From Stappia indica (GTDB lineage: Bacteria > Pseudomonadota > Alphaproteobacteria > Rhizobiales > Stappiaceae), in contig NZ_CP046908.1 in NCBI RefSeq assembly GCF_009789575.1, forward strand, positions 186,001-250,000: 64,000 nucleotides of DNA, read 5' to 3'. The position numbers and the translations under genes were made by a program. The notes beneath the pieces are model-generated. The model was not told where the DNA came from, did not search any database, and saw nothing but the letters and a program-made list of their open reading frames with translations. Of the stretch, positions 1 through 64,000 are shown piece by piece (within the stretch, counting starts at the first letter, position 1; the number at the start of each line of letters is the position of its first letter).

Positions 1-916
1 CGCCACCGTCATGCGCCACGGCAAAGTCATCTCCGAATGCGACCCGGCGCAGGAAACCGCCGCCTCGCTGGCGCGGATGATGGTGGGCGCCGCGGTGCAC
101 GATCTCGACCGCGGTCCGAGGCCGGAGGCCGGCGCGGTGCGGCTGGAGCTACGTGCCCTTTCGGCTCCGGCGGACGGGCCCTTCTCCGTTGCCATCGACA
201 CTGTCGACCTGCAGGTCCGCGGCGGTGAGGTCGTGGCGATCGCAGGTATCGCCGGCAACGGCCAGGGAGAGCTCTTCGATCTCCTGTCGGGCGAGCGGCT
301 GTCGTCTCCCGATGCCGTGCAGATCGACGGCCAGTCGGCCGGGCGCGGCGGCATCACCGCACGGCGGCGTGCGGGAGCTGCCTTCGTCCCGGAAGAACGG
401 CTCGGCCACGGCGCCGTGCCCGGCCTCAGGCTCTCGGAAAACATCGTCCTGACGCGCCATTCCACCGGCGACGGTCTCGTGCGCGGCGGCTTCGTCGACC
501 GCGACCGGGCCGGGCAGCTGGGGCAACGTCTGAAGAACAATTTCGACGTGCGCATGTCCCATGACGATGCCGAGGCGCGGGCGCTGTCCGGCGGCAATCT
601 GCAGAAATTCGTCATCGGTCGGGAGCTCGACCGCCGTCCCGGCGTGCTGGTGGTGAACCAGCCGACCTGGGGTGTCGATGCCGGCGCTGCCGCGCTCATC
701 CGGCAAGAGCTGATCGATCTCAGCCGCCAGGGATCGGCGGTGCTGGTGATCAGCCAGGACCTTGACGAGATCTTCGAGATCGCTGACCGCATCGCCGTCA
801 TCTCGCGCGGCCAGATGTCCGCGGCGGAGCCGGCGGAAGCCATGACCCGCGAGCGCATCGGCCTGCTGATGGGCGGTATGGACGAACGGCAGGGAGGCGC
901 GACCCATGCGGCTTGA
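1..916 (+). CDS. ABC transporter ATP-binding protein, nucleoside/BMP-type importer (5' partial)
   Basis: C-terminal part of a two-NBD ATPase that powers an importer of the RbsA/YufO class. The reading frame is open to the window edge and the first ATG (base 11) falls inside the usual VxVMRxGK segment, so the gene starts upstream. Visible is the second NBD: a degenerate P-loop (GIAGNGQGE, no Lys-Ser), the signature LSGGNLQK, and a Walker B written NQPTWGVD instead of DEPT. Those substitutions are normal for the second NBD of this family. It overlaps the next permease gene by 11 bp and shares an operon with two permeases and a BMP binding protein. Nucleoside or purine uptake is the likely role; the exact substrate cannot be read from sequence. 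Confidence 0.93.
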   Translation, partial: ATVMRHGKVISECDPAQETAASLARMMVGAAVHDLDRGPRPEAGAVRLELRALSAPADGPFSVAIDTVDLQVRGGEVVAIAGIAGNGQGELFDLLSGERLSSPDAVQIDGQSAGRGGITARRRAGAAFVPEERLGHGAVPGLRLSENIVLTRHSTGDGLVRGGFVDRDRAGQLGQRLKNNFDVRMSHDDAEARALSGGNLQKFVIGRELDRRPGVLVVNQPTWGVDAGAAALIRQELIDLSRQGSAVLVISQDLDEIFEIADRIAVISRGQMSAAEPAEAMTRERIGLLMGGMDERQGGATHAA

Positions 917-1985
917 GCTGGAAAAACGCGCCGAGCACTCGACGGCGATGGCCCTGTTGTCGCCGGTGATCGCGCTCGCCCTGACCCTCGTCAGCGGCGC
1001 TATCCTCTTTGCAGCGCTCGGGGAGAACCCGGCCGAGGCGCTCTATGTCTTCTTCATCGAGCCCCTGACCGCGTCCTGGTCGCTGCAGGAGCTGGTGGTC
1101 AAGGCAACGCCGCTGATCCTGATCGGCGTGGGTCTTGCCGTGTGCTACCTGTCCAACACGTGGAACATCGGCGGTGAGGGCCAGTTCACGGCCGGCGCGC
1201 TCGCCGGCTCGGTCCTGCCGATCCTGGTTCCCGAGTTCCAGACCCCGCTGACCTTGCCCTTGATGCTGTTGATGGGCATTGCCGGCGGCATGGCCTGGGC
1301 TGCGATCCCGGCCTTTCTCAAGGTGCGCTTCGGCACCAACGAGATCCTGACCAGCCTGATGCTGGTCTATATCGCGCAGCTCCTGCTCGACTGGCTGGTG
1401 CGCGGGCCCTGGCGCGATCCCGACGGCTACAATTTCCCAGAAAGCCGCCTCTTTTCGGACGCGGCGTCCCTGCCGGCGCTGGCCGACGGGCGCATGCATG
1501 TGGGGGCGATCTTCGCGCTGATTGCGGTCGCAGCGCTCGCCGTTGTGCTGATGAAATCGCTCAAGGGCTTCGAGATCCGCGTCCTCGGCCAGGCGCCGCG
1601 GGCAGGGCGCTTTGCCGGCTTCTCGCAGAACAGGATGGTGTGGTTCGCCTTCCTGTTGTCGGGCGGGCTTGCCGGGCTTGCCGGAATCAGCGAGGTGTCC
1701 GGCTCGATCAACCAGCTTACCCCGGTGATCTCTCCCGGCTATGGCTTCACAGCGATCATCGTCGCCTTTCTTGGCCGGCTGAATCCCATCGGCATCCTGT
1801 TTTCCGGCCTGCTTCTTGCGCTGTCCTATCTCGGCGGCGAGGCGGCGCAGGTGGCGCTCGGCATCTCCGACAAGACGACCCGCGTGTTCCAGGGGATGCT
1901 GCTGTTCTACGTGCTTGCCTGCGACACGCTGATCCTCTACCGGATCCGGCTCGGCGGACCTGCAGCCACGGCGAAGGGGGCCTGA
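906..1985 (+). CDS. ABC transporter permease (YufP/BmpB-like)
   Basis: Inner-membrane permease of 359 aa for the BMP-type nucleoside importer. It has about ten hydrophobic segments and family hallmarks: the N-terminal ALYVFFIEPL region, the YLSNTWNIGGEGQF loop, and FGTNEILTSLML in the middle, the coupling region for the ATPase. The start overlaps the ATPase stop by 11 bp, and the second permease follows after a 1-bp gap, so translation is probably coupled. Length and organisation match the first of the two permeases in this transporter class. Confidence 0.93.
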   Translation: MRLELEKRAEHSTAMALLSPVIALALTLVSGAILFAALGENPAEALYVFFIEPLTASWSLQELVVKATPLILIGVGLAVCYLSNTWNIGGEGQFTAGALAGSVLPILVPEFQTPLTLPLMLLMGIAGGMAWAAIPAFLKVRFGTNEILTSLMLVYIAQLLLDWLVRGPWRDPDGYNFPESRLFSDAASLPALADGRMHVGAIFALIAVAALAVVLMKSLKGFEIRVLGQAPRAGRFAGFSQNRMVWFAFLLSGGLAGLAGISEVSGSINQLTPVISPGYGFTAIIVAFLGRLNPIGILFSGLLLALSYLGGEAAQVALGISDKTTRVFQGMLLFYVLACDTLILYRIRLGGPAATAKGA

Positions 1986-1986
1986 C

Positions 1987-2907
1987 ATGGGTGCTTTCGA
2001 AGCAATCCTCCTGACCGTCATCACCGCGGCGACGCCGCTGCTGCTGGCCGCCATCGGCGAGTTGGTGGTAGAACGCTCGGGCGTCCTCAATCTCGGCGTC
2101 GAAGGCATGATGATCCTCGGCGCGGTGATGGGGTTCGCCGCGGCACAAGCGACCGGCTCCCCTTATGTCGGCGTGCTCTGCGCGATGCTGGCCGGCATGG
2201 GTCTGGCCCTGCTCTTCGGGTTCCTGACGATCCACCTCGTTGCCAACCAGGTCGCCACCGGCCTGGCGTTGACGCTGCTCGGGCTGGGGCTGGCCGGCAT
2301 GATTGGCGAAGCCTTCGTCGGCCGTCCGGGCGTCAAGCTGCAGGCGATCGAGGTGCCCGTCCTCAGCGACCTGCCGGTCATCGGGCGGGCGCTGTTCGGC
2401 CAGGACCTCCTCGTCTATGTGTCGCTGGCGCTGGTCGCCGCCGTCTCCTACGTGCTGTTCCGCACCCGCGCCGGGCTGATCATCCGCGCCGTCGGCGACA
2501 ATCACGGCTCGGCCCATTCGCTCGGCGTTTCGGTGCGCAAGGTGCGCTATCTGGCGGTGCTGTTCGGCGGCGCCTGCGCCGGTCTTGCCGGCGGCTACCT
2601 GTCGTTGGCCTATACGCCGCAATGGGTCGAGGGCATGACCGCCGGCCGCGGCTGGATTGCGCTGGCGCTCGTGGTCTTCGCCACCTGGCGCCCCTTGCGC
2701 GTCCTGGCCGGTGCCTATCTCTTCGGCGCGGTCGGCATCCTGCAGTTCCATGCCCAGGCGCATGGCGTTGGCGTTCCCTCGCAGCTTCTGGCAGCCTTGC
2801 CCTATGTTGCGACCATCGCAGTGCTTGTGATCATTTCGCGAAACCGTATCCTGACCCGTATCAACACGCCGGCGTGCCTGGGCAAGCCGTTCGTGCCGGA
2901 CCGGTGA
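1987..2907 (+). CDS. ABC transporter permease (YufQ-like)
   Basis: Second inner-membrane permease, 306 aa, shorter than its partner as usual for this pair. Recognisable segments are the LVVERSGVLNLGVEGMM motif near residues 21-37, typical of YufQ/RbsC-like permeases, and the conserved RTRAGLIIRAVGDN loop before the last membrane helices. It starts 1 bp after the first permease. It would form a heterodimeric channel with that protein, driven by the upstream ATPase. A 107-bp gap separates it from the substrate-binding protein gene. Confidence 0.93.
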   Translation: MGAFEAILLTVITAATPLLLAAIGELVVERSGVLNLGVEGMMILGAVMGFAAAQATGSPYVGVLCAMLAGMGLALLFGFLTIHLVANQVATGLALTLLGLGLAGMIGEAFVGRPGVKLQAIEVPVLSDLPVIGRALFGQDLLVYVSLALVAAVSYVLFRTRAGLIIRAVGDNHGSAHSLGVSVRKVRYLAVLFGGACAGLAGGYLSLAYTPQWVEGMTAGRGWIALALVVFATWRPLRVLAGAYLFGAVGILQFHAQAHGVGVPSQLLAALPYVATIAVLVIISRNRILTRINTPACLGKPFVPDR

Positions 2908-3014
2908 TGCGCTGACAGCGGGCGCGGGACGGGGCAGCCCCCATCCGCCGCCTGCCAACTTGAAAGCCGGCGAAACTCCGGCGGGGGCTGAAACAGGGGA
3001 CACAGGAGCAGAAA

Positions 3015-4082
3015 ATGAAGAAAATTATGGGGTTGGCGGCCGCTGCGCTGCTCGGCTTCGGCGTCATCGGCGCTGAGGCGGCCGACAAGCTGAAGGTCGG
3101 TTTCATCTATGTCGGCCCGATCGGCGACCACGGCTGGTCCTATCAGCACAACCAGGGCCGTCTCGCCATCGAGAAGGAGTTCGGCGACAAGATCGAGACC
3201 GTCTACATCGAGAACGTCTCGGAAGGTCCGGATGCCGAGCGCGCCATCGAGCGCCTGGCGCGCGACGGGGCAGGGCTCATCTTCACCACGTCCTTCGGCT
3301 TCATGAACCCGACGCTGAAGGTTGCCGCGAAGTTCCCTAACGTGAAGTTCGAGCACGCCACCGGCTACAAGCGTTCCGACAATCTCTCCACCTATTCCGC
3401 CCGCTTCTACGAGGGCCGCTACGTCATCGGCCAGATGGCAGCGAAGATGTCCAAGACCGGCACCGCCGGCTATGTCGGCTCCGTGCCGATCCCGGAAGTG
3501 GTGCGCGGCATCAACTCGTTCATGCTGGGTGCCCAGTCGGTCAACCCGGATTTCAAGCTGAAGATCGTTTGGGTGAACTCCTGGTATGACCCGGGCAAGG
3601 AAGCGGATGCCGCCAAGGCGCTGCTCGACCAGGGCGCCGACGTGATCTCGCAGCACACCGACAGCCCGGCGCCGCTGCAGGTCGCCGAGGAGCGCGGCGC
3701 GGTCGGCTTTGGCCAGGCGTCCGACATGATCGCCTTCGCGCCGAAGGCCCAGCTCACCGCCATCGTCGACGACTGGAGCGCCTATTACATCCGCCGCGTC
3801 CAGGCCGTGCTCGACGGCTCCTGGAAGAGCGAGGACGTGTGGGGCGGCTTCGACAAGGACATGGTCGTGATGGCTCCGTACACCAACGTTCCGGAGGACG
3901 TTGCCAAGGAAGCCGCTGCGACGGCCGAGAAGATCCGCTCGGGCGAGTTCCACCCGTTTACCGGCCCGATCTACAAGCAGGACGGCAGCGAAGCAGCGGG
4001 TGAGGGCATCATCATCGATGACGGCGCGCTGCTCGGCATGAACTGGTACGTCAAGGGCATCGACGACAAGCTGCCGAACTAA
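3015..4082 (+). CDS. BMP family substrate-binding protein of the ABC importer
   Basis: Periplasmic ligand-binding protein of 355 aa (PF02608 type). A Sec signal peptide covers residues 1-22 and ends in AEA; there is no lipobox Cys, so it is a soluble periplasmic protein. Family features are KVGFIYVGPIGDHGWSYQHN at the mature N terminus, the DAERAIERLARDGAGLIFTT segment, and FKLKIVWVNSWYDPGKE before the C-terminal lobe. A good ribosome site (AGGAG) lies about 7 bases before the ATG. It is the last gene of the importer operon and is followed by a strong terminator. Members bind nucleosides, purines or related compounds. Confidence 0.93.
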   Translation: MKKIMGLAAAALLGFGVIGAEAADKLKVGFIYVGPIGDHGWSYQHNQGRLAIEKEFGDKIETVYIENVSEGPDAERAIERLARDGAGLIFTTSFGFMNPTLKVAAKFPNVKFEHATGYKRSDNLSTYSARFYEGRYVIGQMAAKMSKTGTAGYVGSVPIPEVVRGINSFMLGAQSVNPDFKLKIVWVNSWYDPGKEADAAKALLDQGADVISQHTDSPAPLQVAEERGAVGFGQASDMIAFAPKAQLTAIVDDWSAYYIRRVQAVLDGSWKSEDVWGGFDKDMVVMAPYTNVPEDVAKEAAATAEKIRSGEFHPFTGPIYKQDGSEAAGEGIIIDDGALLGMNWYVKGIDDKLPN

Positions 4083-4118
4083 GAGACGACGCCATTCCGC
4101 CACAAGCGGGACGCAACG

Positions 4119-4147
4119 GGCCGGGAGAGCGATCTCCCGGCCTTTTT
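4119..4147 (+). terminator. Rho-independent terminator after the BMP importer operon
   Basis: A perfect 10-bp stem, GGCCGGGAGA at 4119-4128 with TCTCCCGGCC at 4133-4142, is closed by a GCGA tetraloop (GNRA type) and followed by five Ts. It lies 37 bp after the stop of the binding-protein gene and ends the importer operon. Confidence 0.9.
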
Positions 4148-4292
4148 CGGTTGACCCGTCCGCTCTCACCGCCATGTTCCGGGCTTCGCGAAAGGCATTC
4201 GGCGGCAAAATGGCGGGGTACCGCGGATCGGAGCCATGGCACCGGCACCGGGCAGGGAAGTCGGATCCCGCACTTTCCCAGCGATAGGACTC

Positions 4293-4330
4293 TTGCAATT
4301 TCCCATATATGAGATTATATCCCGTATATG
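4293..4330 (+). promoter_or_regulatory. Promoter and probable self-operator of the XRE-cupin gene
   Basis: TTGCAA at 4293-4298 and TATATC at 4316-4321 are spaced by 17 bp, a sigma-70-like arrangement that would start RNA at about base 4328, the A of the ATG. Two direct half-sites of the form TxTCCCxTATATG (4299-4311 and 4318-4330, period 19 bp) straddle the -10 box; the second includes the start codon. The same stretch contains CCATATA and TATATGG as inverted arms. No ribosome site precedes the ATG. Self-repression and a leaderless mRNA are inferences. Confidence 0.5.
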
Positions 4331-4885
4331 GATGATGACACACGACGAAACACGGCGCTGGCCGACCATCTGCGCTCGCTCAGGACGGATCGTGCTCTCA
4401 CCTTGCAGGATCTGGCGGAAAGCAGCGGGGTCAGCCGGGCGACGCTCTCGCGCATCGAGAACGGGGAGGTCAGTCCGACGGCCGAAACGCTCGGCCGCAT
4501 GGCGTCGGCCTTCGGTCTGCCGCTTTCGCAGCTGCTTGCGCCGCTCGAGCCGGAGTTTCCGCCGCTTCTGCGCCGCACCGAACAGGGCGTCTGGTCCGAC
4601 CCAGGGAGCGGCTTCACCCGCCGCCTGGTTTCGCCGCCCAATAGCGGGCTGAAACTCGAAATGATTGAGTGTGAGATGCAGTCCGACCAGCGCATTTCAT
4701 ATGAGCGGCCGGCGGTCCCGGGGCATGAGCATCACCTTGTCCTGTTGGCCGGTGCACTGACGCTGACCGTCGACGGGGAGCGGTACGAGCTCCGGCCGGG
4801 CGACTGCCTGCGTTACCGTCTGTTCGGGGCCTCGAGCTTCGAGACCGGCAAACAATCCGCGCGCTATCTGATTGCACTGGCCTGA
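4328..4885 (+). CDS. XRE family transcriptional regulator with C-terminal cupin domain
   Basis: DNA-binding regulator of 185 aa. An HTH_3 domain spans about residues 11-65 (LQDLAESSGVSRATLSRIEN), followed by a small cupin barrel from about 105 to 183 (the PGHEHHLVLLAG and LRPGDCLRYR strands). This architecture is common for repressors of adjacent amino acid, polyamine or acetyltransferase genes. The ATG at 4328 has no ribosome site and sits at the predicted RNA start. The GNAT gene follows after 10 bp, so the two are probably cotranscribed and this protein likely controls both. Confidence 0.9.
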   Translation: MDDDTRRNTALADHLRSLRTDRALTLQDLAESSGVSRATLSRIENGEVSPTAETLGRMASAFGLPLSQLLAPLEPEFPPLLRRTEQGVWSDPGSGFTRRLVSPPNSGLKLEMIECEMQSDQRISYERPAVPGHEHHLVLLAGALTLTVDGERYELRPGDCLRYRLFGASSFETGKQSARYLIALA

Positions 4886-4895
4886 AGGTCCTTCC

Positions 4896-5438
4896 ATGCA
4901 ACCGCAAATTTTCGAGCTGGACGGCGCCGCCATCGAGGGGAACCTTGACGCGCTGTCGCGCATCCTCATCGACAGCGTCGCCGATGGTGCGGCCATCGGC
5001 TTCATGGCGCCGGTAACGGCAGAAGATGCGGCCCGCTTCTGGCTGATGGATGTGCGGCCAGCCGTCGAGGCCGGGCGCCGCCTGCTGTTCGGCGCAAGGT
5101 ATGACGGCGAGACCGTCGGCACTGTGCAGCTTCTCACGGCCATGCCGGCCAACCAGCCGCATCGCTGCGAGATCGCAAAGATGATCGTCCATCCGCGGGC
5201 ACGACGCCTCGGCATCGGCAGGACGCTGATGAGCCATGCTCTGGAGCGCGCACGCGAGCTCGGCAAGACGCTTGTCACGCTCGATACTCGCACCGGCGAC
5301 GTCGCCGAACCGCTATACGCGTCCGTCGGCTTCGAGGTCGCGGGCATCATTCCGGACTACGCCTTCGATCCGGACGGGCGGGCGAAACATGCCACGACCT
5401 TCATGTACCGCCGGATCGAGGCTGCAGCGGCGACCTGA
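4896..5438 (+). CDS. GNAT family N-acetyltransferase
   Basis: Acetyl-CoA-dependent acetyltransferase, 180 aa. The acetyl-CoA-binding motif A is clear (EIAKMIVHPRARRLGIGRTLM, about residues 90-110), followed by the helix and the LVTLDTRTGDVAEPLYASVGF segment typical of the C-terminal half. An in-frame TTG lies 24 bases upstream inside the regulator gene, but the ATG at 4896 has an AAGG ribosome site at good spacing and is preferred. It forms a two-gene unit with the XRE-cupin regulator. The acetylated substrate is unknown. Confidence 0.88.
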   Translation: MQPQIFELDGAAIEGNLDALSRILIDSVADGAAIGFMAPVTAEDAARFWLMDVRPAVEAGRRLLFGARYDGETVGTVQLLTAMPANQPHRCEIAKMIVHPRARRLGIGRTLMSHALERARELGKTLVTLDTRTGDVAEPLYASVGFEVAGIIPDYAFDPDGRAKHATTFMYRRIEAAAAT

Positions 5439-5829
5439 GCCTTGCACGCGTCGACGACGCCGTTCGGTCGTTCCGTCGGCTCGCGAAGCGCTGCGCCGGG
5501 GAGCGATGCAGCGAGGGGCCATCCAACATCGGAGCTGGAGGGGAGCGGCCGAACTTAGGCGGCGTCCTTCGACTGGAACCGACCGTCGGCCCGCTCTCCG
5601 CCACCACATCGCTAATTCGCATAAGATATATTATGGAACTTTTATGTGTAGCTGGAATGCGGCCCTGGACCTCGCGTCTTCTGCCGATCCTGCTCAGTGT
5701 GGCACGAATGCCGGCTACGGGAGCAAAATCGACAAAATCGTCACCATGTCTGTACCGACGGCGAGACATCCGCCACCGCTTGTAGTTATGTACAATTGAA
5801 ATGATCAGTCTTGCGGGGGGTCTGATGCG
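5439..5829. other. 391-bp intergenic region upstream of the diguanylate cyclase
   Basis: No convincing gene is seen. An AT-rich core near 5612-5648 includes a short palindrome (CATAA at 5620-5624, TTATG at 5631-5635) and may hold the promoter of the downstream gene. Around 5723-5738 the heptamer AAAATCG occurs twice. A 51-codon frame from 5644 to 5799 has no ribosome site and no recognisable product. Confidence 0.4.
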
Positions 5830-7791
5830 TTGCCGTTGAACAATCAGGTCGTATCGAGACGCGCCGGCATCAACACGCATCTCGTCATGCTGGTGCTGGT
5901 CTGTCTTCTGCCCATTCTCGTGATCTCCGGATATGCGGCCTGGCGTACGGGAGCAGCCTATCGGGACACTGCGACCGCCCGCCTGAGCGAAACGGCATTG
6001 ACCATCCGCAATGCCATCGAGGCCGAGATAGAAAGTCGGTTCACGGTCCTCAGCGCGTTTGCGACATTCTGGTCGCCCGGCACATCGAGCAACCAACTGT
6101 TGCTGCAAGGCAGTCGCCACGATGGCATCGGCCTGGAAGGCATGATCCAGGTCATCGAGTTTGCAGGCGGCCAGCCGAATTCCCAGGCCGATGAACAGGT
6201 GCTCGCCATCGCCCGGCAGTCGTTCGAGCGCAATGCGCCGCTGGTCTCCAATCTTGTCCTTGGCGCGGGACCGCAGGAGCATCGTATTCACCTGGCGCTG
6301 CCGGTGTCGAGCGCCGGCAAGCCGCCGCTGCGTGTCTTCGTCCTTTCCCTGTCCCCCTTGCAACTGATCCGGACCCTGCAGCCGGACGGTGAACGCACCA
6401 CCGGTATTCTCATCGCCGTCACGGACGGCGATGGTCATATCCTCGCGCGCTCTCGGGATGCGGAGAACTCGGTCGGCGTAAAGGCGCCCGACTGGGACAG
6501 GTTGCGGTCCGGTGCCCTCGGCAGCGGCTTGTTCGAGGCCAAGACGACCGAAGGGCTCGACACAGTGATGGCTTATCACCGGGTCGATATGACGCCCGGC
6601 TGGACTGCGGTGGTTGCCGAACCGCTCGAGGTATTCAACGCCCGATGGCAGACACCGCTGACAGGTCTGCTTCTCGGGTCGGCGCTAGCGACCGCCCTTG
6701 CCACCGTCCTGGCGATCCATATCGGCCAGTTGATCCGGCGTCCTGTACAGGCTCTGGCCCTGCGCAGCCTGGCGATCGCCAGCGGCGACAGTGAGCGCGC
6801 TCGCACGCCCGAGGCGATTCCACCGTCCAGGATTCGCGAGTTCGAGGTGTTGCGCCTCAGTTTCGAAGCTGCCGAGGCCGCGCGGAGCGAACACGAACGC
6901 CGATTGCACACGGTCGCCAATGCCGGTGCGCTTGTGTTGTGGCGCTGGTCCGCCGAGGGCGACCTGCTGTCCGCTGAAGGATGGGAAAAGCTGACCGGCA
7001 TGCCCGACAGCGAGGCGCTTGGAACCTCCTGGATCGACCAGGTGCATCCCGACGATCAGGAGCGCGTCGCGCTGGCCATCGGCCAGAAGAAACGCGGCAC
7101 TCTCGACTATTTTGACATCGAGTTCCGGCTGCGGATCGCCGACGGCCGATGGCTTTGGGTGCGCGACCGGGGCGGCCCGGTCCTCGACGACAGCGGCAAG
7201 ATCATCCAGTGGGCCGGCGTTCTGGAGGACATCGATGCACGCAAGCAGGACGAGGCCCAGATCGCCTACATGGCCACGCATGATGCGCTGACCGGGCTTG
7301 GCAACCGCGTGCTGCTGCGCGATCGCCTGGAGATGGCGGCCGCGGCCGCAGGGCGCGGGGTGACGAGCGCCCTCCTCGCGCTCGATCTCGACTTGTTCAA
7401 GCAGGTCAACGACACGCTCGGCCATCCCGCTGGCGACGAAGTCTTGCGTCAGGTGGCCGGGCGCCTCTCCTCCTGTGTACGCGAGGTCGATCTGGTGGCC
7501 CGCATCGGCGGCGACGAGTTCGCCATCCTGCAACACGGCGCGTCACAGCCGGAAGCCGCCAAGGCGCTGGCCGACCGGCTGGTCGCCGCCGTTTGCGCGC
7601 CTTACCGGGTCGATGGCCAGGACATCGTCATCGGCGTCAGCGTCGGCGTGGCGCTGATCGCCGGCGGCGAGGTTGCGGCGGACGATCACATGCGGCGAGC
7701 GGACAAGGCGCTCTACCTCGCCAAGTCGCAGGGCCGCGGCCGCATCTCCGTGTTCGGAGAAGCTCCCGTTGCGATTCTGCAGGAAGGCTAG
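5830..7791 (+). CDS. Membrane diguanylate cyclase (dCache - HAMP-like - PAS - GGDEF)
   Basis: Makes c-di-GMP from GTP, 653 aa. Order: membrane helix at about 16-36, periplasmic Cache-type sensor about 37-275, second helix about 277-297, HAMP-like linker, PAS domain about 350-475, GGDEF domain about 480-645. The active site reads RIGGDEFAIL and is preceded by an intact inhibitory I-site (REVD, five residues before GGDEF), so catalysis and product inhibition are both expected. The start is taken as TTG at 5830, behind a run of Gs; no ATG in frame precedes the first helix. It stands alone in transcription. Confidence 0.9.
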   Translation: MPLNNQVVSRRAGINTHLVMLVLVCLLPILVISGYAAWRTGAAYRDTATARLSETALTIRNAIEAEIESRFTVLSAFATFWSPGTSSNQLLLQGSRHDGIGLEGMIQVIEFAGGQPNSQADEQVLAIARQSFERNAPLVSNLVLGAGPQEHRIHLALPVSSAGKPPLRVFVLSLSPLQLIRTLQPDGERTTGILIAVTDGDGHILARSRDAENSVGVKAPDWDRLRSGALGSGLFEAKTTEGLDTVMAYHRVDMTPGWTAVVAEPLEVFNARWQTPLTGLLLGSALATALATVLAIHIGQLIRRPVQALALRSLAIASGDSERARTPEAIPPSRIREFEVLRLSFEAAEAARSEHERRLHTVANAGALVLWRWSAEGDLLSAEGWEKLTGMPDSEALGTSWIDQVHPDDQERVALAIGQKKRGTLDYFDIEFRLRIADGRWLWVRDRGGPVLDDSGKIIQWAGVLEDIDARKQDEAQIAYMATHDALTGLGNRVLLRDRLEMAAAAAGRGVTSALLALDLDLFKQVNDTLGHPAGDEVLRQVAGRLSSCVREVDLVARIGGDEFAILQHGASQPEAAKALADRLVAAVCAPYRVDGQDIVIGVSVGVALIAGGEVAADDHMRRADKALYLAKSQGRGRISVFGEAPVAILQEG

Positions 7792-7858
7792 GGCAGGCTT
7801 GCCCTGCGCCTCTGCCGGTCGCTACCCTGACCCGGTTCATCCTGCGGAGTTTTCGAAA

Positions 7859-8761
7859 ATGCCCTTGCCGTTCCTGCGTCTGTTTTCAGCCCTGCCCGTT
7901 CTCTCCCTGCTCGCCCTCGCCCCGCTTCCCGCGGCCGCCGATCTTCAGTCGGTCCTGCAGGAGGAACGGACCGGCCTTGCCGAGACCTGCACCGACACCC
8001 TGCAGTTTCTCGAGGGCTTCGCCTCCCAGGTGAACGTCAACGGCGATACGGCGCCGGATATCCTCGTCGACTACGGACAGCTTTCCTGCGACGGCACCCA
8101 GATGATGTTCTGCGGCTCGGCCGGCTGCACCCAGGTCTATCTCGGCCGTGCCGATGGATCGCACGCGATGGCGGGCGAATTCCTCGCCTATGAGCTGCGC
8201 TTCGACAGGCCGTCGGAAGGCACCTTCCTGGCCGTGCTGCATGGCGGCTCCTGCGGCCGCGCCGGTGCACAGACCTGCTTCCGGCGTTATGCGCTGACCG
8301 GCGGCACGCTCACGGCCCTTGCGGAAGAGCCCCGCAACCGCTGGTTCTTCACCGCCGCTCCCGTGCCCTCCGCCATGCTGGCGACCGCTGACGGCGACAG
8401 CCTGCGCCTCCTTTGCGACAGCCGCTCGCTACGTATCCAGTACGGTCCGACATGGATGCGGGAGGAGAACGGCTCGGTCAACGACCATGCCCGCGACCTT
8501 GCAAAACCCCAGGGACGGATCGAGATCGAAATCGAGGTCGACCGCGGCCAGCCGACGGCGGTGCCGTTCATGGTCGAGGAAACCGCGCGCGTGCTGCAAT
8601 CGCCGACCCTTGCGCCGAACCAGCCGTTCTTCGCTGCAATGATGCGGGGAAACCAGCTGGACCTGCATCTCGGCGGATCGCTGGAGCATATGCGCAGCTT
8701 TACGCTCAAAGGCTCGTCCCAGGCAATCGGCAGCCTGTTGCAGGCCTGCGGGCACGGCTGA
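7859..8761 (+). CDS. Secreted hypothetical protein, Cys-rich
   Basis: A 300-aa protein that I do not recognise. A clear Sec signal peptide (residues 1-24, ending PAAAA before DLQ) directs export. The mature part has several Cys, including a cluster around residues 75-90 (the SCDG and FCGSAGC segments), suggesting periplasmic disulfides. The N-terminal half looks like the small periplasmic domain that follows VNGDTAPDILVDYG in other alphaproteobacterial proteins of unknown role. The ATG at 7859 is chosen because it starts the signal peptide; upstream in-frame codons overlap the cyclase gene. Confidence 0.75.
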   Translation: MPLPFLRLFSALPVLSLLALAPLPAAADLQSVLQEERTGLAETCTDTLQFLEGFASQVNVNGDTAPDILVDYGQLSCDGTQMMFCGSAGCTQVYLGRADGSHAMAGEFLAYELRFDRPSEGTFLAVLHGGSCGRAGAQTCFRRYALTGGTLTALAEEPRNRWFFTAAPVPSAMLATADGDSLRLLCDSRSLRIQYGPTWMREENGSVNDHARDLAKPQGRIEIEIEVDRGQPTAVPFMVEETARVLQSPTLAPNQPFFAAMMRGNQLDLHLGGSLEHMRSFTLKGSSQAIGSLLQACGHG

Positions 8762-8797
8762 ACGGGTCCCCGGCCCCCTTCCCCCTTTTTGCCGGAC

Positions 8798-9334
8798 CTA
8801 TCCCTCATCCTCTTCCAGTTCGGCGGCATCCCGCGCGTCCACCACCTTGCGCGCCACCGACAGCGAGAAGCCCTGCCGGCAGAGCGCGGCCATCTCCTTG
8901 CGCAGCCGGTCGGGATCTGCCTCGCCGCGGCGCCAGGGGCCGAAGCGGCGCTTGCGCGCAGCGATGCAGGCGGCCGTGAGGTCGTCGCTTTCCTCTTCCG
9001 CCATCAGCTGTTCGGCAAGGTCCTGCTCGATGCCCTTGGCCGCCAGCACCGCGCCGATCCGCCGGGCCGAGCGGCCCTTACGCCGTTCCGAAGCAATGCG
9101 CGATTCCGCAAAGAGCCGGTCGTTGACGAGGCCGGATGCGGCGCAGCGCGCAACAACCGCCTCGATCATCGCGTCGAAATCGCCGGGATCGAGCTCGAGT
9201 TCGCGGGCCGCACGCATCACCTTGCGGCCGAGCACCCGTTTCAGATTTTCGCGGCTGGAGCCATAGCGGTCGAGATAGTGGAGCGCCGCCTTCATCAGCC
9301 GCTCCTCGGTCGGCGGACGGGCGGCGCGCGTCAT
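8798..9334 (-). CDS. recX: Regulatory protein RecX
   Basis: RecX modulates RecA filament activity in recombination and SOS repair. At 178 aa it is of typical length, with the three-helix repeats of the family (ALHYLDRYGSSRENLKRVL, then IASERRKGRSARRIGAVLAAKGI, then a last repeat ending FSLSVARKVVDA). It is not next to recA here. Its ATG overlaps the stop of the upstream MBL-hydrolase gene by 4 bp (ATGA), so it is the last gene of the minus-strand housekeeping series. The acidic tail EEDEG is common. Confidence 0.88.
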   Translation of the reverse strand: MTRAARPPTEERLMKAALHYLDRYGSSRENLKRVLGRKVMRAARELELDPGDFDAMIEAVVARCAASGLVNDRLFAESRIASERRKGRSARRIGAVLAAKGIEQDLAEQLMAEEESDDLTAACIAARKRRFGPWRRGEADPDRLRKEMAALCRQGFSLSVARKVVDARDAAELEEDEG

Positions 9335-10155
9335 GCCGGATCGTCGAGACTTGCCGAGAACCGCAGACCGTCATAGGCCGGGATCACGCCCTCGGGCAGC
9401 TCTGCTTCCAGCGTGCGATAGTCGAGATCGACATGCATGTTGGTCAGGATCGCCTTGTGCGGCCGCATCCGGTCGATCCACGCCAGCGCTTCCGACAGGG
9501 AGAAATGCGAGGGGTGCGGCGTGCGGCGCAGCGCATCGATCACCCAGGTGTCGAGGCCTTCGAAGCCGGGCCGGACGTCGGGCGGAATATCTTTCACATC
9601 AGGCAGATACGCGACATTCCCGAAGCGGAACCCGAGCGCCGCGATATCGCCGTGCTCCACCTCCAGCGGCAGGAACGGGATCGGCCCGCCCGCCCCTTCA
9701 ACGACGCCCGGTTCTCCGGCGGTGATGCGGATGTCGCGCAGGATCGGCGGGTAGCTCGATCCCTTCGGCGTGGCGAAGCCGTAATAGAACAGGTCGTGCG
9801 CCCGGCGCGAGGTGATGGCGTCCATATGGACCGGGATCAGCTTGCGATGGGTGATCGCAAGCGGCCGCAGGTCGTCGATGCCGTGCAGGTGGTCGGCATG
9901 GGAATGGGTCAGCAGCACCGCATCCAGATCGGTGACGCGGGCATCCAGCAGCTGCTGGCGCAGGTCCGGCCCGGCATCGACCAGGACGCTGGTGGTACCG
10001 TTCGGCCCCTTGCGCTCCACGAGCATGGCGCAGCGCATGCGCCGGTTGCGCGGCTCGTTCGGGTCGCAGTCGCCCCAGATGTTGCCGACGCGCGGCACGC
10101 CGGCCGACGAACCGCATCCGAGAATGGTGAAGTCGAGCCGCGCCCCGTCCGCCAT
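9331..10155 (-). CDS. MBL-fold metal-dependent hydrolase (PhnP-like)
   Basis: Zinc-dependent phosphodiesterase-type hydrolase of 274 aa. The metallo-beta-lactamase signature THSHADH carries metal ligands His84, His86, Asp88 and His89. The N terminus (LGCGSSAGVPRVG) is characteristic of the PhnP/RNase Z-like branch. Its place between tatD and recX recurs in Hyphomicrobiales. It starts 5 bp after tatD and overlaps recX by 4 bp. The substrate is not established for this chromosomal branch; a cyclic phosphodiester is plausible. Confidence 0.88.
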   Translation of the reverse strand: MADGARLDFTILGCGSSAGVPRVGNIWGDCDPNEPRNRRMRCAMLVERKGPNGTTSVLVDAGPDLRQQLLDARVTDLDAVLLTHSHADHLHGIDDLRPLAITHRKLIPVHMDAITSRRAHDLFYYGFATPKGSSYPPILRDIRITAGEPGVVEGAGGPIPFLPLEVEHGDIAALGFRFGNVAYLPDVKDIPPDVRPGFEGLDTWVIDALRRTPHPSHFSLSEALAWIDRMRPHKAILTNMHVDLDYRTLEAELPEGVIPAYDGLRFSASLDDPA

Positions 10156-10160
10156 CGATG

Positions 10161-10961
10161 TCAGCCCTTCGGCTGCAGGTGCTGCGGCACCCGCGAGAAC
10201 AGGCGGAAGAAGTTGTCCGTGGTCTGGCGGGCCATCTCGGCCTCGCTCACGCCGCGCGTCTCCGCCAGCACCTTGTTGGTATGCGCCACATAGGCCGGTT
10301 CGTTGCGCTTGCCGCGCCAGGGCTGCGGCGCAAGATAGGGCGCATCCGTTTCCACCAGCAGCCGGTCGGCCGGCAGCTCGGCCGCGATGGCCCGCAGCTC
10401 GTCGGAACGCTTGAAGGTGACGATCCCGGAGAACGAGACGTAGAGCCCCAGCTCGATGCCGGTCAGCGCCAGGGCGCGGCCGGAGGAGAAACAGTGGAGC
10501 AGGGCCGGAAAGGCCCCCTTCTCCGTCTCGTCCCGCAGGATCGCGGCCATGTCGTCGTCCGCATCGCGCGAATGGATGACCAGCGGCAGCCCGGTCTGGC
10601 GCGCGGCGGCGATATGCCGGCGCAGGCCGGCGGCCTGTGCCTCGCGCGGTGCCTTGTCGTAGAAGTAGTCGAGCCCCGCCTCGCCGATCGCGACCACCTT
10701 TTCGTGGGCCGACAGGCGCACCAGCTGGTCGGTCGTCACGGCCATCTCGGCCTCCTCCCCCGCATTGTGGGGATGGGTGCCGACCGAGCAGAACACGTTG
10801 TCGTAGCGCTCCGCGAGCGCGCGGATCGTGTCGAACCGCGCCACCCGCGTCGAGATCGTCACCATCACGCCGACCCCGGCCTCGCCGGCACGGGCGATGA
10901 TCTCATCGCGCTCGGCGTCGAAGTCCGGAAAGTCCAGATGGCAATGGCTGTCGACCAGCAT
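10161..10961 (-). CDS. tatD: TatD family hydrolase (DNase)
   Basis: Metal-dependent 3'-5' exonuclease/deoxyribonuclease of 266 aa with a TIM-barrel amidohydrolase fold. Metal ligands and motifs are all present: DSHCH at residues 4-8, the IGEAGLDYF glutamate, VIHSRDADDD, LHCFSSG, and ETDAPYLAP. The ATG at 10961 overlaps the metG stop by one base (TGATG), indicating coupled translation. The reading frame continues upstream inside metG, but that part is antisense-free shadow with no homology. It completes the metG-tatD-MBL order. Confidence 0.93.
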   Translation of the reverse strand: MLVDSHCHLDFPDFDAERDEIIARAGEAGVGVMVTISTRVARFDTIRALAERYDNVFCSVGTHPHNAGEEAEMAVTTDQLVRLSAHEKVVAIGEAGLDYFYDKAPREAQAAGLRRHIAAARQTGLPLVIHSRDADDDMAAILRDETEKGAFPALLHCFSSGRALALTGIELGLYVSFSGIVTFKRSDELRAIAAELPADRLLVETDAPYLAPQPWRGKRNEPAYVAHTNKVLAETRGVSEAEMARQTTDNFFRLFSRVPQHLQPKG

Positions 10962-12526
10962 CACGCGGCTCCGCCGGCCGGCGCCTCGGCCTCGACATAG
11001 CGCGGGAAGACGCCCTCGGGCTTCGGCAGTTCGGCACCGGCGGCAAGCCGCCCGCCCGCTCCCAGCCGGTCGAAACCGCGCGCATCCGCAGGCACCGCCA
11101 GCAGGTCGAGCAGCTTTCCGGCGCTGGTCGGAATGACCGGCTGCGCCAGGATCGCCACCTGGCGGATCACCTCGGCGGTGACATAGAGCACCGTCGCCAT
11201 ACGCGCCGGATCGCTCTTCTTGAGCGCCCAGGGCTCCTGCGACGCGAAATAGCGGTTGGCCTCGGCAACGCAGGCCCACACCACCGACAGCGCCTGGTGG
11301 ATCGCCTGGCGCGACATCGCCTCGCGTGCAGCCGCCAGCATCGCATCGGCCTGGCCGAGAATGGCCTCGTCCTCGGGCGTGAAAGCGCCCGGCTCCGGCA
11401 GTTGTGCCTCGCAATTCTTGCCGATCATCGACAGCGAGCGCTGCGCCAGGTTGCCGAGATCGTTCGCCAGATCCGCATTGATGCGATTGACGATGGCCTC
11501 ATGGCTGTAATTGCCGTCCTGGCCGAACGGCACCTCGCGCAGGAAGAAGTAGCGCACCTGGTCGAGGCCATAATGGTCGATCAGCGCGAAGGGGTCGATG
11601 ACGTTGCCGACCGACTTCGACATCTTCTCGCCCTTGTTGAACAGGAAGCCGTGGGCGAAGACCCGCTTCGGCAGCTTGATGCCGGCCGACATCAGGAAGG
11701 CCGGCCAGTAGACCGCGTGGAAACGCACGATATCCTTGCCGATGACGTGCAGGTCCGCCGGCCAGTAGCGCCAGCGCGGATTGTTCTCGTCCGGGAAGCC
11801 CGCGCCGGTGATGTAATTGGTCAGCGCGTCGACCCATACATACATCACGTGCCGCTCGTCATCGGGCACGCGCACGCCCCAGTCGAAGGTGGTGCGCGAG
11901 ATCGACAGGTCCTTCAGGCCGCGGCTGACGAAGCTGACCACCTCGTTGCGGCGCTCGTCGGGGCCGATGAAGTCCGGATTGGCCTCGTAATGGGCAAGCA
12001 GGCGGTCCTGATAGGCCGACAGGCGGAAGAAGTAGCTCTCCTCCTCCACCCATTCCACCGGCGAACCCTGCGGGCCGTAGCGCACGCCGTCGGCGCGCAG
12101 CTCCGTCTCGCCTTCCTGGTAATAGGCCTCGTCGCGCACCGAGTACCAGCCGGAATAGCTGTCCTTGTAGATGTCGCCATTGGCCGCCATGCGGCGCCAG
12201 ATCTCCCGGCTCGCCTCGTGGTGGCGCGGCTCGGTGGTGCGGATGAAATCGTCGTTGGAACAGCCGAGCGCCGCCGCCATGTCGCGGAAACGGGTGGCGT
12301 TGCGCTCCGCCAGGTCCTCGACCGGGATGCCTTCCGCACGTGCGGTCTGCAGCATCTTCTGGCCGTGCTCGTCGGTGCCGGTGAGGAAGAACACGTCGCG
12401 GCCGTCGAGGCGCTGGAAGCGCGCGATGGCATCCGTCGCCATGCTCTCGTAGGCGTGGCCGATATGCGGCGCACCGTTGGGATACGAGATGGCAGTGGTG
12501 ACGAAGAAGGGCGATCGATCGGTCAT
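10961..12526 (-). CDS. metG: Methionyl-tRNA synthetase
   Basis: Class I synthetase that charges initiator and elongator tRNA-Met. It is 521 aa, the shorter form without the C-terminal EMAP-like tRNA-binding domain. The HIGH signature is at residues 21-24 ([12 protein letters not shown]) and KMSKS lies near residue 305 ([13 protein letters not shown]). The connective domain lacks the Cys knuckle found in zinc-containing MetRS, which is normal for this subgroup. A 75-bp gap separates it from holB; the downstream gene tatD overlaps its stop. Confidence 0.96.
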
Positions 12527-12601
12527 GGCCTGTCAGAGGATCCGGATTACGGGTGGCGGCCCGGGTGGGCGTTCCAGAAGTCGAGTGCGAGGCGGCGGGC
12601 G

Positions 12602-13675
12602 TCAGGCCCGCGCGGTTTCGGCAAGATCGCGCAAGGTGTTGAGCACGATCTGCTTTCTGTCGAGATTGTAGGCATCCGCCTCGCGCGCGGCGCGGCTGGT
12701 CTTTTCCCATACCTCGCTCAGCCTGACAAGGCGCTGGAGGCTCCCCTGCCCGGTCTCGCCCAGCCGCGTGTGCAGGTGGTCGGCGACAAGGTCCTGGAAC
12801 AGGCTCCACGCATCGTCCGCGCCGCTGCGCGACACCTGGTCGGCAAGGTCATGCGCGGCCGCCGCATCCAGCCGCGGCAGGCCGGCGATCAGCTTCGCGA
12901 AATTGTCGGCCAGATCGATGGAATCGCCCTCGGCCAGCTTGATCGCCTTGCGCAGGCTCCCCTGCGCCAGATCCGCAGCACGTGCCGCGATCCGGTCCGC
13001 CGGATCGGCCACGCCCAGCTCGCCGAGCCCGGACAATACCTCCTCGCGCGACAGCGCCCGCAGGTGGAGCATGCGGCAGCGCGAGCGGATCGTCGGCAGC
13101 AGCCGGCCCGGCGCATGGGACAGAACGAGGAACAGAGACCGTTTAGGTGGCTCTTCAAGAACCTTCAGCAAAGCATTGGCTGCATTGACATTCATGTCAT
13201 CGGCTGCGTCGACGATGCAGATCCGCCAGGAGCCTTCCGACCCGGTCGATCCAAAGAACGGGACCGTGCGGCGGATCTCGTCCACCGTCAGGTCCTGCTT
13301 GATCTTGTCCTTGGCCTTGCGCTTGGGATCGTAGGGCCGGCGCAGGTGCAGGAGACCTGGATGAGCGCCTGCCGCCACCTTGCGAAAGTCCGGATGGTTG
13401 GCCGGAATCGCGCAGTCGAGCGCCTCGGCGACGGCCGCTGTGGCGGGATCGGGATGGGCCAGTGCGAAGCGGGCGAAGCGGAAGGCCAGCGTCGCCTTGC
13501 CGATGCCCTTCGGCCCGGCGAGGATCCAGGCATGGTGCATGCGGCGCGAGCGATAGGCCGACAGCAGCTCCGCCTCCGCCTCGCGGTGACCGATCAGGTG
13601 GTCGCGCTCGCGCGGCAGCGGCACGTCCTCGATGGCATCGGCTTCCGTCAGCAGCGGATCGGCAAGATCGTTCAT
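12602..13675 (-). CDS. holB: DNA polymerase III subunit delta'
   Basis: Clamp-loader subunit of 357 aa. The AAA+ core has a P-loop AGPKGIGKAT near residue 47 and the conserved segment RICIVDAADDMNVNAANALLKVLEEPP (quoted in part: DAADDMN, LKVLEEPP) of sensor-1 type clamp-loader proteins. SRC-like motif RSRCRML follows. The start at 13675 is chosen from the ATGA overlap with tmk; the frame runs upstream into tmk sequence without homology. Membership of the tmk-holB-metG-tatD series supports the call. Confidence 0.93.
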   Translation of the reverse strand: MNDLADPLLTEADAIEDVPLPRERDHLIGHREAEAELLSAYRSRRMHHAWILAGPKGIGKATLAFRFARFALAHPDPATAAVAEALDCAIPANHPDFRKVAAGAHPGLLHLRRPYDPKRKAKDKIKQDLTVDEIRRTVPFFGSTGSEGSWRICIVDAADDMNVNAANALLKVLEEPPKRSLFLVLSHAPGRLLPTIRSRCRMLHLRALSREEVLSGLGELGVADPADRIAARAADLAQGSLRKAIKLAEGDSIDLADNFAKLIAGLPRLDAAAAHDLADQVSRSGADDAWSLFQDLVADHLHTRLGETGQGSLQRLVRLSEVWEKTSRAAREADAYNLDRKQIVLNTLRDLAETARA

Positions 13676-14343
13676 GGCCGCCCCTCTTCCGCTTGCAACA
13701 GGCGTGCGGAAACCGCCTGCCAGATTTCCTGTTCCACCATATCCGGAGACTGCGTCCCGTCGATCACCAGGAAGCGCTCCGGCTGGCTGGCGGCCAGCTC
13801 GAGAAACAGCTTCCGGCGCCGGTCGTGCACGCTCGCTCCTTCGGTCTCGAACCGGTCCGGCTGCGGCGCGCTCCCCGTGGAACTGCGCGCCGTCACGCGG
13901 GCCATGCCGACCTCGGCCGGCACGTCGACCAGCACCGTCAGGTCCGGCCGGCATCCGGCAACGGCCAATGCCTCAAGACGGTCGAGGAAGGCCGTGTCGA
14001 CGCCCGATTCCCCCTGGTAGACGCGCGTGGAATCGGCAAAGCGGTCGCACAACACCCAGTCGCCGCGCGACAGCGCCGGCTCAATCGTCGTGTCGACATG
14101 GTCGGCACGGGCTGCGGCGAACATCATCGCCTCCATTTCCGGGCCGAGATCCTTGATCCGGCCGCCGAGCAGCAGCCGGCGAATGGTCTCGGCGCCGGGC
14201 GAACCGCCCGGTTCGCGCGTCACCAGAACCTTCACGCCCGCCGCTTCCAGCCGCATGCGCAGCCGCTCGATCTGCGTCGACTTGCCGGCCCCCTCGCCGC
14301 CCTCGAAGGTGACGAAATGCCCACGCTCCAAAGGCTCACTCAT
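13672..14343 (-). CDS. tmk: Thymidylate kinase
   Basis: Phosphorylates dTMP to dTDP, 223 aa. The P-loop FEGGEGAGKST is at about residues 10-20, the DR motif sits in CDRFADSTRVYQGE, and the LID-type arginine region follows. The ATG at 14343 is preferred over an upstream in-frame ATG because homologous proteins begin just before the P-loop strand. It overlaps the upstream penicillin-binding-like gene by 8 bp and holB by 4 bp, so the three genes are tightly coupled. Confidence 0.95.
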   Translation of the reverse strand: MSEPLERGHFVTFEGGEGAGKSTQIERLRMRLEAAGVKVLVTREPGGSPGAETIRRLLLGGRIKDLGPEMEAMMFAAARADHVDTTIEPALSRGDWVLCDRFADSTRVYQGESGVDTAFLDRLEALAVAGCRPDLTVLVDVPAEVGMARVTARSSTGSAPQPDRFETEGASVHDRRRKLFLELAASQPERFLVIDGTQSPDMVEQEIWQAVSARLLQAEEGRP

Positions 14344-15562
14344 CGAGCCACCATCCGAACAGGGTCTCCTTGACGACGTCCGCGGCACGGCTCGTCACCG
14401 TACCCGCTTCGGCCGCACTGCCGGTCAGCAGCGGCGCGCGGTAGACGATGTCGCTGTCCTTCAGCACGCGCAGCTCGCCGACTTCCGTTCCCGGCTGCAC
14501 CGGCGCCGGCAGCGGCCCGCGATAGATCGCCCGCAGCCGATAGGCATGGCGGTCTCCGCGCGGCAGCAGGATCTCGACATCCTCGCGCACCACCAGCGGT
14601 ACCGCGCCGACCGACCCGCCGAAGACCCGCGCCTCGGTCACCGTGTCGCCGGCGGAAAACAGCACCACGTCCTCGAAATCCTTCTCCAGGCTGTCGAACA
14701 GTCGGCGCAGCGCCTCTTCGCGCTTGTCGGCATCCGCGTGGCCGGCAACGACGCCGATCAGCCGCCGGCCGCTGCGCTCGGCCGAGGCGACGGCATTGTA
14801 GCCCGCCCCTTCCGCAAAGCCGGCCACCAGCCCGTCGACGCCGGCGACCTCGCCGATCAACGGGTTCTTGTTGCGCTGGAAGATGCCGTTCCAGGTGAAG
14901 TCGGGCGCGCTGAACAGGGCGTAGCGGTCGCCGTGCCGGGTCAGCACATAGTCGGCGAGCCGGGCCATGTCGCGCGCGGTGACATAGGACTCGGACGTCT
15001 CATAACCGGTCGGATTGGCGAAACGGCTGCCGGTCAGGCCGATCTCGGCTGCCTTCTCGTTCATCCGTGCGGCGAAGGCGTCCTCGCTGCCGGCGAGCCC
15101 TTCCGCCAGCACGATGGCCGCATCGTTGGCGTTCTGGATGATCAGCCCGCGCAGCAGGTCGATCACCGGCACCTCGCTGCCCAGCCGGGCGAACATGGTG
15201 GTGACGCGGGCCGGCGCACCGCCGCTGCGCCAGGCGTGCTCGCTGACGGTAAATGCCGTCTCCTCGGTCAGCTCGCCCGCCGCCAGCGCATCGAACACGA
15301 CCGCCGCCGTCATCAACTTGGCCGAGGAGCCGGGCTGATAGCGAACGGTCGGGTTGCGGCTGGACAGCAGCGTGCCGGTGGTGATGTCGAGAAGCAGCGC
15401 GGAGGTGTTGTCGGGGGCGCCCGCTTCCTGCGCGCGGGAAGTCTCCGGGGACGAGGAAAGGGCCAGGCCGAATGCGATCAGCCCGGCTGCGGCGATGCGC
15501 ATCAGGTGCTGCCCAAGCGCGCCTGTGCGATTCCCTCTCCGCATTGCGGCCCCAACCGTCAT
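14336..15562 (-). CDS. D-alanyl-D-alanine carboxypeptidase family protein with altered SxN and KTG motifs
   Basis: Peptidase S11 / PBP5-like periplasmic protein, 408 aa, with a signal peptide ending near residue 44. Only the first active-site motif is standard: S79-S80-A81-K82 (SxxK). The SxN element is N144-A145-N146 (QNANDA where QSGNDA is usual), and the KTG motif is V246-A247-G248 (VDGLVAGFA where VDGLKTGHT is usual). The PBP5 C-terminal beta domain follows. The ATG at 15562 has a GGAGAG-type ribosome site. It may be a non-catalytic or altered-specificity cell-wall protein. It sits between rlpA and tmk, overlapping tmk by 8 bp. Confidence 0.88.
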   Translation of the reverse strand: MTVGAAMRRGNRTGALGQHLMRIAAAGLIAFGLALSSSPETSRAQEAGAPDNTSALLLDITTGTLLSSRNPTVRYQPGSSAKLMTAAVVFDALAAGELTEETAFTVSEHAWRSGGAPARVTTMFARLGSEVPVIDLLRGLIIQNANDAAIVLAEGLAGSEDAFAARMNEKAAEIGLTGSRFANPTGYETSESYVTARDMARLADYVLTRHGDRYALFSAPDFTWNGIFQRNKNPLIGEVAGVDGLVAGFAEGAGYNAVASAERSGRRLIGVVAGHADADKREEALRRLFDSLEKDFEDVVLFSAGDTVTEARVFGGSVGAVPLVVREDVEILLPRGDRHAYRLRAIYRGPLPAPVQPGTEVGELRVLKDSDIVYRAPLLTGSAAEAGTVTSRAADVVKETLFGWWLDE

Positions 15563-15653
15563 TCCCTGCTCTCCACGTCCCAGCCCGATGTCCGCGCCAT
15601 GGCGAGAACATACAGGCTCGGACGGGTCAAGCCTACCTGTGCCTTGAGCTATT

Positions 15654-16859
15654 TCAGTCCGACTGGCGGGCGGCGAGCTCGCGCGGCGACAGGCCCTGGC
15701 CGATCGCGTCGAAGGCGGCATAAGCGCCCTCGATCCGGGCCGTGGCCCGGTAGGACGAGATCGCGGAACCGCGTGCAAACGTGCTCGGCTGACCGAGATA
15801 GGCCGGCCCCGGTGCCAGCACCGGCTCGCTCGCGGCGGCCGGCTGCGCGGCGCCGTCGTAGCTCATGACCGGAGCGGACGCAGCGCCAACAACCTCGGTC
15901 GCAGGACCATTGCTCTCGAACGTGTTGAGCGAGGCGACCTGCACCGAAGCGGCGCCCGCCTCGAACGCGACCGCCGGATCGAAGGCAGCGACGACCATCT
16001 GGCCGAAGCTGCCCGAACCGGCGATGACCGGGCCGTACGGGCGGTTGCGCGGCAGCGGCGCCGGGCCGGAACTCGTCGTCGGGCTGGCGGCCGGGATATC
16101 GGCCTGGGCCAGCATCGTGCCCGGCATGGTCGCGCCCGGCTCGACCGAGCCCGGGCCGCGATAGGACGCCATCAGGAAGCTCTGGTCCTGCCCGTCCATG
16201 CGGGCCTTGCCGACATATTCCACCTTCACCTTGGCGACGCCCGCGCTCTTGAAGTCGAGCATGTTGGCGACCTTTTCGGACAGGTCGATGGTGCGGTTGC
16301 CGTGGAAGGGGCCGCGATCGTTGACGCGAACGATCATCGAGCGGCCGTTCTTGAGATTTGTCACGCGCGCATAGGACGGGAGCGGCATCGTCGTGTGCGC
16401 TGCCGTCGGTGCGTTGCGGTCGAAGACCTCGCCATTGGCGGTCATCCGGCCGTGGAAGGTCGGGCCGTACCAGGACGCGAGACCGACCGAGGTGTAATTC
16501 GGATTGTCCTTCGGGTGGTACCACTTGCCGGCCACCTTGTAGGGCTTGCCGACCATGTAGCGGCCTCCGCCCTTGGGCACGGGCTTGTTACCCGAGACGA
16601 CGCGCGGGCTCGCCGCCACGCCGTATTTCTCTTCGCTGAACTTGACCTTCTTGCCCTTCGGGGCCGAACCGCAGCCGGCCAGCGCCAGGCACAGCGAGGA
16701 AACCGCCAGAATGCCGAGAGTGCGCGGGGAAAGCAGGCGGCCGTTCGCCGGCGCCACACTGCTGCGGGTAAGGCCCTCGGTCGCGCAAATGGGGTTTGCG
16801 CCCTCGGGGCCCGTGCTCAGGTGCCGGCGTGTTGCAGCCGGGTCCTTGCCATTGTTCAT
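15654..16859 (-). CDS. rlpA: RlpA family septal-ring lytic transglycosylase / lipoprotein
   Basis: Cleaves denuded peptidoglycan glycan strands during division; 401 aa. A lipobox LALAGC places the lipidated Cys at residue 63 after a long 40-residue N-terminal extension. The double-psi beta-barrel domain follows (GLASWYGPTFHGRMTANGE and RVNDRGPF, with the catalytic Glu and Asp both present). The C-terminal half is low-complexity Pro/Ala/Ser and I see no SPOR domain. The ATG at 16859 has an AGGGCGG ribosome site; a GTG at residue 35 would give a shorter, more usual lipoprotein signal. Confidence 0.9.
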   Translation of the reverse strand: MNNGKDPAATRRHLSTGPEGANPICATEGLTRSSVAPANGRLLSPRTLGILAVSSLCLALAGCGSAPKGKKVKFSEEKYGVAASPRVVSGNKPVPKGGGRYMVGKPYKVAGKWYHPKDNPNYTSVGLASWYGPTFHGRMTANGEVFDRNAPTAAHTTMPLPSYARVTNLKNGRSMIVRVNDRGPFHGNRTIDLSEKVANMLDFKSAGVAKVKVEYVGKARMDGQDQSFLMASYRGPGSVEPGATMPGTMLAQADIPAASPTTSSGPAPLPRNRPYGPVIAGSGSFGQMVVAAFDPAVAFEAGAASVQVASLNTFESNGPATEVVGAASAPVMSYDGAAQPAAASEPVLAPGPAYLGQPSTFARGSAISSYRATARIEGAYAAFDAIGQGLSPRELAARQSD

Positions 16860-17302
16860 TCTGCCGCCCTACTCGATACCTGACCGGCGGTTTTCGCCCG
16901 GGGTTCCGGCCTTGCGGACATTCTGTCCACCCGGCCGCTCCTTCGGTCGACATCCTGCTGGCAGGCGGCCGACCGCTCGAGGTCCTTCGCCCTGTGCCAG
17001 TGGTTTCGCAAGATGAGGTGCGGCGACGCCCGTTTCAGGACTGAAGTCCGGGGGAGTCTGTCGCGTTTCGCCTGCCTTGCGTGCCCTGCCGGTCGGACCC
17101 GTCTCGTTGCGATGCTGCCCCCCAAATGGCGCATCACGACACGTGTACCATGCCGTCTCTTACTGCAAGGTGAAGACGCGGTCGACGTGCGCGCGTGTCG
17201 CGGCGCACGTTTTTCAACAACCTGTGGCGAAAGCGCCGCAGGTGGGCAGCGGAGCGCGTGACCGCGCCCTCTCCTGATCCGTGGCTTGTGTGCCGTTTCA
17301 GG
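16860..17302. other. 443-bp intergenic region between rlpA and the small secreted-protein gene
   Basis: Both flanking genes are on the minus strand, so this region should hold the rlpA promoter. Short open frames occur on both strands but none has a ribosome site plus recognisable sequence. No hairpin followed by T residues was found. Confidence 0.4.
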
Positions 17303-17701
17303 TTACTGGCCGATGCGGGCGCGCCCTGTCACGCCGTCGTCGCGGCGCCAGAAGAGCGTGTTGCCGTCGCCCCTGGACAAGGTGAAGCAGAACTGCTTGC
17401 CGTCGTACCAGGACTGCCACTTCTGGCAGAGCCGGTCGCCGCGCACCCACCAGCGCCCCTGGTCCTTGGGCTGCATGAAACGGCCGAGCCCGACCGCATC
17501 GCCCGAACCGCTGACACTGCCGTTGGTCTGGTAGTAGAGCGGGAACTCGCCGCCCAGCGGCACCTTCAGATAGATGCGCTTGCCGGCGACGGTGTTGCGG
17601 ATCTCCTGTTCGGAAAGCTGAGCACTGGCCAGCGCCGGCGTTGCGGCGACGGCGATACCCGCGATCAGCGCGGCGAACGCGCCTGCCTTGCGTAGCTGCA
17701 T
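17303..17701 (-). CDS. Small secreted protein, DUF995-like
   Basis: Periplasmic protein of 132 aa with a Sec signal peptide (residues 1-25, ending ALASA). The mature part, from the TVAGKRIYLKVPLGGEFPLYY strand through the paired Trp/Cys segment RWWVRGDRLCQKWQSWYDGK to the end, resembles the small beta-rich DUF995-type proteins common in Hyphomicrobiales; this assignment is tentative. Two Cys in the mature part could pair. The ATG at 17701 has GGGAG about 9 bases upstream. No partner gene is evident. Confidence 0.65.
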   Translation of the reverse strand: MQLRKAGAFAALIAGIAVAATPALASAQLSEQEIRNTVAGKRIYLKVPLGGEFPLYYQTNGSVSGSGDAVGLGRFMQPKDQGRWWVRGDRLCQKWQSWYDGKQFCFTLSRGDGNTLFWRRDDGVTGRARIGQ

Positions 17702-18241
17702 TGCGTGTCTCCCGGTCGAACCTTGCTCGAAAACGCCCCGGCCGGGCCGTTTTCCGTAATGCAAAGGGTTACGCCAGGGCTCGCCCGCCGGATCAGTCGC
17801 GCAGCGCACGTGCCGACCGCCGGAGGCCTCTCCCTCCCCTCGCCGCCTTGATGCGACGGTTTGTGATACCGATCACATCTCCACCGGGGGTGCCGGACTA
17901 CAACGAACACATGGCGCGTGCCCCCGCGCCGGACGCCGAACAACGGCGCAGCCGCCGATCCGGTCCCTGCCTCGACCTTCCGGATCGGCGGCTTTTCTAT
18001 TTTCGGCCAAAGCCCCCGCCCCGGCCGGCCTGTTTCCACACGGCCTCAGCGCCCGGCTCCCAGTCCCCCACCAGTCATCGGCGCAAGGCTGTTTGCGGCC
18101 CGAGCCGTTGCTCAGGCCAAGTGGGGCGGCGAAGACCGAAGCCCGAACTTCCGCCTTGCATTTTCACATGAGGAAACGTCCGGCCCCGCCCGCGCCTCGC
18201 CGCTTGACAAGCCGGCCCGCGAGGGCGAAACGAAGCGCACC
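17702..18241. other. 540-bp intergenic region upstream of tRNA-Ser
   Basis: No protein-coding gene is supported. It contains the promoter side of the minus-strand secreted-protein gene, a strong plus-strand terminator hairpin near 17950-17998 with no gene in front of it, and the leader of the tRNA gene. A small RNA ending at that hairpin is possible. Confidence 0.4.
17950..17998 (+). terminator. Orphan plus-strand terminator-like hairpin
   Basis: A perfect 14-bp stem, AGCCGCCGATCCGG at 17950-17963 with CCGGATCGGCGGCT at 17980-17993, has a 16-nt loop and is followed by a T-rich tail (TTTCTATTTT). The T tail is only on the plus strand, where the nearest upstream plus-strand gene ends more than 9 kb away. 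Confidence 0.65.
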
Positions 18242-18331
18242 GGAAGAGTGGCCGAGTGGTTTAAGGCAGCGGTCTTGAAAACCGCCGTACGGGAGACCGT
18301 ACCGTGGGTTCGAATCCCACCTCTTCCGCCA
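18242..18331 (+). tRNA. tRNA-Ser (anticodon UGA)
   Basis: 90-nt class II tRNA. Acceptor stem GGAAGAG (18242-18248) pairs with CTCTTCC (18321-18327), followed by discriminator G and an encoded CCA. The anticodon stem GCGGT/ACCGC encloses CTTGAAA, anticodon TGA at 18276-18278, reading UCA codons. A long variable arm (GTACGG/CCGTAC) and the T arm GTGGG-TTCGAAT-CCCAC are all paired. An AT-rich probable insertion begins directly after its 3' end. Confidence 0.97.
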
Positions 18332-18661
18332 TTGTGAAAAGATAGCCGCATACATTTGCTATGCGCCGCCGATCACCGCACAAAATGAGACGGTTGGCGC
18401 ATGCATTATATGTTGCCACGTAGGAGACGAATAGGCGAACGCATCAATTTTCTTGAGCGAGATGTTCACTATGCGGAATTAATTTTTAATTCTGAGCGAT
18501 TTCTTCAGAGTTTGCCTTGTGTTCGCGATCATAAAACGTAAAATATACTGCGACAGGTACATATAATCTGAAGTGATCCCAATAAAATCTAACAACTCAT
18601 CCCCAGTGACTGAAGTCGCACTGCAGTCGTTGCAAAATTTCGTATTTTCAGGATCAAACCG
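18332..18661. other. 330-bp AT-rich region between tRNA-Ser and the DUF262 gene
   Basis: Base composition drops abruptly after the tRNA. No open frame of note is present. A possible promoter for the DUF262 gene is at 18517-18544. No integrase or copy of the tRNA 3' end was found here. Confidence 0.45.
18517..18544 (+). promoter_or_regulatory. Possible sigma-70-type promoter of the DUF262 gene
   Basis: TTGTGT at 18517-18522 and TAAAAT at 18539-18544 are separated by 16 bp, giving a leader of about 110 nt to the ATG at 18662. The match is moderate and the surrounding DNA is AT-rich, so chance matches are easy. Confidence 0.3.
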
Positions 18662-20293
18662 ATGACAACGCCGCGTCCTCAGCCCAAGCCCGATAGCAGA
18701 AAGTATCAGGATCTCATCTCTGATATAGAGAAGGGCGTAATCAAAATTCCGAAGTTCCAGCGTGATTTTGTGTGGCCGATAGAAAAGACCGCAGCGCTTC
18801 TCGACAGTATTGTGAAAGGCTACCCGATCGGCACTTTCATCCTATGGAAGACAAACCAGCGGATGGCGGACGTCAAGGATGTCGGCAATATTCGATTGCC
18901 TGCTACGCCCGATGACCGGCAGGTCGAATACGTACTCGACGGCCAACAGAGAATGACTTCTCTATTTGCAGCCTATCAGGGTGCAAAGATACCGCGTGCG
19001 GGGTCGAAAAAGGTCACCGACTTCGCCGAAATCTATGTGAACCTCGACTCTAATCTCTCGGACGATGCCCAAATCGTTGTACACGAGCTTCCTGATGATC
19101 CGCACAAATGCGTATCGCTCAAGGACGTTCTGTCGTTGAATCGGGGGGTTGAGAAGCGGCTGGTCGCAGAGTTTGGATTGACCGATGATGACCTCGACAT
19201 CGCGGACAAGTTTAAGCAAGCATTTGCAACATACGACTTCAGTATCGTTACGCTAACGCGCGAGGATATCGACAGCGCTATCGAAGTCTTCACTCGTATT
19301 AACACCGGTGGATCTGTACTCACACTCTTCGAAATCATGGTCGCAAAGACCTACGACGAAGAGCGGGATTTTGACATGCAGGTCGAGTGGTCGAAGGTCG
19401 AAAGCGACTTGGAGAACGTCGGCTACGACGGTCTCTCTTCCTCCACTGTCCTTCAACTCTTGGCTTTGGTGCTGGCGGGCGAAGCCAAACGCGCCACGAT
19501 TCTCGGCTTAGAAAAAGCCGCCGTTATCGAAACTTGGCCAAAAGCAGTTAGCGCCATCAAAAGTGCGGTGGACCATTTTCGCACAGCGTATCGAATTCCA
19601 GTTTCCGCGCTCCTCCCATATGATTCCCTGATCGTCCCATTTGCTTACTGGTTCTTCATCAAGCACCATGAGCCCGCGGGTGACGATCATCTGCGTATGA
19701 GGCAGTTCTTTTGGCGTTCGGCACTCGGCTATCGCTATTCATCAGCGGTTGAATCGAAGCTCGCCGCCGATAAGCGCGCTATTGATGACATCATTGCCGG
19801 GGGAACAGGAACATGGGACATCCCCGTTAGCATCGGCGGCGCGGAAGGGCTTATTGGAACGAACTTTGCCACGGGCAACTCGCTGTGCAAGGGAATACTG
19901 TGCCTACTCGCCTATGAACAGCCCCGTAACTTCAACAACGACGGAACGGTCTTGCTGGACAACAGTTATCTCAAGATCGCCTCATCAAAAAACTTTCATC
20001 ACTTCTTCCCTAAGGATCACCTGCGTAAGAACGGCATTGGCGACGAAAACTCAGTCGTGAACATTACCTTGATCGGAGCTGACCTGAATAAGCGACAGAT
20101 CAACGCCAAGCCGCCCAAGGTCTACATCTCGAAGTTCCAAACATCGAATCCCGAGATGCGGTCCACGCTGGCGACCCATTTGATTGATCGGGACGGCATG
20201 GGCATCGATGAAGACGATTACGGTACATTTTTGAAGGCTCGTGCAGCGAAGATGTGGGCAAAGATCGAGGAGCGAATTCAACCCAATCTTTAA
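18662..20293 (+). CDS. DUF262 / HNH (GmrSD-like) protein, probable defence nuclease
   Basis: 543-aa protein with an N-terminal DUF262 domain: FQRDFVWP at residues 32-39, the nucleotide-site motif DGQQR at 93-97, and TRINTGG at 211-217. The C terminus has an HNH-like module: HHFFP at 446-450, N467 in VVNITLI and LNKRQ at 475-479, as in DUF1524-type nucleases. This DUF262-HNH order is that of single-chain GmrSD-like type IV restriction proteins, which cut modified DNA, and of related antiphage effectors. It is a lone gene in DNA far richer in AT than its neighbours, directly after tRNA-Ser, with its own terminator. A defence role is inferred from family and context. Confidence 0.85.
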   Translation: MTTPRPQPKPDSRKYQDLISDIEKGVIKIPKFQRDFVWPIEKTAALLDSIVKGYPIGTFILWKTNQRMADVKDVGNIRLPATPDDRQVEYVLDGQQRMTSLFAAYQGAKIPRAGSKKVTDFAEIYVNLDSNLSDDAQIVVHELPDDPHKCVSLKDVLSLNRGVEKRLVAEFGLTDDDLDIADKFKQAFATYDFSIVTLTREDIDSAIEVFTRINTGGSVLTLFEIMVAKTYDEERDFDMQVEWSKVESDLENVGYDGLSSSTVLQLLALVLAGEAKRATILGLEKAAVIETWPKAVSAIKSAVDHFRTAYRIPVSALLPYDSLIVPFAYWFFIKHHEPAGDDHLRMRQFFWRSALGYRYSSAVESKLAADKRAIDDIIAGGTGTWDIPVSIGGAEGLIGTNFATGNSLCKGILCLLAYEQPRNFNNDGTVLLDNSYLKIASSKNFHHFFPKDHLRKNGIGDENSVVNITLIGADLNKRQINAKPPKVYISKFQTSNPEMRSTLATHLIDRDGMGIDEDDYGTFLKARAAKMWAKIEERIQPNL

Positions 20294-20640
20294 TTCCCCC
20301 GCAGAACCATCAGCGGCCGCTTTAGCAACCGACGAAGCCGACATTCTCTGCGGTATGACGAACCAAATGACTGAGCTCGAACCGGAAATTAACGACGCTG
20401 GACACTGCGGTCCGGTTCGAGAGCTTTTTTTGCAGCTAGAAGCTATACTCAGTGAGCCGGTTCAATCATTTCCGGAAGCTCTAGCATAAACGTAGTTCTT
20501 CGTTTCGCCATTCCCACCGGGCGGAAAACTCAAAATCGCGATTCCATAAGACAGCCTGCCCTGCGCACGCTACGTAGTGCGCCGCCATCCTATTCCCCAT
20601 CCGATATAAGACCCGAAGCACCACCCACGGAGACAGATGC
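20294..20640. other. 347-bp intergenic region closing the AT-rich insertion
   Basis: Holds the DUF262 gene terminator (20376-20431), then an imperfect inverted repeat, GCTAGAAGCT near 20434 against AGCTCTAGC near 20479, of unknown role. GC content returns to the regional level around 20500-20580. A 44-codon frame (20355-20489) runs through the terminator and is not accepted as a gene. Confidence 0.4.
20376..20431 (+). terminator. Rho-independent terminator of the DUF262 gene
   Basis: CTCGAACCGGA at 20376-20386 pairs perfectly with TCCGGTTCGAG at 20411-20421; after AGC a run of seven Ts follows (20425-20431). The loop is 24 nt. It lies 82 bp after the DUF262 stop. Confidence 0.8.
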
Positions 20641-21354
20641 GTGAGATCGCAGCCCCTTTATCAGACCGACGCGAGCTTGCTCGTCCTGGAAACGTCGGCG
20701 CTCGATGTCCGCGCGGGCGCTGTGCTTCTCGATCAGTGCATCGTCTTTCCCGGCGGCGGCGGGCAGCTGCCAGACCGAGCCACCCTCAACTGGTCTCGCG
20801 GCGAGGCGGCGATCACCGCCGTCACGCCCGATGAACGCGGATGGTGGCACGCGCTCAACACCGAGGAGGAGCCGGACGGTCCCTTGCAGGTCTCGGTGGA
20901 GCCGGAGTTCCGCCGCCTGATGTGCGAGTTGCACACCCTCGCCCATATCGCCAACAGCGTCGTCTTCCGCGAGTTCAACGGTGCCTTGCTGACCGGCGCC
21001 CAGTTGTCGGACGACGAGACGTTCCGGCTGGATTTCGATCTGCCGGGCTCGGATGCGGCCAGGCTTCGCGAGTTGGCGGACCCCATCAACGAGGTGATCC
21101 GGGCCGACCTTCCGGTGCGGGCCTTCCTGATGCCGTGGGACGAGGCCAATTCCGTTCCCGGCCTGTTTCGCAGCAAGGCCGTGTCGCCGCCCCGCCAGGA
21201 CGACGGCAACGTTCGTATCGTCGAGATCGGCGATATCGACCGGCAGGGCTGCGGCGGAACGCATCTGGCATCGACCGGGCTGGCCCGGCCCGTGCGCGTG
21301 CTAAAGGTCGACAACAAGGGCCGGCAGAACCGGCGCGTGAAGATCGGTTTCTAG
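20641..21354 (+). CDS. AlaX-type alanyl-tRNA editing protein
   Basis: Free-standing editing domain homologous to that of AlaRS, which deacylates mischarged Ser- or Gly-tRNA-Ala; 237 aa. Family landmarks are VLLDQCIVFPGGGGQLPDR near the N terminus, the first metal motif LHTLAHIAN (HxxxH, His-Thr-Leu-Ala-His), and the second motif QGCGGTHLAST (Cys and His). The GTG at 20641 is chosen because the family N terminus begins here and GGAGAC lies 11 bases upstream; an ATG at 20637 is out of frame. It converges with the glutaredoxin-MauE gene, 22 bp apart. Confidence 0.9.
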   Translation: MRSQPLYQTDASLLVLETSALDVRAGAVLLDQCIVFPGGGGQLPDRATLNWSRGEAAITAVTPDERGWWHALNTEEEPDGPLQVSVEPEFRRLMCELHTLAHIANSVVFREFNGALLTGAQLSDDETFRLDFDLPGSDAARLRELADPINEVIRADLPVRAFLMPWDEANSVPGLFRSKAVSPPRQDDGNVRIVEIGDIDRQGCGGTHLASTGLARPVRVLKVDNKGRQNRRVKIGF

Positions 21355-21376
21355 CGGTCGGCCCGCTCAGCTTCCC

Positions 21377-22138
21377 TCACCCCAGCCACAGTGCCTTGAG
21401 CGGCATCCACAGACCCATGGCGATCATCATCAGGTTCTCGGTCAGCGAGACGAAGCCGAGCGGCACGTTGCTCGCCCCGCCGACGCAGGCGCATTTCAGC
21501 TCCCGCCGGTCGACATAGACCGCCTTGAAGACCGAGACCGCGCCGACCGTACCGATGAACAGCGCCACCGGCGCTGCGATCCACAGCAGCGCGCCGGCAA
21601 TCATCAGCACGCCGGCCAGCGCCTCGCCGAAGGGATAGAGCTTGCCGTAGCGGACCCAGCGGCGGGCCAGCAGGTCGTAGTTCAGGAACATGGTCGCGAA
21701 GCTCTCGACATCCTGCAGCTTCTGCACGGCGAGAACGCACATGCTGATCGCGACGAACCACTCGAAGGCGCGCAACGTCAGGATCGAGCCGAAGGCCGCC
21801 CAGCTGGCGGCCAGCGCCATCAGCAGCGCCATGGCGAAGATCGCGATCACCGGGCGGTAGCTGGTCGCATCCTCGCCCTCGACGCTTTCGCCGAAATAGC
21901 GGCGCAACTCGTCATGCCCGCCGATCCGCTGCCCGTCGATGAAGGCCTGCGGCGTCGTCTCCACCCCGTGTTCGCGCTTGAACCTGTCGGTTTCTTCGCG
22001 CGAGGCGAGATGGTGATCCTCGACGGTGAAGCCATGCCGCTCCAGCAGGTCCTTGGACTTCAGCCCGTAGGGACAGATGTGGTCCGGCATCACCATCCGG
22101 TAGAGCGTGGCGCTTTTCTGCTCTTCAGCGGCTGTCAT
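21377..22138 (-). CDS. Glutaredoxin - MauE/DoxX fusion membrane protein
   Basis: 253 aa in two parts. Residues 10-80 are a glutaredoxin with a monothiol-like CPYG site (Cys22) and the TTPQAFIDGQRIGG cis-Pro and glutathione-binding segment. Residues 95-253 form a four- to five-helix MauE-type membrane domain with a CxC pair (CACVGG) near residue 220. MauE proteins support disulfide formation in periplasmic enzymes, so this fusion may pass thiol electrons between cytoplasm and membrane. It is a single-gene unit; the ROK gene ends 90 bp away on the same strand. Confidence 0.85.
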   Translation of the reverse strand: MTAAEEQKSATLYRMVMPDHICPYGLKSKDLLERHGFTVEDHHLASREETDRFKREHGVETTPQAFIDGQRIGGHDELRRYFGESVEGEDATSYRPVIAIFAMALLMALAASWAAFGSILTLRAFEWFVAISMCVLAVQKLQDVESFATMFLNYDLLARRWVRYGKLYPFGEALAGVLMIAGALLWIAAPVALFIGTVGAVSVFKAVYVDRRELKCACVGGASNVPLGFVSLTENLMMIAMGLWMPLKALWLG

Positions 22139-22227
22139 GGCGTCTCCCCTCGCGGCTTCGTCTCCTCTGGGTCAACGGGCTCAGCGGGTGGAGGTTCCAT
22201 GCGACATCGAGCGGAAGGGATCTCCGG

Positions 22228-23106
22228 TCACGCGCTCACCGCGGCGATGGTCCGGCACAGGAGAGCGGCGCTCCTGCGCGCCGCCGGCAGGTCGTCCGGA
22301 TGGCGGGCATGGAGCGCGGCGCCGAGGGCTGCAGCATGGTCCGGCATCGACGACAACCTGATCCCCTTGATCGCTGCGATCGCGTTCGGCCGGGCGCTCG
22401 CGGCGCCGCCGGCGATGAGGATGATGCGCGTCCCGTAATGCGCGGCGAGCCAGTCGCGGGCCCGCACGAGCGCGGCCGTGAAGACGGTGTCCGGGATATC
22501 GCGGTCGACCAGCGTCGCCTGCAGGCAGCCCGTCCGGCCGCACCTGCACCTCATCCCGGCAAGGCCCAGCGGCAGATGGCCGAGCGTTCCCGCCCCGTCC
22601 CCCGTTTGCACCAGCCTGCCGCCGCTGACGAGGCCGACACCGACGCCGGTGCCGAGGCTGAGGGCGCACAGGTCGTCGCCTTCCGCTCCCGCGCGCGCCG
22701 CCTCGCCGAAGGCCGCCGCCATGCCATCGTCGAGATGGCGGATCGCCGCCGGGGCGCCCGCCCGCTCGCTCCCGGCGAGCGCGGTTGCCAGCGGCGCCAG
22801 CAGGTCCGCGCCGAGATAGTCCGGGCGGCTCGGCCAGTCCGTCACCCTGCCGTCCCCGTCGACTGCCGCGGCCCGCGACAGGCCGACCGCGCCGAAGGAC
22901 GCTGCATGCGACGCGGCGCGGGCAACGAGGGCCGCCAGCGCCTGCGCAAGCCCGCCCGGCGGCGGCGTCGGCATCCGCACCGCCCGCGTCTCGCGCCGTG
23001 CCGGATCGACCAGCACCGCGCGCATGTGGGTCGCGCCGATGTCGATGCCGAGCCAGGCAGCCGCCGCGCTGTCTGTCCGCATGGCGGCCGTCATCGCCGT
23101 CGTCAT
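22228..23106 (-). CDS. ROK family sugar kinase-like protein (RifN-like candidate)
   Basis: ATP-dependent sugar kinase fold, 292 aa. The phosphate-1 loop LGIDIGATH is at residues 19-27, the catalytic Asp region is LDDGMAAAFGE (D126/D127), and the ROK zinc site keeps H177 and the three Cys of CRCGRTGC (187, 189, 194). Two usual Glu are replaced: GEIGH is GTLGH and the residue after the Cys motif is Gln. Kanosamine kinase RifN belongs to this family, and this locus has other Rif-like genes, so amino-sugar phosphorylation is a reasonable hypothesis. Its ATG overlaps the methyltransferase stop by 4 bp. Confidence 0.8.
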   Translation of the reverse strand: MTTAMTAAMRTDSAAAAWLGIDIGATHMRAVLVDPARRETRAVRMPTPPPGGLAQALAALVARAASHAASFGAVGLSRAAAVDGDGRVTDWPSRPDYLGADLLAPLATALAGSERAGAPAAIRHLDDGMAAAFGEAARAGAEGDDLCALSLGTGVGVGLVSGGRLVQTGDGAGTLGHLPLGLAGMRCRCGRTGCLQATLVDRDIPDTVFTAALVRARDWLAAHYGTRIILIAGGAASARPNAIAAIKGIRLSSMPDHAAALGAALHARHPDDLPAARRSAALLCRTIAAVSA

Positions 23107-24113
23107 GGCACCTCGACCATGAAGAACCGGTCGGGAGCGCCCGCCAGCGCCAGCTCGCGCGGTGCGGGGAACCCGGCCCGGACGAGCCGCCGGGCGAAGG
23201 CTCCGGCATCGTCGCGGAAGCAGGAACCGCAGCGCAGCCAGTCGATCAGGAACAGGGGCGCGAGATCGCCGCCCCCGTCGGCCGTCAGCTCGCGCAGGAC
23301 GACCGTGCAGCCCGCTCGCGCATGCGCCCGGATCTCGCCGAGCAGCGCATCGATGCCGGCTTCTGGCAGCAGATGCAGGACATTGAGCAGAAGGATCACG
23401 TCCGCCGCCCCGATCAGCGCGGCAAGCGACTGCGGGTGGCGCAGGTCGTGGGCGGCAAAGCGGATCCGTGCCGCCAGCGCGGGCTCTGCGCCAAGGCGCT
23501 GGCCGAACGGCGCGTGCAGCGGCTTGCGGTCGACGACGGTGAAGGTCGCCGCCGGCCATGCCCCCGCAAGGGCCATCGCCACGGCTCCGTCCGCGCCGCC
23601 GAGATCCAGCACCCGCGCGTCGGCGGCCCGGCGTGCCAGGCGGCGCACCATCAATGCCGTCCCGCGCGCGGCCTGCCCCATCGCCTCGGCGAAACCGCGG
23701 ATGACCGCGGACGGCTGCGGCGCATCCAGCGGGTCGCTTCCCCCCTCCCCGGCCAGTGCCCGCGCCAGGCTGCCATTGTCGCGATGCCAGGCGGCCAGCC
23801 GCGCTTCCGCGGCAACGAGCGGCAAGGCCGTTTCGACGCCAGGGGCAAGGCGCGGACGCCCCCCGCCCGGCGTTACGATCCCGGCCCTGCGAAAGACCTC
23901 GAGGACGCTGGCCAGAGCCTCCGGATTCCAGCCGGTGCGCCCGACGAGCTCCGCCTCGTCCAGCCCGTCGGCGAGCCCGCCCAGCAGGCCGGCCCCATCG
24001 GCCTCGAACAGCAGCTCGGTCATCTTGCCGGCCATCGCCCAGAACAGCAGCCGGTTGGCGCCGTCTTTGCCGTCTTTGCCGTCCTTCCCGTCCTCGCCCG
24101 CCTCGCCGGTCAT
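23103..24113 (-). CDS. SAM-dependent methyltransferase (O-methyltransferase type) with Gly-X-Y tail
   Basis: 336 aa. Residues 20-90 are a winged-helix dimerisation-type domain (FEADGAGLLGGL to FRRAGIV), then a Rossmann methyltransferase with motif I VLDLGGADGAVAM near residue 178 and DVILLLNVLHLLPE as motif IV region. This is the order of small-molecule O-methyltransferases. The N terminus is unusual: six consecutive Gly-X-Y triplets at residues 3-20, including three GKD repeats encoded by 9-bp units. It overlaps the dual-OB gene by 4 bp and the ROK gene by 4 bp, so all three form one operon. The domain pair resembles the C-terminal half of the adenylation-methyltransferase fusion nearby. Confidence 0.85.
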   Translation of the reverse strand: MTGEAGEDGKDGKDGKDGANRLLFWAMAGKMTELLFEADGAGLLGGLADGLDEAELVGRTGWNPEALASVLEVFRRAGIVTPGGGRPRLAPGVETALPLVAAEARLAAWHRDNGSLARALAGEGGSDPLDAPQPSAVIRGFAEAMGQAARGTALMVRRLARRAADARVLDLGGADGAVAMALAGAWPAATFTVVDRKPLHAPFGQRLGAEPALAARIRFAAHDLRHPQSLAALIGAADVILLLNVLHLLPEAGIDALLGEIRAHARAGCTVVLRELTADGGGDLAPLFLIDWLRCGSCFRDDAGAFARRLVRAGFPAPRELALAGAPDRFFMVEVP

Positions 24114-24832
24114 GGCCGCTCCGGTACTTGAGCGCGGTCCGCGCGCGGCAGCGCGTGCAGGCCGACCACCAGCGGCTGGCAGCCCTTGAACCGGTCGCCG
24201 GCCGGACGAGAGGCGAGCGTCAGGCCGATCGCAAGATGAACGTCGGCCCCGGCAAGCTCGTCCAGCCAGGCCGAGACGCGCGCGGTGTCGAGCCCGTCCC
24301 CCCGTCGCGCATCGGCAAAGCGGGCAACGGTCGCAACTTCGGGCAGGATCCAGTCGAAGCGCTCGCCGCTGGCATCTCGGAAGACGAGGCGCAAGAACAC
24401 TCGCCCGCGCGTGTGCCGGCGCGCGTGGAGATCGTCGATACGAGCGGGGATGATGGCGGCGCTGCGGTGCTCGGCAAAGCCCTCGTCGACCGTGGCGCTG
24501 GAATGGGTCCGGATCAGGGCCGCCAGCTCGTCCGGGGGCAGCGCCGGGCCGGGCTCCGGGTCGCCGACCAGTGCCATGTCCTCCGGGCGCGCCGCCGTTT
24601 CCTGCGGGCGCACCGTGATCTGCGTCCAGCGGCCATAGCGGAACGGCCCTTGCGGATCGCGTGCGAAGGCGAGCGGGATCGGCTGCGGCCGGACCCAATT
24701 GCCAAGCGAGTCGATCCCTGCGATACAGCCTGTGGTGGCATCCTCCGCGGTGATCGCCAGCGGCAGCATGCGGATGCGGCGCGCAGGCGCAATGGCCGAG
24801 GGCCCGGCGGAAACCCCGGTCAGCGCGGACAT
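24110..24832 (-). CDS. Dual OB domain-like protein
   Basis: 240 aa from the start chosen here. The N-terminal strand pattern TGCIAGIDSLGNWVRPQPI followed by GRWTQITVRPQ, and the C-terminal FRDASGERFDWILPE region, resemble proteins annotated as dual OB domain-containing, whose biochemical role is unknown but which are suspected to bind nucleic acid or nucleotides. No catalytic motif is seen. The ATG at 24832 leaves only 34 bp to the divergent glycosyltransferase gene; another ATG at 24769 would lengthen the promoter space. It is the first gene of an operon with the methyltransferase and the ROK kinase. Confidence 0.6.
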   Translation of the reverse strand: MSALTGVSAGPSAIAPARRIRMLPLAITAEDATTGCIAGIDSLGNWVRPQPIPLAFARDPQGPFRYGRWTQITVRPQETAARPEDMALVGDPEPGPALPPDELAALIRTHSSATVDEGFAEHRSAAIIPARIDDLHARRHTRGRVFLRLVFRDASGERFDWILPEVATVARFADARRGDGLDTARVSAWLDELAGADVHLAIGLTLASRPAGDRFKGCQPLVVGLHALPRADRAQVPERP

Positions 24833-24866
24833 TGGGCAGATCCGCGGGCGGACATGGGACGACCTC

Positions 24867-25727
24867 ATGGCAGTGCGCGTCAGTCTGATCATGATAACAC
24901 ACCTCATGGGCGAACGTCAGAGCCTGTGCCTCTCTGCGATTGCAGCGCATCGCCCCCGTGCCGACGAGATCGTCCTCGTCGTCGACGGAAAGGATGAAGC
25001 GCCCCTTGCCGGCCTCGGTGCGGTTCGCGTGGTGCGGGGGCGCGGGGCGGGACGCGCGGCGGCGCGCAACGACGGCGCCGGGGCGGCGCGCGGCGATATC
25101 CTCGTGTTTCTCGACGGCGACATGCTCACCGCCCCCGACTTCATCGCCCGGCATCTTGCGGGCCATGCGCAGGGCCATGCGTTCACGCGGGGGCGCATCC
25201 GGGAGCTCATTGCGGCCGCAGCGCGCTCTCGCCTCGACGAGGCAGGGCCGGGTTTTCCGGGCCTGCGGGCAGAGAACTTGCAGCGCGACGGCTTCGCTCC
25301 CGCCGGCTTTCGCGCCAGCGCCAGCCTCTTGGAACAGGCGGTCGAGGCGTGTCACGTCGAGGGCAGAACGGAGGTTCCCGCCTGGCTCGCCAGCGCCGGG
25401 GCGAATTTCGCCATCTCGCGCCGTCTCTGGCGGGAGCTCGGCGGCCAGCAGGAGCGGTTCGGGCGGCGCTGGGGATGCGAGGACCTGGAATTCGCCTTCC
25501 GCGTAGGCCGGGCCGGTGCCGGGATCGCCTTCCTGCCGGAGGCCGCCGCCTGGCATCTCAGCCATCCCCAGCCCGAACGATGGCAGGCGCACGAGCAGGC
25601 GCTGGCCCTCTTCGGGGAGTTGCACCGGGACGCGCCCGACATTGCCGCGCTGCATGCCTTGTTGTCCGAAAAAGGCTCGCTCGCGGCCTATCTCGCGGCA
25701 CTCTCGGCCCAGACCCGTATGCCGTAG
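24867..25727 (+). CDS. Family 2 glycosyltransferase
   Basis: 286-aa GT-A glycosyltransferase. The N-terminal beta-alpha unit (VSLIMITHL, then ADEIVLVVDGKDE) is typical of GT2, and the metal-binding DxD motif is D83-G84-D85 (FLDGDM). The C-terminal acceptor region has WGCEDLEFAFR, the ED motif of the galactosyltransferase-like subfamily. There is no membrane segment, so it is cytoplasmic. It is the only plus-strand gene in this part of the cluster, divergent from the dual-OB gene, and its last 40 bp overlap the 3' end of the PIG-L gene. It probably attaches a sugar to the cluster product. Confidence 0.87.
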   Translation: MAVRVSLIMITHLMGERQSLCLSAIAAHRPRADEIVLVVDGKDEAPLAGLGAVRVVRGRGAGRAAARNDGAGAARGDILVFLDGDMLTAPDFIARHLAGHAQGHAFTRGRIRELIAAAARSRLDEAGPGFPGLRAENLQRDGFAPAGFRASASLLEQAVEACHVEGRTEVPAWLASAGANFAISRRLWRELGGQQERFGRRWGCEDLEFAFRVGRAGAGIAFLPEAAAWHLSHPQPERWQAHEQALALFGELHRDAPDIAALHALLSEKGSLAAYLAALSAQTRMP

Positions 25728-26410
25728 CGCTCCCCCGTCCCGTGGCCGCGCGCCGCAGCGAAGGCGCGCAGCGCGCTCTCGAATGCATCGCGGCCGGCAA
25801 ACAAGGCCGCGATCTGGCTGCGATAGAGCCCCGCTGCCGCGATCCAGGCGCCGATATCCGCAGGTTCCGTTCGCGCCGCGAAGCCGGTCGGCGGCGATGG
25901 CACCGGATAGGGGAAATCCTCGTAGAGGATAAGCGGAGCTGCCATCGACGATGCACCGAGCGCCGCGCGCAGGAGACGGTGATCGACATGCGTGCCGGTG
26001 CCGGCGACCGGTGCATGGACGAGAAGCGCATCCGCGAGAACGGGCGCAAGGCGGGCGCGCAGGCGCTCGACAAGCGGGCTGTCCATATCGGACAGCTCTC
26101 CGGTCAGGTCTTCCGGGGCGCAGCAGGCCGGGGCCTCGCGCGTGCCGCGCAGCGCCGCATCGACGAAACCGAGCGACAGTCCCTCGATGCCGAGACGGTC
26201 AAGGGCTCGGGTGTTTTCGAGACGGCGCAGATCCGGTGCCGCAAGGCGCCGCCACCCCTCCGCTGCGACGCCTCCGTCCTGCGGATCGCCATCGAAAACC
26301 GTGACGACCAGCGGATCCTCGCCGCGATCCCGCGCTGCCAGCAGCAGCGGGCCGCAGGACCAGACCGCATCGTCGGGATGGGGCGACAGAAATATCGGCC
26401 GTGGCTTCAA
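25688..26410 (-). CDS. PIG-L family (LmbE-like) deacetylase
   Basis: Zinc-dependent de-N-acetylase fold, 240 aa. The metal and catalytic motif is SPHPDDAVWSCG (His11, Asp13, Asp14) and the distal ligand region is GTHVDHRLL. Family members remove acetyl groups from GlcNAc-type amino sugars in mycothiol, bacillithiol, GPI anchors and aminoglycosides. It is the last gene of the seven-gene operon, overlapping the SDR gene by 4 bp, and its 3' end overlaps the convergent glycosyltransferase. In this context it likely unmasks an amino sugar. Confidence 0.9.
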   Translation of the reverse strand: MKPRPIFLSPHPDDAVWSCGPLLLAARDRGEDPLVVTVFDGDPQDGGVAAEGWRRLAAPDLRRLENTRALDRLGIEGLSLGFVDAALRGTREAPACCAPEDLTGELSDMDSPLVERLRARLAPVLADALLVHAPVAGTGTHVDHRLLRAALGASSMAAPLILYEDFPYPVPSPPTGFAARTEPADIGAWIAAAGLYRSQIAALFAGRDAFESALRAFAAARGHGTGERYGIRVWAESAAR

Positions 26411-27144
26411 AACCGGGCCCCGCCATCGACGGGGATCGTCGCGCCGGTGACATAGGCCGCCTCGTGCGACACCAGAAAGGCGACGACCGACGCGACATCC
26501 TCGGGTCGTCCCAGGCGCCCGAGGGCAATCCGCCCGACAACCTCCGCCTGCTCCGCTTCGTTGTAGCGGGCGGCCGAACTCTCCATGGCGCCCGGTGCAA
26601 CGACATTCACGGTGATGCCGTAGCGGCCGACCTCCCCGGCGAGCGACAGCGCGAAACTCGCCAGCGCCGCCTTGCTGGCCGCGTAGGCCGCCTGCCCCGC
26701 CATGCCGGCCGTTGCGGCCCGCGAGCCGACGACGACGATCCGGCCGTGGCCGGCGGCGATCATCGGCTTCAGCTGGGCGCGCAGGAAGGCGATCTGGGCG
26801 GTGGCGTTGATCCTCATCAGCCGCGCCACCGTCTCGTCGCGGGTCAGGAGCGCGAGCGCGCGGCCGGCTTCCGCCGCCGCCAGAACGATGGTCGCAGGCG
26901 CCCCGGCGAGCCGTTTCACCTCCGCGGCAGCCCGCGCCCCTTCGCCCTCCACGGCGAAATCGGCTGCAACGAGCGACATCCGCCCGCCGGCCTCGCCGAT
27001 ACCGGCCTGCAACACCTGCGCGGCCGCCGAATTGCTGTGGTAGAGGCCGACGACATGGGCATGATCGCGCGCCAGGCGCCGGGCGATCTGCGCGCCGATG
27101 GGACCGGTCGCGCCGGTGATCGCGGCGATCCGCTCCCCGCTCAT
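26407..27144 (-). CDS. SDR oxidoreductase (FabG-like 3-oxoacyl-ACP reductase)
   Basis: 245-aa short-chain dehydrogenase. The cofactor loop TGATGPIGAQIA is at residues 10-21, the catalytic Ser is in VVGSRAA, and YAASK supplies Tyr and Lys. The C-terminal PEDVASVVAFLVSHEAAYVTG run is typical of FabG proteins. It lies directly after the acyl carrier protein gene (4-bp overlap), which supports reduction of a beta-ketoacyl-ACP intermediate with NADPH. It is the sixth gene of the operon. Confidence 0.92.
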   Translation of the reverse strand: MSGERIAAITGATGPIGAQIARRLARDHAHVVGLYHSNSAAAQVLQAGIGEAGGRMSLVAADFAVEGEGARAAAEVKRLAGAPATIVLAAAEAGRALALLTRDETVARLMRINATAQIAFLRAQLKPMIAAGHGRIVVVGSRAATAGMAGQAAYAASKAALASFALSLAGEVGRYGITVNVVAPGAMESSAARYNEAEQAEVVGRIALGRLGRPEDVASVVAFLVSHEAAYVTGATIPVDGGARF

Positions 27145-27401
27145 GCCTGGGACAGCGCGTCCCGACGCGCGATCACATAGGCCTCCAGCGTCTGCAGGTT
27201 CTCGACGAGCCCGGAGCCGAGGTCTTCGTCGCGCACCTCTATGCCGAAGGCGATCTCGATGCTGATCAGGATCTCCAGCGCGTCGACGGAGGAGATCGCC
27301 AGCATGCCCACCAGGTCCTTGCCCGCAAGGTCCTCGACGGCCAGTTTCGAGCGCGTCGCCTTCAGCACGACCTCGGCGATCTCGCGCTGCATCTCAGTCA
27401 T
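27141..27401 (-). CDS. Acyl carrier protein
   Basis: 86-aa four-helix carrier protein. The phosphopantetheine attachment site is Ser38 in the motif LAISSVDALEIL, a variant of the usual GxDSL, followed by the acidic helix II (ISIEIAFGIEV). The ATG at 27401 overlaps the preceding adenylation-methyltransferase gene by 8 bp. It would carry the acyl or amino acid chain activated by that adenylation domain and be served by the SDR and the distant ketosynthase. A stand-alone ACP inside an operon with radical SAM enzymes is a hallmark of secondary metabolism. Confidence 0.88.
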   Translation of the reverse strand: MTEMQREIAEVVLKATRSKLAVEDLAGKDLVGMLAISSVDALEILISIEIAFGIEVRDEDLGSGLVENLQTLEAYVIARRDALSQA

Positions 27402-29655
27402 GCGGTCCTCCCGTTTCCCGTCCTTGTCGCGCCAGCACCAGACGCGCGCCGGGTATGCCGGCAACAGCGATCCCGGTCGTGGCCAACCCCAGCCCGGCAA
27501 GGTGTTCAGTCAGTTCGCCCTCCGTGAAAAACGCGGCGCCCCCGTGGGTCAGCCAGTCGAGGGCGAAGTCGGCGCCGGCCTGCGTGCCGTCGAAGAAGAG
27601 ATCGTCGACAAGCAGCCGGCCGCCCGGCCCGAGCGCGGCCACGATCTCGCAAAGCCTGTCCGCAACGGGCGGCCAGCGCAGCGCGTTGGCAAGGACGACC
27701 GCGTCGAAGGCCCCCTCCGCAAGCGGTTCGCCGAGCCCGTCGCCGGCCGGTCCGACGGCAATCCGCGCCGCGTGCGCGCTGCCGTCGCGCGCCATCAGCC
27801 GCTCCCCGTAAAGGCCCGGCCCTGCCGTGATCTCGAGCATCCTTGCACCGGGGGAAAGCGCCAGCGCGCGCAGCCCGAAACCGGCACGCAGCTGCGCGGC
27901 CGGCCCGTTCATCGCCGCAAGATAGACCTCGCGATGGGGCGAGGCCGAGGTGAGCGTTTCGCCACCAGAGAAACCGCGGGCAGTGAGCCGCGCGATGATC
28001 TCGCGGGTCGCAAGCCCCCGCGAGGCCGCCGCCTCGAAGGCGATCAGGCCCTCGACACCCGTTGCCGGTTCCTGCCCCTGCCCCTCTTCCTGCACTGGCC
28101 CTCCCGCCTTGACGAGGCCATGAGCCTCGGCGAGCACCAGCAGCGCCTCGAGCGTCCCGGCATCGCAGCCGATGTCCTCGGCGAGGTCCTCGGCGCTTCG
28201 GCCCTCGGTGAGGCGCGAGAGAACGTCCGTCTCGTGAAGCGCGAAGAGCAGTTCGGCGCGCTTGTAGCCGCGCGCCGCCTCGGCCAGCACCGCCGCCGGC
28301 CCCGGACGCCAGATGCGGGGCGCTGCGATCTTGCCGCCGTCGCCGCGCGAGAGCATCAGGTGCAGTTCGATCCGGTCCGGCCGGTTGCCGGCGCCGAGCC
28401 GTGTTGCGGCGTGGTGCCGGAACGCCTCCACGGGAAACTGCGCCGGGTCGACCGGCCAGAGGTCGAGCGCCAGCGCATCGTCGCCATCGGCCCGCGTCCC
28501 GGCCTTGCGCGCCCGCAGCGCCCTGACGCCCGGAAAGCCGGACAGCAATGCCTCGACCTCTCCAGTCGCGATCCAGGTGTCGCCGCGGCGCACAGCCTGG
28601 CCGGCGCGCCCGAGCACGCGGATCTCGCCGGCGGGATCGGCCATCACGAGATCGCCCATCGCATGCCAGCCAAGGCCGAGATCGATTTCGAGCGCCCCCG
28701 TCTTGCCGTCGCCGACCGGCCCGCCCGCCTCGTCGACGATGCGGTGACGCACACCGGGCATCGGCCCGCCGATCCGGCCCGGCGGCGGACTTCCGAGCGC
28801 GGAGAACACCGCGCCCGTCTCCGTCGACCCGTAGTTGCGTGCCAGCCCGATGCCGAAGCGCGCGGCGAATGCGTTTAGGAGATCGTCCGTCACCGGTCCG
28901 GCACCTACCATCACCCGGCCCTTTGCCGGCGATGGCCCTCGGCCATGAGACGGGCGGCGGGCCACGAGCCGGGCGATGGCCGGCGTCATCACGGTCCATG
29001 CCGCATCCTCGTCGACCGCCCGGGCAATCGCGCCGAGATGGCTCGGATCGAGCGGCAGCGCCGTCCAGCGCGCCGCAAGACAGCCGGCAAACCAGCCGAG
29101 CGCATAGGCATGGGCGACCGGTGCGGCAAGGGCGACGCGCGTGCCCTCGCCAGCCCCGATCAGGAGCCGGTAGCGCTCGCCTTCATCGATCAGGCTTTCG
29201 GCAGAGCGGGCGACGATCTTCGCCTCGCCGGTCGATCCGGAGGTGGACAGCAGCACCGCGCCGGGTTCTGCCAGGCCTGCCCCGTCGAGCCGGAGCACGC
29301 CCCCTTCCTCGCCGGGCGAGAGCCACAGGCGCGCCTTGCCGCGCGCCAGGCAGGCGGCCCGCTCCGCCTCCACCGCCTTCGGCGACACGATCAGCGCCGC
29401 GCCGCCGGCAGCGCCGATGACGAGCAGCGCCGCGAGGCTTTCCAGCGTATTCGCCAGCGGCAGGGCAACAATCGCGCCGCCCAGGCCGTCCGTGCCGAAG
29501 AGCCGTCGCCCCCGCGCCTCGACATGCTCGGCGAGCCGCGCGCCGCTCCAGTCGTCGACAATGGCCGTCTCGCTGGCGCCGTCGAGGAGCCCGGCAAGGC
29601 TGTTGGCGCTGCTGCCATGGGCATCGATCCGGCTTGCGGACCCGGGCCTGGTCAT
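27394..29655 (-). CDS. Adenylation domain - methyltransferase fusion
   Basis: 753 aa. Residues 1-450 are an AMP-forming adenylation domain: TSGSTGEAK at 138-146, NYGSTETG at 274-281, the ribose-binding GD at 334-335, and the C-terminal catalytic Lys442 (RGDGGK). Residues 460-520 are a winged-helix dimerisation-type segment and 570-745 a methyltransferase with motif I MLEITAGPGLYG at 606-617. It probably activates an acid and loads it on the ACP encoded immediately downstream, and methylates the bound or free acid. The adenylation core is short (no long N-terminal lobe), as in small ligases. The start at 29655 is set by the ATGA overlap with the radical SAM gene. The fused MT half resembles the stand-alone methyltransferase at 23.1-24.1 kb. 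Confidence 0.85.
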   Translation of the reverse strand: MTRPGSASRIDAHGSSANSLAGLLDGASETAIVDDWSGARLAEHVEARGRRLFGTDGLGGAIVALPLANTLESLAALLVIGAAGGAALIVSPKAVEAERAACLARGKARLWLSPGEEGGVLRLDGAGLAEPGAVLLSTSGSTGEAKIVARSAESLIDEGERYRLLIGAGEGTRVALAAPVAHAYALGWFAGCLAARWTALPLDPSHLGAIARAVDEDAAWTVMTPAIARLVARRPSHGRGPSPAKGRVMVGAGPVTDDLLNAFAARFGIGLARNYGSTETGAVFSALGSPPPGRIGGPMPGVRHRIVDEAGGPVGDGKTGALEIDLGLGWHAMGDLVMADPAGEIRVLGRAGQAVRRGDTWIATGEVEALLSGFPGVRALRARKAGTRADGDDALALDLWPVDPAQFPVEAFRHHAATRLGAGNRPDRIELHLMLSRGDGGKIAAPRIWRPGPAAVLAEAARGYKRAELLFALHETDVLSRLTEGRSAEDLAEDIGCDAGTLEALLVLAEAHGLVKAGGPVQEEGQGQEPATGVEGLIAFEAAASRGLATREIIARLTARGFSGGETLTSASPHREVYLAAMNGPAAQLRAGFGLRALALSPGARMLEITAGPGLYGERLMARDGSAHAARIAVGPAGDGLGEPLAEGAFDAVVLANALRWPPVADRLCEIVAALGPGGRLLVDDLFFDGTQAGADFALDWLTHGGAAFFTEGELTEHLAGLGLATTGIAVAGIPGARLVLARQGRETGGPHD

Positions 29656-30755
29656 GCAGCGCCCTCCCCGGCCGTCAGCTCCGCCTTTGCCCGCTCCAGC
29701 CAGGCCCGCACCTCGGGTGCGGAATAGGCAGGCCCGGCACAGACCTCGTCCAGCGTCACCTCGCCGTCGAGATACATCGACAGCATGTCCCAGGGCGTGA
29801 AGCAGCCCTTGCAGGCCGCGAGCCTCGGCCGATCCGCCAGCAGCGCCTTGTAGAGCGGCGTCTCGCCGATGGCCGCGCTCGTCTCGGACCAGTCGTCGGC
29901 CAGCGCGCTGCCGAGATCGGAGAACCAGATGTTCGGGCAGGCGGTGACCATGCCGTCGCTGAAGGTCGAGACGACGAGGCGCGGCAGGTGGCAGCGAAAG
30001 CGCCGGCCGCCCTCGCGGTAGAAGCGCAGCAGGCGGTCGAGATAGGGCTTCGGCGGCAGCACCTCGGCAAGGCGCCCATGCGCCTCGGCCAGCGCCTCGA
30101 TCCCGGCGATCTGCTCGGGCCGGATCGCATGGGCTCCGGTATCCGGGCCCCGCACCGGGAAAGGCAGCATCTGCAGGCGCGTACCGAAGGCGGCCAGCCA
30201 CTCGGCAAAGCCCACCAGTTGCTCGGCGTTGCGGTCGGTGATCACCGTGTAGATCTCGACCGCGAGGCCGCGCTCCAGGATCGCGGCGATGCGCGCCAGC
30301 GCCTTGTCGTGCAGGTCGGCGCGAGCGATGCGATGGCTGTTGCCGGAATGAAGATGGGAGTCGAGCGACAGTTGCAGCGTCACGTTGGGCAGCAGCGCCA
30401 GCCGGTCCAGATGGTCGGGACGCATCAAGATGCCGTTCGACTGCAGCAGCACGGACGGAAAGCGGGCCGCCGCCTTCTCGACCAGCGCAAGGATGTTCTC
30501 GACGAGAAACACCTCCCCGCCCGTGATCTTCAGCAGCGGAGCCCCATGCGCTGCCGCGACCCGGTCGATGATGGCATCGACGCGCTGCCCCAGCGGCGTG
30601 TCGCCGCCATAGCGGTCGCGCTTCGGCGTGCCGAAGATCGGCTGGCCGAGATGCGACTGCTTGAGGTTGCTTTGCCCGGTGAGGCAATAGGTGCAGCCGA
30701 GATTGCAGTCGTTCTCGTTGATGACCAGGTCGTTGCCGAGCAGGGCGGCGCTCAT
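29652..30755 (-). CDS. Radical SAM protein (SPASM-like C terminus)
   Basis: 367 aa. The 4Fe-4S radical SAM motif is C17-N-L-G-C21-T-Y-C24, directly near the N terminus, and the SAM-binding GGE motif is KITGGEVFLVE. Near the C terminus there are further Cys residues (RFRCHLPRL, VTACPN, AACKGCFTPWDM) consistent with an auxiliary cluster, as in SPASM/twitch enzymes. The substrate is unknown; family members modify peptides, sugars or carrier-bound groups. It overlaps the adenylation gene and the B12-type radical SAM gene by 4 bp each. Confidence 0.88.
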   Translation of the reverse strand: MSAALLGNDLVINENDCNLGCTYCLTGQSNLKQSHLGQPIFGTPKRDRYGGDTPLGQRVDAIIDRVAAAHGAPLLKITGGEVFLVENILALVEKAAARFPSVLLQSNGILMRPDHLDRLALLPNVTLQLSLDSHLHSGNSHRIARADLHDKALARIAAILERGLAVEIYTVITDRNAEQLVGFAEWLAAFGTRLQMLPFPVRGPDTGAHAIRPEQIAGIEALAEAHGRLAEVLPPKPYLDRLLRFYREGGRRFRCHLPRLVVSTFSDGMVTACPNIWFSDLGSALADDWSETSAAIGETPLYKALLADRPRLAACKGCFTPWDMLSMYLDGEVTLDEVCAGPAYSAPEVRAWLERAKAELTAGEGAA

Positions 30756-32503
30756 GCGATTTCCTTCTCGCTGCGCGGCGGCGCGGTCTGGATCCCGGCG
30801 ATGTCGAAGCCCTTTCGCCGCAGCCGGAAGCCCGCGCGCAGCTTGGCCGCCTCGATGGCCCGCAAGCGGTCGCCGTAGAACGCCTCTATCGGCGCGGCGA
30901 GCGCAGCCGCTGCCGCCATCACATCGTCGTCGCGTTCGGCGCGGTCGGTGAGATCGCTGACCAGTGCGAAGTTGAACTGCGCCATCTCGCGCTTCAACGG
31001 CTCGACCGTCGCGGCGAAGTCGTCGAGGATCTCCGCCGCCGCGGGATCGCTGCCATGGACGCGCCGCAGCCGGCTGGCGAACGTGTGCAGGACGATGTCG
31101 TCCGTCTCGAAGCGGAAGACGGCCGGCTCGACGTGGATCTTGCAACTCTCGGCATATTCGGCGCCGTAGATGGCGTTGAGCGCGGTGGCCAGCCGCTCGA
31201 CCCGTTCGTCGACATAGCGGAAGGAAAAGGGGTTGAAGGTGCGGAAGAAGGTCTCGTCCAGCAGGCCGTCGGCGCGCAGTTCCTCGATCACCTCCGCTCC
31301 CGGATAGAGCTCCAGGCGGGTGGTGAAGCGGCGCAGGTTGTGGCCGAACATGTCGCGCAGGAAGGCCGAGTTCTCGCGGATCTCCGAGAAGGTCGCCCAG
31401 GGGTGGAACGAGATGAAGCCGAAGGCGACATAGGCGCCGGTCTCGCGCAGCAGGCGGATGATCCGGCGGTTGTCCTCGGTGGTCGATTTCTTCTGCCAGC
31501 GGGCAAGGCCTTCCTGGCTGCCGGACTCGATCCCCACCAGCACCTTTTCCAGCCCCGCCCGCCAGAGCAGGTCGAGCAGCGGCCGGTCGTCCTCGCTCCA
31601 GTGCGCGGCCTGCATGCAGACGTTGAAGTAGATCCTCAGGTCGCGGTCCAGGATCTCGTTGGCGATGGCCGCCACGCGCCGCTTGCCGAATTGCGCGCCG
31701 CCCGGATCCTCAAAGGTGGAATCGACGAAATCGAAGGTGTTGACGCCATAGGCCTCGACCAGCCGCTCGATCTCGTCGACCACGCGTGCGGGCGAGGCGC
31801 CGCGCCAGGGCTTGGCCGCCGGCCCCACCCGGTTGCGGGCGTGCGGCGCATTGCAGAACGTGCAGTGCGATGTGCAGCCCCGGCTGGTCGACACGCGCAG
31901 GTAGGGAAAGCGGCGGGCGTGCTGCTCGAACTGGTCGCGCACCGGATCGGGCAGATGGTCGAGCTGGCCGACACCGGCGGAAAGCGGCGTTTCAACAAGG
32001 GCCCCGTCGCGCAGGAAGCACAGGCTCGGCACCTCGCCCAGATCGCCGCCGGTGTGGAGCGCCTCGCACAGGCGCAGCATCGGCACTTCTCCCTCGCCCC
32101 GTACCAGCGCGTCGAGAAACTCCCAGCCGGGCGCGGCGAGCAGCGCGCTCCCCAGATGGGTGGCGACCGGACCGCCGGCGACGATCAGGACCTGCGGGCC
32201 GAGCGCCGCGCGGATCGCCGCGCCGAAACGGGCGATCTCGTCGATGGAGACGGTGGTGATGCTGAGGCCGATCACGTGCGGCCGGAGCCTCGCGAAGTCC
32301 TCCACCAGGGCCGCCGTCTCGTTCACGGCCGCATCCCGGATCACGACGCTCGCCCCGGCCCGGCGCAGCACCGCCGCAAGATAGGCCGGCCCCAGATGCT
32401 CGGGCGACAGCACCAGGTCGCCCTCCAGCACGATCGGAAAGGCGACGCGCAGCGGCTGAGGGCTGGAAAGGTCGGCGCGAGGCGCCAGAGCTGCGGTCGT
32501 CAT
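30752..32503 (-). CDS. B12-binding-domain radical SAM protein
   Basis: 583 aa from the chosen start. An N-terminal cobalamin-binding-like Rossmann domain (SPEHLGPAYLAAVLRRAG, about residues 33-135) precedes the radical SAM domain with C210-x3-C214-x2-C217 (CTSHCTFC). I see no DxHxxG for lower-axial His, which is common in this class. Such enzymes methylate unactivated carbon or phosphorus, or rearrange rings. GTG at 32521 and ATG at 32518 overlap the upstream stop; ATG at 32503 has the best ribosome site (a run of Gs followed by AG) and is preferred. It is second in the operon and is followed by another radical SAM enzyme. Confidence 0.87.
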   Translation of the reverse strand: MTTAALAPRADLSSPQPLRVAFPIVLEGDLVLSPEHLGPAYLAAVLRRAGASVVIRDAAVNETAALVEDFARLRPHVIGLSITTVSIDEIARFGAAIRAALGPQVLIVAGGPVATHLGSALLAAPGWEFLDALVRGEGEVPMLRLCEALHTGGDLGEVPSLCFLRDGALVETPLSAGVGQLDHLPDPVRDQFEQHARRFPYLRVSTSRGCTSHCTFCNAPHARNRVGPAAKPWRGASPARVVDEIERLVEAYGVNTFDFVDSTFEDPGGAQFGKRRVAAIANEILDRDLRIYFNVCMQAAHWSEDDRPLLDLLWRAGLEKVLVGIESGSQEGLARWQKKSTTEDNRRIIRLLRETGAYVAFGFISFHPWATFSEIRENSAFLRDMFGHNLRRFTTRLELYPGAEVIEELRADGLLDETFFRTFNPFSFRYVDERVERLATALNAIYGAEYAESCKIHVEPAVFRFETDDIVLHTFASRLRRVHGSDPAAAEILDDFAATVEPLKREMAQFNFALVSDLTDRAERDDDVMAAAAALAAPIEAFYGDRLRAIEAAKLRAGFRLRRKGFDIAGIQTAPPRSEKEIA

Positions 32504-32517
32504 CGCTCCCCCCGTCA

Positions 32518-34023
32518 TCACAGATAGCCGAGCTGCGCGAGCCGCCGCTCGATCTCGACCTGATGCGCGCCGATTGCCGCCGAGGCCGGGCTGCGGGCAA
32601 GGCGCTGCGCCGGTTCGCAGGCGATGCGCGGCGCATCGAGGGCAAGGCTCCGGCCGTCGAGATCCGCCTGCGCCGGCAGGCCGAGATGGGCGAGCACGGT
32701 CGGCGCCACGTCCTCGACGCGGGCCGCCCGGTTTTCCAGGGCCAGCCCTCGCGCGAACAGGATGCCGTCCTCGCGGTGGATGCCGGCCTGCGCCGGGGCG
32801 TCGAAGACCGGCCCCTGAAGATCCGGGGCCGGCATCGCGTCCCAGCGGCCCGGCATCAGGATCAGGTCGGGCGCGTCCGCAAGGCGGTGACCGCGATAGA
32901 CCTGCCGGCGCGGCAGCACCTCGAACGGGCGGTCGCCGTCGAGCGACAGATCGCCAAGGACGGCCTCGACCTCGCGTATCACCGCTCCGGCCTCCGTGTC
33001 CGAGACGATGCCCTGCCGCTGCCGTCCGGCGCGGTTGAGCGTGATGCCGTAGCAGCCGGGCGCCGGCATGAAGGCGCGGGTGCGGGAAAAGTCGACCTCC
33101 CGGTTGGGCGCGGCGGCGCGGAACCAGCTCGCCGACAGCGCCTGCTCCACATCGGAGAAATGCGGCTTGCGGCCGTTCGCCGCGACGGGGGCCTCCGCCG
33201 GCTGCGTCGCCAGCAGCCCGGCCTCCGCCAGCAAGGCGTTGACGTTGATCTTGTGCCGGCAGACCCCGAAACCGTGATCGGAGACCACAAGGACGGCGAC
33301 GTCGTCATCGATGGCCGCGAGCAGCCGGCCGAGCGCAGCATCCATGTGATCGTAGATCGCGTTGACCTCGTCTGCCGGGGCCTCCTCCCCGCCCCAATAG
33401 CAGTGCGAGACCCGGTCGAGCTCTGTGAACACCGCGAACAGCGCATCGACCGGACGGGCGTCCATCAGATAGAGCAGCGTGTCGACCTTGGCGTCGATCA
33501 ACGCGCGCGCCGTCTCCAGGTAGCTCTCGTCCTCCCGGTACATGGTCATCAGGTCGCTCTGGTAGTGCAGGCCGTGCTCTGCCAGTTCACCGATCAGGGA
33601 ACGCGGCCAGGCGTAGCCGAGCGTCGGCGTCAGCGGCCAGGTCAGCATGTAGCCGTCCGCAATCGGCTCCGGGGGATGCGACATCGGCACGTGGAACAGG
33701 CCGACCGACAAGCCATGGCGCTCGAGCGAGCGCCACAGCGGCTCGCGGCCGAAATCCGCCACCGTCGACAGGGCCGGACGGTAGCCCGGCGCCTGCAACT
33801 CCCAGAACTGGTAGACCCCGTGCTCGCCCGGCGAGACGCCGGTGAACAGGCTGGTCCAGCCCGGTGCGGTATGCGGAGGAAACGGTGTCAGCAGCGGCTG
33901 GGGCGAGCGGCCTGCGGCAAGCGAGCGGAACGTCGGCAGCCGACCCTGCTGAAGGCCGCGTGCGATCAGGGTATGGGAGGCACCGTCAATCCCGATCAGG
34001 ACCAGTTTCGGCTTGGACTGCAT
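32518..34023 (-). CDS. Alkaline phosphatase superfamily phosphodiesterase, catalytically complete
   Basis: 501-aa cytoplasmic protein of the nucleotide pyrophosphatase/phosphodiesterase branch. All expected metal ligands are present: Asp13 (IGIDGA), the nucleophile Thr52 (HTAPGW), Asp203 and His207 (DRVSH), Asp249-His250 (SDHGFG) and His416 (AGIHRED). There is no signal peptide or membrane helix. It is the first gene of the seven-gene operon, with GGGAG before its ATG, and faces a divergent relative that has lost half of these residues. Hydrolysis of a nucleotide-sugar or phosphodiester intermediate is a possible role. Confidence 0.88.
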   Translation of the reverse strand: MQSKPKLVLIGIDGASHTLIARGLQQGRLPTFRSLAAGRSPQPLLTPFPPHTAPGWTSLFTGVSPGEHGVYQFWELQAPGYRPALSTVADFGREPLWRSLERHGLSVGLFHVPMSHPPEPIADGYMLTWPLTPTLGYAWPRSLIGELAEHGLHYQSDLMTMYREDESYLETARALIDAKVDTLLYLMDARPVDALFAVFTELDRVSHCYWGGEEAPADEVNAIYDHMDAALGRLLAAIDDDVAVLVVSDHGFGVCRHKINVNALLAEAGLLATQPAEAPVAANGRKPHFSDVEQALSASWFRAAAPNREVDFSRTRAFMPAPGCYGITLNRAGRQRQGIVSDTEAGAVIREVEAVLGDLSLDGDRPFEVLPRRQVYRGHRLADAPDLILMPGRWDAMPAPDLQGPVFDAPAQAGIHREDGILFARGLALENRAARVEDVAPTVLAHLGLPAQADLDGRSLALDAPRIACEPAQRLARSPASAAIGAHQVEIERRLAQLGYL

Positions 34024-34126
34024 CGCTCCCGCCTTTCCGATCGCAACTGCCGCGCGCAGCAGTTTACGTAGGGACAATAAAGCGATACAGCTGGGAATAC
34101 AATTAAAAGTAACGGGGATAAGGGAA
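34024..34126. promoter_or_regulatory. Divergent promoter region of the two phosphodiesterase-family genes
   Basis: 103 bp between divergent genes, notably AT-rich from 34060 to 34115 inside a roughly 70% GC neighbourhood. It must serve both the seven-gene minus-strand operon and the plus-strand genes. Candidate boxes are weak (TTTACG plus 17 bp plus TACAGC on the plus strand; TTGTAT plus 17 bp plus TATTGT on the minus strand), so exact promoters are not assigned. Confidence 0.35.
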
Positions 34127-35407
34127 TTGGTTCTCGTGGTTGCAATCGCCGAAGGCGCGGATCCCGGCCTGTTGCGCAGCACCAGGGGACGGGCCCTGTG
34201 TCCGTGGCTCACCGAAGCGCTCGGCACCGCCGCTGCGTGGGATCTCGACTGCGGCCCGGCGCCCTATGAGCCCTCGAACCTCGCCACCGCCTTCACGGGC
34301 CGCGGCCGCGGCCATCACGGCTGCTATTCCTACTGGAAGATCCGTTCGGAGGGCGGCGCACCGCCCGCTGTCCTGACCTCGTCCGACGTGCTCGTGCCGC
34401 GCCTGTGGGCCTGGCCGCAGCTTGCCGGCAAGCGCTTTGCGCTGGTCAATGTCCAGCTCACCTTCCCGCCCGAACCGCTGGACGGGGTCGTGCTCTCCTA
34501 TCTGATGGCGCAGACGCTGCGCTACACCTGGCCCCGGGATCTGGTGCACGAGTTGAAGCGGCGTGGTCTGCGCTATGGCCACGACGTCTCGGTCTTCTAT
34601 CGCGGCGAGCCGCCGGCCAGCTATTTCGCCGCGATCCTCAAGGTCGCCCGCTATCAGCTGGAGGCCGCATTGGCGCTCGGCGCCGAGCACGACGTGCTGA
34701 TCGTCAACCTGACCATCGTCGACCGCCTGTCGCATTTCCTCTGGCACGAGGCGGACGCATCCGATGCCGATGCCGGCGCCGGCGAGGTTCCGCGGCTCTG
34801 GCTCGGCTATGCGTTTCTCGACGAGGCGCTGGCGCGGCTCGACCGCCTCGCGGGCGACGATCCGATGCTGGTGTTCTCGGAGATCGGCTTCGGGCCGCTC
34901 GACGGGTTCGAACGTCTCGACACCGCCCTTGCCGCGGGCGGCTTCTGCCGCATGGACGCCTCGGGCCATGTGGCGGAGGACGGGTGGGTCGCCCGCGAGG
35001 CGGTCCAGGGCAGTCACGGCATCCTGCTCAACGACGGCAGCCACGCCCTGCGCCAGGAGGTGGCCGACTGCCTGCGCGCGTCCCGCAACGCCGGCGGGCA
35101 ACTGCTGATCGCCCGCGCCGACCCGCGCGAGGCGCTCTACGAGGGGCCGGCGGTCGCGCTTGCGCCCGATCTCGTCGTCACTCCCGCCGACCCGCGCCGC
35201 CCGCCGATGGGCGACCTGCGCTGGGCCGAGCATGTCAACCGCACCCTGCAGACCGGCTGGCACCGCGATGGGGGCTTTCTTTGCGTGAAACGGGCGAGGC
35301 CGGTTGCCGGTGCGGCCAGTCTGGAAGCCATCGCCCCGACCATCGCCGCGCTTGGCGGACGGGAGGCACCGGAGAATTGCGTTGCGCCGGTGGCGACGCG
35401 ACTATAG
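34127..35407 (+). CDS. Alkaline phosphatase superfamily protein with a degenerate metal site
   Basis: 426 aa; sequence layout matches the divergent intact enzyme, but the second metal site and nucleophile are gone: Asp13 is Glu9 (AIAEGADP), nucleophile Thr52 is Glu48 in gapless alignment from FTG, and Asp249-His250 is Glu252-Ile253 (SEIGFG). The first metal site is kept: Asp199 and His203 (VDRLSH), His379 (GWHRDGG). The protein is probably non-hydrolytic, perhaps a binding or regulatory partner of its neighbour, or an enzyme with altered chemistry. The start is TTG at 34127 (GGGG about 11 bases upstream); GTG at 34136 is an alternative. Confidence 0.8.
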   Translation: MVLVVAIAEGADPGLLRSTRGRALCPWLTEALGTAAAWDLDCGPAPYEPSNLATAFTGRGRGHHGCYSYWKIRSEGGAPPAVLTSSDVLVPRLWAWPQLAGKRFALVNVQLTFPPEPLDGVVLSYLMAQTLRYTWPRDLVHELKRRGLRYGHDVSVFYRGEPPASYFAAILKVARYQLEAALALGAEHDVLIVNLTIVDRLSHFLWHEADASDADAGAGEVPRLWLGYAFLDEALARLDRLAGDDPMLVFSEIGFGPLDGFERLDTALAAGGFCRMDASGHVAEDGWVAREAVQGSHGILLNDGSHALRQEVADCLRASRNAGGQLLIARADPREALYEGPAVALAPDLVVTPADPRRPPMGDLRWAEHVNRTLQTGWHRDGGFLCVKRARPVAGAASLEAIAPTIAALGGREAPENCVAPVATRL

Positions 35408-35435
35408 CCACACCATGCGACCGGAGGGACACGCA

Positions 35436-36335
35436 GTGACGCATGAAAGCAGAGTGATAGGCCACCTTCCCCGTCCGCTCGGCGACATGCCGGGCGTTGT
35501 CCATGGCGACGCGCTTCTGGTGCTCGGCGGGGCCTCCGGCATGGAAAATCGCGACGAGATCCTCGCCGTCTCCGCCGACGGGACGGTGCGCGAGGTCGGG
35601 CGCCTGCCCGAGCCCCTGCGCGGCCACCAGGCGGTCAGGATCGGCTCCGCCGCCATCGTCATCGGCGGGTTCACCGGCGAGACCGTCGCGACCGGGTTCC
35701 GGCTCGACCTCGAGAGTTTCGCGAGCCGGCCGATCGCACCGATGCCGCGCGGTTCGGCCTGGTTCACGGCCGCGGAGTCCGGCGGCCGGATCTATGTCGT
35801 CGGCGGCTTTTCGATCCCCGAGGGCTACTGGCCCGACATCGCCGTCTACGATCCGCAGGCGGATCGCTGGGAGGTCGTCGAGGATGGGTTCAGGGACGGC
35901 CCGTTTCCCAAGGCGATCCTGGGCAGCAACACCGTCGTTGCGGCCGGCGAACGGATCCTGTCCTTCGGCGGCGCCGACACGTTCGACGGCGGCACGATGC
36001 GCGCGAATGCGCTCGATGCCGCCGCCGCCTTCGATCCGGCCACACGCAGCTGGACGGCCCTGCCGGCAGGCATGGAGCCGCGCGAGGGCCTCGTCGGCGT
36101 CACCTATGGCGACAAGGCCTATCTCGTCGGCGGCATGCGCAACGCGCCCGAGCATTCCTCCCCGCTGGTCGAGGAGGTCGATCTGGCAACCGGTAGCGTC
36201 ACGCCTTTCGCGACGCTGAAGGAAGGCCGCACGGCCGCCGCCTGCGGTGTTCTCGGCACAACGCTCGTCGTCGCCGGCGGCGTCACCGAGGGGGTAGCGA
36301 ACATGACCGGGACGATCGAGGCAATCTCGCTGTAG
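35436..36335 (+). CDS. Kelch-repeat beta-propeller protein
   Basis: 299 aa made of kelch repeats: successive blades contain GG pairs such as LLVLGGASGMENRD, AIVIGGFTG, IYVVGGFSIPEGYW, ILSFGGADTFD, AYLVGGMRNAPEHSS and LVVAGGVTEG, giving a six-bladed propeller. No signal peptide is seen. Kelch propellers bind sugars or proteins, and the N-acetylneuraminate epimerase family shares the fold. GTG at 35436 is preferred over ATG at 35415 because GGAGGG lies 8 bases before it. It follows the degenerate phosphodiesterase gene by 28 bp and may be part of the same transcript. Confidence 0.8.
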   Translation: MTHESRVIGHLPRPLGDMPGVVHGDALLVLGGASGMENRDEILAVSADGTVREVGRLPEPLRGHQAVRIGSAAIVIGGFTGETVATGFRLDLESFASRPIAPMPRGSAWFTAAESGGRIYVVGGFSIPEGYWPDIAVYDPQADRWEVVEDGFRDGPFPKAILGSNTVVAAGERILSFGGADTFDGGTMRANALDAAAAFDPATRSWTALPAGMEPREGLVGVTYGDKAYLVGGMRNAPEHSSPLVEEVDLATGSVTPFATLKEGRTAAACGVLGTTLVVAGGVTEGVANMTGTIEAISL

Positions 36336-36362
36336 GCGCCGATATCACAGGGAGATGCCGCC

Positions 36363-36737
36363 ATGACCGATTGCGATCCGAACCAGCTCCAGCGGCTGGT
36401 GGAGACGACGCTGGGGCCGGAGGCGATGGACCACGGCCTGACCTTCCGGCCGATGTTCGGCGGCATCACCGCCTATACGATGGGCCGGAATTTCGCCTCG
36501 CTCTCCAATGTCGGGCTGGCGCTCAAGCTCGACCGGGCCGCGCGCGACGAACTCCTCGCCGTTCCGGGCGCAAGGCCGCTGCAATACGACCCCGGCGGAC
36601 CGGTCAGCAAGAGTTCGGTCGTCGTGCCGGAGAGCTTTCACGAAGACACCGACGCCTTGCGCGGCTGGCTCCTGCGCAGCATCGACTACTGCCGCACCCT
36701 CAAGCTGCCGGCCAGGCGCAAGAAGCGCGAGAGCTGA
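36363..36737 (+). CDS. TfoX/Sxy family N-terminal domain protein
   Basis: 124 aa. The sequence from LTFRPMFGGITAYTMGRNFASL through LALKLDRAARDELL to FHEDTDALRGWLLRSIDY is the TfoX N-terminal domain (PF04993). Full TfoX proteins activate competence genes; the single-domain forms common in alphaproteobacteria are of unknown role. The C terminus is a short basic tail (ARRKKRES). It follows the kelch gene by 27 bp and converges with the DegT gene. Confidence 0.88.
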   Translation: MTDCDPNQLQRLVETTLGPEAMDHGLTFRPMFGGITAYTMGRNFASLSNVGLALKLDRAARDELLAVPGARPLQYDPGGPVSKSSVVVPESFHEDTDALRGWLLRSIDYCRTLKLPARRKKRES

Positions 36738-36754
36738 TCCCCTTCCCTGCCCGC

Positions 36755-37981
36755 TCACGCGGCAGCGGGATCGCGCAGCTGCTCGCCATGGCGAAGGATG
36801 CGTGCGAAGGCCTCGACGGTCTGGTCGATCAGCGCCTCCTCGCCCAGCAGCAGGCGGTGATGCAGCCAGATGCCGTTCGCGGCCAGGTCGGCGGAAACCG
36901 GGCTCGCCGGCAGGCGCGCGGGATCTCCGCCCAGCCGCGCGAAATCGCCGGCAAAGTGCGGCACATCCTGAATTCGCGGATACATCCGATAGGCCGGCAC
37001 GCCCTCGGCCACCAGCGCATCGACGATCCGCTGGCGCGGCAGCCCGCCGAAGGCCGCCTCGTCGATCGCCATCACCGCCATGTACCAGGAATGGCGGTCG
37101 ACATCGGCGGCGACCGTCTGCAGCCGCACGCCGTTGAGCGAGGCCAGTCCGGCGCGCAGGCGCCGGGCGCGAGCCTCGCGCAGCGCCGCACGCTCCTCCA
37201 GCCGGTCGAGCTGGCATTGCAGCAACGCGCCCTGAAACTCCGTCATCCGCATGTTGCTGCCGAGCACGAGATGGGCATAGGTGCGGTCGCCGTCCGGCCG
37301 GCCGCAATGCGACACCAGCCGTGCCCGCCGCGCCAGATCTTCGTCATTGGCAAGCAGCATGCCGCCCTCGCCGGCCGTCATCAGCTTGAAATTCTGGAAA
37401 CTGTAGGCGGAAAAGGCGCCGAAGCTGCCGGCCGGTCGGCCGTTGCGCGCGGCGCCATGGGCATGGGCAGCGTCCTCGACGACCGCGATGCCGGCCTCGT
37501 CCGCCAGGGCCATGATCGCGTCCATGTCGGCGACATGGCCGGCGAAATGCACCGGCACCACCGCCTTTGTAGCCGGGGTGAGCGCGGCGCGGATCGCGTC
37601 GGGAGAAATGCACCAGTCGTGCGGATCGACGTCCACCGGCACCGGCCTTGCTCCGACCAGCATCGCCGCCATGCCCGTTGCGACAAAGGTCATCGCCGGC
37701 ACGATCACCTCGTCGCCCGCACCGATGCCGAGGGCCCGGAACGCCAGTTCCAGCGCATGCGTGCCATTGGTGCAGGCAATTGCGAAGCGGGTGCCATGCG
37801 CCCGGGCGAAACTTTCCTCGAAGCGGGTCACGGCCGAGCCGCCCTTCGACCACCACTGGTCGGTGCGCAGCACCTGGAGGATCGCCTCCTCCTGCGCCGG
37901 GTCCTGCGGAGGCCAGGCCGGAAGCGGTCCGGCAAGTGCCGGCTGTCCTCCGAGCATGGCCGGCAAGGCTGATCCGCTCAT
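36755..37981 (-). CDS. DegT/DnrJ/EryC1 aminotransferase, AHBA-synthase (RifK)-like
   Basis: PLP-dependent aminotransferase, 408 aa. The PLP lysine is Lys199 in SFQNFKLMTAGEGG, with Asp170 of EDAAHAHGA against the pyridine N. Segments QWWSKGG (42-48), TNGTHALELAF, AHAHGA, CGRPDGD (226-232) and GIWLHHRLLL (370-379) closely recall 3-amino-5-hydroxybenzoate synthases such as RifK, which also aminate 3-keto-UDP-glucose on the way to kanosamine. This comparison is from memory, not an alignment. Start 37981 is chosen because GGGGAGGGG precedes it by about 8 bases; an ATG at 38032 is less likely. It is divergent from the Gfo/Idh/MocA gene. Confidence 0.85.
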   Translation of the reverse strand: MSGSALPAMLGGQPALAGPLPAWPPQDPAQEEAILQVLRTDQWWSKGGSAVTRFEESFARAHGTRFAIACTNGTHALELAFRALGIGAGDEVIVPAMTFVATGMAAMLVGARPVPVDVDPHDWCISPDAIRAALTPATKAVVPVHFAGHVADMDAIMALADEAGIAVVEDAAHAHGAARNGRPAGSFGAFSAYSFQNFKLMTAGEGGMLLANDEDLARRARLVSHCGRPDGDRTYAHLVLGSNMRMTEFQGALLQCQLDRLEERAALREARARRLRAGLASLNGVRLQTVAADVDRHSWYMAVMAIDEAAFGGLPRQRIVDALVAEGVPAYRMYPRIQDVPHFAGDFARLGGDPARLPASPVSADLAANGIWLHHRLLLGEEALIDQTVEAFARILRHGEQLRDPAAA

Positions 37982-38084
37982 CCGCATACCCCTCCCCGGG
38001 CAGAGCCCGATGACGCTGCAAACCTCACCCATGAAACCACCCGCCCTCCACAACGTCAAATTGATTTGACGGAACCTGGCAACC

Positions 38085-39158
38085 ATGAAGACTGGTGCGG
38101 CAGACGGCGGGGGCGCGATGGAGACCGGGGGCGACGTGGTGATGGTCGGGGCGGGTTGGATCGCCCGGCAGGGATACCTGCCGGCGTTCGCCCGGCTCGG
38201 CTGGCGCGCGACATGCTTCGACACCGGAGACGACCCTGCCGGGCGCGCCGCGCTCGGCCAGGCGATCGACCTTGCCCGGCGGTCCGGCGCCGCTCCGCTC
38301 TGCATCGTCGCGACGCCGAATGCCAGCCACCTGGCGCTGGCCGGCGCATTTCTCGCCACCGGTTGCCGGGTGCTGGTGGAAAAGCCCGCCTGCCTGCCAT
38401 GGGAGGTGGAGACCGCCGCCGCTGCCGCCCTGCCGCTCGAACGGCTGTTCGTCTCGACGCCGTTCCGCTTCCGGCCCGATGTCGTGCGGCTGATCGAGGC
38501 TGTGGCGGAGGGGACGGTCGGCGAGATCCGTTCGGTCGAGGCGACCTGGCGACGCCGCTCCGGCATCCCGCGGCCCGGCTCCTGGTACACCGCGCGCAGG
38601 CTGTCGGGCGGCGGCGTACTTGCGGACCTGGGGCCGCACCTTCTCGATACGGCGATGACATTGCTCGGCTGGCCGGAAATGACCGTGCTCGCCGCGCGGT
38701 TGACGGCGGCGGCGGACGCCCAGACCGATGGCGGTGCCAGCACCTGGATGGCGGCGGGCGCGGCCGACGACCTGCCCCTCGACGTGGAGATCGCCGCCGA
38801 TGCGTCGTGGCGCGACGCGCGCGGGCGGGACCTGCGCCTGCACGCCAGCTGGCATGACGATGTTGCCGCCGACGCCACCGTGATCGAGGTCGCGGGAACG
38901 CGCGGCAGGCTGCGCCTCGACACGCTGTTCGGCTTCGCGCCGGGGCCTTCGCTTGGCCGCTTGTCGGGCACGGTCGACGCCTCGATCCCGCTCCGGCGCC
39001 AGCCATCGGCCGACTTCGCGAGGATGCTCCGTCTTGTGCAGCAAGGCCGTGCGGCAACCGGCGCACAGGGCCTTGCGGTCATGCGCCTGATTGCCGGTGC
39101 CTATGACCGCGGCGGGGTCGTCTCGCCCGGCACGGCGGCGACCGACGTGCCGCGATAG
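38085..39158 (+). CDS. Gfo/Idh/MocA family oxidoreductase (RifL-like candidate)
   Basis: 357 aa NAD(P)-dependent sugar oxidoreductase. The dinucleotide-binding strand VVMVGAGWIARQGYLPAF is at residues 18-35, the EKP motif at 99-101, and the C-terminal barrel includes LSGGGVLADLGPHLLDTAM. Family members oxidise sugar hydroxyls or reduce ketosugars. RifL, which forms the 3-keto sugar that RifK aminates, is in this family, and here the gene lies divergent to a RifK-like aminotransferase. A second ATG at 38118 is possible. Its last 58 bp overlap the convergent HhH gene. Confidence 0.87.
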   Translation: MKTGAADGGGAMETGGDVVMVGAGWIARQGYLPAFARLGWRATCFDTGDDPAGRAALGQAIDLARRSGAAPLCIVATPNASHLALAGAFLATGCRVLVEKPACLPWEVETAAAAALPLERLFVSTPFRFRPDVVRLIEAVAEGTVGEIRSVEATWRRRSGIPRPGSWYTARRLSGGGVLADLGPHLLDTAMTLLGWPEMTVLAARLTAAADAQTDGGASTWMAAGAADDLPLDVEIAADASWRDARGRDLRLHASWHDDVAADATVIEVAGTRGRLRLDTLFGFAPGPSLGRLSGTVDASIPLRRQPSADFARMLRLVQQGRAATGAQGLAVMRLIAGAYDRGGVVSPGTAATDVPR

Positions 39159-39586
39159 GGCAGCCAGTACCACCAGTTCCGCGCCTCGGCCGGCAGGTCG
39201 GGGTCGCGCACCTGGGCGACCGCGCAGCGGAACACGTCCTCGACGCAAGGATCCACCGGCCTGCCGACGCGGGCGGTGAACGCCATGTACATCTCGGCCG
39301 GATCCGCCTTGGCCAGGTCGTCGAAGGAGCGGTAGCCGAGCGCCCAGATATCGGCGGCGAGCGAGGGGCCGACCGAGCCGAGCGACTGGAACCGCGCCAG
39401 CGCGGAGAGCATCCGGCAGCGATCGAGCGGGATGCCGGTCTCGGCGGCAAACTGCTCCGGCGGCGTCCATGCGGTGTCGCGCAGCCGGATCCGCGCGCGC
39501 CGCAGCGCCGTCCGCTCCTGCGGCCGCAGCGGCAGTTGGGGCGCGGCCGTCTTGAAGGCGCGGGGATCCCGGGCAGGTGCGCTCAT
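39101..39586 (-). CDS. Helix-hairpin-helix protein, Cdd1-like
   Basis: 161 aa. The region LSALARFQSLGSVGPSLAAD followed by WALGYRSFDDLAKADPAEMY is a helix-hairpin-helix, and the following CVEDVFRCAVAQVRD with the terminal NWWYWLPY matches the small family known as pathogenicity locus/Cdd1 (PF11731). The function is unknown; DNA or RNA binding through the HhH is expected. It converges with the oxidoreductase gene with 58 bp of coding overlap. The overlapping ends suggest stable, old linkage of the two genes. Confidence 0.8.
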   Translation of the reverse strand: MSAPARDPRAFKTAAPQLPLRPQERTALRRARIRLRDTAWTPPEQFAAETGIPLDRCRMLSALARFQSLGSVGPSLAADIWALGYRSFDDLAKADPAEMYMAFTARVGRPVDPCVEDVFRCAVAQVRDPDLPAEARNWWYWLPYRGTSVAAVPGETTPPRS

Positions 39587-39682
39587 CTTCCGTCCAGACA
39601 GGGTTGGGTGTTCTGGACCTGCGATGCCGGCAGCATCGACGATCCGCCCGAATATACACGCAAAAGTATAAGGATGAAACTG

Positions 39683-39711
39683 TTGACCGCTCCGATTGTT
39701 TGCAGGATGAT
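39683..39711 (+). promoter_or_regulatory. Possible promoter of the ketosynthase operon
   Basis: TTGACC at 39683-39688 and GATGAT at 39706-39711 are 17 bp apart, 42 bp before the ATG at 39754. The -35 element matches well and the -10 moderately. The preceding 40 bp are AT-rich compared with the flanks. Confidence 0.45.
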
Positions 39712-39753
39712 CCTTGCCTGAGGCTGCAACCCGTCTGACATGAGTGCGCCAAC

Positions 39754-41940
39754 ATGACCCGAGCGGTTGTCATTGCCGGCATGGGGGTGAACTGCTCGGC
39801 CGGGGCGACGCTTGCGGCGTTTCGCAGCTCCCTGCGGGAGGGACGGCACGGCCTGTCGCCGCTCGAGGGCATCCCGGTGTCGCGCAGCAACGCGACCGCC
39901 TCGCAGATCAAGTCCGTTTCCCCGACGCTTCCCGGCCGGCTGCGCCGCATCGCCCGCACGGCGATTTCCGAGGCGCTGGCCCATGCCGGCATCGCCGCCG
40001 GCAGCGACGAGGCCCGGCGCATGGGCCTGTATTTCGCCACCGTTTCCGGCGACGGCCACACCGCCGAGCGCCTGTTCGGCGAGGTGCCGGAACCGGCGGA
40101 AATGACACGCCGCCACCGCCTGGCGCTCGCGACCTTTCCCTCCGGCACGCTGGCCGACCGGCTCGCCCGCGACTTCGGCCTGGAGGGGCCGCGCCAGGTC
40201 AATTCCAACGCCTGCGCCTCCGGTCTCATCGCGCTGGCCGCCGCGACCTATGCGATCCGCACCGGGCGGATCGATGCGGCGGTGGTGTGCGGCGCCGACC
40301 AGTTGAAGCCCATCACCTATTGGGGCGCCGACAGGTCCGGCATCATCGGCCCGACCGTCCGCCCGTTCCACCGGCTGCGCAACGGCACCGTCTTCGGCGA
40401 TGGCGCCGGTGCGGTGGTGATCGAGGCGGCGGAGCACGCGCTGGCGCGCGGCGCCCGTCCGCTCGCCGAGATCGCCGGCGTCGCGCTCGGCTGCTCCGAC
40501 GATCCGCACGAGATCATCCCGCAGCTGGAGGGCAGCGGCATCGCCCGCTGCATCGCCGCGGCGCTGGCGGAAGCGGGCCTTGCGCCGCAGGACATCGGCT
40601 ACATCAACTGCCATGCCAGCGGCACGGTCAACATCGACATCAGCGAATATGCGGCCATCCGCAAGGCGTTCGGTGCGGCCGCCGACGACATTCCCGTCAG
40701 CGCGACCAAGTCCTTCACCGGCCATCTGTCCTCCGCCTCGGCGATCATCGAGCTGGTCGTCGCCATCGACGCGGTCGCCACCGGCTACCTGCCGGAAACG
40801 CTCGGTCTCGACGATCCGGACCCCAAGCTGCCGCTGCGCCATGTTCCAAAGGGCGGGCTCCAAGCGCTGCCTCGCCCGGCCCTGTCGCTGTCGATGGGCG
40901 GGGGCGGCGTCAACACCGCCGCGGTGCTGAAGCCCTTGCCGGAGGCAGGCGCGCCTCCCCTCGGCGCTGCTGCCCCGCCCCGTGCGACACCGGCCGCCCC
41001 GCCGCGCCTGGTCGCCGCCCTCACCCTGTCCGGTGCCGCGCCGCGCTCCCTCGGCTCTCGCACCGGTGCCGGCCTCCACTGGCTGCCGCTTGCCGATCTC
41101 GACACCCTGTCCGGCGGCGAGGCCAATGCCCATTACAACCGCGCCGCGCGGCTGGCGCTCGCCGCGACGACGGGCCTCGTCGCGCGGACAGGCCTCTCGG
41201 AGGAGGAACTGCGGTCCGAGCGGCTCGCGCTGGTCGTCGCCACCGCGCTCGGCGGTACCGCCACCTGGAGCGACCTGCTCGCCCGCACCTATGCGATCAA
41301 CCCCCGCCACATCACCCCCTCGATGGCCCTGTCGCACGGCGCCCATCTCGGCGCGACGCTGACGGCCCGCGCCTTCGGCATCGTCGGCCCCACCGTGACG
41401 CTGACCTGCGGCGAGACCAGCGGCCTCGCCGCCCTTGCGCTGGTCTGCGACATGATGGCGCTCGGGCTGATCGACCGGGCGCTCGTCTGCGGCGTCGACA
41501 TTGCCGACGAGCCGACATGCCGCGCGCACCGGCTGCTCGGCATGCCGGACCTTGCCCCGCGCGATGCGGCGACGGCGATGCTCATCGAGGCACCGGGCAT
41601 TGGCTCGAACCGTCCGGCCCTCGGCCGTCTCGCCGCGGTGGCCGAGACAAGCCGGGCCGTCGGTGCCGGCCGGCCCGGCGAGACGGCCGCGCAGGCATCG
41701 CTTGCCGCCGCGCGAGCCTGCACCAGCGTCGACCTCTCCCGTTGCCGCATCGTCGAGGCTGCTGCCTCCGGCGGCGACGGACCGCTCGCCGCCCTCGCCG
41801 CAGCCCTTGCCGAGACGCTGTCGGAATGCGGCGACGCGCCAGAGGAAGGAGCCGCGCCGCCGGCAACCCTGGCGCTCGTGGCGGCCGGGCGCGGCGGCGT
41901 CGGCGCAACGGCGATCCTGCAGCACGGAGGGTGGACGTGA
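39754..41940 (+). CDS. Fused beta-ketoacyl synthase / chain-length-factor-like protein
   Basis: 728 aa with two ketosynthase-type halves. Half one (1-395) has the full catalytic set: Cys154 (NACASG), His287 (NCHASGT), Lys319 and His324 (KSFTGH), with GGGGVNTA near the end. Half two (420-728) aligns without gaps around the active site, but Cys154 is Glu554 (GETSG) and the two catalytic His motifs are missing; it still ends with GRGGVGATA. This is the KS-CLF logic of type II polyketide synthases on one chain (CLF has Gln at this place). It likely builds the carbon chain of the cluster product. The next gene starts inside its stop codon. Confidence 0.88.
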   Translation: MTRAVVIAGMGVNCSAGATLAAFRSSLREGRHGLSPLEGIPVSRSNATASQIKSVSPTLPGRLRRIARTAISEALAHAGIAAGSDEARRMGLYFATVSGDGHTAERLFGEVPEPAEMTRRHRLALATFPSGTLADRLARDFGLEGPRQVNSNACASGLIALAAATYAIRTGRIDAAVVCGADQLKPITYWGADRSGIIGPTVRPFHRLRNGTVFGDGAGAVVIEAAEHALARGARPLAEIAGVALGCSDDPHEIIPQLEGSGIARCIAAALAEAGLAPQDIGYINCHASGTVNIDISEYAAIRKAFGAAADDIPVSATKSFTGHLSSASAIIELVVAIDAVATGYLPETLGLDDPDPKLPLRHVPKGGLQALPRPALSLSMGGGGVNTAAVLKPLPEAGAPPLGAAAPPRATPAAPPRLVAALTLSGAAPRSLGSRTGAGLHWLPLADLDTLSGGEANAHYNRAARLALAATTGLVARTGLSEEELRSERLALVVATALGGTATWSDLLARTYAINPRHITPSMALSHGAHLGATLTARAFGIVGPTVTLTCGETSGLAALALVCDMMALGLIDRALVCGVDIADEPTCRAHRLLGMPDLAPRDAATAMLIEAPGIGSNRPALGRLAAVAETSRAVGAGRPGETAAQASLAAARACTSVDLSRCRIVEAAASGGDGPLAALAAALAETLSECGDAPEEGAAPPATLALVAAGRGGVGATAILQHGGWT

Positions 41941-43286
41941 CCGGAGCGCCGCAGTGGCAGGACGCGGTCGCGCGCGGGCTCGATGCGGCCATCGCCGACT
42001 ATCGTCGCGACAATCCCGGCTCTGCCCGCTACCGCGAGACGGCCGCCGACGTGCTGCCTGGCGGCGGCACCCGCTCTTCCTATCATTTCGCGCCCTTCCC
42101 GCTGGTGCTGGCTTGCGGGTCGGGCGACCGGGTGAGCGATGTCGACGGCCGGACGCGTCTCGACCTCAACGCCAATTTCGGCGTCAGCGTGCACGGGCAC
42201 GGCTTCGCGCCGATCGTCGAGGCGGTGCGGGCGCAATCGGAACGCGGCTTCTGCTTCGCCGCGCCGAACCCGCTGGAGGCGGAGCTCGCGCGGCGCATCT
42301 GCGAGCGCGTGCCCTCCATCGAGCTGCTGCGCTTCACCTCGTCCGGCACGGAAGCGGTCATGGCCGCGCTGTCTGTCGCCCGCGCTTTTACCGGGCGCCG
42401 CCGGGTCGCCAAGCTGCATGGCGGCTATCACGGCTCCTCCGACTTCGGCACCGCCAACGGTCCGGGCAGCGCGCCGGACCTCGGCAGCAATTCCGCCCGG
42501 GCTGCAGCCGTGCCCGCCGACATTCTGCCGCTGTCGGTGGACGAGCCGGACCGGCTTGTCGCCAGCCTCCGCGAGGCGGCGGACGACCTCGCCGCCGTGG
42601 TGGTCGAACCGGTCCAGGGCGCCGCCGGCCTCATCCAGGTCCCGCCCGAGCTCCTCGCCCGCATCCGTTCGGTGACGCAGGAACTCGGCATCCTGCTGAT
42701 CTTCGACGAGGTGATGATGTTCCGCATGCATCGCGGCGGGGTGCAGTCGATGCTGGGCCTGCGCCCGGACCTGACCGTGCTCGGCAAGCTGATCGGCGGC
42801 GGCCTGCCGGTCGGCGCATTCGGCGGGCGGGCCGACATCATGGGGCTGTTCGACCCGTTCCGCGAAGGAGCGATCCGCCTTGCCGGCACGTATAACGGCA
42901 ATCCGATGACCATGGCCGCCGGCATCGCCTGCCTCGACGCGCTGGAGGAGGCCGACTTCACGCGGATGGATCACCTCGCGCAGGCACTTGCGGGCGCCGG
43001 CAACGCGGTCCTGGCGCGCCGCGTCGTCCCGGCCTCCATCGTCGCCGCCGGCGGCTTCTTCTGCCTGCATGCCCTTCCGCGCCCGGCGCGCTCGCACGCA
43101 CAGTTGCTGCAGCAGGACCAGGCGCTGCACCGGCTGCTGCATCTGGGGCTGATCAACGAAGGGGTGCTGGTGACGCCGACCGGCATGGGCGTCGTGTCCA
43201 CGCGCACCGGCCCGGCGGAGGTCGACGAGTTCGGCGCGGCGCTGGAGCGTGTCCTTGCGCGCTATCTCCGCCCGGCGCAGGCTTGA
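41937..43286 (+). CDS. Class III PLP aminotransferase (glutamate-1-semialdehyde aminomutase-like)
   Basis: 449 aa. The PLP lysine is Lys284 in VLGKLIGGGLPVGAFGG, with Asp257-Glu258 in LIFDEVMMFR, and the N-terminal VLPGGGTRSSYHF and RFTSSGTEAVMAAL segments are typical of the HemL/aminomutase branch. It may aminate a chain made by the upstream ketosynthase rather than serve heme synthesis. The GTG at 41937 overlaps the ketosynthase stop (GTGA) and has GGAGG 6 bases upstream, so translation is coupled. The asparagine synthetase gene follows after 6 bp. Confidence 0.88.
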   Translation: MTGAPQWQDAVARGLDAAIADYRRDNPGSARYRETAADVLPGGGTRSSYHFAPFPLVLACGSGDRVSDVDGRTRLDLNANFGVSVHGHGFAPIVEAVRAQSERGFCFAAPNPLEAELARRICERVPSIELLRFTSSGTEAVMAALSVARAFTGRRRVAKLHGGYHGSSDFGTANGPGSAPDLGSNSARAAAVPADILPLSVDEPDRLVASLREAADDLAAVVVEPVQGAAGLIQVPPELLARIRSVTQELGILLIFDEVMMFRMHRGGVQSMLGLRPDLTVLGKLIGGGLPVGAFGGRADIMGLFDPFREGAIRLAGTYNGNPMTMAAGIACLDALEEADFTRMDHLAQALAGAGNAVLARRVVPASIVAAGGFFCLHALPRPARSHAQLLQQDQALHRLLHLGLINEGVLVTPTGMGVVSTRTGPAEVDEFGAALERVLARYLRPAQA

Positions 43287-43292
43287 GGGACC

Positions 43293-45050
43293 ATGTGCGG
43301 CATCACTGCCCTCTATCCACGGTCCGGCGCAGTCCCTCCGTCCGCGCCGGCGATCTCGGCCATGCTCGAGACGATGCGTCGGCGCGGGCCCGACCACAGC
43401 GGCATCGCGATTGCGGCATCGGGAGCGCTCGGCGCCGCCCGGCTGCGGATCCGCGACCCGGCCGCAACCGCCGACCAGCCCTTCGCCAATCACGACGCGA
43501 CGCTGCGCATCGCCTTCAACGGCGAGATCTTCAACAACGACGCGCTTCGCAAGCGCCTGGGGCCGCCGCCGGGCGGCTGGCGCACCGGCTGCGACGTCGA
43601 GACCGTCCTTTCCGGCTACGAGGCGCTCGGCCCTGCAATCGTTGAGGAGCTTGAGGGCCAGTTCGCGTTCGCGATCCTCGACGACCGCAACCGCACGATG
43701 CTGGTCGCGCGCGACCCCTTCGGCATCTGCCCCTTGTTCCTGGCCGAGGTCGGCGATCTCGTCGTGGCCAGTTCCAGCCTGCGTGCGATCCTTGCCGGGT
43801 TTCCGGGCCGTTTTCGCCGGCCGGATCCGCTCGGCATTGCCGAGACGCTGCTGCTGCGCTTTCCGCTGGCGCCGAACACCGTCGTTGCCGGCATCCGCCA
43901 GCTGCCGCCCGGAGAGCTTGCCGTCTTCGACGGAGAACGGGAGCACCGCAGGCGCCATTGGAGCCTGCCGCAACCGGCGGCGCCGACGGGCGGCCAGGAT
44001 GAAGAGGACCGGCTGGCCGAGTTGCTGGAGCATGCCGTTGCCGGCAACTGCCTGTCGGATGCTCCCGTCGGCCTCTTCCTGAGCGGGGGGCTTGATTCCG
44101 GCATCGTCGCCGCCCTTGCCGCGTCGCGGCTGGCCTCCGGCACGCCGGCCGCCACGCTGGCGTTTGCCGGACCCGACGGCGAAGGCGAGGCCGCGCGCGC
44201 CCTCGCAGCCCGCTTCGGCTACCGTTCGCATCTCGTCGACGTCGAGACGCTCGATCCGCACGCCCTGGTGGCCGACACGCTCGATGCCATGGACATGCCG
44301 CTTGGCGCCCGCGATGCACCGGCGGTCATGGCGATGGCCCGCGCGCTGCGCGAGGCGGAGCCCGCGGTCAAGGTGGTCCTCACCGGAACCGGTTCGGACG
44401 AACAGTTCGGCGGCTACAGAAACACCTATTTCGGCCCGGCCGAGGGCTCGCTGGAGCAGCAGATCTCCCATTTCATGGCCTGCTACTCGGCTATCGATCC
44501 GTCCCGGCGCGCCTCGGTTCTCGCTCTTGTCGGGCCGGATGCGGTCGCCGACATGACCGCCCGACTGGCCGCAACGCTTGCCGCGATGGCGCCCGGGCTC
44601 GCCTCCACCACGCCGGCACGCGTTCTCGATCTTCTCTACATGACCACCCACCTGCCCGGATGGGAGCTGGCGACAGCCGACATGATGTGCATGCATTGCT
44701 CGCTGGAGGCGCGGGTTCCGTTCCTAGACCGGCACCTCGTCGGCTTCAGCCTGACCCGCGCCGATCCGGACGCGCGCAACGGAGCTCCCGACAAGGCCCT
44801 GCTCCGGCGCACCGCCGCCCGCTGGCTCGGCGCCAAGGCCAGCGCCCGGCCCAAGCTTCCGCTCAGCCGGCCGCTCGCGGCCTGGATCGAGCGCGCAGCC
44901 CCCTGGCAAGGACAGCCCGCCGGTCCCCTCGCCGATCTCGGCCTCGATCCTTGCGCGCTCGCGCAGATGACGGGACCCGGCGCATCGTTCGACCTGCGCT
45001 GGCGGGTGCAGGTCCTCCAGCGCTGGCTCGACCGGCACCTTGCCGGCTGA
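43293..45050 (+). CDS. asnB: Asparagine synthetase (glutamine-hydrolysing) family amidotransferase
   Basis: 585 aa. Cys2 of MCGI is the Ntn-glutaminase nucleophile, with FNGEIFNND at about 75-82, and the synthetase domain has the pyrophosphate loop SGGLDS at 264-269 (LFLSGGLDSGIVAAL). All active-site elements look intact. In a biosynthetic operon such enzymes often form amides on a pathway intermediate instead of making asparagine. The ATG has GAGGG 4 bases upstream. It follows the class III aminotransferase and precedes a sulfotransferase in one plus-strand operon. Confidence 0.9.
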   Translation: MCGITALYPRSGAVPPSAPAISAMLETMRRRGPDHSGIAIAASGALGAARLRIRDPAATADQPFANHDATLRIAFNGEIFNNDALRKRLGPPPGGWRTGCDVETVLSGYEALGPAIVEELEGQFAFAILDDRNRTMLVARDPFGICPLFLAEVGDLVVASSSLRAILAGFPGRFRRPDPLGIAETLLLRFPLAPNTVVAGIRQLPPGELAVFDGEREHRRRHWSLPQPAAPTGGQDEEDRLAELLEHAVAGNCLSDAPVGLFLSGGLDSGIVAALAASRLASGTPAATLAFAGPDGEGEAARALAARFGYRSHLVDVETLDPHALVADTLDAMDMPLGARDAPAVMAMARALREAEPAVKVVLTGTGSDEQFGGYRNTYFGPAEGSLEQQISHFMACYSAIDPSRRASVLALVGPDAVADMTARLAATLAAMAPGLASTTPARVLDLLYMTTHLPGWELATADMMCMHCSLEARVPFLDRHLVGFSLTRADPDARNGAPDKALLRRTAARWLGAKASARPKLPLSRPLAAWIERAAPWQGQPAGPLADLGLDPCALAQMTGPGASFDLRWRVQVLQRWLDRHLAG

Positions 45051-45065
45051 GGGGGAGAGGAAGCG

Positions 45066-45644
45066 ATGGCAGGACAGGCCCCGGACATCGTCATCGTCAG
45101 CGGCCTGCCGCGCTCCGGCACCTCGATGATGATGCGCATGCTTGCCGCCGGCGGTCTCGACCTGCTGGTGGACGAACAGCGGCAACCGGACAGTCACAAC
45201 CCCTACGGCTATTTCGAGTTCGCTCCCGTCCGCCGGATAGCCATCGACCATGCGTGGCTCGACCAGGCCCGGGGCAAGGCCGTGAAGGTCGTCGTTCCCC
45301 TGTTGATGCGCCTGCCCGCACGCGCCCGCTGCAAGGTGGTGCTCATGCACCGCGATCTCGAGGCGACGGCCCGCTCGCAAGGCCGGATGATCGCGGCCGC
45401 CGGCGGCGATCCGGGCGCCCCTGAAGACTGGACGGCCCCTCTTGCGGCTCTCCAGCAAGAGGCGCAGGACTGGTGCGCACGCCTCGGCCCGGGGCGGACC
45501 CTGGCGGTTTCCTACGAGGACTGCCTCCGCGATCCGCCGGCTGCGGCCGGCCGCGTCGCCGCGTTCGTTGCCCCCGATCTTCCCTTCCCTCCCGACACCG
45601 CCGCTATGGCCGCCGCCGTTGCTCTGCCCCGCCCTTCTGTCTGA
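45066..45644 (+). CDS. Sulfotransferase-like protein
   Basis: 192 aa. The PAPS 5'-phosphosulfate loop is SGLPRSGTSMMMRML at residues 12-26. A 3'-phosphate-binding region may be VLMHRDLEATARSQGRM near residue 100. The protein is shorter than most sulfotransferases (usually 250-300 aa), lacking part of the C terminus, though it begins and ends cleanly. It may use PAPS to sulfate the product of the ketosynthase operon, or be a related small kinase-like protein. The ribosome site is GGGGAGAGG. It is the last gene of the operon. Confidence 0.8.
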   Translation: MAGQAPDIVIVSGLPRSGTSMMMRMLAAGGLDLLVDEQRQPDSHNPYGYFEFAPVRRIAIDHAWLDQARGKAVKVVVPLLMRLPARARCKVVLMHRDLEATARSQGRMIAAAGGDPGAPEDWTAPLAALQQEAQDWCARLGPGRTLAVSYEDCLRDPPAAAGRVAAFVAPDLPFPPDTAAMAAAVALPRPSV

Positions 45645-45920
45645 ATCTCGCCCTGCTCCTCTGCGCCGGCCCTAGGCATTTCTACCTCTACGGAAGCGGG
45701 AGAAGCAAAAACAATACATCTTTATGTTGCTTACCTGGCGAGATCGGCGCACCATATGGTTGCCAGCGCATCCGCTCGCATTATTGGGTTGTATTTTTCT
45801 GCTTGCCGCGTTGCACGCTCAGGCGTGGCGTCGTGTCGGTCCGGATCGAGATGGATCCGGCCAGAGCGCCATCTTTTCGCCTCGACACATCAGTGGACCA
45901 GCTTGAAAAGGGAGATCACC

Positions 45921-46712
45921 ATGCCTTCCGTTGAACTTGCAGAATCCCGAAATGCCAAGATCCAGGTGCGCCTGACGGCCGACAGGGGCACCATACCGCG
46001 CATCGTCATGGCCGCCTGTGGCGGAGAGGACATGCTCGCGCGTGTCTCTTATCCGATCGCCGAGATGCAACAGCGCGGCTTCGGCAAGAGTGTCATCGAA
46101 GACCGCAGCGTCAAGGACTTCTCTCTCAAGGACTACATGGCCGACTTCGACGCAGCCATCAAGACGACGCGCGCCAAGTCGCCCGTTCTTCTGGGATATT
46201 CCCATGGCGGTTACTTCACGACGGCCTACGCGCTTCACAATCCGGGCGCGGTCTCCGCTCTCATCCTCGTCGAACCGGCGCTGTTCACCGAGCGCGCCGA
46301 ACTCGAGCACCGTGCCGAGCTCGCGTCCAAGGGCGATAGCGACGGCGCCATCCAGGCGATGCTGAGCTATGTCGACCGGTCCGTCGGCCTCGACCGGTCG
46401 AAGTCGACCAAGATGTCGAAGGCCATCGTCAGCGAATCCCAGAGCAGCGAGACGCTGGCCCAGGAGTTCCTGATCCGCGCCCGCAACCCGATCTCGAAGC
46501 GGGACCTGACCAAGCTGACGATGCCCGTGCTGCTGATCGGCGGCACGGAAAGCCGCGTCGCCGACTCGGTCGAGAAGGCTGCGGCGGTGATCCCCTATGC
46601 CAACGTCGCCTGGATCCGCGGCGCCGGGCATCTCGACCTGCTGTGGAACGGCAGCGCCGAGGTGGGCGCCAAGGTCTCGGCCGTCATCAACGGCTTCATG
46701 GAAACGCTCTGA
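45921..46712 (+). CDS. Alpha/beta hydrolase
   Basis: 263 aa. The nucleophile elbow is GYSHGG (Ser in LGYSHGGYFTTAYALHNP), and the acid and His are in the C-terminal part: PVLLIGGTESRVADSVEKAA and the GAGHLDLLWNG His. There is no signal peptide in this start, with GGGAG 7 bases before the ATG. The substrate is unknown. A 276-bp region lies upstream, AT-rich near 45710-45790, and it ends with a good terminator. It is unlikely to belong to the upstream operon, though it is adjacent. Confidence 0.85.
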   Translation: MPSVELAESRNAKIQVRLTADRGTIPRIVMAACGGEDMLARVSYPIAEMQQRGFGKSVIEDRSVKDFSLKDYMADFDAAIKTTRAKSPVLLGYSHGGYFTTAYALHNPGAVSALILVEPALFTERAELEHRAELASKGDSDGAIQAMLSYVDRSVGLDRSKSTKMSKAIVSESQSSETLAQEFLIRARNPISKRDLTKLTMPVLLIGGTESRVADSVEKAAAVIPYANVAWIRGAGHLDLLWNGSAEVGAKVSAVINGFMETL

Positions 46713-46728
46713 ACGGCGCTTCGCCAGC

Positions 46729-46759
46729 GGTGCCGGGGGCTCTCCCCGGCGCCGATTTT
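46729..46759 (+). terminator. Terminator of the alpha/beta hydrolase gene
   Basis: GGTGCCGGGG at 46729-46738 pairs with CCCCGGCGCC at 46744-46753 (one T-G wobble) around a 5-nt loop, followed by GATTTT. It lies 16 bp after the stop codon, between convergent genes. Confidence 0.7.
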
Positions 46760-46785
46760 CAGCAAAAGCCCATTTTCAGCAAAAG
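46756..46785. repeat. Short direct repeat next to the terminator
   Basis: TTTTCAGCAAAAG occurs twice, at 46756-46768 and 46773-46785, separated by 4 bp. Each copy is nearly self-complementary (TTTT and AAAA around CAGC). The role is unknown; it could help termination of the convergent genes. Confidence 0.55.
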
Positions 46786-46810
46786 ACTGCCTGTCGGAGA
46801 CGTTCTGCGC

Positions 46811-47440
46811 TCAGGATGTCTGCGCCATGCCGATCAGGTCGGCGACGTCGCGCGGACGGGACAGGAGCAGATCGCACGCCACCGGCCGCGCCCCGCCCCA
46901 CAGCGCCAGGATCGCCGGAACCCGGGCTTGGCGCGCCGCCTCCATGTCCGTTGCAGTATCCCCGACAAATCCGTGGCACAGCGGTGCGCCGAGCCGGTCG
47001 AGGCACAGCAGCAAGGGGTCCGGCGCCGGCTTGCCCGGCCCTTCGTCGCCGGCGACCAGCGCATCCACATGGGCGATCAGGCCGCAACCGGCGAGCACCG
47101 ACAGGGAGCGCGCGCGATCCTTGCCGGTCACCACGCCGATCAGGCAGCCGAGGCTCCGCAATCCGGCGAGCAACTCGGCAACGCCGTCGAGCGGCACCGC
47201 GAGGTGGTCGAGCCGGCGGGCATGGGTGCGAAACGTCTCGCCGAAACCCGCGGGCAAGTCGAGTTGCCGGGCGATGTCCTCGATCGGCCGGCCGAGGCGG
47301 TCACGGAAGCCGGAAACGAGTTCCTCGCCGTCGCGGCCGATCTCGGCGCAAGCGCCGACGAAGGCGGACCGCGCGACATCCCAACTGTCGATCAGGACCC
47401 CGTCGAGATCGAAAAGCAGACAATGACGCGCGCCCGGCAT
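46811..47440 (-). CDS. HAD family phosphatase (RifM-like candidate)
   Basis: 209 aa. The nucleophile motif is FDLDGVLIDS (Asp11, Asp13), motif II VVTGKDRARS, and motif III/IV GKPAPDPLLLCLDRLGAP with GDTATDMEAARQARV. This is the phosphoglycolate-phosphatase-like subfamily; RifM, the phosphatase of AHBA synthesis, is one member. With the nearby RifK-, RifL- and RifN-like genes, hydrolysis of an amino-sugar phosphate is an attractive hypothesis. It is convergent with the alpha/beta hydrolase and not coupled to the biosynthetic operons. Confidence 0.85.
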   Translation of the reverse strand: MPGARHCLLFDLDGVLIDSWDVARSAFVGACAEIGRDGEELVSGFRDRLGRPIEDIARQLDLPAGFGETFRTHARRLDHLAVPLDGVAELLAGLRSLGCLIGVVTGKDRARSLSVLAGCGLIAHVDALVAGDEGPGKPAPDPLLLCLDRLGAPLCHGFVGDTATDMEAARQARVPAILALWGGARPVACDLLLSRPRDVADLIGMAQTS

Positions 47441-47532
47441 TGAGCGTCCCTACCCTTGCGTGTGCAATGGAGCTTGTGCGACTTTACTGCGAAATGCGGC
47501 GGGCACCAATGTCTATTTGCCCCGGCTCCGCC

Positions 47533-47967
47533 TCACCCGTTCCAGCCCGGCAGCCTTGCGGCCTGTTCGATCCAGCTTGCCAATTGCGCCTCGTCCGGCC
47601 CCTCGTCCTCGTGGATATGGACGTAGCGCGTCGCCTCGTCCTTGGAGGCGACGGGCGGCGGCGGCTCCAGCTGCGCACCGCGGAAGAAGGCGAGCTTGAT
47701 GTATCTGTTGAAGCAGTGGACGCCGAGGAACCAGCCCTGCCCCTCCACGCCGTAGAGCGGCGAGTTCCATTTCACCGCCTTGCGCACGTCCGGCACGGTG
47801 CGCTCGACGAGCGCGTCCAGCTTGCGGCCCGCTTCTCTCTTCCAGCCCGGCATGGCCGCGATATAGGCCTGGACGGGCTCGTCGCCCTCGCCCTTGGCGA
47901 TCTGCGGATTGCCGCCGGACAGCAGCCTGGGTTCCTTCGGCGCTCCGCGTTTTTCGGCGGCCCTCAC
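47533..47967 (-). CDS. DUF1801 family protein
   Basis: 144 aa. The pattern KREAGRKLDALVERTVPDVRKAVKWNSPLYGVEGQGWFLG, seen here between residues 40 and 80 in shorter pieces (VERTVPDVRKAVKW, GVHCFNRYIKLAFF), is that of DUF1801/YdhG-type small proteins. Function is unknown. The GTG at 47967 overlaps the stop of the upstream membrane-protein gene by 4 bp (GTGA), so they are cotranscribed. The C-terminal VHIHEDEGPDEAQLASWIEQA helix is typical. Confidence 0.83.
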   Translation of the reverse strand: MRAAEKRGAPKEPRLLSGGNPQIAKGEGDEPVQAYIAAMPGWKREAGRKLDALVERTVPDVRKAVKWNSPLYGVEGQGWFLGVHCFNRYIKLAFFRGAQLEPPPPVASKDEATRYVHIHEDEGPDEAQLASWIEQAARLPGWNG

Positions 47968-48197
47968 GCCTGCTCCTGCAGGCCGCCCCCCTTTTGCCCG
48001 TCGCGCCGCGTCAGCCAGGGCCGGGCGAACAGCCACAGGCCGGTCAGCATCAAGGGGATCAGCGGCACCAGGGCCAGCACCCCCACCAGGACGGAGGGGG
48101 TGCCGGCAAGGTTCATGGCGATGTTGGCGAGCACGGCCAGGGTGAAGGCGAGCGACAGCCAGCGGTGGGTCTGGCGGATCCATCCGTTGCGGGTCAT
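47964..48197 (-). CDS. Small two-helix membrane protein
   Basis: 77 aa with two clear membrane helices (about 13-31 and 36-57) and a basic C-terminal tail. It resembles small membrane proteins encoded beside DUF1801, ArsR and SRPBCC genes in other alphaproteobacteria; function is unknown. It overlaps the DUF1801 gene by 4 bp and begins 53 bp after the SRPBCC gene on the same strand. Confidence 0.7.
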   Translation of the reverse strand: MTRNGWIRQTHRWLSLAFTLAVLANIAMNLAGTPSVLVGVLALVPLIPLMLTGLWLFARPWLTRRDGQKGGGLQEQA

Positions 48198-48250
48198 GGC
48201 AATCTCCAGGTTCGGGGGTAACGGTCCGGTTCAGGTCGCGGCGGAGCCTG

Positions 48251-48661
48251 TCACTCCATCCGCGCCAGCACCTCTTCCATCTTGTCGAGGAAATGCGGCC
48301 AGCCGGCCTTCGCGCCGCCGAAATAGCGCGGCTGGTCGCGGCGGAAGCCGGTCTGCTCCATCCGCAGCCGCGTCCCGCTGCCCGTCGGCGTCAGCGTCCA
48401 GGTGACGATGCTCTTCAGATCGTGATCGCCCCAGCTATAGGCGAGCAGGTGCGGCGGCTCGATGTCCAGCACCTCGCAGTCGACCGAGCCCCAGTCGGCG
48501 CGAAAGCCGAAACGGTGGCCGATGGCCGGGCGGAAATCGCCCTTCATCAGCCATTCCTCGATCAGGTGCGGTTCGGTCAAGGCGCGCCAGATCTTCTCCG
48601 GCGGGTGGGCGATATCGCGTTCCATCACCACCGACAGCGTGTCGTCCTGCGTCTGCGTCAC
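48251..48661 (-). CDS. SRPBCC (AHSA1-type) domain protein
   Basis: 136 aa of the Bet v 1-like START superfamily. The family pattern is complete: VMERDIAHPPEKIWRALTEP at the N terminus, LIEEWLM, VDCEVLDIEPPHLLAYSW, and the C-terminal WPHFLDKMEEVLARME helix. The GTG at 48661 overlaps the ArsR stop by 4 bp. ArsR-SRPBCC pairs are common, with the SRPBCC protein probably binding a hydrophobic ligand. The exact ligand is unknown. Confidence 0.88.
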   Translation of the reverse strand: MTQTQDDTLSVVMERDIAHPPEKIWRALTEPHLIEEWLMKGDFRPAIGHRFGFRADWGSVDCEVLDIEPPHLLAYSWGDHDLKSIVTWTLTPTGSGTRLRMEQTGFRRDQPRYFGGAKAGWPHFLDKMEEVLARME

Positions 48662-49017
48662 TGATCCATCCTTCCAAGCAGGTCTTCCAGGGCATCGAAC
48701 CGGGCTTCCCAGAAGCTGGTCATCCGCCGCGTCCAGTCGGCCAGCGGAGCAAGGGCCGTCGCATCGGCGCTGTAGTGGGTCTGTCGGCCCGCCTGGCGGT
48801 CGCGCACCAGTCCGGCCTGCTTCAGCACCGAAAGATGCTTGGAGACCGCCGGCTGCGACACTCCGGCCTGCGCCGTCAGCGCACCCACCGTCTGCTCGCC
48901 GTCGCGGCACAGGCGCTCGAAGAGCGCCCGCCGCGTCGGATCGGCGAGCGAACGGAACAGGATGCCCTGCGCAGTGTCTTGTGCGGTTTCTTGAGCGGCG
49001 TCTTGAGCGTGCGGCAT
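48658..49017 (-). CDS. ArsR family transcriptional regulator
   Basis: 119 aa winged helix-turn-helix regulator. The core is ILFRSLADPTRRALFERL, TVGALTAQAGVSQPAVSKHLSVLK and the wing LVRDRQAGRQTHY. There is no Cys-rich metal site, so it is probably not a metal sensor. An alanine/aspartate/glutamine tract occupies the first 18 residues. It is the first gene of a minus-strand unit with the SRPBCC, membrane and DUF1801 genes, which it may autoregulate. The upstream region at 49018-49080 is AT-richer. Confidence 0.88.
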   Translation of the reverse strand: MPHAQDAAQETAQDTAQGILFRSLADPTRRALFERLCRDGEQTVGALTAQAGVSQPAVSKHLSVLKQAGLVRDRQAGRQTHYSADATALAPLADWTRRMTSFWEARFDALEDLLGRMDQ

Positions 49018-49104
49018 GAACCCATAACTCCGTGGCTATGTATTTTCTCATAGCCGGATGGTTATGGATTCGTCAACCCCGCCCCGGTTGCCCCGTTCCC
49101 GTCT

Positions 49105-51846
49105 TCAGGTGTCCTCGCCGCCGTTGCGGCGGGCTACCAGCCGCAGCTGCTTCTCGATCTCGATCAGCGCGAAGAATACCGCGCCCACCGCAACGATCAG
49201 CACGCCGTCGAAAAGCGGCACGGCCGTGGTGCCGAAGATCGCCTGCAGCGGCGGCAGATAGGTGATGGCGAACTGCGCCAGCGTGATGACGATGACGCTG
49301 GCCCAGACCATCGGCGTGCCCTTCGCCGCCTTCCAGGTCAGCGACGTGCCGTAGATGTTGCGGATGAAGAACAGGTGGAAGATCTCCAGCACCACCAGCG
49401 TGTTCACCGCCATGGTGCGGGCCAGCTCCGGCGCATGGCCCCGGTCGACTGCATAGAAATAGATGCCGAAGACGGCAGCCAGGAACAGGCCCGAGACCAG
49501 CAGGATGTGCCACAGCAGCTCGCCGCCGAGGATCGGCTGGTGGCGCGGCCGCGGGTGGCGGCGCATCGTGTCCTCCTCGGTCGGCTCGAACGCCAGCGCA
49601 AGGCCGAGCGTGACCGCGGTGATCAGGTTGACCCACAGGATCTGCACCGCCGTGATCGGCAGCGCCATGCCGAGCAGCAACGCCAGGGCGACGGTCAACG
49701 CCTCGCCGCCGCTCGTCGGCAGGGTCCAGCTCAGCACCTTCTTGATGTTGTCGTAGACGGTTCGCCCCTCGCGCACGGCGGCGGCGATGGAGGCGAAATT
49801 GTCGTCGGCCAGCACCAGGTCGGCCGCCTCCTTCGCCGCCTCGCTGCCCTTGCGGCCCATGGCGATGCCCGCGTCCGCGCGCTTCAAGGCCGGCGCATCG
49901 TTGACGCCGTCGCCGGTCATCGCGACGGTCAGGCCATGCGCCTGCAGCGCGGTGACCAGCCGCAGCTTGTGCTCCGGGCTGGTGCGGGCGAAAATATCGG
50001 TCTCCACCACCTGCGCCGAAAGCTCCGCGTCGTCCATCGCGTCGAGATCGTTGCCCGTCAGCACCCGGTGCGGGTTCTTCAGGCCGATCTGCCGGCCGAT
50101 GGCCGCTGCCGTGCCGGCATGGTCGCCGGTGATCATCTTCACCCGGATGCCGGCGCCGTGGCACTCGGCGACGGCGACGACCGCCTCGGGGCGCGGCGGG
50201 TCGATCAGCCCGACAAGGCCGAGAATGACGAGGCGCCCGGCCAGTTCCTCCTTGCGCAGCACGGCCGGATCGCCAGAGGGCTGCCCGTCCTCGTCGAGGG
50301 TCGCCAGCGCCAGCACCCGCTGGCCCTTCTGCGCGATCGCATCCATCTCCCGGGTCCAGAAGGCCTTGTCCAGCGGTTCGCTTCCCCCTTGCGGGGTCCG
50401 CTGGCCGGCGCACATCGCCAGCACCTGTTCTGGGGCGCCCTTGACATGCAGCTCCGTTCGGCCGTCGGGGCTGCGATGGCGCACGGCCATATAGCGATGC
50501 GCCGCATCGAAGGGTATTTCGGCAAGCCTTTGGTGATCGGCAAAGGGCGCGTGGCCCTCGCCCGAGATCTTGGCGGACAGCGCCATCAGCGCCCCTTCCA
50601 TCGGGTCGCCCTCGGTGCGCCAGCCCTCGTCGTGCGGATGCAGCGCGGCGTCGTTGCACAGGGCGGCCGCGCGGGCGATCTCCATCAGGACGCCGTGCTC
50701 GCCTGCCGCGATATCCCGGTCGTCCAGCCGCAGCGTGCCGTCCGGCGAATAGCCCTCGCCGGTCACGGCAAACAGGTGCCGCGAGGTGGCGACGGTCGCC
50801 GCCAGCATCTCGTTGCGGGTCAGCGTGCCGGTCTTGTCGGAACAGATCACCGAGACGGAACCCAGCGTCTCGATCGCCGGCAGGCGGCGGACGATGGCGT
50901 TGCGCCGGGCCATTGCCTGCACGCCGACCGCCAGCGTGATGGTCAGCACCGCCGGCAGGCCTTCGGGGATCGCGGCGACCGACAGGCCGACGACGGCCAT
51001 GAACAGCTCGCCGAAGGGCATGTGCACCACATAGTAGCCCCAGGCGAGCAGCAGCCCGGCGATCAGCAGGATCAGCAGCGTCAGCCAGCGGGCGAAACTG
51101 TCGAGCTGGCGGATCAGCGGCGTCGTCAGCGTCTCCACCGAGGACAGCAAGCCGCTGATGCGGCCGATCTGCGTGGTCCGGCCGGTGGCGACGGCAACGC
51201 CGCGCCCGGTACCGGCCGTGACCAGCGTGCCGCTATAGGCCATGCCGTGGCGGTCGCCGAGCGGCGCGTCGGCCGCCGCGGTCCGCGTTTCCTTTTCCGC
51301 CGGCACGGATTCGCCCGTCAGCAGCGCCTCATCGATCCGCAGGCCCGCCGCCTCCAGCAGCCGCAGGTCGGCCGGTACCCGCTGGCCCGCCTCCAGCAGC
51401 ACGATGTCGCCGGGCACGATCTCAACGCTGGCGATGCCCTTGCGGCGCCCGTCGCGCAGCACCGAACTGTGCGGCGCCAGCATGTCGCGGATCGCGTCCA
51501 TCGCCTGTTCGGCGCGCCCTTCCTGGATGAAGCCGATCACCGCATTGACGATGACGACCGCCACGATGACGCCGGTATCGACATAGTGGCCGAGCAGCGC
51601 GGTGACGGCCGCCGCCCCGATCAGCACATAGATCAGGACATTGTGGAACTGGCTGAGCAGCCGGATCAGCGGGCCCCGGCGCGGTGCTTCCGGCAGCCGG
51701 TTCTCGCCATATGTCGCCAGCCGGCAGGCAGCCTCCTCGTCGGAAAGACCGGATGGCGCGGCATCGAGCGCGGCCAGCACCTCGCCCCCCTCGCGCGCAT
51801 GGGCATCAAGGACATCGCGCTCGCTGGTCGGGGTCATGTCATGCAT
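49105..51846 (-). CDS. P-type cation-transporting ATPase (P2A-like)
   Basis: 913 aa. The phosphorylation site is CSDKTGTLTRNEM, the hinge MTGDGVNDAPALKRADAGIAMG is intact, and the actuator loop has LLTGESVPAEKE. The N terminus (ARLATYGENRLPEAP-like region) and the C-terminal six membrane helices match Ca2+-type or bacterial PMA1-type pumps of family P2A/P3-like class. The transported ion cannot be read from the sequence alone. An ATG at 51846 is preferred; MTPTSE at 51837 is an alternative. There are no metal-binding Cys domains, so heavy-metal transport is unlikely. Confidence 0.92.
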   Translation of the reverse strand: MHDMTPTSERDVLDAHAREGGEVLAALDAAPSGLSDEEAACRLATYGENRLPEAPRRGPLIRLLSQFHNVLIYVLIGAAAVTALLGHYVDTGVIVAVVIVNAVIGFIQEGRAEQAMDAIRDMLAPHSSVLRDGRRKGIASVEIVPGDIVLLEAGQRVPADLRLLEAAGLRIDEALLTGESVPAEKETRTAAADAPLGDRHGMAYSGTLVTAGTGRGVAVATGRTTQIGRISGLLSSVETLTTPLIRQLDSFARWLTLLILLIAGLLLAWGYYVVHMPFGELFMAVVGLSVAAIPEGLPAVLTITLAVGVQAMARRNAIVRRLPAIETLGSVSVICSDKTGTLTRNEMLAATVATSRHLFAVTGEGYSPDGTLRLDDRDIAAGEHGVLMEIARAAALCNDAALHPHDEGWRTEGDPMEGALMALSAKISGEGHAPFADHQRLAEIPFDAAHRYMAVRHRSPDGRTELHVKGAPEQVLAMCAGQRTPQGGSEPLDKAFWTREMDAIAQKGQRVLALATLDEDGQPSGDPAVLRKEELAGRLVILGLVGLIDPPRPEAVVAVAECHGAGIRVKMITGDHAGTAAAIGRQIGLKNPHRVLTGNDLDAMDDAELSAQVVETDIFARTSPEHKLRLVTALQAHGLTVAMTGDGVNDAPALKRADAGIAMGRKGSEAAKEAADLVLADDNFASIAAAVREGRTVYDNIKKVLSWTLPTSGGEALTVALALLLGMALPITAVQILWVNLITAVTLGLALAFEPTEEDTMRRHPRPRHQPILGGELLWHILLVSGLFLAAVFGIYFYAVDRGHAPELARTMAVNTLVVLEIFHLFFIRNIYGTSLTWKAAKGTPMVWASVIVITLAQFAITYLPPLQAIFGTTAVPLFDGVLIVAVGAVFFALIEIEKQLRLVARRNGGEDT

Positions 51847-52019
51847 CCGTGATCTCGGGGGCGAGAAACGATCCGGCCCCAATCTGGCCTCCCGAACAGC
51901 CAGGTCCTAGTCCGGGAAACACCTAGGAGCAGGTCTGCGCGTGTGCAGAAACCCGCAGCAGGTCCTTGCACCTGGCCGGCCACTTGAGACCCTCCGTACC
52001 TGAATGCGTTCTTCGCGCG

Positions 52020-53486
52020 CTACAGGCTGGAGCGGAACACCTCGCCGCCCTTCATGATCAGCCGCAGCGACGTGTCCGGCGTTCCCAGGAACGACAGATC
52101 CGTCTCGGGTTCGCCATCGACCACCAGCAGGTCTGCGAGCGCGCCCGGCGCCACGACGCCGACCGGCGCGCGGTAGGGATTGCGCTCGCCCGACATGGCA
52201 AGCAGCTCGCCGGCGCGCCCGGTCGCCGCACGCAGCGCCTCCAGCGGGCTCATGAACCGGGTGAGCTTGGCCAGCTGGCGCCCCTGCGAGGCCGCGTTTC
52301 CGGGGCTCATCAGCACATCGGTGCCGAAGACGGAGCGCACCCCCAGCTCGCGCGCCATCGCATAGGCCCCCACGGTCCCTTCCGAGACCCGTTGCTGGTC
52401 GGCGCGCATGCGCGGATCGGCGTAGACATTGGCGTCCTCGTCGGTGAGGAAGGGCTGCAACGACCACCAGATGCCTTCGTCGGCCATCATCGCGATGGTC
52501 TCCTCGTCGGCGAGCTGGCCGTGCTCGATGCAGCGCACGCCGGCGCGGATGGCGCGCTGGATGCCCTTCGGCGTGTAGACGTGAACGCAGACATAGGTGC
52601 CCCAGTCCGACGCGGCGTCGACGCCGGCGCGCAGCTCCGCCTCGGTGAACTGGGTGCTGTCGAGCGGGTCGTAGGCGGACGACACGCCGCCGCCGGCCAT
52701 CATCTTGATCTGGCTGGCGCCGCGCATCAGCTGCTCGCGAACCCGGCGCAGCACCTCGTCGACGCCGTCGGCGATCGCGGTGACGCCGACCCGGTCGGGA
52801 TAGCTCAGCGGATCGCGGTCGGCCCTCGGCAGGTCGTTGAGCATGCGGAAATCGCCATGCCCCGAGGTCTGCGAGACCAGGGCGCCGGAGGGAAAGATCC
52901 TCGGTCCGGCGACGACGCCTTCATCGATCGCCCGCTTGAGCGCGAAGGCGGGTCCGCCGACGTCGCGCACGGTGGTGAAGCCGCGCAACAGCGTGGCCCC
53001 GGCCTCGCGCGCGGCCAGAAGGTGCACATAGGCGATGTCGCCGGTAAGCGCCGTGACCTGCGAAACGCTGACCAGCGTCGAATGCCAGTGGCAGTCGATC
53101 AGCCCGGGCATGGCGACGCGGCCGCCGCAATCGAGCCGGGTCGCCTCGGCCGGCCCCTGGCCTTTCGGCGGCAGGGCCGAGATGACGCCGTTCTCGATCA
53201 GGATGTCGACATCGTCGCGGATGCTCAGCTCCTGCCCGTCGAAGAGCCGCAGATTGGTGAGGAGCAGCGGCCGGCCCGGCTCGCCCGTCTGGGCGCGCGA
53301 GGGAGCAAGACCGAAACCGGCGAACAGGCCTACGACCGCCGCGGCACCGCCGATCAACTCCCGGCGCGACAGATCCGCCTCGATCCGGCGATAGGCGGCA
53401 AGCGTCTGCGGCGCGCCGCAGCGACAGGCCATGGGAAGCCCGTCCTGATGTGGGGTCCCCGTGAAACAACAGGCGCACAGAAGCAT
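52020..53486 (-). CDS. Tat-exported amidohydrolase family protein
   Basis: 488 aa. A twin-arginine-like signal (SRRELIGGAAAVVGLF) follows an N-terminal Cys-rich stretch (LCACCF, ACRCG). The metal-dependent barrel has HWH (DCHWH), the carbamoylated-type Lys region QIKMMAGGG, HVYTPKG, EHGQLAD and FGTDVLM, as in imidazolonepropionase/prolidase-like enzymes. GAGG lies 6 bases before ATG 53486; ATG 53432 is an alternative. Substrates are cyclic amides, dipeptides or lactones. It is a lone gene. Confidence 0.85.
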   Translation of the reverse strand: MLLCACCFTGTPHQDGLPMACRCGAPQTLAAYRRIEADLSRRELIGGAAAVVGLFAGFGLAPSRAQTGEPGRPLLLTNLRLFDGQELSIRDDVDILIENGVISALPPKGQGPAEATRLDCGGRVAMPGLIDCHWHSTLVSVSQVTALTGDIAYVHLLAAREAGATLLRGFTTVRDVGGPAFALKRAIDEGVVAGPRIFPSGALVSQTSGHGDFRMLNDLPRADRDPLSYPDRVGVTAIADGVDEVLRRVREQLMRGASQIKMMAGGGVSSAYDPLDSTQFTEAELRAGVDAASDWGTYVCVHVYTPKGIQRAIRAGVRCIEHGQLADEETIAMMADEGIWWSLQPFLTDEDANVYADPRMRADQQRVSEGTVGAYAMARELGVRSVFGTDVLMSPGNAASQGRQLAKLTRFMSPLEALRAATGRAGELLAMSGERNPYRAPVGVVAPGALADLLVVDGEPETDLSFLGTPDTSLRLIMKGGEVFRSSL

Positions 53487-53868
53487 CACATACCTCGCTG
53501 GACATGCCGGAACGCATGCCATTGTGGGTCGCGTTCGACAGGACTGTCAAACCACAGCGAAGACTATCGTCAGTTTCAACAATAGACGTTCTGATATGAC
53601 GAAATATTCAAGGTAAACGCGGCCCGTGAAACCGGCATGACAACTGGATGAAAGCGTAAGAAAATGGCTCTTCTCAAACTTTCCCAGCAGCCGGAAACTG
53701 GCACTCTTCCGGGTACAACGGCAACACAGGATGCCAAATTGCCGCCTGGGCAATTGACGCTTGGAGCTGCGGGGCAGTAGCGTTCAAGTCGCCTGTGCAG
53801 CACACCCGTGCTGCGGACTGGATCGCACGCGTTGCAAGGATCACGCGTTGCAAGCAAGGAGCGGCCCC
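53487..53868. other. 382-bp intergenic region between divergent genes
   Basis: Should carry the promoters of the minus-strand amidohydrolase gene and the plus-strand outer-membrane gene. It is AT-richer near 53560-53660. I see no gene, no terminator and no clear promoter pair. A short in-frame extension of the outer-membrane gene back to 53761 lacks a ribosome site and signal-peptide logic. Confidence 0.4.
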
Positions 53869-54678
53869 ATGGTCGACGGATCTGAGGGCTCGACGCCCAC
53901 ATTCAGCCGACGAATCGCCCGTCGGGCGCGGGTCCTTGCCGCCCTTGTGCCGGCGCTGCTCGTTTCGGCCCAGTTGCTGGCGCGCCCTGCCCATGCCGAG
54001 GACGGCTGGCGCTTCCAGGTCACGCCTTATGCCTGGGCGCCCTCCCTGTCGGGCAGCATCCGGCCGCGCCCGTTCCTGCCGACGGCCTCCTTCGACCGCC
54101 GCTTCAGCGACATCCTCGAAAATCTCGACGGCGCCTTCTTCCTCACCGGCACGGCCCGCTACGACCGCTTCGTGATCTTCGGCGATTTCACCTGGTCGGC
54201 CGTTACCGAGCAGGACCGGATCGCCCTGCCCTTCGCACCCTTCGGCTTCGATGTGCACGGCCAGGTGCGGCAACTCTCGGCGACGCTCGCCGGCGGTTAT
54301 TCCGTGGTCGACCGGCCCGAGTTCACGCTCGACCTGCTGGCCGGCGTCCGCCTGTGGCATATCGATGCCAGCGTCAATATCCGCGGCACCGGCCTTGCCG
54401 CCAGCAAGAGCGACACCTGGGCCGATCCGGTGCTGGCCGCACGGGCGCGGTGGCAATTCGCGCCCGACTGGTCGGTCATTGCCCTTGCGGATGTCGGCGG
54501 CTTCGGGGTTGGCTCTGAGGTCACCTGGCAGGCGGTCGGCACGCTCAACTACCGGATCAACGATCGCGTCTTCCTGTCGGCCGGCTACCGGCACATGGCC
54601 TTCGACTATGATCGCGGCGGCATGAAGCTCGACATCGACATGAGCGGCCCGCTGGCCGGCGTCACCTTCCGGTTCTGA
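53869..54678 (+). CDS. Outer-membrane beta-barrel protein (OmpW/porin-like)
   Basis: 269 aa with a signal peptide about residues 18-43 (RRARVLAALVPALLVSAQLL then AHA). The mature part consists of alternating amphipathic strands rich in aromatic residues, from WRFQVTPYAWAPSLSGSI to the terminal GPLAGVTFRF ending in Phe, the usual C-terminal aromatic of outer-membrane barrels. The ATG at 53869 has AAGGAG 7 bases upstream. It converges with the fatty acid desaturase. The exact ligand or pore role is unknown. Confidence 0.85.
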   Translation: MVDGSEGSTPTFSRRIARRARVLAALVPALLVSAQLLARPAHAEDGWRFQVTPYAWAPSLSGSIRPRPFLPTASFDRRFSDILENLDGAFFLTGTARYDRFVIFGDFTWSAVTEQDRIALPFAPFGFDVHGQVRQLSATLAGGYSVVDRPEFTLDLLAGVRLWHIDASVNIRGTGLAASKSDTWADPVLAARARWQFAPDWSVIALADVGGFGVGSEVTWQAVGTLNYRINDRVFLSAGYRHMAFDYDRGGMKLDIDMSGPLAGVTFRF

Positions 54679-54690
54679 AGGCCCGCCGGG

Positions 54691-55800
54691 TCAGGATGCG
54701 CCCGCCCGCGGGCAGCGCAGGTCCTGGTTCTCGCCTTGCTGCGGATTGCGCCGCGAGGTGGCGAAATCGCGCCGCACATGGTCCCACCAACAGCCGAGAT
54801 AGGAGCGGTCCGAGCGTGCCGTGAAGGCCTCCGGCGCCGTCTTCGTCAGCTCCGGCAGCCGCGTCCAGGGCACGTTCGGGAACGTGTGGTGCTCGTTGTG
54901 ATAGCCGGTGTTGAAGAACAGCCGGTTGACCCAGCCATAGGTGGAGCGCGTCGGCACCTCGTCGTCGTCGCCCGGATGCTCGCTCAAGGACTGGCCGAGA
55001 TTCGAGATGCCGCACTTGCCCAGAAAGATCGACAGCGCCCAGTTGTGATAGAGCCAGCCGAGCCAGCCGAAGGCCGCCAGCAGCACCAGGTTGACGCCGA
55101 TGGACCAGCCGATGAACAGCCGCCGCTGCCATGCGGGCGCGCGGGTCGAGCCGATATGGCGCTGGCGGTCGCGCGACACCCGGCCCGTCAGCCGCTCGTA
55201 GAGCCGCGGGAAGATCTCGTCCGAGATGATGAAGCCGAACGGCAGCAGGTGGACGACCAGCGTTGCCACCGTCAGCACCCGCTGCAGGCGCGGCCGCCCT
55301 TCCACCAGCATTTCCCGTGCCTTGAAGGCGCACAGGTCCTCGTGTTCGTAGTCGCGCTCGTAGTCGCCGATATAGGGGTGATGGCTCGACAGGTGCTCGT
55401 GCTGGTAGGTCAGCTGCTTGCCGAACGAGCCGAGGATCGTCTCCAGCCCCAGGTCGAAGGCGAGCTTCGCCTTTTCGCCGCGAAAGATCAGCCGGTGCGC
55501 CGTCTCGTGCACCAGGGCGCCGGCCGCATGGATGACGAACTGGCCGATCAGGAAGGCGGCGAGGAACACCACCAGCAGGTTGCTGTCCGACACCGCCCAG
55601 GCAACGCCCCAATGCAGCGCCAGCAGCACGGGCACGAACAGCACGGTGCGCCAGTCCGGCCCGGCCAGCGTGCGCAGCTCCGGATGAGTGCGCAGGATGT
55701 CCTTGCGCATCTGCAGGTGGCGGCGCGACTGCGGCGAGATCGGGCCATTGCCGCTCGTTGAAGCCTCGCTCGGGGACGGTGATGTGTCGATGCTGCTCAT
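54691..55800 (-). CDS. Fatty acid / sphingolipid-type desaturase
   Basis: 369 aa membrane di-iron desaturase. Three histidine boxes are complete: HETAH, HLSSHH and HNEHH (NTGYHNEHHTFPNVPW). The last region strongly recalls eukaryotic sphingolipid delta-4 desaturase DES1, which has the same NxGYHNEHHxFPNxPW pattern; ceramide as substrate is therefore plausible but not proven. Four hydrophobic segments are visible. ATG 55800 is preferred; the frame extends upstream only with a TTG. It converges with the outer-membrane protein gene, 12 bp apart. Confidence 0.88.
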   Translation of the reverse strand: MSSIDTSPSPSEASTSGNGPISPQSRRHLQMRKDILRTHPELRTLAGPDWRTVLFVPVLLALHWGVAWAVSDSNLLVVFLAAFLIGQFVIHAAGALVHETAHRLIFRGEKAKLAFDLGLETILGSFGKQLTYQHEHLSSHHPYIGDYERDYEHEDLCAFKAREMLVEGRPRLQRVLTVATLVVHLLPFGFIISDEIFPRLYERLTGRVSRDRQRHIGSTRAPAWQRRLFIGWSIGVNLVLLAAFGWLGWLYHNWALSIFLGKCGISNLGQSLSEHPGDDDEVPTRSTYGWVNRLFFNTGYHNEHHTFPNVPWTRLPELTKTAPEAFTARSDRSYLGCWWDHVRRDFATSRRNPQQGENQDLRCPRAGAS

Positions 55801-56041
55801 GGGGGCCGGAACGTAAGGGGCTGCCGAAGTGACTGGCAGCAAGCAGGCTGAGGGGCGAACAGTCAAACGGAATCTGCCACAATCCTGCCATCAGGAAAAC
55901 TGACGCTGGCGCCGCGAGACTGCGAGGCCGAATGCCGGACGAACGATGGCGGTCGGTCGCAACTCATAAAAATTGAAACAATTGCCTTAAAGGCGCTTTC
56001 ACGACTCGCGGGTATCCGTTTCTGTTTGGGGGAGACCGGAG

Positions 56042-56623
56042 ATGACGATGCCAGAATCCCTTCGCGCCCCTGCCGCTGCCCGCAATGCGGTCCGGATTGC
56101 GATTCTGGCTGCTTTCGCCGTCCTGCCGGGGGCGGCGCTTGCCGACAGCGACCCGCAGCAGCAGACGACGCTCGACGCGGCCGCCGCTCTTGCCGGGCGG
56201 GCTGCGGGATCTGATCTGGAGCGGGTCCGCGGCGACGTCGTGGAGCTGGCGGATCTCGCCCGCCGCCATATCGACGAGGCCGGTCTCGATGCCGCCTTGA
56301 AGGATTTCCTGTCGCCGCCCTGGACGCGCGAGGCCAACGGTCTGCACCTTTGGGGCGTCACCACCGACGGCGTCAGCTGGTTCGACACCGGCCACCCGGA
56401 GCTCGTCGGCATCGACGTGTCTAACATCACCGATATCGAGGGACGGTTCTGGACCCAGCTTGCCGAGGCCTCGGCAAGCGGCACGGGAGACAAGGTGTTC
56501 CTGCTTCTCTTCCCCCATCCCAGGACGGCCCGCTCGGCGGCGGGATATCACACGTGTTTCATGCTGGACGACGACGAGCGGATCCTGTGTGCAGGGGCAT
56601 TCGAAGATGCGCCGACCGGATAG
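56042..56623 (+). CDS. Secreted single-Cache-domain protein
   Basis: 193 aa, with a signal peptide (residues 15-35, ending ALA). The mature part RGDVVELADLARRHIDEAGLDAAL then LHLWGVTTDGVSWFDTGHPELVGIDVSN and the C-terminal GYHTCFMLDDDERILCAGAF resembles single-Cache periplasmic sensory domains. Two Cys in the C terminus may form a disulfide. The gene overlaps the next by 17 bp. It likely supplies a ligand-bound periplasmic partner for the membrane GGDEF-EAL protein, an inference from the overlap. Confidence 0.75.
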   Translation: MTMPESLRAPAAARNAVRIAILAAFAVLPGAALADSDPQQQTTLDAAAALAGRAAGSDLERVRGDVVELADLARRHIDEAGLDAALKDFLSPPWTREANGLHLWGVTTDGVSWFDTGHPELVGIDVSNITDIEGRFWTQLAEASASGTGDKVFLLLFPHPRTARSAAGYHTCFMLDDDERILCAGAFEDAPTG

Positions 56624-58766
56624 CCTGATCGGGCGCCTGCGGTTTTCCAACTGGCCGGTCACGGCAAAGGTGATGGCCGCGCCGCTGGTCAGCCTGATCG
56701 CGCTGGCCGCGATGACGGTGCTTGCCTGGCAGGCATTGACCACGCAGCGCGTGGCCATCATCACCAACCTGTCCCGGCTGGAGGCGGTGCTCGACCGCGC
56801 CTACGAGGTCTCGCATCACCTGGCGAGCGTCGAGGCCAATCTCTACAAGCTCTCCATGTGGAGCGAGATCGGCGTGCGCGGGGCCGAGCTTGAAGGGACG
56901 CTGCGGTCCATCAATTACGGCCTCGAGCGGGCAGCGACCGACATCGCGATGCTGGAAGGCGCGGAGCTCGAGGGCGTCGACAAGCTCCGCGAGGCGTTCG
57001 GCATCTATCGCCAGAACACCTCGCAGGCGGTGCTGCTGATCCTGCGCAACGCCACGCTCGGCGCCGTCGCCACCCGCGGCGGCCACAAGACCTATGCCGA
57101 GGTGGAGGCCCAGGCCCAAGCCCTCGGCAGCAACGCGTCCGAGCAGTTTCGCCAGGCGACCGAAGAGGCCGCGGCGACGTCCGACCGGTTGATCCGCAAC
57201 TTCGTCATCCTGTCGCTGCTGGGAGCCTTCGTCGCCGTTGCCGCCAGCATCGCCGCCTCGCGCGCGATCATCCGGCCGGTGACCGGTCTGGTGCGGACCA
57301 TCCGGGCACTGCTGCAAGGAGACCTTGCGACACCCGTCCCCCACACGGCCCGGCGCGACGAGATCGGCAGCATTGCCGTCTCGGTGCAGGAGCTGCAGCG
57401 CGCCTTGGTCAGCAACCGCGAGCTGGCGCAGGAGCGCGAGCAGAAGCAGGCGGAGCTGGAGTTCATCGCCGCCCATGACGGGCTGACCGGCGTTGCCAAC
57501 CGCAAGGCCTTCGACGCCTATCTCGACAAGGCGGCACAGGCGGTCGGTCCCGACGGCGAGCTGATCTTCCTGCTGGTCGATCTCGACAGTTTCAAGCCGA
57601 TCAACGACGCCTACGGCCACGAGGCCGGCGATACGGTGCTGAAGGTGCTGGCGCAGCGCTACCGCAACCTGGTGCGCCCCGGCGACATGGTCGCGCGCCT
57701 CGGCGGCGACGAATTCGCCATCGTCATCGTGTCGCAGGAGGGCAGCCGCGATCCGGAGCACTTCGCCAAGCGCGTGCTGGAGGCGACGGTCAATCCGGTG
57801 CGCCATGGCCCGCGCGAGCTCAGGGTCGGCGCCAGCATCGGCGTTGCCGGCAGCCAGTCCGTGCCGGGCGGCGCGCAGGCGCTGATGGGTGCGGCCGACC
57901 GGGCGATGTATGTCGCCAAGCAGGAAAAGCGCCCCTCCTACGCGGTCTATTCGCCGCAGATGGCGCCGCAGCGCTACGGGCTGGAGGACAAGGAGGAGAT
58001 CGAGCGGGCCCTGCGCGAGGGCGAGTTCGTGCTGCATTACCAGCCCAAGGTCGCGCTCGCCGACAACGGCCATGCCGGCTTCGAGGCGCTGGCCCGCTGG
58101 CGCCATCCCCAGCGCGGACTGCTGACGCCCGACAAGTTCCTGCCCCGGATCGACAGTTTCGGCCTGCAGGCCGACTTCACCATGCAGATGGCCCGCCAGG
58201 CGGTTGCCGATCTCAAGCGCTTTGGCGAGCTCGGCCTCGACAGCGGCGGCGTGTCGCTGAACCTGGAGGAATCCATGCTCGCCACCCGCAGCGGCATGGA
58301 CGAGCTGCGCCGGCTGGTGATGGAGAACCAGCCGCTCGCCCGTCTGATCACGCTGGAGATCACCGAGGACGTGTTCATCGCTCGCGCCGCGGAGACGATC
58401 CGCGACAATGTCGACATGCTCGCGGCCCTCGGCATCCGCATCTCGATGGACGATTTCGGCACCGGCTACGGCTCGTTCAAGCACCTGCGCGAATTCACCA
58501 TCCACGAGTTGAAGATCGACTGCGAGTTCGTCCACGGCATCGGTCGCGACCGCTCGGCCGAGGTGATCATCGACGGCTTCCTGGCGATCGCCTCCGGCCT
58601 CGGCGCCGTCGTGGTGGCGGAAGGGATCGAGACACGCGCCCAGGCCCGCTACCTGCTTCAGCGCGGCTGCCAGTTCGGCCAGGGCTTCCTGTTCTGCCGT
58701 CCCATCCCCTTCGAGGCGGCGGTGGAGTATCTCAACGAGCAGCAAACCCGTTCCTGCGCGGGCTGA
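56607..58766 (+). CDS. Membrane-bound bifunctional GGDEF-EAL c-di-GMP enzyme
   Basis: 719 aa. Order: helix at about 21-43, periplasmic four-helix-like region 44-195, helix about 197-217, HAMP, GGDEF domain about 285-445, EAL domain about 455-710. GGDEF is intact (RLGGDEFAIV) with an I-site RPGD. The EAL residues are all present: GFEALARW, VSLNLEE, LEITED, DDFGTGYG, LKID, AEGIET and QGFLF. Both synthesis and hydrolysis are therefore possible. Start at ATG 56607 gives 17 bp overlap with the Cache gene, so the pair is translationally coupled. Confidence 0.92.
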   Translation: MRRPDSLIGRLRFSNWPVTAKVMAAPLVSLIALAAMTVLAWQALTTQRVAIITNLSRLEAVLDRAYEVSHHLASVEANLYKLSMWSEIGVRGAELEGTLRSINYGLERAATDIAMLEGAELEGVDKLREAFGIYRQNTSQAVLLILRNATLGAVATRGGHKTYAEVEAQAQALGSNASEQFRQATEEAAATSDRLIRNFVILSLLGAFVAVAASIAASRAIIRPVTGLVRTIRALLQGDLATPVPHTARRDEIGSIAVSVQELQRALVSNRELAQEREQKQAELEFIAAHDGLTGVANRKAFDAYLDKAAQAVGPDGELIFLLVDLDSFKPINDAYGHEAGDTVLKVLAQRYRNLVRPGDMVARLGGDEFAIVIVSQEGSRDPEHFAKRVLEATVNPVRHGPRELRVGASIGVAGSQSVPGGAQALMGAADRAMYVAKQEKRPSYAVYSPQMAPQRYGLEDKEEIERALREGEFVLHYQPKVALADNGHAGFEALARWRHPQRGLLTPDKFLPRIDSFGLQADFTMQMARQAVADLKRFGELGLDSGGVSLNLEESMLATRSGMDELRRLVMENQPLARLITLEITEDVFIARAAETIRDNVDMLAALGIRISMDDFGTGYGSFKHLREFTIHELKIDCEFVHGIGRDRSAEVIIDGFLAIASGLGAVVVAEGIETRAQARYLLQRGCQFGQGFLFCRPIPFEAAVEYLNEQQTRSCAG

Positions 58767-58853
58767 GCGGATTTTTGCCGCCGCGCACTTGTTTGTGCGC
58801 CGTCGGTTCCCGCAAACTCGCCGGGCGACTCGTCCAGCCGAAAGGGCCCGCCG

Positions 58854-60065
58854 ATGATCTGCCGCCTTCCCCGCCCCTCACTTTCCCGCCTTTCCCTTGC
58901 CGCCGCCTGCGCTGCCGCGCTGCTTTCTGCCGCGCCCGCCATGGCCAACACGCCGTGCGGCGGCGACTTCGGCGCGTTTCTGAACGGCGTCGCCGACGAG
59001 GCCCGCACCAAGGGGCTGCCGGATGCGGCGATCCGCAAGACGCTGGGCGGCGCGCAGATCGACAGGACGGTGCTCTCGCGCGACCGCGCGCAAGGCGTCT
59101 TCAAGCAGGATTTCCTGACCTTCTCCAAGCGCTCGGTCAGCGGCTACCGGCTGAAGCACGGCGCCGGCAACATGAAGAAGTTCGCCAGGACCTTCGCCCG
59201 CGCCGAGGCCGACTACGGCGTGCCCGCCCCGGTGATCACCGCCTTCTGGGCGCTGGAGACGGATTTCGGCGCCGTCCAGGGCGACTTCAACACGGTGAAC
59301 GCGCTGGCGACGCTCGCCCATGACTGCCGGCGGCCCCAGCTCTTCCGCCCGCAGCTTCTCGCCGCCATCGAGATGGTCGCCCATGGCGACCTCGACCCGG
59401 CCCGCACCACCGGCGCCTGGGCCGGCGAGATCGGCCAGGTGCAGATGCTGCCCGAGGACATCATCCGCTTCGGCAAGGACGGCGACGGCGACAACCATGT
59501 CGACCTGAAGAACAGCGCGCCGGACACGATCCTCACCGCCGCCGGCTTCATCAAGAGCCTCGGCTGGCGCGCCGGCGAGCCCTGGCTGACCGAGGTGAAG
59601 CTGCCCGCCAGCCTGCCCTGGGAAAAGACCGGCCTCAACTTCGACACCACCGTCGGCGAATGGGCCAGGGCCGGCGTCACCGCCCGCGAGGGCCGCCTGC
59701 CTGCGGCGAACCTTCCCGCCGCCCTCTTGATGCCGCAGGGCCACAAGGGCCCGGCCTTCCTCGCCTACCCGAATTTCCGCGTCTATCTGGAGTGGAACCA
59801 GTCGTTCATCTACACGACGACCGCCGCCTATCTGGCAACGCGGCTCGCCGGCGCATCCCGCTACGATCCGGGCAATCCGGAGCCCGGCCTGTCGGACGCG
59901 CAGATGCGGCAGTTGCAGGAAAAGCTTGCCGCAAGGGGCCACGACGTCGGCAAGATCGACGGCATCCTGGGCGCCGGCACCCGTGCGGCGGTGCGGGCCG
60001 AACAGCTGCGCCTCGGCCTCCCCGCGGACGGCTGGCCTACACCTGCGCTTCTGGCGCGTTTCTAA
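58854..60065 (+). CDS. Lytic murein transglycosylase (MltB family) with PG-binding domain
   Basis: 403 aa, with a signal peptide (about 1-31, AMA). The SLT_2 catalytic domain has FWALETDFGAVQG with the catalytic Glu at about residue 131 and GQVQMLPEDIIRFG in the usual place, plus a C-terminal peptidoglycan-binding domain (LSDAQMRQLQEKLAARGHDVGKIDGILGAGT segment, shown in pieces). It cleaves glycan strands to 1,6-anhydro products. The ATG at 58854 begins the signal peptide; 87 bp separate it from the GGDEF-EAL stop. Confidence 0.92.
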   Translation: MICRLPRPSLSRLSLAAACAAALLSAAPAMANTPCGGDFGAFLNGVADEARTKGLPDAAIRKTLGGAQIDRTVLSRDRAQGVFKQDFLTFSKRSVSGYRLKHGAGNMKKFARTFARAEADYGVPAPVITAFWALETDFGAVQGDFNTVNALATLAHDCRRPQLFRPQLLAAIEMVAHGDLDPARTTGAWAGEIGQVQMLPEDIIRFGKDGDGDNHVDLKNSAPDTILTAAGFIKSLGWRAGEPWLTEVKLPASLPWEKTGLNFDTTVGEWARAGVTAREGRLPAANLPAALLMPQGHKGPAFLAYPNFRVYLEWNQSFIYTTTAAYLATRLAGASRYDPGNPEPGLSDAQMRQLQEKLAARGHDVGKIDGILGAGTRAAVRAEQLRLGLPADGWPTPALLARF

Positions 60066-60214
60066 CGCGGTGGATTTCGATCCCGGCGACAAGGTTGCTC
60101 GGCCGCTTTGAGCCCGGAGCAGACAAGCAAACTTTCTACAATGATCCACATCAACACGTGAAAAGAAAACTGAGATTACCCTCAACACATTCAGCGCTGT
60201 AAAACGAGGGGACA

Positions 60215-61624
60215 ATGAAGATAACCCGCCGCAGATTTACGCAGGTCGCCAGCTCCGCCATTGCGTTCACAGCCGCAGGGGTAATCGGACTTCCCGCTCG
60301 GGCCGCCATTACCGTTTCCCCCGAAGTGGCCCGCGCCATCGCGAAGGAGGCCTATATCTATGGCTTCCCCATGGTGGATTGCTACCGCATCATGTGGGCT
60401 TACTTCGTCAATGAGAAGAGCAGGGAATACAAGGGACCGCCGAACGGTCTGTACAGCGAGGCCAACGTCTACACACCTGCCGACACGGCCGTGCAGACCC
60501 CCAACTCGGACACGCCGTATTCCTTTTGCTGGCTTGATTTGCGAGCCGAACCGATTGTACTGACCTTGCCGAAGATCGAAGCGAAACGCTACTACTCGGT
60601 TCAGTTGGTCGACTCCTACACGTATAACTTCGATTATCTTGGCACCCGTGCAACCGGAAATGACGGTGGCAGCTTTCTGATCGCCGGTCCGGGCTGGAAG
60701 GGCGAGACGCCAGAAGGCATCGCCAAAGTCATTCAGGCCGAGACGGACTTCGTGCTGGCGATCTACCGCACACAACTGTTTGGCCCGAAGGACATCGACA
60801 AGGTCCGCGCGATTCAAGCGGAATACAAGCTCGCACCGCTTTCCGCCTTTGCGGGAACTCCGGCCCCGGCCGCCGCGACGCCCGTGAACTTCGCAACACC
60901 TCTGTCTGCCGCCGATGAACGGACCTCGCTTGAACTGTTCAATCTGCTGTCCTTCATACTTCAGTACGTCCCGGTTCTTCCCGATGAAAAGGATCTGCGG
61001 GACCGCTTTGCCCAGATCGGCATCGTTCCGGGCGAAAAGATCGACATCGCCTCCTTGTCGAGCAAAATGGCTGAGGCGCTGAAGGCTGGAATGGTCGACG
61101 GGCAGGCAGAGATTGACGCGCGCCGAAAGACAACTGAGACTTCGGAGAACCTGTTCGGGACACGGGCTTTCATCAATGGTGACTATGTGAACCGTGCAGT
61201 GGGCGCCCAGATGGGAATTCTCGGGAATTCAAAGGAAGAGGCCTACTATGGCCTTTTCGGAGAAGCGGCGGATGGCAAGCCGCTCTCGGGCGAGACTAGC
61301 TATGTGATGCGATTTGAAAAGGGTCAGCTTCCGCCCGCGAAAGCGTTCTGGTCGATTACCATGTACGACCTGCCGCAGCAGTTTCTCGTGGCCAACCCGA
61401 TTGACCGTTATCTGGTCAACTCCCCCATGGTTCCTGATCTGGTGACGGAGGCCGACGGCAGCATATCGATCTACCTCTCGGCAACGAAACCCGAAGGAGC
61501 TAAGGCCAAGAACTGGCTGCCCGCACCGAAGGGTCCCTACATGGCGGTGCTGCGGGTCTACTATCCAGAGGCGTCCGTGCTCGATGGCACATGGAAGCAG
61601 CCGGAAGTGCAACTCGCGAACTGA
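60215..61624 (+). CDS. DUF1254/DUF1214 protein with Tat-type signal
   Basis: 469 aa. A twin-arginine signal TRRRFTQVASSAIAF runs to about residue 31 (GLPARA). DUF1254 is the N-terminal half (YIYGFPMVDCYRIMWAYF, then PNSDTPYSFCWLDLRAEPIVLTLP), and DUF1214 the C-terminal half (FWSITMYDLPQQFLVANPIDRY with SPMVPD). This pair is widespread and of unknown function. Base composition is clearly lower in GC than the neighbours, suggesting more recent acquisition. Good ribosome site GAGGGG. A strong terminator follows. Confidence 0.9.
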   Translation: MKITRRRFTQVASSAIAFTAAGVIGLPARAAITVSPEVARAIAKEAYIYGFPMVDCYRIMWAYFVNEKSREYKGPPNGLYSEANVYTPADTAVQTPNSDTPYSFCWLDLRAEPIVLTLPKIEAKRYYSVQLVDSYTYNFDYLGTRATGNDGGSFLIAGPGWKGETPEGIAKVIQAETDFVLAIYRTQLFGPKDIDKVRAIQAEYKLAPLSAFAGTPAPAAATPVNFATPLSAADERTSLELFNLLSFILQYVPVLPDEKDLRDRFAQIGIVPGEKIDIASLSSKMAEALKAGMVDGQAEIDARRKTTETSENLFGTRAFINGDYVNRAVGAQMGILGNSKEEAYYGLFGEAADGKPLSGETSYVMRFEKGQLPPAKAFWSITMYDLPQQFLVANPIDRYLVNSPMVPDLVTEADGSISIYLSATKPEGAKAKNWLPAPKGPYMAVLRVYYPEASVLDGTWKQPEVQLAN

Positions 61625-61689
61625 TACACATGCGCGTCTCGATCGGTCAGGCTTGGAGAGCAGCTCAACCAGATCCGCCGACATTACAG

Positions 61690-61716
61690 GCCCGGGCGTT
61701 ATTCGCCCGGGCTTTT
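61690..61716 (+). terminator. Rho-independent terminator after the DUF1254 gene
   Basis: GCCCGGGCG at 61690-61698 pairs perfectly with CGCCCGGGC at 61704-61712 around TTATT, followed by four Ts at 61713-61716. It lies 65 bp after the stop codon. Confidence 0.9.
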
Positions 61717-61903
61717 ATTGTTTGTGTGATGTCAGCTAAGGACGTGGAGCGTTGATGGCCTGCCGGACGCAGAGAACCGCTCCGAGCGGCAGCGCGCGAC
61801 GCGGCCGTCCGAGTTCCACAACAGGCCTACGCGGTTAAATGAACCGCGATAGAGGTGGCGCCGAAAGCGGACATCGGTCTTCCATCATTTATGAGTTCAC
61901 GAC

Positions 61904-62242
61904 CTAGCCGATCTCGATCTGGTCGTTCGACGACGGCGTGTCGGCCATCTTGCCGTCCGGCTTTTCCTCGCCCGTCTTCTTGTGCAGGAAGCGGATGCCG
62001 GCCTCGTCGCCGTTCATCCAGACGAGCTCGGCCTCGACCTTGATGGCGCGCTTGGGAAACTCGAAGACGAACCGCTTGCTGAGCGCCGAGTGGCCCTTCA
62101 TGCGTACGCGGCAGCCGGTGATGCTGAGATCCTCGACAAGGCAGGAGATCGACACGCCCCGGTCGACGATGATCGCCGGGATGGTGCAGGAGGCTCTCGG
62201 GGCGGAGCGGATTTCCCCGCGCACAGTCGGCTTGTGGCGCAT
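61904..62242 (-). CDS. PilZ domain c-di-GMP-binding protein
   Basis: 112 aa single-domain PilZ protein. Both c-di-GMP motifs are present: RSAPR (RxxxR) and DLSITG (DxSxxG), followed by the beta-barrel KRFVFEFPKRAIKVEAELVWMN and the GIRF strand. It binds c-di-GMP and relays it to an unknown target. It is encoded within 6 kb of the GGDEF-EAL gene but is not in an operon with it. The C-terminal 20 residues after the barrel are a Lys/Asp-rich tail. Confidence 0.93.
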   Translation of the reverse strand: MRHKPTVRGEIRSAPRASCTIPAIIVDRGVSISCLVEDLSITGCRVRMKGHSALSKRFVFEFPKRAIKVEAELVWMNGDEAGIRFLHKKTGEEKPDGKMADTPSSNDQIEIG

Positions 62243-62480
62243 GTGTCAACTCGCGGGCACGCCGGCGGCAATTTCCGGCAGTCGGGCAATTGTCTGACGA
62301 TTGTTAGCTGCCCTTGTCTGAACGGGAGGTAAAGATCCTGCCTTTGCGCTGTCTGCGGCATCCGGCGGGCGCTTGCTTGCGTAAGGTCAGGCAGTGGCGG
62401 TGTTCGCGGGCCAGATCCTGCGAGATCCGCCTGTCCCGCCTCCGCCGGCGCGGCGGAAGGCCAACCAGCCGGAGGCCGTC

Positions 62481-62933
62481 ATGCCGCTTGCCGCCCTGCC
62501 CCGCTTCACGCCGAACCTGTCGTTCCCGTCCTGGCTTTGCGCCGCGCTGCTTGCGCTTGGCGTCCTTGCCGCGCCGGCCCGCGCCGATGACGCCGCCTCC
62601 CTGCGTGCCCTGGTCGAGGGCCAGATCGCCGCGATGCGCGCGGGCGATGCCACGGCGGCCTATGGCTATGCCGCCCCGGCGATCCGGCAGATGTTCCCCT
62701 CGCCGGACCGGTTCATGCAGATGGTGAAGCGCGGATATGCCCCGGTCGTCGCGCCGCGCTCGGTGACGTTCGGCCGGTTGCGCGAGACCTCGCGCGGTCC
62801 CGTGCAGGAGGTCTTCCTCACCGACAGCGGCGGCACCGACTGGCTGGCGCTCTACACGTTCGAGCAACAGGGCGACGGAAGCTGGAAGATCGCCGGCTGC
62901 GTGCTGACCAAGAGCCCCGGCGCCTCGGCCTGA
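62481..62933 (+). CDS. DUF4864 family secreted protein
   Basis: 150 aa with a signal peptide (about 1-35, ending ARA). The mature part ASLRALVEGQIAAMRAGDATAAYGYAAPAIRQMFPSPD followed by MVKRGYAPVVAPRSVTFG and WLALYTFEQQGDGSWKIAGCVL is the DUF4864 pattern, an NTF2-like alpha+beta barrel fold. The ATG at 62481 is chosen because GGAGG lies 6 bases upstream; an earlier in-frame start lacks a ribosome site. Its stop is 6 bp from the 3' tandem-repeat region of tgt, which is convergent. Function is unknown. Confidence 0.85.
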   Translation: MPLAALPRFTPNLSFPSWLCAALLALGVLAAPARADDAASLRALVEGQIAAMRAGDATAAYGYAAPAIRQMFPSPDRFMQMVKRGYAPVVAPRSVTFGRLRETSRGPVQEVFLTDSGGTDWLALYTFEQQGDGSWKIAGCVLTKSPGASA

Positions 62934-62947
62934 GGCATCAGGTCGCC

Positions 62948-63067
62948 GAAGTCTAAATCCAACGGCGCCAGGTCGCCTCTCTGTTAGTCGAGCGGCGCCA
63001 AATCGCCTCTTTGCTAGTCCAGCGGCGCCAGGTCGCCTCTCTGTCAGTCGAGCGGCGCCAGGTCGCC
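62948..63067 (-). repeat. 30-bp tandem repeat spanning the 3' end of tgt
   Basis: On the minus strand four 30-bp units (63067-63038, 63037-63008, 63007-62978, 62977-62948) each encode G-D-L-A-P-L-D, a stop or its replacement, then two codons. Unit one is the real end of tgt and stops with TGA; units two and three have TAG and TAA; unit four has TTA. Units one to three differ only by silent changes and by stop codon type. A short fifth piece follows at 62947-62939. Confidence 0.95.
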
Positions 63068-64000
63068 GCGGGCCCAATCCTCGCGCGTCTTCGCCCGGAA
63101 GTCCTCGAACCGGCCGTCCTCGATCGCCGCGCGCATCTCGCGCATCAATGTCTGGTAGTAGGCGAGATTGGTCCAGGTCAGCAGCATGGCGGCCAGCCCC
63201 TCGCCGGCCTTCACCAGATGGTGCAGATAGGCGCGCGAATAGTCCCGCGCCGCCGGGCAGTCCGAGGCCTCGTCCAGCGGGCGCGGATCGTCCGCATGGC
63301 GGGCGTTCTTCAGGTTCACCTTGCCGTAGCGCGTATAGGCGAGGCCATGGCGGCCGGCACGCGTCGGCATCACGCAGTCGAACTGGTCGATGCCGCGCGC
63401 AACGCTCTCCAGGATGTCTTCCGGCGTGCCGACGCCCATCAGGTAGCGCGGCTTGTCCACGGGCATTGCCGGCGTCGTCACCTCCAGCATCGCCAGCATC
63501 ACGTCCTGCGGCTCGCCGACCGCCAGCCCGCCGACGGAATAGCCCTCGAACGGCATCTCCCCCAGTGCCTGCGCCGAGGCAATCCGCAGGTCCGGCACGT
63601 CGCCGCCCTGCACGATGCCGTAGAGCGCCTGGCCGCGCCCCGGCCCGCCCATCGTCTCGAACTGCGCGCGCGAACGCTCGGCCCAGCGGAGCGACAGGCG
63701 CATGGCGCGCTCCACGTCCTCGCGCGGCGCCGGCAGCGCGATGCACTCGTCGAGCTGCATCTGGATGTCGGAGCCGAGCAGCTGCTGGATCTCGACCGAG
63801 CGCTCCGGCGTCATCACATGGCGCGAGCCGTCGATATGGCTCTGGAAGGTGACGCCATCCTCGGTCAGCTTGCGCAGCTGCGCCAGCGACATCACCTGGA
63901 AGCCGCCGGAATCGGTGAGGATCGTGTGCGGCCAGTTCATGAAGGTGTGCAGCCCGCCGAGCCGGGCGATGCGCTCGGCGCCCGGCCGCAGCATCAGGTG
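63044..64000 (-). CDS. tgt: Queuine tRNA-ribosyltransferase (5' partial)
   Basis: Exchanges guanine for the queuosine precursor at tRNA position 34. The window holds 318 codons plus the stop; codons upstream of the first internal ATG (HLMLRPG) belong to the usual GNTYHLMLRPG segment, so the gene begins outside. The catalytic region [11 protein letters not shown] and GGLAVGE substrate loop are present. The usual zinc site CxCxxC reads S-D-C-P-A-A, so only one of three Cys remains while YSRAYLHHL keeps the His region. Whether this is common in the clade is unknown to me. The 3' end lies in a 30-bp tandem repeat. Confidence 0.93.

Follow-up and report, generated by a model that had tools for sequence, protein, structure and literature searches.

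A genomic island of Stappia indica that looks like the opening steps of mitomycin biosynthesis

Within the window (the whole 64,000-nucleotide stretch of the Stappia indica contig NZ_CP046908.1 that was analysed) lies a gene cluster that looks like the opening steps in the making of mitomycin, an anticancer drug of soil bacteria, but present in an unrelated bacterial group and accompanied by extra enzymes. We conclude that this cluster probably directs the synthesis of 3-amino-5-hydroxybenzoate (AHBA) and the assembly of an AHBA-aminosugar product on an acyl carrier protein (ACP), as in the first stage of mitomycin biosynthesis.

The cluster lies on an island that three same-genus relatives lack at this site

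The island spans 22151..47531 (25,381 bp, ~25.4 kb, 23 genes), its edges falling just outside a RifN-like and a RifM-like gene. By DNA homology comparison, it is absent at the same site in three relatives of the same genus (G078, G074 and G080): homology ends at 22150 in 3/3 and restarts at 47541 in G078 and G074 and at 47532 in G080. The distance from flank to flank is 36.7 kb here versus 10.07, 10.05 and 16.7 kb, respectively. G080 carries other DNA near the island site. The G+C content of the island is 0.708, versus 0.670 and 0.682 for the window flanks. A horizontally acquired natural-product island is the best explanation of this region, with a seven-gene operon at its core. The divergent ketosynthase operon, which the original prediction had joined to that operon, indeed lies within the same island.

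Seven overlapping genes form the core

25688..26410, minus strand: PIG-L deacetylase, MitC-like role (PF02585, 54 bits, cut-off 28.2; TTG start)
26407..27144, minus strand: SDR reductase of FabG type, MitF-like role (PF13561, 140 bits)
27141..27401, minus strand: ACP of 86 aa with Ser38 (ACP matches below curated cut-offs)
27394..29655, minus strand: AMP-forming ligase fused to a methyltransferase-fold domain, MitE-like role (PF00501, 93 bits)
29652..30755, minus strand: second radical SAM enzyme (PF04055; five further invariant Cys)
30752..32521, minus strand: cobalamin-binding radical SAM enzyme (PF02310 and PF04055)
32518..34023, minus strand: AlkP1, AlkP-superfamily phosphodiesterase with intact motifs (PF01663, 127 bits)

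The seven minus-strand genes (25688..34023) are all found where the original prediction had placed them, and all six junctions overlap, by 4, 4, 4, 8, 4 and 4 bp. Because of these overlaps, we infer that the genes are cotranscribed. A promoter scan of the operon found none, an uninformative result with 0.3 expected. As for the gene identities proposed earlier, six families stand, with Pfam cut-offs exceeded for the phosphodiesterase, B12-binding plus radical SAM, second radical SAM, AMP-binding, SDR and PIG-L proteins. The ACP falls below the cut-offs (Pfam PP-binding 15.3 bits, cut-off 20.8; NCBIfam ACP cut-offs also missed), but its Ser38 sits within an SVDALEIL motif that is invariant in 3/3 orthologues. 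No Pfam match of the fusion's methyltransferase half exceeds the cut-off (17.8 vs 21.2), and the SAM-binding motif of this half shows poor conservation. A low-confidence model (mean pLDDT 62) predicts a fold of the O-methyltransferase type for this C-terminal domain, which resembles small-molecule O-methyltransferases (MfnG at rank 1, MmcR at rank 7).

The cobalamin radical SAM enzyme has orthologues that are 58% and 52% identical, and weak PDB matches to OxsB, CysS and TokK. In the second radical SAM enzyme, C255, C273, C315, C318 and C339 are invariant in 3/3; by reading, this extra Cys set appears twitch/SPASM-like, and Foldseek matches of a low-confidence model include SkfB, BlsE and PqqE. 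The similarity of the SDR is not specific, all FabG-type NCBIfam models shown being below cut-off.

Two further genes are considered together with the operon:

24867..25727, plus strand: GT2 glycosyltransferase of 286 aa, MitB-like role (PF13641/PF00535)
34103..35407, plus strand: AlkP2, apparently inactive AlkP paralogue (PF01663, 27.5 bits, cut-off 23; start codon not fixed)

The GT2 and PIG-L genes overlap tail to tail, and the RWGCEDL motif of GT2 is invariant in 3/3. The best solved relatives of the GT2 protein are polypeptide GalNAc-transferases, matched weakly and over a short stretch (34.5 bits, residues 175-237). Those of the PIG-L protein are the pseudoaglycone deacetylase Dbv21 (35 bits), another deacetylase and then teicoplanin Orf2, all weakly similar; the teicoplanin/A40926 enzymes Orf2 and Dbv21 act on an aromatic natural product, in a pathway otherwise unrelated. 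That the best solved relatives of both proteins act with HexNAc, weak as the matches are, counts in favour of an AHBA-aminosugar product.

AlkP1 retains IGIDG, PPHT, DHGFG and HR in 3/3 orthologues, which we take to be the metal and nucleophile sites of the family. AlkP2, 41-48% conserved, instead has EIGFG in place of DHGFG and EG in place of IDG in 3/3, and from these replacements appears to be catalytically inactive.

Homologues of AHBA-synthesis enzymes

The island carries homologues of RifK, RifL, RifM and RifN of AHBA synthesis, all outside the seven-gene operon:

22228..23094, minus strand: ROK kinase, like RifN (kanosamine kinase) (PF00480; homologues in both distant relatives)
36755..37981, minus strand: RifK-like DegT-family AHBA synthase (best PDB match AHBA synthase 1b9h/1b9i)
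38085..39158, plus strand: RifL-like Gfo/Idh/MocA oxidoreductase (by Pfam; divergent from the RifK-like gene)
46811..47440, minus strand: RifM-like HAD phosphatase (PF13419)

The RifK homologue scores 296 bits against 1b9h/1b9i versus 215 bits for the next family, and clusters in a tree with three Streptomyces RifK-like (AHBA-type) proteins (96/97). It has 16 alignment positions in common with AHBA-type synthases, each found in at most 1/9 other DegT enzymes, the distant BB1-1-1 protein, which would be the tenth, being excluded from this count. The RifL homologue scores 102-117 bits against three RifL-like proteins versus at most 61 bits against six family decoys, three of them partial. For the RifM homologue, the best NCBIfam model is TIGR01454, 'AHBA synthesis associated protein' (120.7 bits, short of the cut-off of 246.65; next 72), and identity to three Streptomyces RifM-like proteins is 37-39%. 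Over 146 aa, the ROK kinase shares 39% identity with a RifN-like protein of Streptomyces, a match that is not specific by sequence alone.

As a control, we used the rifamycin-type AHBA operon rifGHIKLMN plus rifJ of the Streptomyces sp. CL7 plasmid L041, whose rif labels were assigned from gene context. K, L, M and N are shared, at identities of 42%, 34%, 37% and 39% (the last over 146 aa), whereas the island shows no match to the G, H, I or J family or to a modular PKS, and its genes are scattered rather than gathered in one operon. Dedicated RifG, RifH and RifJ are absent from the island (genome searches with PF01761, PF01474, PF00793 and PF01220, every match lying outside); it has no aminoDAHP synthase, aminoDHQ synthase or dehydratase, which counts against the AHBA reading. 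Outside the island, the host genome holds one DHQ synthase, one type II DAHP synthase, one DAHP_synth_1-family gene and two AroQ; the second AroQ was considered as a concealed pathway gene and dismissed, its neighbourhood reading as a GntR/TRAP (TRAP-transporter) operon. An E. coli hybrid pathway with rifH, K, L, M and N, for which rifG and rifJ are not listed in the available part of the account, yielded AHBA (PMC8788734).

The lack of the three shikimate-type genes also fits a different reading, that the RifK/L/M/N homologues stop at a 3-amino sugar of kanosamine type, while the ligase loads some other acyl or aryl acid that is joined to that or another sugar; RifK itself, according to the part of the source available, also aminates UDP-3-ketoglucose (PMC8788734). 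We consider this distinctly unlikely, as the DegT enzyme falls into one tree group with AHBA-type synthases and has the 16 positions in common with them, and the MAG cluster described below contains a DAHP synthase and AroQ. The most probable aryl unit is AHBA.

Comparison with the mitomycin pathway

The original prediction found no match to a known pathway. This does not hold: as described in the available parts of PMC8621148 and PMC9570651, the early mitomycin module (MitE, MmcB, MitB, MitC, MitF and MitD, with AHBA genes) has the same role set, namely AMP ligase, ACP, glycosyltransferase, PIG-L deacetylase, SDR and radical SAM enzyme. AHBA genes are present both in the early stage of mitomycin C (Streptomyces lavendulae / S. 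caespitosus) and in the island. The comparison is by described roles. Within these partial descriptions, the stand-alone ACP MmcB has 93 aa versus 86 aa in the island, the small glycosyltransferase MitB is about 33 kDa when tagged versus 286 aa for the island GT2, and a FabG-like SDR occurs in both; two radical SAM enzymes and one SDR in the island are set against MitD and MitF.

The two systems also differ. The island ligase is fused to a methyltransferase-fold domain, and the host is proteobacterial, unlike the mitomycin producers. Relative to the early mitomycin steps as far as they are described in these sources, the cobalamin radical SAM enzyme, AlkP1/AlkP2, DuOB, the sulfotransferase and the ketosynthase are found in the island only. 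Of the late mitomycin functions (the carbamoyltransferase MmcS and late oxidation enzymes), no such Pfam family occurs among the 23 island genes; exporter families likewise gave no Pfam match there, and both results count against the AHBA-aminosugar model. The AHBA-derived mitomycinoids FR900482 and FR66979 are also among the nearest comparators, the FR900482 core being derived from a mitomycin pathway intermediate according to the available part of PMC9570651.

Other genes of the island

23103..24113, minus strand: SAM methyltransferase MT2 (PF13489/PF00891)
24110..24769, minus strand: DuOB (dual OB) protein, in all three clusters (31-34% identity)
35415..36335, plus strand: Kelch-repeat protein, only here (no match in the relatives' stretches)
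36363..36737, plus strand: TfoX_N protein (PF04993, 43.5 bits; 46% homologue in Sphingomonas, C12:313121-313483)
39101..39586, minus strand: Cdd1-family protein (PF11731, 80.9 bits; 39% homologue in the MAG)
39754..41940, plus strand: fused double ketosynthase (PF00109/PF02801)
41937..43286, plus strand: class III aminotransferase of GSAM type, only here (PF00202; hemL-type models below cut-off)
43293..45050, plus strand: asparagine-synthase family amidotransferase, only here (PF00733 and PF13537; TIGR01536 280 bits, exceeding the cut-off of 267)
45066..45644, plus strand: sulfotransferase, in all three clusters (PF13469; 35-46% identity)
45756..46712, plus strand: alpha/beta hydrolase, also in Sphingomonas (PF00561)

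MT2 has a 33% homologue in Sphingomonas and none found in 40 kb of the MAG contig. Against the DuOB model PF22557, the Sphingomonas orthologue scores 31 bits (cut-off 27), the MAG orthologue falls below at 18.6 and the window copy has no match. Literature searches for Cdd1 and DuOB gave only unrelated papers among the matches listed.

The ketosynthase, of which the first active site reads as intact and the second half as devoid of Cys, has a 30% homologue with the same layout in Sphingomonas. Its presence in both clusters, together with the FabG-like SDR, would suit a pathway in which AHBA is loaded as the starter of a ketosynthase-extended product (ansamycin- or aryl-polyketide-like), the SDR acting as ketoreductase and GT2/PIG-L serving only for decoration. 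Such a product is unlikely: the island has no family match for a modular type I PKS, the ansamycin hallmark, nor for a malonyl-acyltransferase or dehydratase, only one ACP gene is recognised, and no ketosynthase homologue is found in 40 kb of the MAG contig, although this contig begins right next to the cluster.

GT2, ROK kinase, DegT, Gfo/Idh/MocA and sulfotransferase genes are common in polysaccharide clusters, and a distant relative of the B12 radical SAM enzyme is located in a sugar cluster. Hence, the island might also modify a surface polysaccharide or glycolipid carrying a substituted amino sugar, which we regard as very improbable given that flippase, polymerase and chain-length families have no match in the island and that a carrier-protein module and AHBA-type enzymes are present.

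Related clusters in distant proteobacteria

Sphingomonas sp. DG1-23 and a gammaproteobacterial MAG both carry these seven genes in an identical order, and since the set recurs in this way in two distant proteobacteria, it is more than chance. Homologues in both are found for 14/23 island genes, the MAG comparison covering 40 kb of a contig that starts beside the cluster. K, L and N homologues are present in 3/3 clusters and M in 2/3, the 40 kb of the MAG contig yielding no RifM homologue; a second AroQ lies ~1.7 kb from the operon in Sphingomonas.

The cobalamin radical SAM enzyme at E<=1e-60 is matched in 1/297 genomes of the order and the second radical SAM enzyme at E<=1e-15 in 1/385 genomes of the class, in each case the own genome; within the genus of the Sphingomonas strain, the one matching genome out of 295 is DG1-23 itself. 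The fusion protein matches in 81/87 family genomes (own included) at E<=0.001, but these matches read as generic AMP ligases rather than orthologues, the best non-self match reaching 65 bits versus 1614.

Several candidate loci were set aside. Four plasmid neighbourhoods of radical SAM matches (Solidesulfovibrio, Burkholderia stagnalis and two Streptomyces) have at most two gene families in common with the island. A single Streptomyces NBC_00335 plasmid record bears both AHBA-type genes and an AMP ligase and was considered as a cluster of mitomycin type, but the ligase is ~46 kb distant, in the midst of other genes; the Streptomyces BB1-1-1 plasmid (GT2 match plus DegT) reads as an unrelated cluster. 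The mitomycin-binding protein MRD has a PDB entry, and the VOC protein of the Sphingomonas cluster was considered as its counterpart; this finds no support, the sole PDB match of the VOC protein at E<=0.01 being the uncharacterised 2qnt.

Proposed pathway and its meaning

We infer every substrate and the order of steps as follows. The RifL/K/M/N homologues would provide kanosamine 6-phosphate, which shared shikimate-pathway enzymes and the RifK homologue would turn into AHBA. The AMP ligase would load AHBA on the ACP, the GT2 enzyme would transfer GlcNAc onto the AHBA amine (N-glycosylation) and the PIG-L enzyme would deacetylate the attached GlcNAc. The SDR and the two radical SAM enzymes may then reshape or join the two halves, and methylation, sulfation and a phosphodiester step would make up the final stage. 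The earlier proposal of acyl or aryl activation on a carrier, radical chemistry and joining to an amino sugar, with the ketosynthase operon included, is supported in its core and becomes more specific. This AHBA-aminosugar model leaves the ketosynthase, aminotransferase and amidotransferase without an explanation.

A more tentative alternative is that the cluster represents a new class, with an AHBA-hexosamine scaffold, paired radical SAM enzymes (one cobalamin-dependent), an AlkP1/AlkP2 unit and self-protection by DuOB/Cdd1. The two radical SAM enzymes would here take a route other than that of mitomycin to ring closure or ring rearrangement, the phosphodiesterase and its apparently inactive paralogue could form a two-protein unit for phosphate or sulfate masking, and the nucleic-acid-type proteins DuOB and Cdd1 might protect the cell against a DNA-reactive product.

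According to the available parts of PMC8621148 and PMC9570651, AHBA-aminosugar chemistry of mitomycin type is reported for Streptomyces and other actinobacteria, and such pathways are still poorly elucidated (PMC9570651). No published proteobacterial cluster of this kind is among the matches listed from open-licence literature (titles and abstract starts). The conserved pair of active and apparently inactive AlkP proteins is a puzzle in its own right. If the preferred AHBA-aminosugar reading is true, the island and its relatives would be a compact Gram-negative version of this chemistry in three divergent copies, a source of new enzymes that glycosylate AHBA-ACP and form rings by radical chemistry, and perhaps of a novel DNA-reactive scaffold.

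Organization of the operon

Exact starts were re-derived for all seven genes of the operon, and their families were assigned with Pfam and NCBIfam, the weakest assignments being those of the acyl carrier protein (ACP) and of the methyltransferase half of the fusion.

34023-32518, minus strand: AlkP phosphodiesterase (AlkP1), gene 1
32521-30752, minus strand: cobalamin radical SAM enzyme, gene 2
30755-29652, minus strand: second radical SAM enzyme, gene 3
29655-27394, minus strand: AMP-ligase/methyltransferase-fold fusion, gene 4 (methyltransferase half weak)
27401-27141, minus strand: ACP, gene 5 (weak)
27144-26407, minus strand: SDR, gene 6
26410-25688, minus strand: PIG-L deacetylase, gene 7

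All six junctions overlap, by 4, 4, 4, 8, 4 and 4 bp in operon order, which confirms the original prediction of an overlapping seven-gene minus-strand operon; judging from these overlaps, the genes are presumably cotranscribed.

The cobalamin radical SAM enzyme matches OxsB, CysS and TokK in the PDB, all weakly, and a guess at family level would be that it methylates or forms a C-C bond. Structure models were made for two proteins. That of the second radical SAM enzyme, which has five conserved extra cysteines, resembles SkfB, BlsE and PqqE (mean pLDDT 67), and that of the fusion's C-terminal domain resembles small-molecule O-methyltransferases (mean pLDDT 62), with the mitomycin 7-O-methyltransferase MmcR at rank 7 among similar structures. 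The fold is a common one, and the MmcR likeness is no evidence for mitomycin.

The island and its insertion site

The operon lies within an island of 25.4 kb, compared with about 0.5 kb at the same site in three same-genus relatives (G078, G074 and G080), those genomes in which both flanks lie close together. DNA comparison with these three shows homology stopping at window position 22150 in all of them and restarting at 47532-47541. The flanking genes, separated by 36.7 kb here, are separated by 10.07 kb in G078, 10.05 kb in G074 and 16.7 kb in G080; G+C is higher in the island (0.708) than in the flanks (0.670 and 0.682). We count 23 genes in the island by our own reading; those at its two ends encode a RifN-like kinase and a RifM-like phosphatase.

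A second, small insertion is seen beside a tRNA-Ser (tga) gene: within 18242-20526 this tRNA gene precedes a gene of low G+C (18662-20293), and two relatives show no homology between about 18331-18334 and 20526-20623. In G080, the positions homologous to window 49076 and 49114, on the immediate right of the island site, are separated by about 4.9 kb of other DNA (L059, 9881-14787).

Related clusters

With the cobalamin radical SAM enzyme as query, a contig scan of one genome per species (84,980 species) gave 17 pattern matches, two of which encode a relative of the enzyme: Sphingomonas sp. DG1-23 (58%) and a gammaproteobacterial metagenome-assembled genome (MAG; 52%). Since such scans detect close relatives only, there are at least two related clusters. 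At the thresholds used, no match beyond the query genome was found in 297 genomes of the order or 385 of the class, nor beyond DG1-23 itself in 295 genomes of Sphingomonas; judged from these scans, the cluster looks rare.

Both relatives carry the seven operon genes in unchanged order. When the 23 island genes were compared with 80 kb of the Sphingomonas contig and 40 kb of the MAG contig (E<=1e-4), homologues were found for 19 and 15, respectively, and for 14 in both; because the MAG contig starts beside the cluster, genes missing there may reflect truncation. The DG1-23 neighbourhood largely repeats that of the island, with the PIG-L gene, a convergent glycosyltransferase (GT2), a dual OB protein, a methyltransferase and a ROK kinase in island order, differing in that a sulfotransferase sits before the ROK kinase.

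In each of the three genomes, AlkP1 has intact AlkP motifs. Its paralogue AlkP2 (34103-35407; Pfam score 27.5 bits, above the cut-off of 23) is conserved at 41-48% across the three and has lost its motifs identically in each (DH of DHGFG to EI, IDG to EG). This conserved loss, in three sequences, suggests a non-catalytic partner or an enzyme of changed chemistry.

The Sphingomonas cluster has extra genes (C12:306632-310815; L034, 10632-14815) for a GMC oxidoreductase, a BBE-type FAD oxidase and a glyoxalase/bleomycin-resistance-fold protein, which could possibly serve tailoring or self-protection. That of the MAG (L036, 4001-4411, 6896-7882 and 16939-18636) has two glyoxalase/bleomycin-resistance-fold genes and an ATP-sulfurylase/APS-kinase fusion, the latter fitting a supply of PAPS to the conserved sulfotransferase. 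A Burkholderia stagnalis plasmid (L025, 12882-31200) carries three nearly adjacent radical SAM genes, an AMP ligase, an ACP and two ketosynthase-like genes, another carrier-bound radical SAM cluster that is apparently unrelated to the island.

Probable genes for 3-amino-5-hydroxybenzoate (AHBA)

The top solved-structure match of the island's DegT-family protein (36755-37981) is AHBA synthase, at 296 bits (runner-up 215). A tree built from 16 DegT proteins unites those of the three clusters in one group with three Streptomyces proteins, which we labelled AHBA-type by gene context (support 96/97); branches are long, and the forks within this group are unresolved. The divergent Gfo/Idh/MocA gene encodes a protein scoring 102-117 bits against three RifL-like proteins, versus at most 61 against six decoys. 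Among NCBIfam models, the HAD protein scores highest with that of the AHBA-associated RifM family, at 120.7 bits, below the cut-off of 246.65 (next model 72); the 40 kb MAG stretch yielded no RifM homologue (E<=1e-4). The ROK kinase is 39% identical to a RifN-like protein over 146 residues, a match not specific taken alone. A Streptomyces operon adjoining type I PKS genes served as control for the K-L-M-N set. We consider it likely that AHBA is made.

None of the three shikimate-type genes is present in the island, and the genome's members of these families all sit elsewhere: one DHQ synthase, one type II DAHP synthase, one DAHP_synth_1-family gene and two AroQ. Host enzymes may serve for the missing steps, since an E. 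coli hybrid pathway listed in PMC8788734 with rifH, K, L, M and N, and without rifG or rifJ, yielded AHBA; a substitute for RifH is still required. The MAG cluster additionally carries a DAHP synthase and an AroQ, and the second AroQ of Sphingomonas adjoins its operon. In the genome studied here, the second AroQ lies within a GntR/TRAP operon (C1:4403935-4409215; L045, 7936-13216), next to a phosphopantetheinyl transferase (Pfam) and genes reading as an acyltransferase and a P450.

Likeness to the start of mitomycin biosynthesis

As described in the literature, mitomycin biosynthesis starts with activation of AHBA by MitE and its carriage on MmcB, followed by glycosylation with GlcNAc by MitB, deacetylation by MitC, and processing by MitF, which is FabG-like, and by MitD, a radical SAM enzyme (PMC8621148, PMC9570651, PMC8788734). 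The island offers one candidate for each of these early roles, and two for that of MitD, whose counterpart could be either radical SAM enzyme. The top solved relatives are GalNAc-transferases for the GT2 enzyme (a short and weak match) and glycopeptide pseudoaglycone deacetylases for the PIG-L enzyme (likewise weak). Neither carbamoyltransferase nor oxygenase families were matched among the 23 island genes (Pfam), and the product is therefore probably not mitomycin.

The operon had been proposed to encode a carrier-bound assembly line belonging to no known pathway. That proposal is supported in part: the assembly-line idea holds, but the pathway can be recognised as the start of a mitomycin-like route to an AHBA-aminosugar, a full model that we favour with moderate confidence. 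In it, AHBA would be activated, carried on the ACP, glycosylated with GlcNAc, deacetylated and then processed by the SDR and radical SAM enzymes, with both substrates and order being putative.
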